This document shows positions 1 through 41,179 of a DNA stretch of 41,179 nucleotides, piece after piece (position 1 is the stretch's first letter; every line of letters begins with the position of its first letter). The stretch comes from Armatimonadota bacterium. GTDB lineage: Bacteria > Armatimonadota > Zipacnadia > UBA1398 > JAKPQA01. The stretch lies in the NCBI GenBank assembly GCA_029547025.1, contig JAKPQA010000141.1, positions 1-41,179 on the forward strand, in the 5' to 3' direction. Below the pieces are notes generated by a model. That model had not been told where the DNA came from. It saw nothing but the letters and a program-made list of their open reading frames with translations, and did no database searches. The translations under genes were made by a program, and so were the position numbers.

Positions 1-90
1 ATCGAGAACTGTCGCAACTCCCCGAAGACTACCAACCAGATCAACAATGCGAGGGACCAGCACCCGCTTGGAGCCGATGTACTTGACCAC
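1..90 (-). CDS. D12-class N6-adenine DNA methyltransferase, N-terminal 30 codons (cut by window edge)
   Basis: Only the first 30 codons are in the window. The translation opens VVKYIGSKRVLVPRIVDLVG, the N-terminal signature of D12/Dam-class adenine-N6 methyltransferases, in which a Tyr-x-Gly-Ser-Lys stretch contributes to S-adenosylmethionine binding. The start chosen is GTG at 90-88 because GGAGG lies five bases upstream; an in-frame GTG at 102-100 is possible but has no such site. The gene lies 21 bp after the stop of the nuclease-like gene on the same strand, which indicates an operon of restriction endonuclease followed by its protective methylase. The catalytic DPPY-type motif would lie beyond the edge, so activity cannot be judged. 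Confidence 0.8.
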   Translation of the reverse strand, partial: MVKYIGSKRVLVPRIVDLVGSLRGVATVLD

Positions 91-111
91 TGCCGCCTCC
101 ACTCTACGGGG

Positions 112-921
112 TTATCCGACAAGCCACCCGACCAGTCCCCCGATGTAGCGGAGGTACTCGGACGACGTGCATAGGTGTTGCATCTCGAACCAGCTGAAGC
201 AGGAGAGCCGATCGGCCTGCACACGGAAGCTGACATGGTACTTGTTGCGGTACCGCACGAAAGCGTCGTTCGCCATGACCACGAAGCTGCACCGAGGGTA
301 CCGTGTTGCGACTTCCAGGTACTGCATGGCCTGGAAGCTCAGGCGTTCGTGGGCGTTGCCGTCTATCTGCCGCTCCTTGCTGGCCTTGGCCGTCTTATAC
401 TCTATGAGTATCTTTTCCTTCAGAGTCGCGCGCTCCTCGCGGAGCACGACTGCATCGAACTTCGTCGACAGCCCTGAGTATAGCTCCGGATAGTCCGAAC
501 CAGCGTAGGGCCCGACGTCTGGAGCCCAGCGCGCGACGGCCTCGGCAGTGCCAGGATAGTTATCGATCATCTCCTGAACCGCGTAGCTTCGAGCCAGCCA
601 CCGCTGCCCGTTCTGGACCGGTGAAAACCCTGAGACGTCCCTCGCTGGGATCCAGAGCGACCGGGTGCCGACCGATATGCGCAGGTGGCCTTGGTGGCCT
701 TGGCGGCCTCTGGCGACTGCTCCCTCGACAGAGTGAGCCCTGGCTACGAGGAAGGCAGCCACGGCATCCCACAGCCCGGCAGCGAGACGCCTCTCGAAGT
801 CGTCGCCCTCCCTTCTTGACCCGGTCCCGGTGTTGGCGCGGCTCTCGGAGGCCTCGAACGAGACCATGCTTGCTACTGCGTCTCTGATAGCCTCGTCTGG
901 GTAGCCGTCACACCCATGCAC
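112..921 (-). CDS. Probable type II restriction endonuclease (PD-(D/E)XK fold)
   Basis: A 269-residue protein with no signal peptide or membrane segment. The strand FDAVV (Asp156) followed by LIEYK (Glu174, Lys176) matches the PD-(D/E)XK nuclease core, a catalytic Asp on one strand and Glu-x-Lys on the next. A His/Arg-rich stretch (residues 187-201, GNAHERLSFQAMQYL) follows and may contact DNA or help the core. The start is GTG at 921 with GGGAG about 9 bases upstream; Met19 is an alternative. It directly precedes the D12-class methyltransferase, and this context is the main reason for calling it a restriction enzyme rather than a generic nuclease. Recognition site and exact family are not recognisable by eye. 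Confidence 0.72.
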   Translation of the reverse strand: MHGCDGYPDEAIRDAVASMVSFEASESRANTGTGSRREGDDFERRLAAGLWDAVAAFLVARAHSVEGAVARGRQGHQGHLRISVGTRSLWIPARDVSGFSPVQNGQRWLARSYAVQEMIDNYPGTAEAVARWAPDVGPYAGSDYPELYSGLSTKFDAVVLREERATLKEKILIEYKTAKASKERQIDGNAHERLSFQAMQYLEVATRYPRCSFVVMANDAFVRYRNKYHVSFRVQADRLSCFSWFEMQHLCTSSEYLRYIGGLVGWLVG

Positions 922-1196
922 CGGCGCTCACTCCCTGGGCAGCCAGACCGGTAGGCAACACCGCGGTTACGATCTATCAAACAAGCAACGACCGCGCTCG
1001 ACACACCTCGCATGACGCGCGACCGATAATCCCCATTCGGCAAGGTACACCGGCGCTCCTGCCGGCACGCAAGAGCGCGGGAGCTCGGACTCCGTGTGTG
1101 CGGAGTCGCGAACGAGGACTAGCGTGAGGAGGAGGCAATCGCAGCCATGCAGGCGTCGAATGGGTTGGGGCAGCGCAGCGACTAGGTGCCCAATAG
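922..1196. other. Gene-poor spacer with a small hairpin
   Basis: No coding region with convincing composition or homology was seen on either strand. An AT-richer patch at about 966-986 lies upstream of the nuclease gene and may hold its promoter, but no clear -35/-10 pair is visible. A perfect 7 bp inverted repeat occurs at 1088-1094 and 1101-1107 (GACTCCG/CGGAGTC, 6-base loop) without a T tract. Confidence 0.4.
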
Positions 1197-1478
1197 GGCC
1201 TGCAGGACCCCCGTCGTCTGGGAGCCGCGGGCGCTGCGTGTCCCCGGAACACCTTCCGCGCGACAGCGAATGGCCGGACCGCCGAGTCCGCGCTTCAGCG
1301 CAAGTTCCGCATTGGCTACAACCGCGCCGCGCGCATCGTCGACATCCTGGAAGAGCGCGGCGTCGTGGGCCCGGCCGATGGGGCGAAGCCGCGGGTCGTG
1401 CTACCGCGGCTGGCGGGCGTGGCATCCGCGGCAGGCGAAGTCCCCCCGGCCATCGACGAGGCGGAGTACGAGGAATAG
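1197..1478 (+). pseudogene. FtsK gamma-domain fragment (orphan DNA-reading winged helix)
   Basis: The open frame from the upstream stop (1194-1196) to TAG at 1476-1478 encodes about 93 residues and has no ATG, GTG or TTG codon before the recognisable domain. The segment at 1281-1409 reads [20 protein letters not shown], then [20 protein letters not shown]. This matches the C-terminal gamma domain of FtsK/SpoIIIE translocases (winged helix reading KOPS/SRS sequences; compare the family signature [15 protein letters not shown]...GIVGPADGxKPREVL). A further acidic tail follows ([13 protein letters not shown]). No motor (Walker A/B) sequence is seen upstream in any frame. It is most simply the decayed 3' end of an ftsK-like gene or a mobile-element relic. 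A stand-alone gamma-domain protein using a rare start codon is the alternative. Confidence 0.72.
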
Positions 1479-1520
1479 CGATCCGGCAGGAATCCGGCTT
1501 CACGCCGACGGCCGCGCGCC

Positions 1521-2597
1521 CTACGGCACCAGCTCGATGTCGCACACCGAGATGGACCCGGGCCCGCCGTCGCCGGTCGCCGCGCCGTGGCAGCCAACCA
1601 TCACGGTGCTCACACGCGCCATATCGAGCCGGCCGTTGTCGTCCTTCGTCCATTCCCCCAGCCGGAACTGCTCGAGCGGGATGGTGATGGTCGTCCAGTC
1701 CTCACTGGCTGGTGGGGGTGGGCTCGCGTAGAACTGGGCCCCCTGCTCCCCGAGCATCACCAGCAGTCCGGGAATGCCCGGGGGAAGCGAGGCCTTGTAG
1801 GTGAGCCGGAGCCCACTGAAACCACCACGCTCCCCGGGCACGATCGGCGTGCTCGGGACCATGTACATGTGCTGCTGTCCCGGGAAATGGAAGTCGACCT
1901 TCATGCACGGCTTCCCATCGGGCCCTTCGTCCGGCATGGTGAGCACGGCGGTGACGGCCGGGTCCTTGCCCACCGACCAGACCCCAGGCCCGTTCCCGGT
2001 GAGCCGCAGGGGCTTCTCGGCCTTGTAGGGCTCCGAGGTGAGAACCGCCCGGCTCAGGCGGAATGTCCCTGCGGAGCGTCCCTCGAGGACCGCGCCCACC
2101 CACACGCGAACCACCTCGCCCCACTCGAGCTGGCCGCTCTCGTCCGTGGAGAATGCCGCCTGACGCAATGGCTCCAGCGAGATCGACGCGTCGGCCACCT
2201 GGGCAGTCGGGGCGGTCGGGCCCAAGGCGAACCAGCACGCGCCGCCCTTCTCGAAGAGGACCACAGCCAGCCGGGGGGCGTTGCCCTCGACCAACGTGGC
2301 ACTGCACCGGAACTGGGCGGAGAGCATCCCTTCAGGAAGCCCGCCGTCGAACGGCGCGGACAGGGCCAATAGGCGGGGCGCCGTGTCCGTATTCCGGAAC
2401 TGCCACAACCAAGTCGCCCCGTCGCCTCCCGGCGCGGCCATGCCCGCACTGGCCCTGACGCCGCCCACGGACACCAGGCTCAAGCCCGCGACACCGGCAT
2501 CACCACCGACGGCCACTGCCGCACTCTCCTGCCCCGACGCAGTCAGCGCGGAACCGCCAAGCACGAGCACCGCCAATGCGAGACCCAGTCTGTCCAT
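1521..2597 (-). CDS. Exported protein with C-terminal jelly-roll-like domain, unknown function
   Basis: 358 residues. The N-terminus (LGLALAVLVLGGSALTASGQ) is a classical signal peptide, so the product is periplasmic or secreted. The mature part is beta-rich. Residues from about 210 on (FHFPGQQHMYMVP ... TTITIPLEQFRLGEW ... GSISVCDIELVP) have the layout of carbohydrate-binding/CIA30-like jelly rolls, in which an extended strand ends in Asp-x-x-Leu. The ATG start has AGGGAGGG seven bases upstream. It lies 19 bp after the stop of the beta-helix gene on the same strand, so both are probably co-transcribed and act on the same extracellular material. No catalytic motif is visible, and a binding or structural role is inferred. 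Confidence 0.65.
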   Translation of the reverse strand: MDRLGLALAVLVLGGSALTASGQESAAVAVGGDAGVAGLSLVSVGGVRASAGMAAPGGDGATWLWQFRNTDTAPRLLALSAPFDGGLPEGMLSAQFRCSATLVEGNAPRLAVVLFEKGGACWFALGPTAPTAQVADASISLEPLRQAAFSTDESGQLEWGEVVRVWVGAVLEGRSAGTFRLSRAVLTSEPYKAEKPLRLTGNGPGVWSVGKDPAVTAVLTMPDEGPDGKPCMKVDFHFPGQQHMYMVPSTPIVPGERGGFSGLRLTYKASLPPGIPGLLVMLGEQGAQFYASPPPPASEDWTTITIPLEQFRLGEWTKDDNGRLDMARVSTVMVGCHGAATGDGGPGSISVCDIELVP

Positions 2598-2611
2598 CGT
2601 GAGCCCTCCCT

Positions 2612-2627
2612 GGGCGCTACGGCGCCC
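2612..2627 (-). other. Hairpin across the stop of the beta-helix gene
   Basis: GGGCGC (2612-2617), a TACG loop and GCGCCC (2622-2627) form a 6 bp hairpin that covers the stop codon of the upstream gene and ends just before the ribosome-binding site of the 1521-2597 gene. It could modulate coupling or processing between the two genes. No T tract follows. Confidence 0.35.
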
Positions 2628-5337
2628 TGTTCGTCAGCCTCAGGTTGTCCAGGTAGAACACTACGGACTCTGTGGCGCTGCTGCTGAATCCGAGCCAACG
2701 CAGCTCGCGGAAGTCGGCCGAGCCGAGCGGAAGATCAGCGAACTCCTGCGCGGGCTCGGCGCCAACCTGAACCAGGATCTGCCACGTGCCGGTGCAGTCC
2801 GGCCCAAGGCCGGCCGTGATCTCGATGTGCGTCCACTCCCCGGCGGGTATGACCATCAGGTCGCGCCCACAGGCCGTCAGCCGGCCATTGGTGATCCAGA
2901 TGCTCGGTCCCACCTTGTAGGGACTACTGGCGTCGCGCCACTCGTGGTACATGGTGACGTCTAGGGTCACTCGGATGTCGAACGAGCAGGTCGAGATACC
3001 GCTCAGGTGCCAGGGGGAGTAGAAGAAGTGCGGGTTGTAGCCATGCTCGAGTCCGGGGGCATCCCGCACCATGAGGCAACGGTCCCCGGCCGCCGGCCCC
3101 TCATCCACCACGGTCAGACCGTCGCCTCTGCCCTCGACGAAGCACTGGGCATCGGCGGGTGGCTCGCCGAGGGCTGACAGCTCGAAACCGTCGTGGATCA
3201 CCAGCGGGGGCGGCGGAGGTGGCGGCGGGGCGAACTCGACCTCGGGGTACTCGAACGACTTGGGGAGTGCCACCCAGTCGGCATCACCGTAAACGCCCGC
3301 TCGGCTGTAGTCGAAGGGCCGGAACCCGATCTTCTCGGCGGGCGAGCCCGGCTGCAGACGGTAGTCATCGTGAGCGGGATCGACGAACATCGGGTCGGCC
3401 ACCAGCGAGTTCGGGTCGTGTCCCGTAGCCTGGTAGTCCTCGAAGGACATCCCGTGGACCGTGACGGGGCCCGCTTCGTTCCAGTACAGGTTGCTATCGA
3501 GCTGCACATTCGCGTCTCGGATCGACCCTGCGGTGATGAGATCACCGCCGTTCCAGCAAACCAGGTTGCGTCCATAGCGGAAGGACAGATGGTCTTCGAC
3601 GCGCGAGCGCTGGATCTGCCCGTCCATGCTGTAGCAGAGAATGTTGTTCCGGATCACGTTCGCCTGGCCGTAGTGCTGGTGGTAAGTACCCGTCTTGACG
3701 CGGTAGACCAGGTTGTTCTCGAGCACCATGTCAGAGCTGCCTTCGTCGTTGTACAGACCCCATCCGCCACGGCCGTATTGGTCATAGGAGTAGACATGGT
3801 GAATCACATTGTTACTGACCGTCGTGCCGGGTGAGATGCCGAGCGTGTAGACCCCGCCCATGTCGGAGAGCACACCCCAACCGATGTGGTGGATGTGGTT
3901 GAAGTCGATGGTGTTGTTCGAGGCCAAGCTGGGGCCGTAGCCCCAGGTCCACCCGGCCGAGATGCCCGTGTAGAACAGGTCGGAGATGTCGTTGTGAGTC
4001 ACCTGGTTGTTGCCGCTCTGACCGATCCAGACACCCACACACCCGGCGTCGACGCGCCCGCCGATGTGCATGACGTTGTTGTCGACCACGATGTGGCTCG
4101 TGCGATCGGCCTCATCAGGTTGGATGATGCCCTCGCCGATGCGTACGAAGCCGGCGCCTGTGTCGTGGATGTAAGAGCGCTGGACGGCGCAGTCGCGGCA
4201 GCCGCGGCGGAACCAGATACCGTAGACACCGACGTAGCCGACTTCGCACTGGTCGATGGTAATGGACTGCGCGCCGTCGGCCATGATGACGGCTGGCATC
4301 GAAGCGGCGGCCTGACCATCGCTGTGCCCCTCTGGCGGGAGCGTGTAGGCGGCGTGGCGGAACGCGAGGCCGCGCAGGGTGATATGTTCCACAGGAATGC
4401 CGAGGGCCGTCTCGCCCACAAAGTGCACGAACTGCTCGGTCACCGGGGCGATGACCTCGACGTAGTCCGGTGTCTCGCCCGGCAACGGGATGTAGGACAG
4501 CGTACCGTCACGGTCGAGGTACCACTCACCCGGCTGATCGAGGGCTTCGCGGAAGTTCTCGACATGGTAGCGCTGCATGAACCCCCACTGCATGAAAGCC
4601 CACGCGGCCGGGCCGGTGCAGATGACCGTGTTCGTCTCGGGGTCGACGGCGGCCAGGCGGTGCTGCGACGTCTCCCATGAGTGGTAGGCGACGAGGACGA
4701 CATCGTTGAGGTTCGGCCATGGCTTCACATCGCCCGGCCGCGCCCTGAAAGCGCGGGCCGACAGGTCAGCGAGTTGGCCGGTCGCGGGATCGATGCCCCG
4801 AGCGACCTTGCCGATCATGTAGTAGTAGAACTGGTTGGGAGAGCGGGCCCGGGTGGCCCACCGGCCGTTGATGAACAGCTGCTCGAAGTACCAGCCGCCG
4901 CGGGCGACGTCTTCGACCGTGGTCTGCCACACGCCATCCGGCCCTTCACGGAAGCCGGTGATGCGCACACCACCCGTGAACACGGGTTTGGCGCCGGGCG
5001 CGGCCTCGTAGGTGATGGGGCACTCGGCGGTGCCGCTGTCCTCGGGGCCGAACACGATCGGCCGAGTGATCCGGTACTCGCCGGCTGCCACGAGGACGCG
5101 GATGGGCTCAGCCAGCGGACCGTGGCCCTTCAGACGGCGGATGGCATCGCGGGCGCCCTCGAGACTGGCCAGGGGACCGTCGTTGCCGTCGCCGCTGGGC
5201 GCGGCCAGGCGGCCCGACCAGGTGTCGCGTCCATCCGGGCTGACATGCAGGAGGATCTCTGCCCACGCGCCGCCCGCCAGGAGTAGCGTCACAAGCAGGG
5301 CGGTGGGGGCGATGTAGCGCCGAGGGGCGTCACTCAT
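2617..5337 (-). CDS. Secreted right-handed parallel beta-helix protein with C-terminal lectin-like domain
   Basis: 906 residues from the ATG at 5337, which has AGGAG seven bases upstream. The open frame extends 700 bp further but without signal or SD support. Order: signal peptide (1-26); opening domain [13 protein letters not shown]...[10 protein letters not shown] (about 27-110), the usual entry of pectate-lyase-like beta-helix enzymes; repeated coils with Asn/Asp ladders (for example [30 protein letters not shown]) from about 260 to 620; a run of eight prolines (704-711); and a C-terminal concanavalin/LamG-like jelly roll (712-906) ending [12 protein letters not shown]. Such proteins are polysaccharide lyases, GH120-like or GH141-like hydrolases, or adhesins. 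Catalytic residues cannot be assigned by eye. It is followed by a small exported jelly-roll protein. Confidence 0.82.
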
Positions 5338-5518
5338 GGTGTGGCTCCTGTTCTTTTGCGGACGGGTCGGTTCTGCTCCGGGCCGATGCGCCGTAGACAC
5401 GATCGGGGGCTTCGGCGCCAGAATCATCGGATTCCTGCACAACCGGGAGCTCGGATGTGGAAATGAGGCCTGGGGCGCCGCCTGCGTGGAGCGCCTCTGG
5501 ACTCCGCGTTGCCGGAGA

Positions 5519-5542
5519 TCGACCCCGCTGCGACGGGGTCGA
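5519..5542. repeat. 9 bp perfect inverted repeat (hairpin)
   Basis: TCGACCCCG (5519-5527), a 6-base loop and CGGGGTCGA (5534-5542) form a perfect 9 bp stem. No T tract follows on either strand, so if it terminates transcription it does so without a U run. It lies inside the putative leader of the beta-helix gene. Confidence 0.5.
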
Positions 5543-5554
5543 CGGCCTACCGGG

Positions 5555-5605
5555 GGGCCGATGCACGTGGGCTGCGCCCACGTTGAAGAGGCTGGGCCGA
5601 TGCAC
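5555..5605. repeat. 12 bp direct repeat GGGCCGATGCAC flanking a hairpin
   Basis: GGGCCGATGCAC occurs at 5555-5566 and again at 5594-5605; a ten-base partial copy (GGGCCGATGC) lies near 5380-5389. Between the two full copies, CGTGGGC (5566-5572) and GCCCACG (5576-5582) form a 7 bp hairpin with a 3-base loop. The arrangement could be operator copies or a leader-RNA structure upstream of the beta-helix gene. Confidence 0.4.
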
Positions 5606-5694
5606 TCACGAGTGGTCTCACCACGTTCCGCGCTGGCACGGAAACGGCACCGCAGACCCCTTCTGAACGAGGAACGCCTCGGAGCTCCAAAGAG

Positions 5695-5712
5695 TTCACA
5701 CGTTTTTTGCGG
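5695..5712 (-). promoter_or_regulatory. Motif shared with 21229-21246 (copy A)
   Basis: On the plus strand this is TTCACACGTTTTTTGCGG; 15 of 18 positions match the site at 21229-21246. The resemblance continues on the far side, where both sites have CCTC-G/C-GAG 10-11 bases before TTCACAC. In both cases the motif lies 240-360 bp upstream of a minus-strand gene (beta-helix here, nucleotidyltransferase there). It may be a transcription-factor site, a promoter element or the 5' end of a leader RNA. Confidence 0.35.
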
Positions 5713-5731
5713 ATCTCTATTGACAACCGTA

Positions 5732-5760
5732 TTGCGTTCGTATGCAAGGTTGACTACACT
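5732..5760 (+). promoter_or_regulatory. Sigma-70-like promoter for the HD-GYP gene
   Basis: TTGCGT (5732-5737), a 17-base spacer and TACACT (5755-5760). The -10 hexamer is identical to that of the better promoter at 29976-30005. A consensus TTGACA also lies at 5720-5725, but with poorer spacing to any -10. Transcription would start near 5767, giving a leader of about 90 nt. Confidence 0.4.
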
Positions 5761-5855
5761 TGGGCTCCCTCGTTGCCACAAGGGGGCCCGGCTCTCTGGC
5801 GTGCCTACGAGTTTCCCGGTCCGGTTCGGTCTGCGCGGCCTGACGGTCGGGGGCA

Positions 5856-7091
5856 TTGGGGGCGGGCGCTTTGGGAGATAGCCGGACGGCTCAGCTCTCG
5901 GGCCCCAACAAGACTCCCGCTCTGGCCACACTCCTACAGGGTCTCGATAGCCTCGAGTTCGTGCTGCCGGCTCCGCTGGATCTCGATGTGCGGCTGGCGG
6001 AGATACTGGCCACGGCCATGCAGGCCACATCGGCGCGCTTCGGCGCCCTCTTGATGACCGAGGGCAACGGCTTCCAGCCCATCGTCACCGAAGGTGACCT
6101 GATGGTGCCCTGCATGGCTCATCTGACTCAGGCCGACTGTGGAGTACCCCACTTCGTGGCACGCACGGGTCATACCATGCGCGTCGATCGCCTGTGCGAT
6201 GTCACGCCGTCCGGACACTACCCGACCCCGCGCTGCGCTCCGCGAGCGGGATGCGGCGATGAGGTGTCCCTGTTAGCGGTGCCCGTGCCCAAGGACGACG
6301 GCACGCCCGTTGGGGTTCTCGAACTGCTGGGTGCCCGAGACGCCACCGGGCGGCCCGTGCCATTCGCACCGGAGATCGAGCCCCTGGTTCGGTCTCTCGC
6401 GGCCCAGGCCGGCTCTGCGATCACCAATGCGCAACTGACGGCGAAGCTCCGCGAGGCGCAGTTCGAGACGGTATTCCGCCTGTCGGTGGCCGCTGAGTTT
6501 CGCGACACCGAGACGGCGGCGCACATTCAACGCATGAGCCGCTATACCGAGATCATCGCCCGGAACCTGGGCCTCGAGGCGCGCGATGTCGAACTCGCCC
6601 GGTTCGCGAGCCCCATGCACGATGTGGGCAAACTCGGCGTGCCCGACTCGATCCTCCTCAAGCCCGGGCGGCTCTCCGATGACGAGACGGCCGTGATGCG
6701 GTCTCACACCATCATCGGCGCCCGCATATTGGATGGGAGCGAGTCGGCGCTTCTGCAAGCGTCCGAGACCATCGCGCTGACCCACCACGAACGGGTGGAC
6801 GGTCTGGGATACCCGTTGGGCCTGAAGGGCGACAAGATCCCGCTGTTGGGCCGCATCGCGTGCCTCGCCGACGCGCTCGACGCGATGACATCGAGGCGCT
6901 GCTACAAGGAGGCCGTCTCGCTGGAGGCGGGCATGGAGACATGCCGCCACGAGGCCGGCCACCACTTCGATCCGGAGTGCGTACAGGCCCTCGAGAAGGG
7001 GTTCACTGAGGTCTCCGCGGTCCACCGCCAGTTCGCCGATAGCGCCCGCGACCTCGAGGCTCTGGTTCGCCGGCTCCGGCTGGTTAGCTAG
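5856..7091 (+). CDS. GAF / HD-GYP domain signalling phosphodiesterase
   Basis: About 411 residues. An N-terminal GAF-like sensory domain (about 40-195) contains several Cys/His residues (Cys86, Cys95, His99, Cys114, Cys127, Cys133) that could bind metal or cofactor. The HD-GYP domain (about 205-390) has His223, the MHDVGKLG box (His255-Asp256, Lys259), His284, the His310-His311 pair and DGLGYP (315-320), all the landmarks of active c-di-GMP phosphodiesterases of this class. The protein has no signal peptide or membrane segment and is cytoplasmic. The start is weakly supported: TTG at 5856 follows CGGGGG; TTG at 5871 is an alternative. Its stop shares the bases CTAG with the stop of the convergent beta-propeller gene. 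Confidence 0.85.
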
Positions 7092-7987
7092 TCGCGCTCG
7101 ATACGGTACACCACTACCTGGTTGTGGTCGAACTGGGGGACGAACAACAGCCCCCGGTGGCGATCGATGCCGATATCGGCGGGCGTACCGACCTCGGCGA
7201 GCTTCGAGACCTCGGCACCATCGGGCCCCACGGCGTAGATGGCGTTGCCATGGAAGTCCGAGATGATGAAGGTGCCGTCCTCGAGGACCTCGATGCCATC
7301 CAGGTGCACGAAACGGCCCGGCAGGCCCAGGGACCTCGGCGGCAGTTTGCCGGAAGGGTCCAGTTCCCACAGACCGGCCGGTTCCCAGCTCACAGCGAAC
7401 AGGCGTTTCCCGGCAAAGGTGATACCGTTGATCATCGGGGGTCCCTGGATCACACGTGTGGAGCCGTCGACGGCAATACGGAAGACGTTGCCTGTGGCGG
7501 TGTCGGACGCATAGACCGCTTCGCCGTCGGTGGCCATGTCGTTCAGTCGCTGAGCGCCGGGGGGCTCGATGGGTGGTCGCACGGAACCATCGGTCAGACT
7601 CACGCGAACGACCCGCGTGTTGTCAGCAACGTAGAGCCCACGCCCGAGGATACACATGCCTTTGGGGCCGTTGAGCTTGCCTTCGAGGGCTGCGGCGTTC
7701 CAGTGCAGCGTACTCAGCGCCCCTCCTGGCCTGAGCCGTGAGAGGAAGGCGGCGCCATCGTCTTCCCAGCCCATGCCTGGCTGTGTCTGGATGTTCGAGA
7801 CATAGGCGGAACCGGTCGCGGGGTCGACCACGACGCACTCGGGCACGTCGAAGCCGCGGAGGGTGCCTACTTCGGCCAGTCGCCACGCGGCAGGAGTGGC
7901 CGTGGGCGTCATCGTCTGGGATATCGCGGCGCTCGCCGCGCCGAGGACCAGCACGCAGCTCAGGCCGCGCCAGACAGGTTTCGACAT
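7088..7987 (-). CDS. Secreted beta-propeller (SMP-30/NHL-like) protein
   Basis: 299 residues from ATG 7987, with GGAGG about 10 bases upstream. The signal peptide (LSCVLVLGAASAAISQ) predicts export. The remainder is a six-bladed propeller of the SMP-30/gluconolactonase/NHL superfamily: repeated units such as PECVVVDPATGSAYVSN, LYVADNTRVVRVSLTDGS, MINGITFAGKRLFAVSW, LDGIEVLEDGTFIISDF and IGIDRHRGLLFVPQF. SMP-30 enzymes hydrolyse sugar lactones with a divalent metal; many secreted homologues have no known activity. It is 41 bp downstream of the sugar isomerase-like gene and probably co-transcribed with it. Confidence 0.78.
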   Translation of the reverse strand: MSKPVWRGLSCVLVLGAASAAISQTMTPTATPAAWRLAEVGTLRGFDVPECVVVDPATGSAYVSNIQTQPGMGWEDDGAAFLSRLRPGGALSTLHWNAAALEGKLNGPKGMCILGRGLYVADNTRVVRVSLTDGSVRPPIEPPGAQRLNDMATDGEAVYASDTATGNVFRIAVDGSTRVIQGPPMINGITFAGKRLFAVSWEPAGLWELDPSGKLPPRSLGLPGRFVHLDGIEVLEDGTFIISDFHGNAIYAVGPDGAEVSKLAEVGTPADIGIDRHRGLLFVPQFDHNQVVVYRIERD

Positions 7988-8028
7988 GTGTATTCGCCTC
8001 CAGGGATGCTGTCCAAGCGAGCGATATG

Positions 8029-8865
8029 CTACCCGATGCGCTCCAGCAGCGGTTGTATATGCTGGGCGCTCCGCTTGAGCGCGGCGCGGACGTCCGGTAC
8101 GAAGAGCTCCGCGCTGCAGACGCCATCGAAGCCCCATGCGTCCAGGTCATCGAGGTGCCCGGCCACATCATAGTCGCCCTCACCCAGGGCCACAGCCTCG
8201 AGATTCGCCGGGTCGAGCTGCAGATCGCACAGTGGACGCTGGTGGCGCCGATAGTCCCTCAGGTGAACGTGCACCACGTAGGCAGAGAGCTGGCGCAGGG
8301 CGGCGCGGTCGTCCAGGCCCAGGGCGAAGTAGTGTCCCGCACCGAAGTTCACGCGGAGTGCGTCGGCGTCGACCGTGGTCAGCAAGCCGAGCACGGACTC
8401 CCACGTCATACCCATGTGTCCCACGTGAGGTTCGAGAGCCAGGACCACCCCAGACCCATTGGCCGCCTCGGCGGCCTCCTTCAGGGCACCCACCAGGGCA
8501 TCACGGGCGGCGAACCGGTCCGTATCGCGCGGGAAGGGTCCGGTGCCTGTTACCACGTAGGGCGCGCCCAGGGCCACGGCGGCATCCACGCAGCGCTTCA
8601 TGTACTCGAGCGCCCACGACGCATCAGGGCCGGGGAGCACCCAGGTCGTATGCGCCGCGAGGGCGCTGACAGCCAGTCCTGCGTCCTCGGCCTGTGCCCG
8701 GAGGGTACGGGCGCTCTCCGCAGTAAGTGCATCGGGGTGGCAAGGGTGCCCGGTCCACGCGCACAGTTCGATAGCCCGGTACCCGGCATGGCGTAGGAGC
8801 TCGCACAGCTCGCCGGGCTCAATGTCAGGGCATGGTGCGGTGCAGAATCCCAGTCGGATCGCCAT
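8029..8865 (-). CDS. Sugar phosphate isomerase/epimerase-like TIM barrel (Xylose isomerase-like family)
   Basis: 278 residues from ATG 8865. It begins MAIRLGFCTAPCPDIEPGEL and has the AP-endonuclease-2/xylose-isomerase TIM-barrel pattern: YRAIELCAW (strand 2), LAVSALAAH, PYVVTGTG, LALEPHVGHMG with a likely metal-ligand Glu, LRVNFGAGHYF, VVHVHLRDY, and a terminal CSAELF Glu. Members isomerise or epimerise sugars, inosose or hydroxypyruvate with a divalent metal; the substrate is not determined here. Cytoplasmic, no signal peptide. The upstream Shine-Dalgarno is weak (CTGGGGC), so an upstream start is possible. It precedes the beta-propeller gene in an apparent two-gene operon. Confidence 0.82.
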   Translation of the reverse strand: MAIRLGFCTAPCPDIEPGELCELLRHAGYRAIELCAWTGHPCHPDALTAESARTLRAQAEDAGLAVSALAAHTTWVLPGPDASWALEYMKRCVDAAVALGAPYVVTGTGPFPRDTDRFAARDALVGALKEAAEAANGSGVVLALEPHVGHMGMTWESVLGLLTTVDADALRVNFGAGHYFALGLDDRAALRQLSAYVVHVHLRDYRRHQRPLCDLQLDPANLEAVALGEGDYDVAGHLDDLDAWGFDGVCSAELFVPDVRAALKRSAQHIQPLLERIG

Positions 8866-8896
8866 GGTGCCCCAGGGCTTCGGGCGACGGCCAGCG

Positions 8897-8925
8897 TTGA
8901 CCTGCTCCCCGGCGTCTGGTACCTT
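8897..8925 (+). promoter_or_regulatory. Sigma-70-like promoter for the zinc-ribbon gene
   Basis: TTGACC (8897-8902), a 17-base spacer and TACCTT (8920-8925) in the divergent spacer. A start near 8932 leaves about 35 nt before ATG 8967 but only 11 nt before the upstream GTG at 8943, which favours the ATG. Confidence 0.5.
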
Positions 8926-8966
8926 GGCGGCCGACGCCGGAAGTGAGCGGAGGGTACCCTGGGGCA

Positions 8967-9620
8967 ATGCCCAGACCATGCCGCAAGTGCGGGATGGAGA
9001 ATGAGGACCAGGCCCAGGCCTGCGCCTTCTGTGGGGCGCGGCTCGGGCCCGGTGGGCTGGCCGGGCCAGGCGCTGCGACAGGGCCTCCACGCGGAGGAAT
9101 GGGCCTCGAGGAGACTGGGAGGCCCGGTCGGCAATCGAGCCGGGCGCTGACGGTGGCACTGTGGGCCATCGTCATCGTGCTGTCGTGCGCGGTGGTGTTC
9201 CAGGTGGCCCGTCGGCCCCGCGCAGTCGCGTCGCAGGGGCCGGACGACTCGAGCCCGCTGATGGGCGCCAAGGCCTACATGGAAGCATTGACCGGCGGCG
9301 ACTGGGCGGGGCTCTACCAGACGCTGGCGAGCCCCGTGCAGAAGGTTTTGGCCCGTCCTGCCCTGGAGTCGCGAGCCGCTGCGGCGGCACAGCGGGGAAT
9401 GGCATGTGCGATGCCTCAGACGGGTTGCGCGGCCATCGACCAGGGAGAGATAGAGGTCGCGAGCGGGACCATCGCCTACGTGGCCTTCGAGTGCCCCACC
9501 GGAACGCCGCAGACGGTGATGCTGATCGATGAAGCCGGTCACTGGAAGGTCTGCTGGAGCCCGCTCCTCGACGAGGTCTGTGGTGTACCACTTCCCTACA
9601 TACCGCCGGCGGCATCGTGA
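8967..9620 (+). CDS. Zinc-ribbon, single-pass membrane protein of unknown function
   Basis: 217 residues from ATG 8967; GTG 8943 is in frame but too close to the predicted promoter. The N-terminus carries a zinc ribbon (Cys5-x2-Cys8 ... Cys19-x2-Cys22) facing the cytoplasm. A Gly/Pro-rich linker, one transmembrane helix (about 60-80, LTVALWAIVIVLSCAVVFQV) and an exported C-terminal domain of about 135 residues follow. The exported part (AKAYMEALTGGDWAGLYQTL ... HWKVCW) resembles the small NTF2-like/DUF4878 lipoprotein fold, in which an alpha-helical start is followed by a curved sheet. Its stop overlaps the DUF481 gene by GTGA, so the two are translationally coupled. The biological role is unknown. 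Confidence 0.7.
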   Translation: MPRPCRKCGMENEDQAQACAFCGARLGPGGLAGPGAATGPPRGGMGLEETGRPGRQSSRALTVALWAIVIVLSCAVVFQVARRPRAVASQGPDDSSPLMGAKAYMEALTGGDWAGLYQTLASPVQKVLARPALESRAAAAAQRGMACAMPQTGCAAIDQGEIEVASGTIAYVAFECPTGTPQTVMLIDEAGHWKVCWSPLLDEVCGVPLPYIPPAAS

Positions 9621-10717
9621 GCACCGGTGAACTCCGGTCGCGTGAGGGTGCTCTACCCATGCTCGCATTGCTTCTGGTGCCGGCCGTAGTCCTGGCGGCA
9701 CCGCCCGCGGGGATCACCAAAGCCGTCTTCGAGAACGGCGACTGCGTGTCCGGGACCCTCGAGTCGGTCTCCGGGGGGCAGGTCCGGCTTCAGACGCCCT
9801 ACGCGGGCACGGTGCAGCTCGCCATCGAGCAGATGGTCCGCCTTGAGGTCAGCCAGACGGTGTACGTCTCCCCGGCTTCCGGAGGCGATCCCATCGTGGC
9901 CGATCGGATGGTCCTGTCCGACAGCAAGGCCGTACTCGTCCTCGCCGATGGCACACAGCGAACCCTGGCGCTCGACGCGATCGCGGGGATCTTCGTCCAG
10001 CCGCCGCAGCCCCCGCCGCCACCCGAGGCGCCGGCGGCACCCCCGGCCCCTTCGAAGGACGAGCCGGAGGAGGAGTGGGCGGGCAACGTGGTGCTGGGCA
10101 TCGGCGCCCTGACCGGCAACGTGAACCAGGTCAACTGGCGCGCCGGGGGACAGGCGACCCGCCAGAGCGGCCGGAACCAGTACACTTTGAACGCATCGTG
10201 GCAGCGGAGCGACTCGGAAGGCGCGGGATCGAACACTCGGGTGTACGGCAGGGGGGACTACCGCCGGATGGGCTCGGATCGCCTCTATTACAGCGGGTTT
10301 GTCTCGGGCGAGTACGACTCGGCCGAGCAACTCGAGTACCGCCTGGAGGCCGGCGCGGCCCTCGGGTACCGGCTCACGGCCAGCCAGTGGAACCGTCTGG
10401 GGGTGGAGCTCGGCCTGGCCCGGACCGGCGAACGTTTCCAGGGCACCCCCGGGCTCGGCAAATGGAATCTGACGACCGCGATCGATGGTGACCGGAAGTT
10501 CGGCAGTCGAACGCAGTTGTCCGGGCGTCTGGCCCATTTCGCCAACCTGGCCAGTCTATCCGACTACCGGGTCACGGCCGACATCACGGTGTTCCGCACG
10601 CTCGTGAAGCCCTACTCGCTCACCGTCACGCTGCTCGACCAGTACACCAACCAGCCGCCAGCGGGCATCCGGCCCAACGACCTCCGGCTGGACATCGGAC
10701 TCGGGTACACGTTCTAG
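9617..10717 (+). CDS. DUF481 (YdiY-like) outer-membrane beta-barrel protein
   Basis: Up to 366 residues. GTG 9617 overlaps the previous stop (GTGA), while ATG 9659 has GAGGG nine bases upstream; both give a usable signal peptide (MLALLLVPAVVLAAP). After the signal comes a periplasmic beta domain (TKAVFENGDCVSGTLESVSG...), then a Pro-rich linker (about residues 127-146), then a barrel of alternating-residue strands (NQYTLNASWQRSDSEG, DRLYYSGFVSGEYDS, LEYRLEAGAALGYRL). The C-terminal LGLGYTF with terminal Phe is the BAM recognition signature of outer-membrane proteins. This is direct evidence that the organism is diderm. The DUF481 function is unknown; homologues are often salt- or acid-induced. 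Confidence 0.82.
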   Translation: MSTGELRSREGALPMLALLLVPAVVLAAPPAGITKAVFENGDCVSGTLESVSGGQVRLQTPYAGTVQLAIEQMVRLEVSQTVYVSPASGGDPIVADRMVLSDSKAVLVLADGTQRTLALDAIAGIFVQPPQPPPPPEAPAAPPAPSKDEPEEEWAGNVVLGIGALTGNVNQVNWRAGGQATRQSGRNQYTLNASWQRSDSEGAGSNTRVYGRGDYRRMGSDRLYYSGFVSGEYDSAEQLEYRLEAGAALGYRLTASQWNRLGVELGLARTGERFQGTPGLGKWNLTTAIDGDRKFGSRTQLSGRLAHFANLASLSDYRVTADITVFRTLVKPYSLTVTLLDQYTNQPPAGIRPNDLRLDIGLGYTF

Positions 10718-10820
10718 CGCGCTGACGCGGCGCGTGAGGATCAGCCCGCAGGTCTCAATGGGCCCCTGCTTGAAGTGGGCACAGACGCGGAACACCACGT
10801 TCGGAGCGGAAGGACTCTCC

Positions 10821-11795
10821 ATGGCACGTCCGGCCACCCGACAGCTCCTGCAGGGCCTGGGGTTCTGCTCGCCCTCGATCATCGGCCTCGCGGCCCTGAT
10901 GGCCTACCCGATGGCCGCGTCGCTGTACTACAGCTTCTGCAACTACAGCGTGCTCCGGCCGGCGCGTTTCATCGGCACGGCCAACTACCGCCATCTGCTG
11001 ACGGAAGACGAGCTGTTCCGGACCGCCCTCTACAACACCGCGGTGTACGCCGTCTGGGCGGTTCCGCTGGGCATCGTCTTCGCCTTCGTGCTCGCCCTGT
11101 TGCTGAACGTGAAAGTCCGCGGCATGGCCTTCTACCGGACGATATTCTTCATCCCATCCATCGTGCCGTTGGTGGCGAGTTCGGTGCTGTGGATCTGGCT
11201 GCTGAACCCGCAGATTGGAGGCATCAACTTCCTGCTCGACCGGATCGGAGTCGACGGTCTGCTGACTCGGTTCGCAGAGACGGCGCCGGCCACGGCGAGA
11301 TGGCTCGGATTCGAGGGCGGCCGGCTGCCCGGCTGGCTGTCGGACCCGCAATGGGCCAAGCGGGGCATCATCCTGTGGAGCATCTGGGGCGTGGGCGGAT
11401 CGGTGGTCATCTACCTGGCAGGCTTGCAGGGCGTGCCGAAGGAGCTCTATGAGGCCGCCGAAGTGGACGGTGCCGGAGCCTGGCACCGGGTCCGCCACAT
11501 TACCGTGCCCTTCATGACACCCTACCTGTTCTTCACCCTGGTAATGGGGCTCATTGGAGCGTTCCAGTTCTTCACCCCGGCCTATGTCATGACGAACGGC
11601 CAGGGCGGACCGGTGGACTCAACCACCTTTTACTCGCTCTACCTGTTCAACGTGGCCTTCGCCGACTTCAAGATGGGCTATGCCTCGGCCATGGCGTGGA
11701 TTCTGTTCGCCATCATCGTCGTAGGAACCGTGCTGGTGTTCAAGACATCGGCCCGGTTCGTCTACTACGGCGAAGGCGCTGGGGAGGGTCGCTGA
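10821..11795 (+). CDS. Carbohydrate ABC transporter permease, MalF/UgpA-type
   Basis: 324 residues from ATG 10821, preceded by GGAAGGAC; an in-frame GTG at 10734 lacks support. Six membrane segments are visible (about 12-32, 72-96, 105-127, 182-202, 233-255, 288-308). The EAA loop is EAAEVDGAGAWHRVRHITVP (211-230), the site that docks the ATPase. This is a CUT1-family sugar permease. A 50-residue hydrophilic insertion (about 130-180) between membrane spans is longer than in many homologues. It is followed with a one-base overlap (TGATG) by the partner permease. No solute-binding protein or ATPase gene is adjacent. Confidence 0.92.
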   Translation: MARPATRQLLQGLGFCSPSIIGLAALMAYPMAASLYYSFCNYSVLRPARFIGTANYRHLLTEDELFRTALYNTAVYAVWAVPLGIVFAFVLALLLNVKVRGMAFYRTIFFIPSIVPLVASSVLWIWLLNPQIGGINFLLDRIGVDGLLTRFAETAPATARWLGFEGGRLPGWLSDPQWAKRGIILWSIWGVGGSVVIYLAGLQGVPKELYEAAEVDGAGAWHRVRHITVPFMTPYLFFTLVMGLIGAFQFFTPAYVMTNGQGGPVDSTTFYSLYLFNVAFADFKMGYASAMAWILFAIIVVGTVLVFKTSARFVYYGEGAGEGR

Positions 11796-12652
11796 TGGAA
11801 GAGGGTGGCCGAACCCAGCCCCTGTGGCTCCGCATGGTGGCCCACCTGGGGCTGGTGGTGTTCAGCGCGATCTTCTGCGTGCCGTTCCTCTGGCTGGTCT
11901 CGCGGTCGCTGATGACCAACGACCAGATCATGCAGGAGCCGCACTCGCTGATGGATCTGATCCCGGCGCCGGTGCGCCTGGCGAACTACCCCGACGCGCT
12001 GGCATTCAAGGGCTTCCACTTCACGACGTACCTGACCAACACGCTGATCATCTGCGCCCTGACCGTGTTCGGCACGATCCTGTCATGCTCCCTGGTGGCC
12101 TACGGTCTGTCGCGCATCTACTGGCGTGGCCGCAACGTCGTGTTCTACATCCTGCTGGGCACGATGATGCTGCCCGCCCAGGTGACGATGATCCCGGTCT
12201 TCGTGGTGTTCGCCAAGCTGAGGCTGGTGGATACATTCGTCCCGCTGATCCTGCCCGCGTTCCTTGGGAACGCGTTCTTCGTGTTCCTGCTTCGGCAGTT
12301 CTTCCTCGGGATCCCGCGCGACCTCACGGACGCGGCCCGGCTCGATGGCTGCACCGAGTTCGGCATCTGGCGGCAGGTGGTCATCCCGCTCTCGAAGCCG
12401 GCGCTGGCCACCGTGGGTCTCTTCTCGTTCATGGGCGCCTGGAATGACTACCTCGGCCCGCTCATCTACCTCTCGGACTCGTCCAAGTTCACTCTGTCCC
12501 TCGGCCTGGCGAGCTTCTCGAGTCAGTATGGCCAGGAGCCGGGGATGCTCATGGCGGCCACGACGGTGATGACCGTGCCCATCATCGTGCTGTTCTTCTT
12601 CGCCCAGCGGACGTTCATCCAGGGCATCACGCTGACGGGTCTGAAGGGGTAG
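11795..12652 (+). CDS. Carbohydrate ABC transporter permease, MalG/LacG-type
   Basis: 285 residues. The ATG overlaps the stop of the MalF-type gene by one base (TGATG), with GGGGAGGG upstream, so translation is coupled. Six membrane spans include about 17-37, 80-104, 115-140, 150-171, 201-221 and 251-270. The EAA-type loop DAARLDGCTEFGIWRQVVIP is at 179-198. CUT1 permeases work as a heterodimer with the preceding subunit. The ATPase and binding protein must be encoded elsewhere, as with shared MsmX/MalK-type ATPases. The GH123-type enzyme 110 bp downstream suggests import of sugars released by that enzyme, which is inference. Confidence 0.92.
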   Translation: MEEGGRTQPLWLRMVAHLGLVVFSAIFCVPFLWLVSRSLMTNDQIMQEPHSLMDLIPAPVRLANYPDALAFKGFHFTTYLTNTLIICALTVFGTILSCSLVAYGLSRIYWRGRNVVFYILLGTMMLPAQVTMIPVFVVFAKLRLVDTFVPLILPAFLGNAFFVFLLRQFFLGIPRDLTDAARLDGCTEFGIWRQVVIPLSKPALATVGLFSFMGAWNDYLGPLIYLSDSSKFTLSLGLASFSSQYGQEPGMLMAATTVMTVPIIVLFFFAQRTFIQGITLTGLKG

Positions 12653-12762
12653 CAGGGGTCAGGGGCCATCCCGGTTCTCCGCCGCTGTGGTAATCTGCGT
12701 GGCGTGAGGGTCTTGCTGGCGAGCGGCGTCGCGACTCAGAACACTCCGGAGGTGCCCGATCC

Positions 12763-15261
12763 GTGCGATTCCGTGCAGCTTTGTGGCTCGTAGGTCTGAT
12801 GGCGCTGGTGGCTCTGTGTGCCGTGGCGCCCGCGCAAGACGACGTGCAGTACATCAGCTATAGCCTATCCGAGCGCGATGTCTGGAAGGCCGGGTTCTTC
12901 GATCCGACCGGCGCCGACGCGGCGGGCCGGGTGAAGCTCACGGTACGCCGCGCGTCGGCGGAACTGCAGGCGGACTTCACCGGAGCGGGCGAGGGCGCGT
13001 ATGCCTGCGTGGCCACCGGCTCGCCATGCGCCGCCAAGCGGCGCGACCTGTTCCGGCTCGAGACCGAGAACGCGTTCGTGGCCGAGGTGCGCTACCGCAA
13101 CCTCACATCGTCATCCAAGCTCGTGCTGGCCTGGGGGCGCCTCGGCAAGGGCGGCGGTCTCGGCTCGAAGGAGCTCCCTCACCGGACCGAGTGGGGCACT
13201 GCCTTCGTGGATATCACCGATCCCAAGCTCAACGGCGGCCGGAGCCCCAACGCCATCGGCTCACTACACCTGCACCTCATACCCGGCCCGAACGCCGGCG
13301 TCGAGCGGGTCGAGGTCGAGAGCGTGAAGGTCCACGCCGCCGGGGTAGCCGACTATGACGGACTGACGTCGGCGTACCGCACGACGGCTGACGAAGCGAT
13401 CCGCAAGGCCGCCGACATGCCAGCCACCCAAGCCCGGGCCATCGAGCGGGCCTCGGATGACATCAAGGCGACGATCGAGGATTTCGGCCGGACACTTTCA
13501 CGATCGCGGCGCGTCCCGGCGAGCACCTTTGCTGAGTACCGCAAGCGGTTGGACTCCCAGGTGGGCAAGCTCGAACGCGCGCTCAGTGTGGCGCAGACGC
13601 AGAAGGCGGTGGCCGAGACGGGCAAGGACCAGGGGTACCTCATCCAGATCGCGCACGCCATGACCAAGGTGTTCCGCGAACAGCCGCCCGTCGGCCAGCC
13701 GGCCGGTGTGGTGTCCATCCGGTCGGCCCGCAATGAGTATGAGAGTTTCCAGCTCCTGCTCGTGGCGGGGGCCGAGGCGCTGTCGAACGTTCGAGTCAAG
13801 GCTTCTGACCTGCGTAAGGCCGACGGCGAGGCGATCGATAGCGACCACATCGAGATCCGGCGGGTCGGCTATGTGAACGTGACAGCACCCACACCGGGCG
13901 GCGGTCCGGCCGGCTGGTGGCCGGATCCGCTGTTCCCGAACGTACCCTTCGGCGTCGAGGCCAACACCGTGCAGCCGCTGTTCCTCACGGTCTACACGCC
14001 CTACGACACGGAGCCGGGGGACTACACCGGGTCGGTGACTATCGAGCCCGAGGGGCGCCCGGCAACCGAGGTGCCCGTGCGGCTGCACGTGTACGGCTTC
14101 GTGCTCCCTCGCGAGCGGCACCTCAAGACCCCCATGGCGGCGTGCACCCTGCTGGACAACTACGTCAGCGGCTTCGACGACTTCTACCCGCCCGAGAAGT
14201 ACCCGCGCGATCCGCTGCTCCGGCGGTTTTACGCGTTCATCCAGGACCACCGCATCGATGTGTCCCGCGTGGGATTTCGCCACCTGAAGATCGAGCGTCC
14301 GGAGGGCGGCGAGGTGAAGCTCGATTTCACTGAGGCGGACCCCTATATCGAGTTCTGCGTGGACCGGGGCCTGCAGTGCCTGGACGTGTTCTCGAGCGCG
14401 GGCGCGCCCTATGGCGGGGCGGAGGTGCGGCAGTGGTCCGAACACCTCAAGCGGAAAGGCTGGCATGACAAGGCGTTCGCCTACGCGCTGGATGAGCCGG
14501 CACCCGAGGCGTTCGCCGAGGTCGTCGCGCGCGCCAAGGCGATCCAGGAAGCCGATCCGACCATTCCGCGGATGTGTACCACGCCCCCCAACGAAACCAT
14601 GGAAGGCCTCATTAACGTCTGGTGTCCCTTGACTCCGCACATCACGCCCGAGTTCGTGGCCGAACGCCATGCCAAGGGCGATCTGATATGGTCCTATGTC
14701 TGCATCGGCCCCAAGAAGCCGCCTGCGAACTTCTTCATTGACTACCCGGCGACCGACCCGCGTGTGCTGTTCTGGTGGGCCTACAAGTGCGGTCTCGACG
14801 GCTTCCTGTACTATGCCATGGACACCTGGCAGATCTACGGGAAGAACTATCCCGCCACACTGCCCGACTTCGCGGCGGCGGCCGAGGGGAAGGCCTGGGG
14901 CCTCCCTCACTTCAACCCACTGACCTGGGCCGACGGGAACGGCGACGGCCTGCTCATGTACCCCGGACCCGACGGGCCATGGTCGAGTCTGCGCCTCGAG
15001 ATCATCCGTGACGGCATCGAGGACTACGAGTACCTGGCCACGCTGCGCGACCGGCTGGGTGACCTGAAGAGGCTGGACGGCGGCAACGCCTATACGGTGC
15101 TTCGGTCGAGGATCGAGCGGGTGTTGGCGGTCAGCGACGGGATTTGCGCCAACGTGAACGAGTATACGGATGACCCCCAGCGCATCCTGGATGCGCGTCA
15201 GGAGGCTGCGGAAGTGCTCGAAGACGCCACCGCGGCAGTGGCCGTGCTGCGGCGCCGATAG
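12763..15261 (+). CDS. Secreted GH123-type glycoside hydrolase (former DUF4091)
   Basis: 832 residues from GTG 12763, with GGAGGTG nine bases upstream. Signal peptide (1-24). A jelly-roll-like N-terminal domain (about 27-195) is followed by a helical segment (200-285), a beta domain (about 300-445) and a catalytic barrel (about 455-760). The barrel shows the family hallmarks YALDEP (Asp577-Glu578, the adjacent acid pair used by GH123), WWAYKCGLDGFLYYAMDTW, and the closing GNGDGLLMYPGP with LRLEIIRDGIEDYEYL. Characterised GH123 enzymes are beta-N-acetylgalactosaminidases with substrate-assisted catalysis; most relatives of this architecture are untested, so specificity is inferred. It lies downstream of the ABC permease pair and converges on the phosphodiester glycosidase gene with a 4 bp gap. 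Confidence 0.85.
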   Translation: MRFRAALWLVGLMALVALCAVAPAQDDVQYISYSLSERDVWKAGFFDPTGADAAGRVKLTVRRASAELQADFTGAGEGAYACVATGSPCAAKRRDLFRLETENAFVAEVRYRNLTSSSKLVLAWGRLGKGGGLGSKELPHRTEWGTAFVDITDPKLNGGRSPNAIGSLHLHLIPGPNAGVERVEVESVKVHAAGVADYDGLTSAYRTTADEAIRKAADMPATQARAIERASDDIKATIEDFGRTLSRSRRVPASTFAEYRKRLDSQVGKLERALSVAQTQKAVAETGKDQGYLIQIAHAMTKVFREQPPVGQPAGVVSIRSARNEYESFQLLLVAGAEALSNVRVKASDLRKADGEAIDSDHIEIRRVGYVNVTAPTPGGGPAGWWPDPLFPNVPFGVEANTVQPLFLTVYTPYDTEPGDYTGSVTIEPEGRPATEVPVRLHVYGFVLPRERHLKTPMAACTLLDNYVSGFDDFYPPEKYPRDPLLRRFYAFIQDHRIDVSRVGFRHLKIERPEGGEVKLDFTEADPYIEFCVDRGLQCLDVFSSAGAPYGGAEVRQWSEHLKRKGWHDKAFAYALDEPAPEAFAEVVARAKAIQEADPTIPRMCTTPPNETMEGLINVWCPLTPHITPEFVAERHAKGDLIWSYVCIGPKKPPANFFIDYPATDPRVLFWWAYKCGLDGFLYYAMDTWQIYGKNYPATLPDFAAAAEGKAWGLPHFNPLTWADGNGDGLLMYPGPDGPWSSLRLEIIRDGIEDYEYLATLRDRLGDLKRLDGGNAYTVLRSRIERVLAVSDGICANVNEYTDDPQRILDARQEAAEVLEDATAAVAVLRRR

Positions 15262-15265
15262 GTCG

Positions 15266-17383
15266 CTACTCGAGCACCCAGGCACACAGATCATCAAGGA
15301 GAAGCGTGCCTCGGGCCGTTACCGCCGGCTCCGTCTCGACAACGTAGACGGATTCGAGGGTCACGGGGGCCTTCACGCCGTCCGGCAGCCGGAGCCGGAG
15401 CGTCTGCCAGGGCCCGCCGTCGGGCAGCCGATCGGACAGGGATGCCGTCTGGCGCGTGCCGTTGCCGTCGCGGTAGGCCACCCGCACCCACGGCGAGCAC
15501 CCCTCGGCGCGCGCGGCCACAGTGAACCCGATGCAGTGGCCGACATCGCGGTCGACGGCCGCATAGGCCGCCCTCGTCCCGGCCCGCCCACCGAGGTCGA
15601 AGTCGAGCACCAGGCGGCCGTCGTCGACCCGCACCGCGCCACTGGGCCCACCCGGACCGTCCGGTACGGCACGGAACGCGAGGCGCTCACCCGGCTGACC
15701 ACTGGCAACGACCAGCCTCCGGGCCGCCTCGATGCGCGCCGAGGCCGAGATGCCGTGTGAGAAGCAGTGGACGTCACCCGACGCGGCATCGTCCGTAACC
15801 GCAACGCGGCCCGTGTCACCCTCGAGCGCAAGACCAGAACCGCAGACCCAGCGCTCCCGCCCCGGCGGCGCCACCAGGACGTGCCCCTCGGCATCGAGCA
15901 GCTCCAGCTCGAATGAGAGCACATCGCCGGGCATCGCGGTGGCGGTGCCCGGCACAATGCGAGCGGCGGCCGGCGCGGCCAACACGTGCACGGGCACGGT
16001 CGCGCGGGCAGCGCCCCGCGACACGTGCACACGACCCTCACCTGGGGCCGCGGCGAGGCGGATGGTCCGGCCATCGGGGCCCAGCGCAGCCGCACCTTCG
16101 GCCGACAGCTTTAGACTACCGGCCCCGACCGGCAGCGGGTTGTACTGGGAGTCGGTCACCAGAAGCTCGGGCAGCACCTCGCCAGACGGCAGCCCCCAGA
16201 CCTCGCTCGGGGTAGCGCGGATGTGGGCGGGCGGGCCCACGGGTCGACTCAACACCACGGCCAGGCCGTTGGCGACGGGCCGCGGCTGGCCGTCCGACGG
16301 CCGGTTCACCACCAGGCCTCGTACCCACAGGGTGGTGGAACCGCCGCCGTCGAGGTTCATGGCATCGGTGCAGCCGAGTTCGCGCATCAGGTGGGCGAGC
16401 TCGGTGAGCGTCATCCCCACACTCCACCCGGCACGGCGGCCATCGACCGTGACCCAGATGGTCTCGCGGTGGTTGTACCCCACGGCCGTACGTGGATGGC
16501 GAACGGCGTCCCCTCCGACGATGAGCCCATGGCGAACCAGAAGCGGGCCCCCTCCGATAGCTCCGGCGGCCCACTCGGGCAGACCGGGGCACTCCAGCGC
16601 GATATCGAGGCTCTCGCCGGGCCTCACGCGACTGAGCCAGACCTCCCCATCTCCGGCGCCGTTGAGGACGAGCCGGCCCGGGCCGAGGGGAGCGGGCCCG
16701 TGAATGACGGCCGCTACGCGGGCATGGATCGGAGGACCGGAACGCAGATCCGACGAGGACTCGAGCACCACCGAGATGCCGTCCGTGGGACGGGAGCGCG
16801 GTCCGTAGTGATCGGAGAACAATGCCACGGACCCGTCCTCGGGCGCGGAGTTTACCCCCGAGATGCGGCAACGCACGCCGTCGGAGTTGACGACACTGCC
16901 GGCGAAGCCGACGGCGCGGATGCCGACCTGACCGGCCGTGCCGATGACGAAGGAGATCCCGCCCCGACCCTGGTGCACGAGCTCCCCGCGCTGCAGGTGC
17001 AGGCCGAGCGGGGTGCCGGTGTCCGTCCCTGACATCACGAAGAAGTCGCCGTTAACCGCGGCCACGGGGCGCGAGCGGCCTGTGGCCCGCGGGAGCTGAT
17101 CGGGCAACGGAGCATTGCCCTGAATGACGCCCTGGCTCAGGGTAGGCACCAGGTCCAGGGAGGCCGCACGCCGGTCGACGCGGACCACGTCGATCACCCA
17201 TGGCCCCTCGGGCCGCACGATCCGCTCATAGGTCACGCCGGGAGCGATCGGCACGGGCTGGTGTTCGACCGCCGGCGCGCCGAGACACAGCGTCCCGACG
17301 CTAAACAGGGCCAGGGCCACCATGGCCCGCGCGGAACCACGCCGACGCACGGTGGTTGGCCCCGGCGGTAGCCGACCGATCAC
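15266..17383 (-). CDS. Secreted phosphodiester glycosidase (NAGPA domain) with C-terminal beta domains
   Basis: 705 residues. The GTG start overlaps the preceding stop as GTGA. A signal sequence (about 18-35, ARAMVALALFSVGTLCLG) directs export. The NAGPA domain (about 60-380) carries NGDFF (111-115), HPRTAVGYN (296-304), TLTELAHLMRELG and NLDGGGST (343-350), the residues conserved from mammalian uncovering enzyme to bacterial exopolysaccharide-associated phosphodiester glycosidases. Such enzymes cleave sugar-1-phosphodiesters, for example in teichoic-acid-like or phospho-glycan polymers. About 300 further residues form Ig-like and jelly-roll beta domains of unknown target. It is the last gene of a trio with an exported unknown protein and a nicotinamidase-like hydrolase. 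Confidence 0.85.
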   Translation of the reverse strand: MIGRLPPGPTTVRRRGSARAMVALALFSVGTLCLGAPAVEHQPVPIAPGVTYERIVRPEGPWVIDVVRVDRRAASLDLVPTLSQGVIQGNAPLPDQLPRATGRSRPVAAVNGDFFVMSGTDTGTPLGLHLQRGELVHQGRGGISFVIGTAGQVGIRAVGFAGSVVNSDGVRCRISGVNSAPEDGSVALFSDHYGPRSRPTDGISVVLESSSDLRSGPPIHARVAAVIHGPAPLGPGRLVLNGAGDGEVWLSRVRPGESLDIALECPGLPEWAAGAIGGGPLLVRHGLIVGGDAVRHPRTAVGYNHRETIWVTVDGRRAGWSVGMTLTELAHLMRELGCTDAMNLDGGGSTTLWVRGLVVNRPSDGQPRPVANGLAVVLSRPVGPPAHIRATPSEVWGLPSGEVLPELLVTDSQYNPLPVGAGSLKLSAEGAAALGPDGRTIRLAAAPGEGRVHVSRGAARATVPVHVLAAPAAARIVPGTATAMPGDVLSFELELLDAEGHVLVAPPGRERWVCGSGLALEGDTGRVAVTDDAASGDVHCFSHGISASARIEAARRLVVASGQPGERLAFRAVPDGPGGPSGAVRVDDGRLVLDFDLGGRAGTRAAYAAVDRDVGHCIGFTVAARAEGCSPWVRVAYRDGNGTRQTASLSDRLPDGGPWQTLRLRLPDGVKAPVTLESVYVVETEPAVTARGTLLLDDLCAWVLE

Positions 17384-18099
17384 GGGACCACCTCGGACAC
17401 CACCCGAACGCCATTGAGCGCCATGTGGTGGAGGAACACCCCATGCAGGAGCTCACCATGGTGGGGCATGGCGCCGATACTCAGGGCAGTCGCCGGTGGC
17501 AGGTCGTAGGTCTGGACACATCGTTCGGGCACAACGACGGCGCTACCCGCCCTCTGCGCGTTGGCGCGCGCTTTGAGGTGGATCGCGAGCTGGTAGATGC
17601 AGATGTCGGTGCAGTCACCGACGACGATACACAGGCCCGGCCAGCCATCGCGATCCAGACGCGCGTCCAGGCCGGTCGCCACATGCGAAGCCACGGTATT
17701 CTTGGGGATCACCACGAAGGTGTCCGCGAAGGGGAGACCAGCCAGTTCGGGCACGAGATCCGATTCGGGCGTCCCGGCCACACAATGCACACCGTACTGG
17801 GCGAACTCAGCGGCGTCGGGCGCATGGCAGTCCTGGGGCAGGTAGAACCGGCGGACCCCGGCCTCGTGTGCTCGGATCAGCAGCTGCGCCACGGCAGGGA
17901 CAATGGACGCCACGCGCGGGCTCGCAAGCCTCCCCTCGGAGCAGAAGCCGCGGGTCATGTCGACGCAGAACACGGCCGCCGCCGCTGGTCCGCCGTGGGC
18001 CGCGAGCAGGTCACGCAGACTCGCCGCGGGCAGCGACGCAAGCCAGTCCGCCACGTGTCCGAGGTAGGTGTGCACCGAACTGTCACCCAGATGAGCCAT
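17380..18099 (-). CDS. Nicotinamidase/isochorismatase-like cysteine hydrolase
   Basis: 239 residues from ATG 18099, two bases after the previous stop; a GTG at 18135 would overlap that gene. The catalytic triad of the family is present: Asp47 (FCVDMTRGF), Lys133 (VVIPKNTVASH) and Cys167 (GDCTDICIYQ). QDCHAPD (Asp90, His92) and GVHCVAGTPESDLVPEL are the metal-site and oxyanion regions typical of nicotinamidases rather than isochorismatases. The protein is cytoplasmic, with no signal peptide. If it is a true nicotinamidase it makes nicotinate for NAD salvage, but some metal ligands of characterised enzymes could not be matched. It is sandwiched between two exported proteins and tightly coupled to both (2 bp gap, 4 bp overlap). 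Confidence 0.85.
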   Translation of the reverse strand: MAHLGDSSVHTYLGHVADWLASLPAASLRDLLAAHGGPAAAAVFCVDMTRGFCSEGRLASPRVASIVPAVAQLLIRAHEAGVRRFYLPQDCHAPDAAEFAQYGVHCVAGTPESDLVPELAGLPFADTFVVIPKNTVASHVATGLDARLDRDGWPGLCIVVGDCTDICIYQLAIHLKARANAQRAGSAVVVPERCVQTYDLPPATALSIGAMPHHGELLHGVFLHHMALNGVRVVSEVVP

Positions 18100-18101
18100 A
18101 G

Positions 18102-18977
18102 CTAGGAGCCTACCGCCATCAGGGTGTACACCCACACAAACCGCAGCTGAGACTCGATCGACATCGTGGCCTCGGCCCCCCCAGGGTCGGGCACGCGTAG
18201 GTCCATGGTGGAGCTGCCATGCAGGTCGAGGTAGTAGGGGAGATGTGTCTCCAGATCAATGAAGTAGTAGCCTCTCAGATCCATCTTCATCCCAGACAGC
18301 GGGGCCTTGCCCGCGGCGGGGGCACTCGACATGGTCCATGCCACTTTGAGCTGCGCGAGGCGCTTGCCCTCCTTCTCGACCACCGCCTCGAACGTGAGCT
18401 CGATCCGTCCGTCGCTCCCCTCGGGCAGCCCAAGGCGCTGGCACAGGTCGTCGCCCTTGATGGTCCACGAGTCGCCGATGCGCGATGCCGAGACGTCCTC
18501 ACCCTCCAGCAGCTCGGCCGGCAGATCGTCACACCACCGAGCGGCCTCGGCCTGGTCGATCTGGCCACCGCTCTTGCCCCGGTACAACTTGGCCCCGCCG
18601 CGCGGCGCCCGGACGAGGACCGGTACGCCCCCGATCTTGCTGTGTGAGACCTGGGCCGAGGCCGGGGCGCCGGGAGCACGGGTCTCCCCCCTGAGGACAA
18701 CCGCCTCCTGCTGGACAGGCCTCCCCGCGACCGCCTCGCGCACCCGGTAACGGACCTGGCCGGTCTGTGTCACCGAGAGGCCCCCGGACATGCGTGCAAT
18801 GGCATCCTCGAGTGCCTTGGGCCCACGACCAGTGACCTTCGAGTCGACCACCGAACTCGAGGTCACCAGCACCTCATACCCCTGGGCATAGCGCTCGGCC
18901 AGGTCATAGGTCTGACCGACCGCGGGAAGACCGAGCGCGACCCACATCGCCAGGGCCCAGAGCTGTCGACCTGCCAT
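18102..18977 (-). CDS. Exported protein of unknown function
   Basis: 291 residues from ATG 18977. The N-terminus (LWALAMWVALGLPAVGQ) is a signal peptide. The mature protein is a mixed alpha/beta polypeptide. It has a segment YEVLVTSSSVVDSKVTGRG, a middle part KIGGVPVLVRAPRGGAKLYR, and a C-terminal half (about 190-291) where beta strands alternate (RIELTFEAVVEKEGKRLAQLKVAWTM ... LRGYYFIDLETHLPYYLDLHGSSTM). That half resembles the LolA/LppX-like open barrel of lipoprotein carriers by strand pattern only. No catalytic motif is recognised. It leads the minus-strand trio with the nicotinamidase-like and phosphodiester glycosidase genes. Confidence 0.62.
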   Translation of the reverse strand: MAGRQLWALAMWVALGLPAVGQTYDLAERYAQGYEVLVTSSSVVDSKVTGRGPKALEDAIARMSGGLSVTQTGQVRYRVREAVAGRPVQQEAVVLRGETRAPGAPASAQVSHSKIGGVPVLVRAPRGGAKLYRGKSGGQIDQAEAARWCDDLPAELLEGEDVSASRIGDSWTIKGDDLCQRLGLPEGSDGRIELTFEAVVEKEGKRLAQLKVAWTMSSAPAAGKAPLSGMKMDLRGYYFIDLETHLPYYLDLHGSSTMDLRVPDPGGAEATMSIESQLRFVWVYTLMAVGS

Positions 18978-19033
18978 GTTTTCGCCTGCCCTTCGCCTTG
19001 GCTGGATGGTCTCCGGCGCGCGTCGTGCTCGTC

Positions 19034-19675
19034 CTACTGCCAGCGCTTCACCCGCACGTACTCGAGCCCGACGACGTTCAGAGGCACGTCGACCCGGCCG
19101 GATAGCGCATGGAGGACCCGTGCCACGCCTCGGTCGATGTTGTGGGTATCGGCGTCGGGGGCCTGCCGCATGCGCCACTCGACCTTGGCCACCGTGACCA
19201 GGGAGTCCAGGAGGTACTGAGCCGCCACCCAGGGCAGGTTCCGGTCCTTGAGTGTGTTGTAGACCTGGGCGAGGTGAGTCGAGACCTCGTCCCATGATCC
19301 CAGCTCGCGTTCGGTGTCGACCTTTGTCTTCTCGAGCGCCCTGCGGGCCGTGTCCTCGCGCTGCTGCCGGCGAAGCTTCTCGTCGGCCCAATGCTTGGGT
19401 GTGGTGCCCTCGATGACCTCGAGACTCAGACTCCGCTGAGCCAGCCGCTCGAGGATGGCGCGGATCTGGTGCGCGGCCACGGGTGCCTTCAGGTGACCCG
19501 CCCGATGGTAGTCTTCCGAGCGGATGCCAAGAACGAGAACATCGTCCTCCAGGGCCAGGGCCACGCACGTCTCAGCTGCCTCCCAGAGCGGGAGGTTGAC
19601 CTCGCCCTTCCTCAGTTCCTCGACCGTGCGGTCCCATAGCTGCTGCAGTTGCTCCAGTGGAACGGAATCGCTCAC
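19034..19675 (-). CDS. Uncharacterised protein with possible DnaA N-terminal-like domain
   Basis: 213 residues from GTG 19675, which has GGAGGAGG six to seven bases upstream; the upstream frame extension is unsupported. It is cytoplasmic and charged. Residues 6-95 (LEQLQQLWDRTVEELRKGEV ... LWEAAETCVALALEDDVLVLGIRSEDY ... IRAILERLAQRSLSLEVIEG) follow the pattern of the DnaA N-terminal domain: an LW opening helix, a central Trp, a strand of the type DxLVL, and a helix before a strand. The AAA+ and DNA-binding domains of DnaA are absent. The remainder is helical (about 100-160), then ends VDVPLNVVGLEYVRVKRWQ. The similarity is by pattern only. The next gene downstream on this strand begins 56 bp further on. 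Confidence 0.55.
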   Translation of the reverse strand: MSDSVPLEQLQQLWDRTVEELRKGEVNLPLWEAAETCVALALEDDVLVLGIRSEDYHRAGHLKAPVAAHQIRAILERLAQRSLSLEVIEGTTPKHWADEKLRRQQREDTARRALEKTKVDTERELGSWDEVSTHLAQVYNTLKDRNLPWVAAQYLLDSLVTVAKVEWRMRQAPDADTHNIDRGVARVLHALSGRVDVPLNVVGLEYVRVKRWQ

Positions 19676-19812
19676 CAGGTGCCTCCTCCGGCCGGATGGG
19701 GGGCCAGCAGGGCCCCCGGCCCAATAGGATGACAGGGGGATTGGCGGTTCGCGGGCCGAGTTCCTGCCTGGCGCCATCCCTGGCGACCAACGAGGTGCTG
19801 GGAGGCAGACCA

Positions 19813-19846
19813 GACACGCCCGGGGAGACTGCACCCCGGGCGTGTC
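19813..19846 (-). terminator. 13 bp GC-rich hairpin after the nucleotidyltransferase gene
   Basis: GACACGCCCGGGG (19813-19825), an 8-base loop and CCCCGGGCGTGTC (19834-19846) form a perfect 13 bp stem 23 bp after the nucleotidyltransferase stop. It has no U tract, like the hairpin at 33349-33374, so it may be a U-less terminator or an mRNA-stabilising 3' end. Confidence 0.6.
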
Positions 19847-19869
19847 ATCACCACTGCGCGCGAGAGCCC

Positions 19870-20985
19870 CTATGTCACCGCGGCGGTCCGCATCCCCTCC
19901 GCAGAACGCGACAGCGGCGCCATCGGCTCCGAGTCCGTCGCCGGGATCCGGATCGTCGTGTAACCGTGGATCACCGACGAGCGGACCCGTGACCCGCTTG
20001 GCAGCCGCGTATCGCTCCCGATGACCGATCGGTCCACCTGCGACGAGGACCCAACGACGACGCCCTGGTTGAGCACGCTCCAGGCGATCGACGCGCCGTC
20101 GCCCACATGCACCCCGTCCGCCAGGAACGCATACGGCCCCAGCCGCGTGCCGGCCCCAACCGAAGCCCCTCGACCCACCCAGACCGGGCCCGATATCTTG
20201 ACCGAGGGATCGAGGGTCGCCCCGGACGCGGCGCCGTCGGCACCAGCTGACGGCGCGTCAAACCCCGGCAACTGAACGCGGCCCTTCATCACGTCGAGGT
20301 GAGCCTTGCGGTACCGTTGCGCCGTGCCCACATCACACCAGTATCCTGAGATCGGGTGCGCGTAGACCGACCGGCCACTCGCCAGCATCCGCGGGATCAC
20401 GTCGCGCGCGAAGTCGCAGTAGCGCGAGCGCGGGATCATCCCCAGGGCCTCAGGCTCCATGACGTATATGCCGGCGTTCGCAAGGCGGCTGACCACCTCG
20501 TCGGGCGAGCGAGGCTTCTCACGGAAGTCGATCACGCGCCCTTTCGCGTCGGCAACCACCATACCAAAGAGCGAGACATCGGGGACCTCGGACACCAGCA
20601 TGGTCATCAGAGCCCCGCTCCGGCGATGGGCGCGCACGGCCTCCATGAGATCGGCATCGGTGACAATGTCGCTCGACATCACCAGGAAGGTCTCCGAGAG
20701 CATACTCTCGGCGTTCCGCACACTTCCGGCTGTGCCGAGTGGGAACTCCTCGAGCGCGCAGACGACGTCACACGGATGGTAGCTGGTGCGGTTGAGATGG
20801 TTCAGGAGTGGCTTGCACTGGTGCCCTGTCGTGATGATGGCCTCACGGAACCCTTGCCGCTCCAGATACGCCATGGTGTGGTCGATAAGTGGCCGACCCA
20901 TCATCGGGAGTAGCGGCTTGGGTGCATCCTGAGTCAGCGGGTAGAGCCTGGCCCCCCTACCTCCGGCCATGACAACCGCCTTCAC
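19870..20985 (-). CDS. Sugar-nucleotide pyrophosphorylase (mannose-1-phosphate guanylyltransferase-like) with left-handed beta-helix tail
   Basis: 371 residues from GTG 20985, with a GGGGGG stretch seven bases upstream. The N-terminal Rossmann-like domain (1-235) opens with KAVVMAGGRGARLYPLT and APKPLLPM, the nucleotide-binding signature of NDP-sugar pyrophosphorylases. It also has GTAGSVRNAE, VMSSDIV and DFREKP. A C-terminal hexapeptide-repeat left-handed helix (about 255-350, for example SVKISGPVWVGRGASVGAG) is typical of GDP-mannose or glucose-1-phosphate pyrophosphorylases. It makes an activated hexose for glycan or glycoconjugate assembly. The precise sugar and nucleotide cannot be read from the sequence. 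It is preceded by a 276 bp spacer with no gene. Confidence 0.85.
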   Translation of the reverse strand: MKAVVMAGGRGARLYPLTQDAPKPLLPMMGRPLIDHTMAYLERQGFREAIITTGHQCKPLLNHLNRTSYHPCDVVCALEEFPLGTAGSVRNAESMLSETFLVMSSDIVTDADLMEAVRAHRRSGALMTMLVSEVPDVSLFGMVVADAKGRVIDFREKPRSPDEVVSRLANAGIYVMEPEALGMIPRSRYCDFARDVIPRMLASGRSVYAHPISGYWCDVGTAQRYRKAHLDVMKGRVQLPGFDAPSAGADGAASGATLDPSVKISGPVWVGRGASVGAGTRLGPYAFLADGVHVGDGASIAWSVLNQGVVVGSSSQVDRSVIGSDTRLPSGSRVRSSVIHGYTTIRIPATDSEPMAPLSRSAEGMRTAAVT

Positions 20986-21261
20986 GTGACCACCCCCCTA
21001 GGCGGTAGCCGTGCTTGGAGACGGAAGCTCACGGTGTGGCAACTGGGCGGGCAGACCTGTCGAGACTGCCAGGGCCTGAAGTGGGTCCATTCCTCCCGAG
21101 GCGAGAAGTCGAAGAGCCGAGCCCCCAGATCGCCTTGATCCACAGATCACCGGCATCGAGAATGATCCTCGGCTGAAGCCAATCCCCTTTCCACGGCCTC
21201 CAGGTCGATCCTCCGAGTACACCGGGAATTCACACAGTTTTTGCCGCCCCGCGACGGGCAT
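20986..21261 (-). other. 276 bp gene-free spacer, possible structured leader of the nucleotidyltransferase gene
   Basis: An 87-codon open frame on the minus strand has no recognisable product and overlaps the likely leader. In minus orientation the sequence can pair over long range: CGGTGT near 21226-21221 with ACACCG near 21036-21031, and ACCTG near 21206 with CAGGT near 21058. Small internal hairpins also occur (for example CGAG...CTCG near 21169-21155). These pairings were found by eye and are not proof of a conserved RNA. Confidence 0.3.
21229..21246 (-). promoter_or_regulatory. Motif shared with 5695-5712 (copy B)
   Basis: On the plus strand this is TTCACACAGTTTTTGCCG, matching copy A at 15 of 18 positions. 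It starts 15 bases after the stop of the 21262-25713 gene and about 240 bp before the start of the nucleotidyltransferase gene, both on the minus strand. It is a candidate promoter element or regulator site at the head of that gene's leader. Confidence 0.35.
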
Positions 21262-24200
21262 CTATGGAGACGCCAACGACAGGTCCGGTCTCTGCACCAG
21301 AGCGCTCAGCCGTCGCCGAGACGCCTCCAGCTCACCCCGTTCTCCCACGAACAACAGCGAGGCAGCCTGATCGCCATCCAGCACCACGTTGAGGTGAGGC
21401 TGGGTGTAGCACTCGAGGCTCTCCAGGGGACGCCACTGCCCGTCCTCGAAATCGCCCACCTCAACCACGCGGTCCCTCCAGTCGCGGGAGGATTCGACCC
21501 GAAGCACCCCCTCGCCAAAGGGCAAGATCAGGACCGAGCTCGACTCCAGCAACCCATGACCGTCCAGGGCGGCGACCGCCGCATTGCAGGGCAGATCGGC
21601 CACGCGCCGTCCATCGACCTGTACCTCGCCCTGGGCCTCCACGGCCACGGCGCGGCCCTCGCTGTCGAGCCAGATCATACCCGTGCCCGCTCTTGCCAAC
21701 GCGAGTTCGACGCGGTGAGTTCCCAGCGCAAGCCTCACGGTACGCGCCTCGCCGCGATTCACGGCCACCACAACCTCTTCGGCCCCTTCGACCGGCACGC
21801 GGAACACGTGGACGTCGGGTACATCGGGCTCAATCTGCAGCCGGTCGACCTCGGCATAGGTGGCGAACGCCGCATGGATCGACCGCAGCACGTCGTCGGC
21901 CAGATCGGTGCGCAGCTCGACAGGATCGTTGACGAAGAACACGCGCCCCTTCCCAAGCCCGCGGGCGACGACCACCGGAATGTGCTCGCCATCCTGGGTC
22001 ACCTGCAGCACCTCGGGCGGGCCCCCAGCTCCGGTCGCGAGCTCCCCGAAGCGGATGCCTGCCGCCGCCGCGAACGGGACCAGGCCCAGCGCCTGCCCAC
22101 TGCCTGTGGGGGCGCTGGCCTTTGGGGCGGCAGCGTCGTACCCGATGTTCGGGTAGAGCTCCTCGCCGAAGGCCATACCGACGAGCTCGCGCAGGCGGCC
22201 GGTCTGCGTGCGCGTACGGTCCGGGCCGTAGGAGACATCGCCGGAGACGTAAAGCGCCCCTCCCTGCCTGACGAAGGCAAGCAGCCGCGAGTAGGTCGCA
22301 TCGTCGAGGCAGTAGGGCACGGGGTAGACGAGAACCCGCGTCGCAGCCGGAAGCACATCGAGGGCTCCCTCGTTGAGTGTGTTGTAGCGGATGCGAAGAC
22401 TCGTCAGCGTGGCGAAAGTACGCCAGATGGCATCGTGGATCCGCCCCGACTGCGGACCCAGACGGTGGCGGTCCGGCAGCAACACGGTCACCCGGGGCGG
22501 TTCGTACTTCGGCGTGAGCAGGCGGAAGAGCAGCCCGATGTTGCGGTAGGTCAGTGCGACATCCTTGGGTACGAGATCGTTGGGGTAGAACAGCCCCCAG
22601 GGGAACACGCGCTCGGAGGCATCATCGAGGCACCAATTCTGAATCTTCGAGGCGCCCAGGCCTAGCGCATAGTGACTGAGTATCAGCCACAGATCCCGTG
22701 CTTCCTGCTCGGTCCGGACGAGGTGGTAGCCCACCGCACCGTTCTCAAACGTCCAGGCCGGGTGCATCTTCACGCCGAACTCGCCCAGACTCACGGACTT
22801 TCCCTTGGCTCGCATGTCGGCGAACCCGATGGCGCCCGGCAGGCGTTCGATGTCCCGGCCCGGCATGTCGAAGTAGCCGATGTTGGACACACTGAGTTCC
22901 CCGATGCCGGCTGCGATATCCACCCCCCCGCTGGGGGCCGGGTAGAACTCGGCGGTGGTAATAGCGTCGGGGTCCACCTCGCGAATGGCCCGGTGCAGCC
23001 CGGTCAGCCAGTGGTCGGTCTGCGTGGTCTCGAAACGAATGAAGTCCGCCGTGGCGACATCCGCCCACTCCTGCGAGGCGGGCAACGGGAAGGGCACCTG
23101 CTCGAAACTCGCCCCCGCCCGCTCCGCACCCCAGGCGGCCTGGAGCGCCTCGTGAGTGCCGTAGAGCGACCGCAAGTACTCGCGCCAGCGCACGGCCAGC
23201 TCGTCCGCAGCCTTGTGCGAGAGCGTCAGGTCGCCGTTGAGGTAGTAGATCAGGCCGGGGGTGTCCTGGTAGCGCCGGGCGAAGCTACGGCACATCTCCT
23301 TTTGCTTCTCGAACGTGGCGTCGTCGCACGCCACATCGCCGCCGATCAGAAGCCCGGACATGAACACCTGCTGGTGTTGCTGTGTGAGCTGGGCGATGGC
23401 GTCGAGATTCCGGAGCTCAGTGTCGGAGTATCGGAAGTCCTTCGGCCAGAAGTTCAGATTCTCATAGACACTAAGGCCGTAGTCCTGACAGCGCCGGACG
23501 TCCCTGCGCCATGTCAGTGGGTTGGCCTGGGCCAGGTTGTAGATGTTCCCATATGTGTCGGTACCGCACAGGAACACGGGGCGGCCGTTCAGGGTGAAGT
23601 AGTTGGCCGCGAACCCCAGCCGCGGGCCTGCGGCCAAGGCGTCCGCGCGCCGCACGACCCATCCCGCCTCCATGAGGTCCACGGGCTCCTCCGCCGTGCT
23701 CAGCTCACAGCGAACGGTGCAGAAAGCCCCGGGGTAGCGCTCGGGTGAGACACGGGCCTGGACACGCTCATCAGCCCCCGGCCCCAGCTCCACCGTCCGC
23801 TCCTCGGTGGCGAATGGCGTCAGACCGTCCTCGCCCACGAAGACGAACCGGAGGCGGGCCGTCTGTGTCGCGGTTCCGCCGTTGCGCACGCCCGCATAAA
23901 TGACAACCGCCTCACCGTCGCTCACACTGGCCGGCTCGGGCTTCAGATGCGTGAGGAACAGACCGCGGAGCATGTGCCGTACCGTCCGCACGAACGTCTC
24001 GCCCATCGTGCGGTCGCCGCGGGCGAACACGTCGCGGCTCTCGACGGAGAAGCATGCCCAGGTGGACCCGGCATAGAGCCCTGCATAGTGAATGAGCAAC
24101 GCGCCCGCCGCCCCTCGAGGCCGGCCGAGGCGGTCGTACGCGTAGAGCAGGGGTACCCACCGTGCCTGATCGTCCCCGGTGACGCCTGTGGCCATGTAGC

Positions 24201-25713
24201 CCTCGAATGCATCACGGAGCGACACGGCCGGCGGGACCACGTACTGCCCCGGAGACGCGGCAAGTCGCGCGACTCTCTTGAGCGGCGCCGACGGGTCGCA
24301 CAGGCCGATCTGCGCGGGCGAAGTCACCAGACCATCACCGGGCTGCCCGTCGCTGGTGTTGATCTGATGCCGCGGAGGGCTCTCGATGGCGACCACATCA
24401 TCGAACCACGCGGTGCCGGAAGCGCGATAGATCCCACACTGCAGTTCAACGCGTGTCGCGCCACCCGCCGCCCGGAAGCCGTAAGTGTGGCGAGCCCAGT
24501 CGGTTGTCCCGCGCACATGGCAGATGTCATGGAAATCCACCAGCTTGCCGTCCTCGCCATACTGGTAGACGGCGAGGTACGCGAAGCCGTCGCCCTCAAT
24601 GGATGCCGTGCGGAGCCAACCCACAACCAGGTAGTCTTGCCCGGTCTTGGGCGTGAATGAGCAGCGCCACATCGAATGCCCCGCGGGCTGACCGGGCTCC
24701 ATCTGGACTCGAGCACACCTCTGGCCCGACCGGGCCCCCTGTGCGACACGTGTTGCGTTGCCGTCGGCGGCCTCCCAGGTCGAGCGCGCGTCCTGCTCAA
24801 ACCCGGGGTCGGGCACCAGGCCACCCTGTCCGGCCAGGCCCTCCTGAAGCCGTCTGTCCCGCCACTCGGACGCGGCGATCCAGCCGGCCCCATCTCTCAC
24901 GAGCGGGCGCTGGAATGGGTAGCCGCCTGTGGTCAGCAGATCACCCCCACCATGGAGGAAGGCGACCAGGTTGCGTCGGGCCTCGGCGGGGAAGGTCTGG
25001 CCCGTCGGCACCACCAGCAGGGCCTGCCGGTCCGGCGAGAGCTGGCCGGGGCTGCTGAGTTGATCTGCCGTGAGGGCTTCTACCTCGATCCCGGCCGCCT
25101 GTAGCAGCTCGGCCAGATACGCGGGATCCGACGGTGCGCCATAGGTGGGAAATGCAGGATCAGTCAGAATCGCCACCCTGGGGGGCAACCCGGGTTGCTC
25201 CCGCGCCACCTCGACCGGGTCGGCAGCATCCATACCCGGGGTCAGCACGGCGTCGTCGAAGTAGGCGACACCCGAAGCATTGAAAAAGCCCAGGCGCATG
25301 GAGACGATGTCCGCCAGTGGGTTGGCGCGGAACGAGAAGCTCTGCCGCGTCCAGCCTCCCGGTTCCGTGAGTTGAGCGAAATCACGGAACTCCACAAGAG
25401 CGCCATCGAGGCTGTACTGGTAGACCGCGGCGAACGCGAAACCACCGGGAGCACTTGGCGTCACCTGCTCGACCTTCATCCACACCGAGCAGGTGTAATC
25501 ACCCCCTGGCGCAGCGAGCACGACGTCTTGGGAGCAGACGCCCCGTTCGACACGGAGGCAGCGCCCCCTGCGCCCGGCATCCGAGACCGCGCTGCCGACC
25601 GAGAGCGACCACCCCTCAGTCACCTCCAGCGTGCCGTTGCGCAGGAATTGGAGCGGCTGCGCGCCCGCCGCGGAGCCAACAGCGGCAAGACAGAGGAGGA
25701 CGAAGGGATTCAA
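21262..25713 (-). CDS. Giant secreted GH-A/GH42-like protein with duplicated carbohydrate-binding domains
   Basis: 1483 residues from TTG 25713, with GGGGGT eight bases upstream and a signal peptide (NPFVLLCLAAVGSAAGAQ). Order: jelly-roll domain (about 20-160); Rossmann-like domain starting PRVAILTDPAFPTYG (about 178-270); a second jelly roll similar to the first (about 297-445, shared VYQYxxDGxLVxF); a beta domain (about 590-690); a GH-A TIM barrel (about 700-1065, LNGRPVFLCGTDTYGNIYN); a GATase-like domain (about 1070-1250); and a C-terminal beta domain. The nucleophile-type Glu978 (SLGEFG) is present. The acid/base site reads YLNGD (826-828), lacking the usual Asn-Glu. GH42/GH-A enzymes cleave beta-galactosides and related bonds. 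Substrate is unknown and catalysis uncertain. Confidence 0.78.
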   Translation of the reverse strand: MNPFVLLCLAAVGSAAGAQPLQFLRNGTLEVTEGWSLSVGSAVSDAGRRGRCLRVERGVCSQDVVLAAPGGDYTCSVWMKVEQVTPSAPGGFAFAAVYQYSLDGALVEFRDFAQLTEPGGWTRQSFSFRANPLADIVSMRLGFFNASGVAYFDDAVLTPGMDAADPVEVAREQPGLPPRVAILTDPAFPTYGAPSDPAYLAELLQAAGIEVEALTADQLSSPGQLSPDRQALLVVPTGQTFPAEARRNLVAFLHGGGDLLTTGGYPFQRPLVRDGAGWIAASEWRDRRLQEGLAGQGGLVPDPGFEQDARSTWEAADGNATRVAQGARSGQRCARVQMEPGQPAGHSMWRCSFTPKTGQDYLVVGWLRTASIEGDGFAYLAVYQYGEDGKLVDFHDICHVRGTTDWARHTYGFRAAGGATRVELQCGIYRASGTAWFDDVVAIESPPRHQINTSDGQPGDGLVTSPAQIGLCDPSAPLKRVARLAASPGQYVVPPAVSLRDAFEGYMATGVTGDDQARWVPLLYAYDRLGRPRGAAGALLIHYAGLYAGSTWACFSVESRDVFARGDRTMGETFVRTVRHMLRGLFLTHLKPEPASVSDGEAVVIYAGVRNGGTATQTARLRFVFVGEDGLTPFATEERTVELGPGADERVQARVSPERYPGAFCTVRCELSTAEEPVDLMEAGWVVRRADALAAGPRLGFAANYFTLNGRPVFLCGTDTYGNIYNLAQANPLTWRRDVRRCQDYGLSVYENLNFWPKDFRYSDTELRNLDAIAQLTQQHQQVFMSGLLIGGDVACDDATFEKQKEMCRSFARRYQDTPGLIYYLNGDLTLSHKAADELAVRWREYLRSLYGTHEALQAAWGAERAGASFEQVPFPLPASQEWADVATADFIRFETTQTDHWLTGLHRAIREVDPDAITTAEFYPAPSGGVDIAAGIGELSVSNIGYFDMPGRDIERLPGAIGFADMRAKGKSVSLGEFGVKMHPAWTFENGAVGYHLVRTEQEARDLWLILSHYALGLGASKIQNWCLDDASERVFPWGLFYPNDLVPKDVALTYRNIGLLFRLLTPKYEPPRVTVLLPDRHRLGPQSGRIHDAIWRTFATLTSLRIRYNTLNEGALDVLPAATRVLVYPVPYCLDDATYSRLLAFVRQGGALYVSGDVSYGPDRTRTQTGRLRELVGMAFGEELYPNIGYDAAAPKASAPTGSGQALGLVPFAAAAGIRFGELATGAGGPPEVLQVTQDGEHIPVVVARGLGKGRVFFVNDPVELRTDLADDVLRSIHAAFATYAEVDRLQIEPDVPDVHVFRVPVEGAEEVVVAVNRGEARTVRLALGTHRVELALARAGTGMIWLDSEGRAVAVEAQGEVQVDGRRVADLPCNAAVAALDGHGLLESSSVLILPFGEGVLRVESSRDWRDRVVEVGDFEDGQWRPLESLECYTQPHLNVVLDGDQAASLLFVGERGELEASRRRLSALVQRPDLSLASP

Positions 25714-25844
25714 GGAAGAGACCCCCTGAAGCCCGCCGGATCGTGTCCGCGGGCAGTCTGGTGGACGAGTTCGTCCCATGCGTTGGATCCCCCTGGCCCA
25801 GGCAGCGAGGGAGTTCCGGCCGAACGGGGCGGAATGGAGTGCCG

Positions 25845-26303
25845 ATGACTCGAGACGAGTTGCTGGCCATTTACAGCCGCATCCCCACCGAGTCCACGTG
25901 CCGCGACTGCCACGAATGCGCCATTCGCTGTAGCGGGGCGATCCCGTTGGCCCGAAGCGAATGGGAGGGGATCGCGGCCTATATCGAGACACATATGTCC
26001 GATCTCGAGTTCGAGAGCCTCCTGGCGCAGGACAAGCGCTTCGAGGTCGCTGATGGAGTCTGGGAGGAGTTCTGTATACTCTATGACGTGGTCGCCCTGC
26101 GCTGCGCCGTGTACCCGGTTCGGCCACTCGTGTGCCGGCTGCTGGGGCACGTCGAGTTCATGCCATGCCCCCTCAGCCGTGTGCCCAGCGTCCTGCCGGA
26201 TGGCCCCGAGATCATGAGGCGCTATGCCCAGCTCGAGCGGAAGACTGTGGCGGAGTGGCTGGCGGGGGAACCCCGCCGTGGCTGTGGGCCGAGAGGAGCC
26301 TGA
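25845..26303 (+). CDS. YkgJ-type Cys-cluster (zinc/iron-chelating) protein
   Basis: 152 residues from ATG 25845, with GGAG five bases upstream. Eight cysteines are arranged as Cys19, 22, 25, 29, 77, 87, 97 and 108 (STCRDCHECAIRCSG ... CILY ... LRCAVYPVRPLVCRLLG ... MPCPL). The CR-x-Y-x-x-RP-x-x-CR type second half is characteristic of the YkgJ family, thought to bind Zn or an Fe-S cluster. It is soluble and cytoplasmic; function is unknown, and homologues have been linked to flagellar methylation and to redox chemistry. It is followed after 2 bp by the RatA-like gene. It is divergent from the giant glycosidase, and the 131 bp between the starts shows no clear promoter pair. Confidence 0.75.
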   Translation: MTRDELLAIYSRIPTESTCRDCHECAIRCSGAIPLARSEWEGIAAYIETHMSDLEFESLLAQDKRFEVADGVWEEFCILYDVVALRCAVYPVRPLVCRLLGHVEFMPCPLSRVPSVLPDGPEIMRRYAQLERKTVAEWLAGEPRRGCGPRGA

Positions 26304-26305
26304 GC

Positions 26306-26761
26306 GTGGCTGTTTTGACCGTGGAACGCCGCATTGGTGCCCCCATCGACCGCGTCTACGCCTTGGCGCGCGACGTGGAGCGATTCCCGGAGATCATGCC
26401 GGATGTCGAGAGCGTGGAGATCCTCTCGCGCGACGGGAGCCACACCACGTCGCGCTGGGTCGGCGTAGTTCGCCAGTTCAACCGCCGCTTGGTGTGGGTG
26501 GAGGAAGACCAGTGGGACGATGTGGCCCACACGTGCGAGTTCCATCAGGTCGAGGGCGACTTCGCGCGCTATGAAGGCACGTGGGCGTTCGCTCGCGATG
26601 GCGACGCGACCCATGCACGCCTGACCATCGACTATGAGATCGAGGTGCCGCTCATCGGTGCCTTGATCAAAGGCGTCATCGCCAAACTGATGCGGGCCAA
26701 CTGCGAGGGCATGCTCGCGGCGCTGGCCCAGGCCGCGGAGAGCTCGGCGGGCATCGAGTGA
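26306..26761 (+). CDS. SRPBCC (COQ10/RatA-like, polyketide cyclase fold) protein
   Basis: 151 residues from GTG 26306, with GAGGAG eight bases upstream; the longer frame overlaps the YkgJ gene. The helix-grip START/SRPBCC fold is visible: RRIGAPIDRVYALARDVERFPEIMPDVESVEIL, then beta strands (TTSRWVGVVRQFNRRLVWVEED, YEGTWAFARD), and a long C-terminal helix LIGALIKGVIAKLMRANCEGMLAALAQ. RatA/COQ10 relatives bind lipids or quinones or the 50S ribosome; the role here is unknown. It is two bases from the YkgJ-type stop, so the two genes are likely translated together. Confidence 0.8.
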   Translation: MAVLTVERRIGAPIDRVYALARDVERFPEIMPDVESVEILSRDGSHTTSRWVGVVRQFNRRLVWVEEDQWDDVAHTCEFHQVEGDFARYEGTWAFARDGDATHARLTIDYEIEVPLIGALIKGVIAKLMRANCEGMLAALAQAAESSAGIE

Positions 26762-26832
26762 CGGTCAGGAGGACACCGTGCCCTCGGCAGGAATACTAAC
26801 GTTTCATCCCGGGCCCAGGGGTGGGTGACGCC

Positions 26833-28229
26833 GTGCCCTCAGACATTATCGTGCAGAAGTTCGGTGGCACCTCGGTTGCAGATGCCACCATGCGTGGGCA
26901 CGCCATCCGGCGCGTGATGGCCGCCCGTCACGCCGGATTGAGGCCGGTGGTTGTGGTGTCGGCCATGGGCCGATCGGGCGATCCGTACGCCACCGACACA
27001 CTGATCGCCGAGGCGCGCAAGGTCGACCCCGACATTATGCCGCGCGAGCTCGACCTGGTCATGGCGTGTGGCGAGATCATCTCGACGGCCCTGATGGCGG
27101 CGGCCATCCGGGCCGGATCAGGCATCGACACGGTCGCCCTAACGGGGGGGCAGGCCGGAATCACCACCGATGCCCATTTCGGTAGCAGCCGCATTCTCTC
27201 GCTGGACTCGGCCTGCATCCTGGACTACACGCGCCAGGGCAAGATCCCCGTGGTTGCCGGGTTCCAGGGCGTGACCGACACCGAGTTCGGCGGCCTGCAT
27301 GGCGCCATCACCACCCTGGGGCGCGGCGGGAGCGACACGACCGCATCGGCCATCGGCGCTGCCGTGGATGCCACGGGCGTTGAGATCTACACCGACGTGG
27401 ACGGGGTCATGACCGCCGACCCGCGAGTCGTTCCCTCGGCCCGAAGGCTGCGAAGCGTCACGTACCATGAGGTATCGGAGATGGCCCACCTGGGCGCCCG
27501 TGTCCTGCACCCGCGGGCCGCCGAGATCGCCATGGATTACGCAATACCCCTCTGGGTGAAGTCGACGGCACTGGGGGGCCAGGGCTCCCTGATCACCCAT
27601 GAGCAAGCGCTCGTCCCGGACACGGCCGACGCCACCGGGGTCGCCAACACCGGCCCCTGTTCGCACGTGACGCTGTCGATCCTCAATGATCGGGACCGTG
27701 ACCATGTCTCCCTGGAGATCTTCCGCCTGCTGGCCACGGCCGGGATCCCCATCTACTTCGTCTCCAGCACCGACACGACCATCGCTTTCGTGGTCGACAA
27801 GAGCCGTCTGCGGGACCTGCGTTCGGCCCTGAACGCCATCGTGATACCCATCCGGCGACCGGGGTCGACACTGACCCGCTTCTACCTGCTGTCGGCCGAG
27901 GACCGGGGCCCGACCTTCGCGGTTCAGAAACGGATCCTGAGCGACGCCGGTCCCGACTTCACCACCGTCATCGTACCCGTCACCATCGGCGAGGACACCC
28001 GCGTCGTGTCCCTGATCGGCCGGCGCCTTCAGGAGTCGGTGGGGGTCGTCGCCCGGTTCGTCGACTGCCTTCTTCGGGCGAGGATCCGGCCCCGGCAGTT
28101 GGCGGACTCGAAGATCTCGCTCTCCTGTCTGGTCGACGAGCAGGATTACGAGCGCGCGGCTCGTGCCTTGCATGAGGAGTTCATCGAGCGGTCGTGGGCG
28201 ACGGACACGACTGAGGGAGGGTATTCACT

Positions 28230-28233
<4 letters not shown>
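26833..28233 (+). CDS. lysC: Aspartate kinase
   Basis: 466 residues from GTG 26833, preceded by GGGGTGGG at seven bases; GTG 26821 would add four residues but lacks spacing to a Shine-Dalgarno. The kinase domain opens [13 protein letters not shown], the nucleotide-binding Lys-Phe-Gly-Gly-Thr signature, and continues [17 protein letters not shown], then [16 protein letters not shown] and [17 protein letters not shown]. Two ACT domains follow from about residue 290 ([14 protein letters not shown]...). It phosphorylates aspartate, the first step to lysine, methionine, threonine and diaminopimelate. The ACT part is diverged enough that the feedback inhibitor cannot be predicted. Its stop overlaps guaB by four bases (GTGA), an unusual pairing. 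Confidence 0.92.
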
Positions 28234-29690
<1,457 letters not shown>

Positions 29691-29702
29691 GTGGTGTCAG
29701 AT

Positions 29703-29752
29703 ACCGGAAGCATATTCCGGTCATGCGGGTCCTCATTCCCACCATCGGTGGG
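29703..29752 (+). other. Two hairpins following guaB (possible U-less terminator)
   Basis: ACCGGAA (29703-29709)/TTCCGGT (29715-29721) with a 5-base loop, and CCCACC (29738-29743)/GGTGGG (29747-29752) with a 3-base loop, lie 12-62 bp after the stop. No T tract is present. Confidence 0.45.
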
Positions 29753-29753
29753 C

Positions 29754-29762
29754 TGTGGATAA
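29754..29762. promoter_or_regulatory. Single perfect DnaA box TGTGGATAA
   Basis: TGTGGATAA is the exact complement of the consensus DnaA box TTATCCACA. It is the only one found in this spacer upstream of the sigma-factor gene. It may be chance or a regulatory site; see the rejection of an origin. Confidence 0.3.
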
Positions 29763-29975
29763 CCTCAGCCATGGCTTGCAGGAAGCGCGTTTGAGCTACT
29801 GGGGCGTCGGGGTTCGGTTCGACAAAGGGCCGGACGCAAGCTGCCGGATGCCTGACCCGGAAGGGCACTGCCACCAGTTGCCGCTTCGGCGGGTTCGCTC
29901 CCCGGAGGCCCACCCCACCGATTTCGGACCGCGATTGACAACTACAAGGACGTTTGTGACCCCTTGTTATTCCGC
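29763..29975. other. Gene-free spacer between guaB and the sigma-factor promoter
   Basis: No convincing gene or RNA was seen. A second TTGACA at 29935-29940 has no good -10 partner. The sequence becomes AT-richer toward 29940-29980. Confidence 0.3.
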
Positions 29976-30012
29976 TTGACACCCCCTGTACGGCGGCGGT
30001 ACACTCCCGCCG
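29976..30012 (+). promoter_or_regulatory. Near-consensus promoter with a dyad around its -10 box
   Basis: TTGACA (29976-29981), an 18-base spacer and TACACT (30000-30005) form a strong sigma-70-type promoter for the sigma-factor gene, with the start near 30012. The bases CGGCGG (29994-29999) and CCGCCG (30007-30012) are inverted repeats exactly flanking the -10 hexamer, a plausible operator for a repressor. Confidence 0.6.
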
Positions 30013-30042
30013 TTCTGATCACGGGATCCGGGGGATGCACCT

Positions 30043-30678
30043 GTGGCCGACGCCGAGAGAAGCTGCTTCGATCGCATGCCTGACGAGCTCGTCGTATCAC
30101 TGGGTAAGAGCGGGGATGTCGCGGCGACCGAGTATCTGCTCCGGAAGTACCGATCCGTTGTCCTCTACAAGTCCCGCAACTATTTCCTGCACGGTGCCGA
30201 CCGGGATGACATGATCCAGGAGGGAATGGTCGGCCTGTTCAAGGCGATCCGCGACTTCCGGGCGGACCGCGCCTGTTCGTTCCGCACCTTCGCCGATGTC
30301 TGCATCACGCGGCAGATGATCACCGCGGTGAAGAGCAGCACCGGCCAACGCCAACTGCCTCTCACCTACGCCAGCTCCCTGAGTCCGGGCTCGCGGGACG
30401 ACGGAGCCATGGACCGGCTGGACGTGCCCGCCGACGCCGATGTGGTCGACCCCGAGCAGCTCCTGATCGCCCGGGAGACCGTCCGCGAGCTTCGCTCGGT
30501 GCTCCGCCAGAACCTGAGCGAGTTCGAATGGAACGTCTTCGTCGGTTTCTCCCAGGGCAAGTCCTATCAGGAGATCGCGGACGAGCAGGGCAGCACGCCC
30601 AAGTCGGTCGATAACGCTCTGTGCCGCGTCCGGCGTAAGGTCCAGAGGTTCCGAGCCCAGTCCATGGCAGTGAGCTGA
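30043..30678 (+). CDS. sigH: SigH-like RNA polymerase sigma factor
   Basis: 211 residues from GTG 30043, with GGGGGAT about eight bases upstream. Region 2 (about 26-98) reads ATEYLLRKYRSVVLYKSRNY, FLHGADRDDMIQEGMVGLFK, AIRDFRADRACSFRTFADVC and ITRQMITAVKSSTGQRQ. This is the characteristic pattern of Spo0H/SigH sigma factors (IGADREDxxQEGMIGLYKAIRDFR). Region 4 (about 150-205) has the helix-turn-helix EWNVFVGFSQGKSYQEIADEQGSTPKSVDNALCRVRRKV. In Firmicutes SigH drives stationary-phase and sporulation genes; its role in this organism is unknown. It has its own promoter, and downstream runs the M48 protease gene. The symbol is given by homology only. Confidence 0.85.
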   Translation: MADAERSCFDRMPDELVVSLGKSGDVAATEYLLRKYRSVVLYKSRNYFLHGADRDDMIQEGMVGLFKAIRDFRADRACSFRTFADVCITRQMITAVKSSTGQRQLPLTYASSLSPGSRDDGAMDRLDVPADADVVDPEQLLIARETVRELRSVLRQNLSEFEWNVFVGFSQGKSYQEIADEQGSTPKSVDNALCRVRRKVQRFRAQSMAVS

Positions 30679-30761
30679 TCGCGGGCTTCGGGCCTTCGGA
30701 CGCGTCCGGGTCCGGCGCCGCACCCCGAGCGGCGGCCGGAATGGCTGCCGCACCCCGCCCA

Positions 30762-30796
30762 TCTGCCACGTTTTGGAGCGAACGCCTCGTGGCAGA
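30762..30796. repeat. 9 bp inverted repeat with 17-base loop between sigma factor and protease
   Basis: TCTGCCACG (30762-30770) and CGTGGCAGA (30788-30796) are perfect complements. Another small hairpin (CCAG-CGT-CTGG) lies just after it. It could be a terminator of the sigma gene or an operator for the protease gene; no T tract follows the stem. Confidence 0.4.
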
Positions 30797-30856
30797 CCAG
30801 CGTCTGGATATGTGGAGCCAATGCTGTGGCGTGGGTGCCGGCGTGGAGGGGTTCGC

Positions 30857-32041
30857 GTGTCTCGCCGTCGTGGGTTGTGCGTGTTCGTCGTCCTCGTGTT
30901 CGCCGGCCTGGCCCTGACGCCCAGCGCCCGAGCGGCCGACATCGCTCGTTGGCGCCAGAAGTATCCGCTCGAGAAGGAAGTCGAGATCGGCCGCAAGACA
31001 GCCGAGGAGATCGACCGCCAGTACGGTGTCCTCGACGACCCCGAGCAACTGGCGCGAATCCAGGCCATCGTCAATGAGATCGTGGCCGTATCCGACCGGC
31101 CGGACCTCCAGTGCGATGTGAAGATCCTCAGTGTCCCCGTACCCAACGCGATGGCAATCCCGGGTGGCTTCATTCGCTGTACTTCGGGGCTGCTGGATAT
31201 GTGCAACTCGGACGACGAGCTCGCCGCGGTGCTGGCGCACGAGATCGCTCACATGTGCAACTACCATGGCATGAGGCAGGACGAGCGCGACCGCAAGATG
31301 GGCATCTACCAGCTCGGGCTGCAACTGGCGGCCATCGTGGCTGCGCTCAATGGCGCCGATCCCGGCTTCGTGCAGTACGCCGTCGCCGCCGGGTACTTCG
31401 CGCACATGCAGATCATTGTGGGCTACAGCCGCGAGTACGAAGTCGAGGCCGATCGCGACGGCCTGGCCTACCTCATGAAGACCAAGTACAACCCCACGGG
31501 CATGCTGACGACCATGGAGCGCTTCGCCGATCTGGCCACGCGGACGTGGCAGGGCTCCGACGCGCTCCGGGACTTCGACACCCATCCCCCCTCAGCCGCG
31601 CGTGTCGCCGAAGTCGAACGCTATCTGCGGGAAGCCAATGTGAATATCAACCGGGCCGTCGTCCTCCGAGGCTATCGTGCCGTGCCCGAGGAGATCGAGT
31701 ACGCCCCGGGCCAGCGAACCTGGCAGATCTGCTTCGGCGGGAGGCCGGTCTTCCAGGCCAGCCCCGAACCCATCGACGGAAAGACGGCTGAAGAACGCGT
31801 CCACGCTATCGCCACCAGCATGAACATGGTGATCTCCGTCAGTGGCCTCGCCATCCACACCGTCGGCCTCTCGGACCGGAAGGGGTACCCCGAGATCAGC
31901 TTCAGCCAGTACCCCGTGCTGAGGATTCTGGAGCAGGATGCCGCCTTCATGGGCATGGACGCCAAAGCCTACGCCTCACTGGTCCGCGAGCAGCTCATCT
32001 ACGCACTCGACCAGGCGGGGCGTGAGGCGCTGCGGACCTAA
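30857..32041 (+). CDS. Secreted/periplasmic M48 family zinc metalloprotease
   Basis: 394 residues from GTG 30857, with GGAGGGG six bases upstream. The signal peptide is positively charged then hydrophobic (MSRRRGLCVFVVLVFAGLAL, cleavage near Ala26). The peptidase domain has the metal motif AHEIAH (His128-Glu129-x2-His132) and a downstream ExEAD box (Glu195-x-Glu197-Ala-Asp199) supplying the third ligand, as in BepA/LoiP-type M48 proteases. The N-terminal YPLEKEVEIGRKTAEEIDRQYGVLDDP is also family-like. These proteases degrade misfolded outer-membrane proteins. The C-terminal 130 residues include a predicted beta-sandwich of unknown role. Its stop overlaps by three bases with the stop of the convergent GT4 gene. 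Confidence 0.88.
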   Translation: MSRRRGLCVFVVLVFAGLALTPSARAADIARWRQKYPLEKEVEIGRKTAEEIDRQYGVLDDPEQLARIQAIVNEIVAVSDRPDLQCDVKILSVPVPNAMAIPGGFIRCTSGLLDMCNSDDELAAVLAHEIAHMCNYHGMRQDERDRKMGIYQLGLQLAAIVAALNGADPGFVQYAVAAGYFAHMQIIVGYSREYEVEADRDGLAYLMKTKYNPTGMLTTMERFADLATRTWQGSDALRDFDTHPPSAARVAEVERYLREANVNINRAVVLRGYRAVPEEIEYAPGQRTWQICFGGRPVFQASPEPIDGKTAEERVHAIATSMNMVISVSGLAIHTVGLSDRKGYPEISFSQYPVLRILEQDAAFMGMDAKAYASLVREQLIYALDQAGREALRT

Positions 32042-33300
32042 CGGACGCTCGCCACGACGCCATCCCAGAGCGCCTCGTAGCGCTTCGCGATCTGCGTGAT
32101 CTCCATATCGCGCATGACGCGACGCCGGAGCGTGTCGGGCGCGTCGGGATCCACGAGCTCCTCGAGCTCGTCGTCACCTACGTTGTAGTGTGTCTGCGAG
32201 ATGCGTGCCCGCACCACGCCGTGAAGGCCCTCGCCGAGCAGGCTGAGATCCACCATGTCCGAACTGAGCCCGGGCCCCGTACCCTCGACCACGGCCAGGA
32301 GCCGGTCGGCCAAGGCGGCCGTGTCACCCGCCGGGTAGAAGGTCACGCTGGGATCGCCTGCGGCCATGCGCTGATGGGGCTCGATGGCCGTCGCGATGAC
32401 CGGTGCTCCCGCGGCCGCCGCCTCCAGGAGCTCCCAAGGGAACAAGGTCTCATGGCTCGGCAACACCACGACATCCAGTGCGTGATAGATGCGACTCCGG
32501 TCGATGCGGAGGCCCAAGAAGCGCGTGTTGCCCAGGATTCCCGACTGATGGGCATAGTGCTCCATGGCCGCCGAGTCACGGCCGGAGCCGACGATGACGA
32601 ACTCGACCAAAGGCACGCGGCGGGCCACCCGCGCGGCGGCTTCGAGGAAGTCCGCCCAGCCCGACCGCCGGTCGTCAAACTGGCCCACGAGTCCCAGGTG
32701 GAGGGTATACGGGTTCAGCCCCAGTTCCGCCATCAGCATCTCGGCCACGGCAGAAGGCACAAACTCGCGCTTGTCCAGGCCACCGGGGATCTGAGTCGCA
32801 CGATTTCGCAGTCCACGAGGTAGCGCATCGAGACTCAAGGCGGCCAGGGCAGAAGCGCGCCAGATCTGCCGGCGGTTCTGCCAGTGATCGGGCACGGGAG
32901 ACAGCACCGACATCGTCCACGGGACTCGGTAGCGCCGCGCCAACGCCTCGGCCCACGCAGCGGCCGCGAAACCATGCGCGTGGACGAGCTGGGGGGCGAG
33001 GTCACCCAGCTCCGCCACCGCCTGGGCCATGGCACGCCGATCATGGCGGCGGCGGCCTGTGAGACGAACGGCCGCCGTGCGCGCCTTCAGACGAGCCGTA
33101 CGACGCAGCAGGGCCCGATTGGTGTCAGAGATCACGGCCTGTGACCGGCCCAGCCCCGACCGGCGGACCACCGCCTCGCAGAGCTCGGTGACAAACTGCT
33201 GATCACGCAGGCTCTCGCCAAATGCCAAATGCAGGATGCTCGGAACGGCACTCACACCCATGCCATGCGCAAACGGCCCCACAGGGCTCGCCAGGCCCAT
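32038..33300 (-). CDS. GT4-family glycosyltransferase
   Basis: About 420 residues. The start is uncertain: ATG 33300 is chosen because upstream sequence lacks homology, but Met or Val codons just inside (MGVSAVPSILHLAFG) are equally possible, and no good Shine-Dalgarno is seen. It is a GT-B fold: the N-terminal half carries LVHAHGFAAAAWAEALARRY, the C-terminal half carries GLVGQFDDRRSGWADFLEAA, EFVIVGSGRDS and SRIYHALDVVVLPSHETLFP. The GT4 nucleotide-sugar motif E-x7-E reads HETLFPWELLEAAAAGAPVI. It probably transfers a sugar to a lipid-linked or cell-surface glycan; donor and acceptor are unknown. A strong hairpin separates it from the oxidoreductase gene. Confidence 0.85.
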   Translation of the reverse strand: MGLASPVGPFAHGMGVSAVPSILHLAFGESLRDQQFVTELCEAVVRRSGLGRSQAVISDTNRALLRRTARLKARTAAVRLTGRRRHDRRAMAQAVAELGDLAPQLVHAHGFAAAAWAEALARRYRVPWTMSVLSPVPDHWQNRRQIWRASALAALSLDALPRGLRNRATQIPGGLDKREFVPSAVAEMLMAELGLNPYTLHLGLVGQFDDRRSGWADFLEAAARVARRVPLVEFVIVGSGRDSAAMEHYAHQSGILGNTRFLGLRIDRSRIYHALDVVVLPSHETLFPWELLEAAAAGAPVIATAIEPHQRMAAGDPSVTFYPAGDTAALADRLLAVVEGTGPGLSSDMVDLSLLGEGLHGVVRARISQTHYNVGDDELEELVDPDAPDTLRRRVMRDMEITQIAKRYEALWDGVVASVR

Positions 33301-33348
33301 TGTAGGAGAACCCGGGCGCAGGGGGGGCCGGACTCTCAGCATGGGGCT

Positions 33349-33374
33349 CAGAGGGCCGCCCAGGCGGCCCTCTG
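33349..33374 (-). terminator. 11-12 bp GC-rich hairpin after the Gfo/Idh/MocA gene
   Basis: CAGAGGGCCGC (33349-33359) pairs with GCGGCCCTCTG (33364-33374) with a four-base loop (CCAG), starting 13 bases after the stop of the oxidoreductase gene on the minus strand. There is no U tract. It resembles the hairpin at 19813-19846. Confidence 0.6.
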
Positions 33375-33387
33375 CAGCCATCTCGCC

Positions 33388-34401
33388 CTAGAGCGGCAGG
33401 TCGATGGGGCGTCTCTCCGCGATGGACCGATACGCGGCCTCCGCCAACTCCACCGCCGCCCGCCCGTCGCTACCGGGGACGGCGACGGGTGTATCACTGA
33501 GAACCGCCTCCACAAAGAGCCGCACCTCATGTTGCACGGCCGGCTCGACCTCAATGTCGCCGATCTTCTGGGCCTTGACCTCGTCCCCACCCTCGACGCC
33601 GTAACGGATGTAGGCATCGCTCGAGAACCCGTTCTCGATGAAGAACGTGCCCTTCGAGCACTGCACTCGCCCCGTGTAGGCACCCATCCCCGCGTGGCAC
33701 AAGCTACTCGAGTGAAGCCAGCCCACCGCGCCGCTCTTGAACGTGATGCTGGCGAAGACCAAGTCCTCGTAGTCCTGTTCGTCGCAGATGTAGTTGCCGC
33801 CGACCGCATAGACGCGGGCGGCGTCGCCGGCCAGGCAGCGCATGAAGTCCAACTCGTGAGCGTTGATCTCCATCAGGTTCCCGCCCGACTCGGCTCGCCG
33901 GAGACGCCACGGCACGCCGTAGTCCCCGCCCCAGCGGCCACCGATCCGCTCGATGCTAATGGCCAACACGTCACCGTACGCGCCGGACCCGATCTGGTCC
34001 CGGAGCCAATGGAACGCCGGGATGTACCGGAGGACCTGCGCCACCATGAGCTGAGTGCCGGCCCGGTCGGCGGCCGCGATCATGGCGTTGCAGTCGGCCA
34101 CGGTGGGTGCCATCGGCTTCTCGCACAGCACATGCTTGCCCGACGCAACGGCGCACTCGACCATGGGCCGGTGCATGAAAGGCGGGGAGGCAACGATCAC
34201 CGCATCGACGCCTGCCTCGGCGACCAGCCTCCCATAGTCCGTGTAGACATCCGCGGCAAACTTGTCGCCCGCCTCACGCGCCCGCGCCTCGTCGGTATCG
34301 CACACGGCGGCGATGGTCGAGTTCGGCAGTTCGTGACAGGGCGTGGCCAGGGACAAACCCATGCCACCGCACCCGAGCAGTCCAACCTTCAGCTGCGCCA
34401 T
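33388..34401 (-). CDS. Gfo/Idh/MocA family NAD(P)-dependent oxidoreductase
   Basis: 337 residues from ATG 34401. The N-terminal Rossmann fold has GLLGCGGMG (8-16) and an Asp after strand 2 (AVCDTDEA) suited to NAD(H). The family's catalytic Lys is in HVLCEKPMAPT (Glu94-Lys95-Pro96). The C-terminal alpha/beta domain begins near 125 and includes GGNLMEINAHELDFMRCLAG, with a His suited to substrate binding. Members oxidise or reduce sugars, inositols and amino-sugars, and can also act as glycosidases by transient redox. It lies 83 bp downstream of the second GH-A giant gene and probably belongs to that operon; a hairpin follows the stop. The substrate is unknown. Confidence 0.88.
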   Translation of the reverse strand: MAQLKVGLLGCGGMGLSLATPCHELPNSTIAAVCDTDEARAREAGDKFAADVYTDYGRLVAEAGVDAVIVASPPFMHRPMVECAVASGKHVLCEKPMAPTVADCNAMIAAADRAGTQLMVAQVLRYIPAFHWLRDQIGSGAYGDVLAISIERIGGRWGGDYGVPWRLRRAESGGNLMEINAHELDFMRCLAGDAARVYAVGGNYICDEQDYEDLVFASITFKSGAVGWLHSSSLCHAGMGAYTGRVQCSKGTFFIENGFSSDAYIRYGVEGGDEVKAQKIGDIEVEPAVQHEVRLFVEAVLSDTPVAVPGSDGRAAVELAEAAYRSIAERRPIDLPL

Positions 34402-34484
34402 GACTCCGATCGATCTCCCGTCTCACTTGGTGTGTGGAGCCGCAGTGTGTTCGGGACCACGAACGAACGCCCCTCCGCGCTCCA

Positions 34485-37400
34485 TCACGGCTCGCGCCAG
34501 CGCAGACCAGGTGTCTTTCCCTCATCGACGGCGCGCCAGAACGCGTCCTTCACATCCGCGTACAGGCCCTGGATGCCGTTGGCGTGCTTGTACCGGTCGA
34601 TCTCGATCCAGGCGTCGGGCCGCGGGATTGGGCGGGCCGCCTTCATCCGCTCTGCGTAGTCGTGGATGGCGTGAGTCGACGGCCGCCATGTCCGGTCCGG
34701 GTTCAGAATCCCGTAGTCACTGTTCTCGCCGTAGCGGAAACCTCCAGGGAACCACCAACAGACGGTCCCATTGGCACCGGACTTCAGCACCATCTCGTAG
34801 AAGTCACGGTAGAACTGGCCCTGGAACCCGAGCGCCTCAGGCTTGTCGCGCATCGCCTGCAGGTCCCAGACCGAGTAGCCAAACTCGGCCCACATGATCG
34901 GCAGTTCGGGATCACACGCCCGGGCGTAGGCCGCCTCGAACCAGCCCGGTTTGACGGCCTCCCAGTCGCCGATCCGGCCATAGCCCTCGGGGGCGAATAT
35001 GTCCACCGCGCCCGCGAGGGCCTGGAGGTCGTAGGGCATCCATCCCTGACCGCAGGTTGGGTTCCCCGCCTCGGTCATGCGGAAGCTGACCAAGTGGTGT
35101 GGGTCCACCGACCGCACCAGGCGGCGGGCCTCAGCGTACTTGTCGTGAACTAGGCCATTGACGAACCGGCGGTAGTCCAGGACCATCGCCAGCCACTCAC
35201 CATCGGCGGCCACCTGCGTGTCACTGGGGCCGGTCACCTTCCCGTCTGCGTTGCGAGGGATGGGGAAACCCCAGGCCTTCTCGGCGGCCTCGACCGAGCC
35301 ATACCGCGCTTGTACCCACTGCTCCCACTGGGGGTCCCAGACCGACCGCGCGGCATAGGGCCCGAAAAACGGCTCCCAGGCCAGGTCGTAGGCGAACACA
35401 TCATCACACTCAGCCAGCTTGTGCTTCTCGATCAGCGCCCGCATCTCGTCCCATCGAAAGTCCATGGGGGTCCCCGGCCGCAGCGAGAGGTTTACCTTCA
35501 GCCCATGCCGCCGGCAGCGGGTGAGCAGATCCCACAGGTTCCTGGAATCGAGCGATCGGTAGTAGATGAACACGCTCACCATGTTCATCCCGATCTCCTC
35601 GCAGGCCGTCAGGTCCCACTCGATGATGTCGGGGTCATACGGCTGAGGGTCGAGGAAGAACTCGAAGTAGGGGCCGTCCTCGATGCCGACACCACTCGAC
35701 GGCATGTAGTTGACGCCGTGGGGGTACCACTGCTTCCCGTCGAGGATGAAGTCGCCGCCCTTGACCGTCACGAACTTCGCGGGAGCGTGCGGCCGCCATA
35801 GGGTGAGCGGGTGCTCGAGCCGGTCGGTGACGGCACCATCGCGTTCAAGTGTGACACGGACCCGATAATCGGCACCCTCGAGGATTCCCGGCTGCCAGGT
35901 CCAGTCAACGACCCGGCGATCCCCTGGCCTCACGTGGACCTGCGCGTCCCGGCTGAACAGAGGCGTCTCCGCCCTGGCTGAGAGCACCTCGACCCGGACG
36001 CGACAGCGCGCTTCGCCGCGGCCGAACCCCACGACCTGCGCCCCCAGGTGGATTGGCTCACCATCCTCGTAGACGTAGTACTGGCTCCCTCCCTCGTAGA
36101 GAAACACGCCATCGATCATTCGCTCAGCCAGACGGGCCAGCTCCCGGCTGACTCGCGGGTCACCGAAGTAGCCCGCATCCGGCGCGGGCATCGAGAGCCA
36201 GCAACCGCCGGCGAAGGGCTCGGCGCCGTTGATGATGAGCGCCGCGGCGAAACCCGCCAGCTCATCGCCGTTCCGAACCGCCCGCACCAGGGGAACGAAG
36301 CGCCAGCGGCGGCCCTTCTCGAAGCCAGTCCCCTGCGGTCTGGGATGAACCGCCTGGCAAGCCTCGGCCTCAGGAAGGCGCGCCAGCGACCAGATCACCT
36401 GCCGTGGATCCGCCCGCAACTCGTCGATGTCCACCGCCTCGTAGATCTTGTACAGGGGCGAGATGCCCTCGAGCTGCGGAGCCCTGGTCTCCGACACGAG
36501 GCGGCTGAGCTCAGCCGCCTCGGGGGTCATGGCAGCGGTGCCAATCTCATCGACCCAGACATCGTGGTCGCCCGTCGGTATGCCGGTGGTATGGGTGAAG
36601 GCGAGCCCGAGCACCAGCTTGGCCGCGTTCTCCGGCCGAAAGTGGTCGCCGGCGTCCCCTCGGCCGGGGCTGGCGCCGTCGTGCCAGTAGGCGAAGGCCG
36701 ACGCGGGTATGGCATAGGGCTTCCATTGGGTCGTGAGCGGCACCACGGCGATCCAGCGCGACCCATCCTTCTCGCGCCACTCGACCGACAGCTGGCTCGT
36801 GCGCTCTCCGCCCTTGGCCCAGAAGCATGTCAGATCGTGCCCCGGCCCAAACGGACCGTCGAGCACCGGCGTCGCGAAGGTGTCCCACCCCTTCAGGTCC
36901 CTGATGGCGATGTGGGCGCACCGGGCCGAACCCCGAGCCCCACCCGCCTCGACCACCACGGACGAGCCCTGGTCGCCATTGCTCTCGCGAGTCCATTCGG
37001 CCACCGAGCCGTTCTCGAAATCCGCGAAGGCGGGCCACTGGAGCGACTCGACCAACTGCCGCTGGACAGCCTCCTCGGGCACCCACTTCCCCTCGACCGG
37101 CCACAGCAGCGTCTCGAAAGCCGGCCCACCCAACACCATCAGGTGTCCCCTGGAATGGGCGAAAGCCGATACGGTCTCGAGGCAGGGCCCCGGGAACCGT
37201 CTTGGGTTGACGAGCACCAGCAGATCGAAGCGGTCGCGGGTCACCAGGAACGGGTTCGACATGGCCTCCACGGTCAACGTCGTCACCGACAGGCCACGCG
37301 CGGCCAGGGCCTCGACCAGAGCTGGCGAGACGTCATCGGCTGGGTCCGCCGCGAAAACGGCGATGTTCCCCCTCTCGGACGGCTTGTAGCCCAGCGCCCG

Positions 37401-37817
37401 GAGCTGGTCATCCACTCGCGCCGCCAGCTGTTCCAGCTTCTCCTGCTGCGCGGCAGAGATGACCTGGATCACGGGAGTGGACACAATGGGCGCCAAGGGC
37501 TGCCGCCAATCGTCACCGAGAAAAGCCGCGATACTGACGTCACGGTGCTCGACGGCCCTGGGAGTCTCGAAGGTGAACACATGCTCCCCCCGGCCCTCGA
37601 CCATCACTTCGTCGTGGACGAGCACCACGTTGGTGTGCGGGTCCTTGAGCTCGCCATTCAGCCGGGCCCGGCCCTGGGCCACGGAGTAGGTAACGGTCAC
37701 CTCGAACGACGCGCCCTCAACGAGTCGGGCCGGCAGTGGGCCGATCTGACACGTGGTATCCTGCGCACGAAGACCCGAGACTGCGAGCGCGGCGAGGAAC
37801 AGCGTGTGGCGGACCAT
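34485..37817 (-). CDS. Giant secreted GH-A glycoside hydrolase (GH5/GH42-like) with carbohydrate-binding modules
   Basis: 1110 residues from ATG 37817, with GGGAGG nine bases upstream. A signal peptide (HTLFLAALAVSGLRAQ) exports it. Order: Ig-like N-terminal domain (about 20-118); a GATase-like domain (about 150-240, GNIAVFAADPADD ... LLVLVNPRRFPG ... LMVLGGP); a CBM11-like jelly roll (about 264-428); more beta domains (about 575-675); and a TIM barrel (about 680-1060). The barrel has Glu815 (DLAWEP, acid/base) and Glu978 (MWAEFG, nucleophile), so both catalytic acids are in place, unlike in the 21262-25713 protein. The domain style resembles GH42/GH5 families that cleave beta-glycans. It is divergent from the alpha-mannosidase; the 250 bp between starts shows only weak promoter-like sequence. 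Confidence 0.82.
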   Translation of the reverse strand: MVRHTLFLAALAVSGLRAQDTTCQIGPLPARLVEGASFEVTVTYSVAQGRARLNGELKDPHTNVVLVHDEVMVEGRGEHVFTFETPRAVEHRDVSIAAFLGDDWRQPLAPIVSTPVIQVISAAQQEKLEQLAARVDDQLRALGYKPSERGNIAVFAADPADDVSPALVEALAARGLSVTTLTVEAMSNPFLVTRDRFDLLVLVNPRRFPGPCLETVSAFAHSRGHLMVLGGPAFETLLWPVEGKWVPEEAVQRQLVESLQWPAFADFENGSVAEWTRESNGDQGSSVVVEAGGARGSARCAHIAIRDLKGWDTFATPVLDGPFGPGHDLTCFWAKGGERTSQLSVEWREKDGSRWIAVVPLTTQWKPYAIPASAFAYWHDGASPGRGDAGDHFRPENAAKLVLGLAFTHTTGIPTGDHDVWVDEIGTAAMTPEAAELSRLVSETRAPQLEGISPLYKIYEAVDIDELRADPRQVIWSLARLPEAEACQAVHPRPQGTGFEKGRRWRFVPLVRAVRNGDELAGFAAALIINGAEPFAGGCWLSMPAPDAGYFGDPRVSRELARLAERMIDGVFLYEGGSQYYVYEDGEPIHLGAQVVGFGRGEARCRVRVEVLSARAETPLFSRDAQVHVRPGDRRVVDWTWQPGILEGADYRVRVTLERDGAVTDRLEHPLTLWRPHAPAKFVTVKGGDFILDGKQWYPHGVNYMPSSGVGIEDGPYFEFFLDPQPYDPDIIEWDLTACEEIGMNMVSVFIYYRSLDSRNLWDLLTRCRRHGLKVNLSLRPGTPMDFRWDEMRALIEKHKLAECDDVFAYDLAWEPFFGPYAARSVWDPQWEQWVQARYGSVEAAEKAWGFPIPRNADGKVTGPSDTQVAADGEWLAMVLDYRRFVNGLVHDKYAEARRLVRSVDPHHLVSFRMTEAGNPTCGQGWMPYDLQALAGAVDIFAPEGYGRIGDWEAVKPGWFEAAYARACDPELPIMWAEFGYSVWDLQAMRDKPEALGFQGQFYRDFYEMVLKSGANGTVCWWFPGGFRYGENSDYGILNPDRTWRPSTHAIHDYAERMKAARPIPRPDAWIEIDRYKHANGIQGLYADVKDAFWRAVDEGKTPGLRWREP

Positions 37818-38067
37818 GGGGTTCGACCTCCCTACGCGTGCCAGTGGGATCGAACAGTCAACGGGACGGCAGCGGCCCCGTGCCGGCGTCAGCCGCGCCG
37901 CCCACCGGGCCGTCCGAGGCACGAAGCTTGGCCCCCGTGCCCCTCTCTCGCTTATTCGCCCGCGACGCCGGAAGGCCTACGCAACCCGGCGGACGAGGTG
38001 GCTGGCGGTTCGCGCGGAAGAACACAAAGACCCATCGTCTGAGCGCCACACAGAGGGAGACCCCGTT

Positions 38068-40995
38068 GTGACACCACAAGCCGAACTCGAAGCCCTGCGC
38101 GCCTCCATTCCAGACCTGGAGGCCGCATACCGACGCCCCCTGGAGCGCATTCTTGCCGAAATCGACTTCGCTGCCCGAATGGCCGACGCCCAACCCGACA
38201 ACAGCCCCAAGTGGTGGCCGCTGATCACACAAGCCGCCCGGCTGGTCGCTGAAGGCGTGCGGTCGGGCCGCACCGACCTGCCCGCACTCGTGTCCGAAGC
38301 CGAGGCCATTCTCTCCCCCCTGGGCCCCGCGGCTAAGGAGTACGCGGTGTACTGCTGCGGCCACGCACACATCGACATGAACTGGATGTGGACCTGGCCC
38401 GAGACCGTATCGGTCACCTATGACACATTCTCTACCATGGACCAGCTCATGGACGAGTTCCCCGAGTTCCACTTCACCCAGAGCCAGGCATCGGTCTATG
38501 TCGCCATGCAGGAGTACGCCCCCGAGCTCTTCGAGCGCATCAAGAAGCGCGTGGCCGAGGGCCGCTGGGAGGTGGCGGCCAGCCAGTGGGTCGAGGGCTC
38601 GAAGAACCTGGCCTCAGGCGAGATCCTGTGCCGTCATCTGCTGTACACGCGCCGCTGGCTGCGAGACGCCCTGGGGCTACCTTTCGATGCCGTCAAGATC
38701 GACTGGGAGCCCGATACCTTCGGCCACTGCTGGACGCTGCCCGGCATACTCACTCGCGGCGGCGTGACGCGCTACTACCATCACCGTGCATCGGGCGAGC
38801 GGCTCCGGGCCATGTGCAGCGGCGAGTCCTCGCAGCTCTTCTGGTGGGAGGGCAAGGACGGATCCCGCGTCCTGGCCTTCGATGACTCGCCCAACGGCTA
38901 CAACAACGAGATCGTGCCGCGGATGACCCATCTGCTGTTTGCCCTCGAGCGCCACACGGGCCTCAAGTCCATCCTCTGGGTCTATGGCGTGGGCGACCAC
39001 GGCGGCGGCCCCACCCGGCGTCACCTGCGCGCCGCCCAAGACATGGCCCAGTGGCCCATCTGGCCCCGGGTGAAGCTCACCACCACCGATGCCTACTTCA
39101 CCGACGTCGAGCGCGAGATCGCACAGCGCGACATCCAACTCCCGGTGCACGCCGACGAACTCAACTTCGTGTTCGAGGGCTGCTATACGTCGGTCAGCCG
39201 CATCAAGTTCGCCAACCGTCAGGGCGAGAACGACTTGGTCGACACCGAAGTGGTGGCGCTCGCCGGTCACCGGTTGGCCGGGCTGCCGTACCCGAGCCAG
39301 ACGCTAACCGAGTGCTGGCGGCGGTCCATGTTCATCCAGTTCCACGACATCCTCCCGGGCTCGGGCGTGCTCGAGACCCGCGAGCACGCCATGGGGCTTT
39401 TCCAGGAGAACCTGGCGAACACGGGCATGGTCCGCTCGCGGGCGCTCCGGGCCATCGCACAGCGGGTCAACACCCGGGCCGTGGCTCCCGCGAGGAGCCC
39501 GGAGGGCGCCGACCAGGGCCTCGGCGCAGGCGTGGGAAACGGGGCATGGTGGGGATCGGTCTCCGCCGTCGGCGCCGGCGCCTGCGGGGGCGATCCCTTC
39601 GTGGTGTTCAACCCGTGCGCATTCCCGCGCGACGAGCTGGTCACACTCAAGGTCTGGAACCGGGAACTGCCCGACGGGGAGGTCACGGTCCGCGACGCGC
39701 AGGGCCACACCACCCCCGGCCAGGTGATCGATCGCGGCCACTACTGGGGCCACCAGTTCACCACCATCGCCTTCCCGGCTCGGGATTTGCCCGCCATGGG
39801 GTACCGCGCGTACGTCGTTGACCGCCAACGACCGCCCCAGGGCGAGAGGGCCTGCTATGTGACGGAGGACGGCCGCGCCATCTATGGCTTGGGCTACGTT
39901 CACGCCCAGATGCTGGGTTCGGTCACCATGGGGAATGAGCTCCTCGAGATGGTCGTCAGCCCCAGCCATGGCGGCGTTATCAGCCTGATCGACAAGGCAA
40001 GCGGCACCGAGTTCGTGCCGCCAGGAGAGGTATTCGGGTGCATCGACCGAGAGCAAGAGGCACCCCACGGCATGACAGCCTGGCAGCTCGGAGCGATCAT
40101 CGAGCGCACGCGGCCGCTGGCGTTCTCCGTCATGACAGTGGTGCACCAGGGGCCGAACCTGGCGGCCGTGCGGCTCTCGGCGAAGCACGGCCAGTCGCAA
40201 TACGACCTGACGATCGCCCTCGCCACCGGGCAGCGGCGCGTGGACTTCGAGCTCACCGTGAACTGGCTCGAGCGCGGCGATCCGTCGACGGGAGTCCCGG
40301 CGCTCCGCGCGTCCTTCCCCGTCGCCATCGACGAGGGCCAGGCCACCTTCGAGATCCCCTTCGGGACTATCGAGCGGCCCACCGACGGCGAGGAGTCCCC
40401 CGCGCTCAACTGGGCCGACCTCAGCGGATCGGCGTGGGGCATCGGCGACGAGCCCGAAGAGAAGCTCGGGATCACATTACTCAACAACTGCAAATACGGC
40501 CACCAGGCCCACGACGATATGCTGCGGCTGACACTCATCCGCTCGAGCTACGATCCCGATCCGCTGCCCGAGCTCGGGCTGCATCGCATTGGCTACGCCA
40601 TCGTGCCCCATACGGGCCCGCTCGACCCCGGCTCGGCGGCCCGGGCGGGTTATGCGTTCAACCACCCATGCATCGCGGTCAGCACCACGGTTCACGAGGG
40701 AGAGCTTCCACCCGAAGCCACCGGCATCGAGACACTCACTCCTAATGTGCTTGTGGCGGCGGTCAAGAAGGCGGAGGACTCCGGGGCCACGATCATCCGG
40801 CTGTATGAGATCGAAGGCCGCAACACCGACGCACAGATTCGCCTGGCTCCAGAGCTCGTCGGGCCGACTACCACCGCCTCGCTGACCGACATCCTCGAGC
40901 AGCCTCTGCCCGGGGATGGCGCCAGCATCTGCGGCGGTGTGCTCACCGTGACGGTGCCGGCGTTCGGAATCGCGACGGTGAGGATCGGCGAGTAG
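38068..40995 (+). CDS. GH38 alpha-mannosidase
   Basis: 975 residues from GTG 38068, with GAGGGAGA about nine bases upstream; the open frame continues upstream without support. No signal peptide, so cytoplasmic. The GH38 catalytic domain (about 90-430) has the zinc site HAHIDMNW (His101, Asp103), the nucleophile Asp216 in WEPDTFGH and the second zinc His in QFHDILPGS (His426), as in class II alpha-mannosidases. VGDHGGGPT (308-316) is the family's glycine-rich loop. The C-terminal part (about 520-975) is the beta domain typical of GH38 (DPFVVFNPCAFPRDELVTL). It would remove alpha-mannose from imported oligosaccharides. The usual DPFGHS is replaced by PDTFGH. Confidence 0.9.
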   Translation: MTPQAELEALRASIPDLEAAYRRPLERILAEIDFAARMADAQPDNSPKWWPLITQAARLVAEGVRSGRTDLPALVSEAEAILSPLGPAAKEYAVYCCGHAHIDMNWMWTWPETVSVTYDTFSTMDQLMDEFPEFHFTQSQASVYVAMQEYAPELFERIKKRVAEGRWEVAASQWVEGSKNLASGEILCRHLLYTRRWLRDALGLPFDAVKIDWEPDTFGHCWTLPGILTRGGVTRYYHHRASGERLRAMCSGESSQLFWWEGKDGSRVLAFDDSPNGYNNEIVPRMTHLLFALERHTGLKSILWVYGVGDHGGGPTRRHLRAAQDMAQWPIWPRVKLTTTDAYFTDVEREIAQRDIQLPVHADELNFVFEGCYTSVSRIKFANRQGENDLVDTEVVALAGHRLAGLPYPSQTLTECWRRSMFIQFHDILPGSGVLETREHAMGLFQENLANTGMVRSRALRAIAQRVNTRAVAPARSPEGADQGLGAGVGNGAWWGSVSAVGAGACGGDPFVVFNPCAFPRDELVTLKVWNRELPDGEVTVRDAQGHTTPGQVIDRGHYWGHQFTTIAFPARDLPAMGYRAYVVDRQRPPQGERACYVTEDGRAIYGLGYVHAQMLGSVTMGNELLEMVVSPSHGGVISLIDKASGTEFVPPGEVFGCIDREQEAPHGMTAWQLGAIIERTRPLAFSVMTVVHQGPNLAAVRLSAKHGQSQYDLTIALATGQRRVDFELTVNWLERGDPSTGVPALRASFPVAIDEGQATFEIPFGTIERPTDGEESPALNWADLSGSAWGIGDEPEEKLGITLLNNCKYGHQAHDDMLRLTLIRSSYDPDPLPELGLHRIGYAIVPHTGPLDPGSAARAGYAFNHPCIAVSTTVHEGELPPEATGIETLTPNVLVAAVKKAEDSGATIIRLYEIEGRNTDAQIRLAPELVGPTTTASLTDILEQPLPGDGASICGGVLTVTVPAFGIATVRIGE

Positions 40996-41179
40996 GCCTA
41001 CGTCTGGTCCGCCGCTATTCGACATTGGCGGCAACTTGGGGCTCCCGTGGCCCATCAGCCTGGTTGCGGAGGGGCGCCATGGGGGGAACCACGCGTCTCC
41101 CAGCGTGGTGGGCCCCCAACGCGCCCGATCCGCACGCCTTAACCCCGGGCCGGTCAGGGGCCCCGCGCCCTCTGGGCGC
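40996..41179. other. Right-edge region with one possible partial reading frame
   Basis: ATG 41079 is preceded by GGAGGGG with a four-base gap and stays open to the window edge (33 codons, beginning MGGTTRLPAWWAPNAPDPHA). No homology is recognised and the reading may be fortuitous. A 7 bp hairpin ACCACGC/GCGTGGT (41088-41094/41103-41109) lies inside it, so the start could instead be intergenic. No other feature was seen. Confidence 0.25.

Follow-up and report, generated by a model that had tools for sequence, protein, structure and literature searches.

A GH-A-like glycosidase gene and a GH38 alpha-mannosidase gene in an Armatimonadota genome: divergent neighbours that apparently do not form a conserved locus

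A large, probably exported GH-A-like glycosidase and a GH38 alpha-mannosidase are encoded divergently in a draft Armatimonadota genome, and an initial annotation had proposed that, together with a Gfo/Idh/MocA oxidoreductase and a GT4 glycosyltransferase, they make up a single glycan-use locus. We find that the pair is not kept in relatives, and that the orthologues of the oxidoreductase and of the glycosyltransferase occur in other contexts, both of which tell against a four-gene locus. We favour, with a probability of roughly 60%, the reading that two carbohydrate genes with separate inheritance lie side by side here without forming a dedicated two-enzyme locus, the exported GH-A protein supplying an ABC importer and the cytosolic GH38 enzyme working independently. 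This weakens the plausible pathway claim that the secreted GH-A enzyme feeds the divergent GH38 enzyme. It also moves the focus to the GH-A protein itself, a member of a glycosidase family that is large, conserved and probably secreted, has an intact Glu pair and a rewritten -1 subsite, and is found in mostly uncultured phyla.

The window (the whole stretch of DNA analysed, 41,179 nucleotides) is an entire contig of a draft genome of 6.31 Mb in 369 contigs that is 96% complete (contig C156). The closest named relatives of the GH-A protein carry Armatimonadetes in their titles, and the nearest relatives of the genome are Armatimonadota. The ORF list and Pfam bear out that the GH-A and GH38 genes are real and divergent: the maximal ORFs span 34485-37922 on the minus strand and 37753-40995 on the plus strand, and their ends are exactly as first noted. 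By eye, the likely starts are the ATG at 37817 for GH-A, with GGGAGG upstream, and the GTG at 38068 for GH38, with GAGGGAG upstream, so that each has a purine-rich ribosome-binding site and the proteins are 1,110 and 975 residues long (Table 1). Because these starts shorten both genes, the two do not overlap but diverge from a 250-bp gap. Sigma-70 scans, with a consensus that may not fit the host phylum, found no promoter-like site in this gap. A shared operator was considered and rejected, as no inverted repeat in the gap is more than weak (77% over 13 nt; arms of 8-10 nt). Behind the GH-A gene on the same strand lie the oxidoreductase gene, after a gap of 83 bp, and then the GT4 gene, after 6 bp; both are real genes by Pfam, located outside the interval 34485-40995 to which the four-gene locus had been assigned.

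Table 1. Features of the window discussed in the text, with the evidence on which each call is based.
Feature	Position	Strand	Basis
GH-A-like multidomain glycosidase, 1,110 aa, probably secreted	34485..37817	-	ORF; start and ribosome-binding site by eye; weak GH42 match; model
Signal peptide-like N-terminus, residues 1-19	37761..37817	-	Translation by eye; low-confidence helix in model
CBM11-like beta-sandwich, residues 258-436	36510..37046	-	VIA-align to CtCBM11 6r3m
Catalytic (beta/alpha)8 barrel, residues 680-1110	34488..35780	-	VIA-align to GH5_18 9y4v; profile match to GH42
W814-E815, Trp and presumed acid/base Glu	35373..35378	-	52/52 sequences; aligned with GH42 N-E
E978, presumed nucleophile on beta7	34884..34886	-	51/51 non-gap alignment rows; position in model
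Divergent intergenic gap, 250 bp	37818..38067	.	Start calls; promoter and repeat scans
GH38 alpha-mannosidase, Ams1-like, 975 aa, no signal peptide	38068..40995	+	Pfam; Ams1 6lz1 match; orthologue alignment
Gfo/Idh/MocA oxidoreductase	33388..34401	-	Pfam; orthologues beside LarB-like genes
GT4 glycosyltransferase	32038..33381	-	Pfam; few relatives
Two sugar ABC permeases	10734..12652	+	Homologues (60-65%) adjoin GH-A in nearest relative

Conservation of the divergent pair, which the initial annotation had named as a check on its proposal, turned out against it. GH-A was absent from all 20 neighbourhoods of GH38 orthologues (each of 6.3-14 kb, some truncated where the contig stops), and GH38 was absent from all 20 neighbourhoods of the GH-A family, 19 of which come from relatives and one from a paralogue in the same genome. 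A further 80 GH-A loci, which overlap with the 20 in that several are the same contigs, included GH38 twice (L159 and L166, both times on the same strand), with 1.6 cases expected at this genome's density. A conserved divergent GH-A/GH38 pair, absent from all of these neighbourhoods, was therefore rejected. When orthologues were tallied by hand, the 13 relatives possessing both genes carried them on different contigs in every case; the thresholds of this tally (440 and 560 bits) were chosen after inspecting the match lists, and in some of these genomes, G027 among them, a gene is near the end of its contig, so that close linkage could still exist there. The available sequence of the genome holding the closest relative of the GH-A protein (L109, 57%) contains no GH38 match beyond E 5.4e-45 and 31%, and G001 and G002, genomes of the same order, have another gene divergent from GH-A (L113, L111). 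The largest clusters of neighbouring genes span 4 of the 20 loci (clustering at E <= 1e-15).

The two genes do tend to occur in the same genomes. Among 61 genomes, 14 have both orthologues, 11 have GH38 only, 7 have GH-A only and 29 have neither (Fisher P 0.0056, with no correction for relatedness or genome size). The window's own genome has a further GH-A-like gene next to a GH38 gene, on the same strand, on contig C362 (L228 4684-13278); two pairs within 10 kb compare with 0.25 expected (Poisson P 0.027), an expectation that uses 8 matches falling in six genes. Elsewhere, G039 encodes a more distant GH-A and a GH38 in tandem, 18 bp apart on the same strand (L229 295-6942), and G005 encodes a GH38 and a GH-A-like gene 5.5 kb apart on opposite strands (L230 310-13461). 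We read the co-occurrence, the recurring pairs and the count of oxidoreductases near GH38 (below) as a sign that catabolic genes are loosely associated in genomes rich in glycan functions, within which a weak functional tie is possible.

The genes behind GH-A have histories of their own. Relatives of the oxidoreductase at E <= 1e-40 are present, one or two each, in 42 of the 61 genomes, the window's own included. We fetched 29 of the 46 matching loci outside this genome (L199-L227, about 4 kb each): none has GH-A, GH38 or GT4 beside the oxidoreductase, 15 have a LarB-like gene downstream and 11 have a xylose-isomerase-like TIM-barrel gene upstream. One LarB-like and one TIM-barrel gene were scanned with Pfam, and the former proved to be of the AIR carboxylase type, which we take to be LarB. 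Such a set of oxidoreductase, LarB-like and TIM-barrel genes hints at a pathway for sugar acids that uses a nickel cofactor derived from LarB. In the window's own genome the LarB-like gene is on contig C116, away from the oxidoreductase. Matches to the GT4 protein at E <= 1e-20 occur in 5 of the 61 genomes, again including this one, and the four other GT4 loci, when fetched, contained no match to the window's oxidoreductase.

We rejected the oxidoreductase as a partner of GH-A because the genome contains 82 Gfo/Idh/MocA domain matches and the counts near GH-A (1 of 20 and 11 of 80 loci) do not exceed the 3.3 and 13.3 expected. Gfo-type oxidoreductases are nonetheless enriched near GH38, in 9 of 20 loci (L069-L088) against 2.2 expected at this genome's density (P 0.0004, or 0.03 should relatives have twice that density), and these are mostly not one orthologous gene, the largest cluster spanning 4 of the 20. 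What stands of the association first proposed is thus a loose tie between GH38 and Gfo-type oxidoreductases, whereas the window's own oxidoreductase has its orthologues in other contexts.

Judged by its sequence, the plus-strand gene certainly encodes a member of the GH38 family. All of the GH38 models in Pfam score above their cut-offs (38N 200 bits, middle 58, C 107 and C2 37), and the best solved match is fungal Ams1 (6lz1, E 7.6e-70), with which the H-x-H-x-D, W-x-PDTFG and FHDxLPGS motifs align. H99, H101, D103, D216, H426 and D427 are invariant in an alignment of orthologues (n=10), and presumably have catalytic and zinc roles. The protein thus shares with Ams1-type GH38 enzymes the sequence match, all of the GH38 domains and the aligned His/Asp motifs; it differs in being bacterial and in having a shorter N-terminal part, and its translation shows no signal peptide by eye. 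The genome has 10 matches to the GH38 N-domain. Full-length orthologues of 57-68% identity are found in at least 15 genomes of the class, in surroundings that vary, some adjoining what look by eye like housekeeping genes. We suggest that the enzyme would be a cytosolic, Ams1-like exo-alpha-mannosidase that serves mannose-containing oligosaccharides generally, its linkage and activity being predicted from the family.

For the minus-strand gene, the initial assignment to clan GH-A stands by its predicted structure, while its sequence matches are weak. The whole protein scores 21.3 bits with the Pfam GH42 model, whose cut-off is 21 (23.8 bits for the barrel alone), and 30 of 50 family members match the same model at E <= 0.01. 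In a profile search of the PDB with the barrel, GH42 beta-galactosidases were nearest (E 1.6e-6); the protein had no match in an NCBIfam search and no meaningful match in a single-sequence search of the PDB. An AlphaFold2 model built from 52 sequences (pLDDT 92.3, pTM 0.89), together with its fold matches, confirmed a (beta/alpha)8 barrel. When the model was compared by VIA-align, the first 13 barrel rows were GH5_18-type exo-beta-1,4-mannosidases (Z 28.3-29.9, 326-333 residues, 3.1-3.6 A), comprising GH5_18 entries, BlMan5B and the C. acnes enzyme, with the GH5_18 structure 9y4v at the top (Z 29.9, 331 aligned, 3.2 A); we assume that BlMan5B is itself a GH5_18 member. The remaining barrel rows shown (Z 25.8-27.2) were GH5, GH2 and GH164. 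Foldseek instead placed GH2 beta-glucuronidases in its top rows (E 1.2e-18), with an rmsd of about 20 A over many domains; we set these aside; VIA-align favoured GH5_18.

The VIA-align rows covered mainly the barrel and residues 258-441, and barely touched residues 20-250 and 440-680. Residues 258-436 resemble CBM11 (Z 17.7, 162 aligned, 3.1 A to CtCBM11 6r3m). Residues 148-658 also match a human oligosaccharyltransferase chain, 6s7t_G, which we take to be probably OST48 (Z 13.0, 266 aligned, 8.7 A rmsd); perhaps the two proteins have an alpha/beta domain and a beta-sandwich domain arranged in the same order. The N-terminus looks by eye like a signal peptide, and the protein is probably exported. 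With no such start in GH38, this agrees with the original placement of a secreted GH-A and a cytoplasmic GH38 enzyme.

The two presumed catalytic residues are kept throughout the family, E815 on beta4 in 52 of 52 sequences and E978 on beta7 in all 51 non-gap sequences. Their surroundings are not those of the enzymes compared. An Asn directly before the acid/base Glu is usual, but not universal, in clan GH-A; here the residue aligned with the Asn of the GH42 N-E is a Trp (W814) in all 52 sequences. The position of the beta2 Arg of GH5_18, as placed by a weak alignment (E 0.1-0.2), is a Ser (S748) in 47 of 50. Such Asn and Arg residues usually hold the 2-OH of the -1 sugar and orient the nucleophile. 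R913, E944, Y946, W1021, R1028 and E1031 are kept in 50 of 50 family sequences. Of the six active-site residues that PMC8233224 gives as common to five exo-beta-mannosidases, both Glu and probably the beta8 Trp (W1021, by position only) are retained in the GH-A protein; the Asn and the Arg are replaced, and the His was not located. The fold leans towards the mannosidases of GH5, but with this active site that specificity is not assignable. Because active-site residues differ, we adopted neither beta-mannosidase nor beta-galactosidase as a name for the protein.

A peptide-pattern scan with two patterns returned 142 encoded relatives, of which 80 were kept. The titles of GH-A relatives include Armatimonadetes, Planctomycetota, Hydrogenedentota, Verrucomicrobiota, Kiritimatiellota and Omnitrophota. 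These proteins constitute a widespread and apparently uncharacterised glycosidase family whose active site is unusual. The literature that we found does not name the family, which may nevertheless have an existing CAZy family number. We put forward tentatively, at somewhat less than even odds, that it is an undescribed GH family of Armatimonadota, Planctomycetota, Hydrogenedentota, Verrucomicrobiota and Omnitrophota, in which the Trp and Ser replacements accommodate an unusual 2-position of the sugar or reflect a rebuilt -1 subsite. The window also encodes a second GH42-like protein (21262-26127, minus strand; 1,621 aa, with a DUF4350 domain), which by eye has N-G-D where N-E is expected and may be altered too.

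Each of the known families closest to the GH-A protein shares part of its design. GH5_18 exo-beta-1,4-mannosidases (6gvb, 7lr6, 9y4v) provide the best fold match to the barrel, whose start is also weakly similar in sequence to GH5_18/BlMan5B (E 0.096-0.55), and they too have GH38 as a gene neighbour; they differ by the Asn-to-Trp and beta2 Arg-to-Ser replacements, and identity in the structural alignments is 13-19%. The C. acnes GH5_18 enzyme, as described in PMC6160142 and PMC8233224, is single-domain and predicted to be cytoplasmic, whereas GH-A is multidomain and probably exported; the same papers have the Asn before the acid/base residue in their GH5_18 and GH5 examples. GH42 beta-galactosidases are the sequence family that reaches significance (Pfam, PDB profile), but GH-A has W-E in place of N-E and ends with the barrel at residue 1110, with no trimerisation domain after it (some GH-A relatives are longer at the C-terminus). 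The GH164 and Op5Man5 beta-mannosidases match the barrel over 336-363 residues (Z 25.8-26.8) and differ in being homotrimers with a domain B after the barrel and, for Op5Man5, in an Asn before the acid/base residue (PMC8233224). A CBM-like domain ahead of the barrel is shared with the GH50 agarase/beta-1,3-glucanase, and GH50 entries match residues 260-441 (Z 12.1-14.4); no GH50 sequence match was listed, however, and GH50 has Asn before the acid/base residue (PMC11079163).

The likeness to GH5_18 suggests a mannoglycan or N-glycan locus, in which a beta-mannosidase-like GH-A would work with GH38 on the Man-beta1,4-GlcNAc core or on mannan. Such a locus has a precedent: in Cutibacterium and Bifidobacterium, a GH38/GH5_18 pair accompanied by ABC transport genes is known to form an N-glycan locus (PMC6160142). 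The barrel's first 13 fold matches and the renewed proximity of GH38 and GH-A at L228, L229 and L230 fit this idea. We nevertheless consider it unlikely. Only the Glu pair and probably the beta8 Trp remain of the six exo-beta-mannosidase residues (PMC8233224), and the C. acnes pair is predicted to be cytoplasmic (PMC6160142), whereas GH-A here looks exported. Moreover, relatives do not retain the pair, the CBM11-like module points to beta-glucan over mannan, and the nearest solved structures by sequence profile are beta-galactosidases of GH42. The replacement of two active-site residues through nearly the whole family could alternatively mean that the protein is a scaffold or lectin with a dead barrel and no glycosidase at all, but the complete conservation of both catalytic Glu (52/52 and 51/51) and of six further residues (50/50) is not the pattern of a dead enzyme, and we regard this as highly improbable.

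The arrangement in the window could also be recent and peculiar to this lineage, with GH-A, the oxidoreductase and GT4 in one operon under joint regulation with GH38. Three genes in one direction, 83 and 6 bp apart, and a 250-bp divergent gap are what one would expect of such a unit, and the superfamily oxidoreductases near 9 of 20 GH38 orthologues are in keeping with it. It seems to us rather unlikely all the same, given that this gene order was found in no examined locus, that the gap has no promoter-like site and only weak inverted repeats, that the orthologues of the oxidoreductase belong to another gene set, and that GT4 matches at E <= 1e-20 are confined to 5 of the 61 genomes, own included.

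On our preferred reading, that of two separately inherited neighbours, the GH-A protein, whose N-terminus looks by eye like a signal peptide, would be exported, may bind a polysaccharide with its CBM11-like module, as the fold of that module suggests, and would hydrolyse a beta-linked glycan by a two-glutamate retaining mechanism, as the barrel and the conserved Glu pair would predict. The released oligosaccharides probably enter by an ABC importer, to judge from gene neighbours in close relatives, with the importer genes scattered in this genome. The oxidoreductase belongs to a group that elsewhere often accompanies LarB-like and TIM-barrel genes.

The original suggestion of uptake without a SusC/SusD system holds as far as SusD, for which alone we searched: the SusD-like family PF07980 had no match in the whole genome (the control was positive in Bacteroides). 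ABC-type uptake, the route offered in its place, is plausible given the permeases in the window, a pair that the initial annotation had passed over. At L109, the locus of the closest GH-A relative, genes for an ABC binding protein and two permeases come after GH-A in the same orientation. At L111 and L113, a different binding protein-like gene and permeases, the latter on the strand of GH-A, lie downstream of it, the binding proteins being only about 25% identical to that of L109, and at L097 and L172 permeases lie upstream of GH-A on the same strand. ABC permeases are present in 4 of the 20 GH-A loci, against 0.7 expected (P 0.005), and in 4 of the 80 further loci, against 2.7 expected, so the permease link is a pattern of close relatives and not of the GH-A family; overall, we regard the link of GH-A to ABC import as modest. 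The first permease of L109 best matches the product of window positions 10734-11795 (65%; next 53%), the second has 63% identity with its counterpart, the window's second permease, and the binding protein best matches one on contig C116 (59%; next 34%). The best-matching permeases are thus about 22 kb from GH-A in the window, and the best-matching binding protein is on another contig. The two sugar permease genes, which have no binding protein gene beside them that we could find, are followed by a GH123-like gene (together 10734-15261, plus strand), and a phosphodiester-glycosidase (NAGPA) gene lies next to these on the opposite strand (15266-17383).
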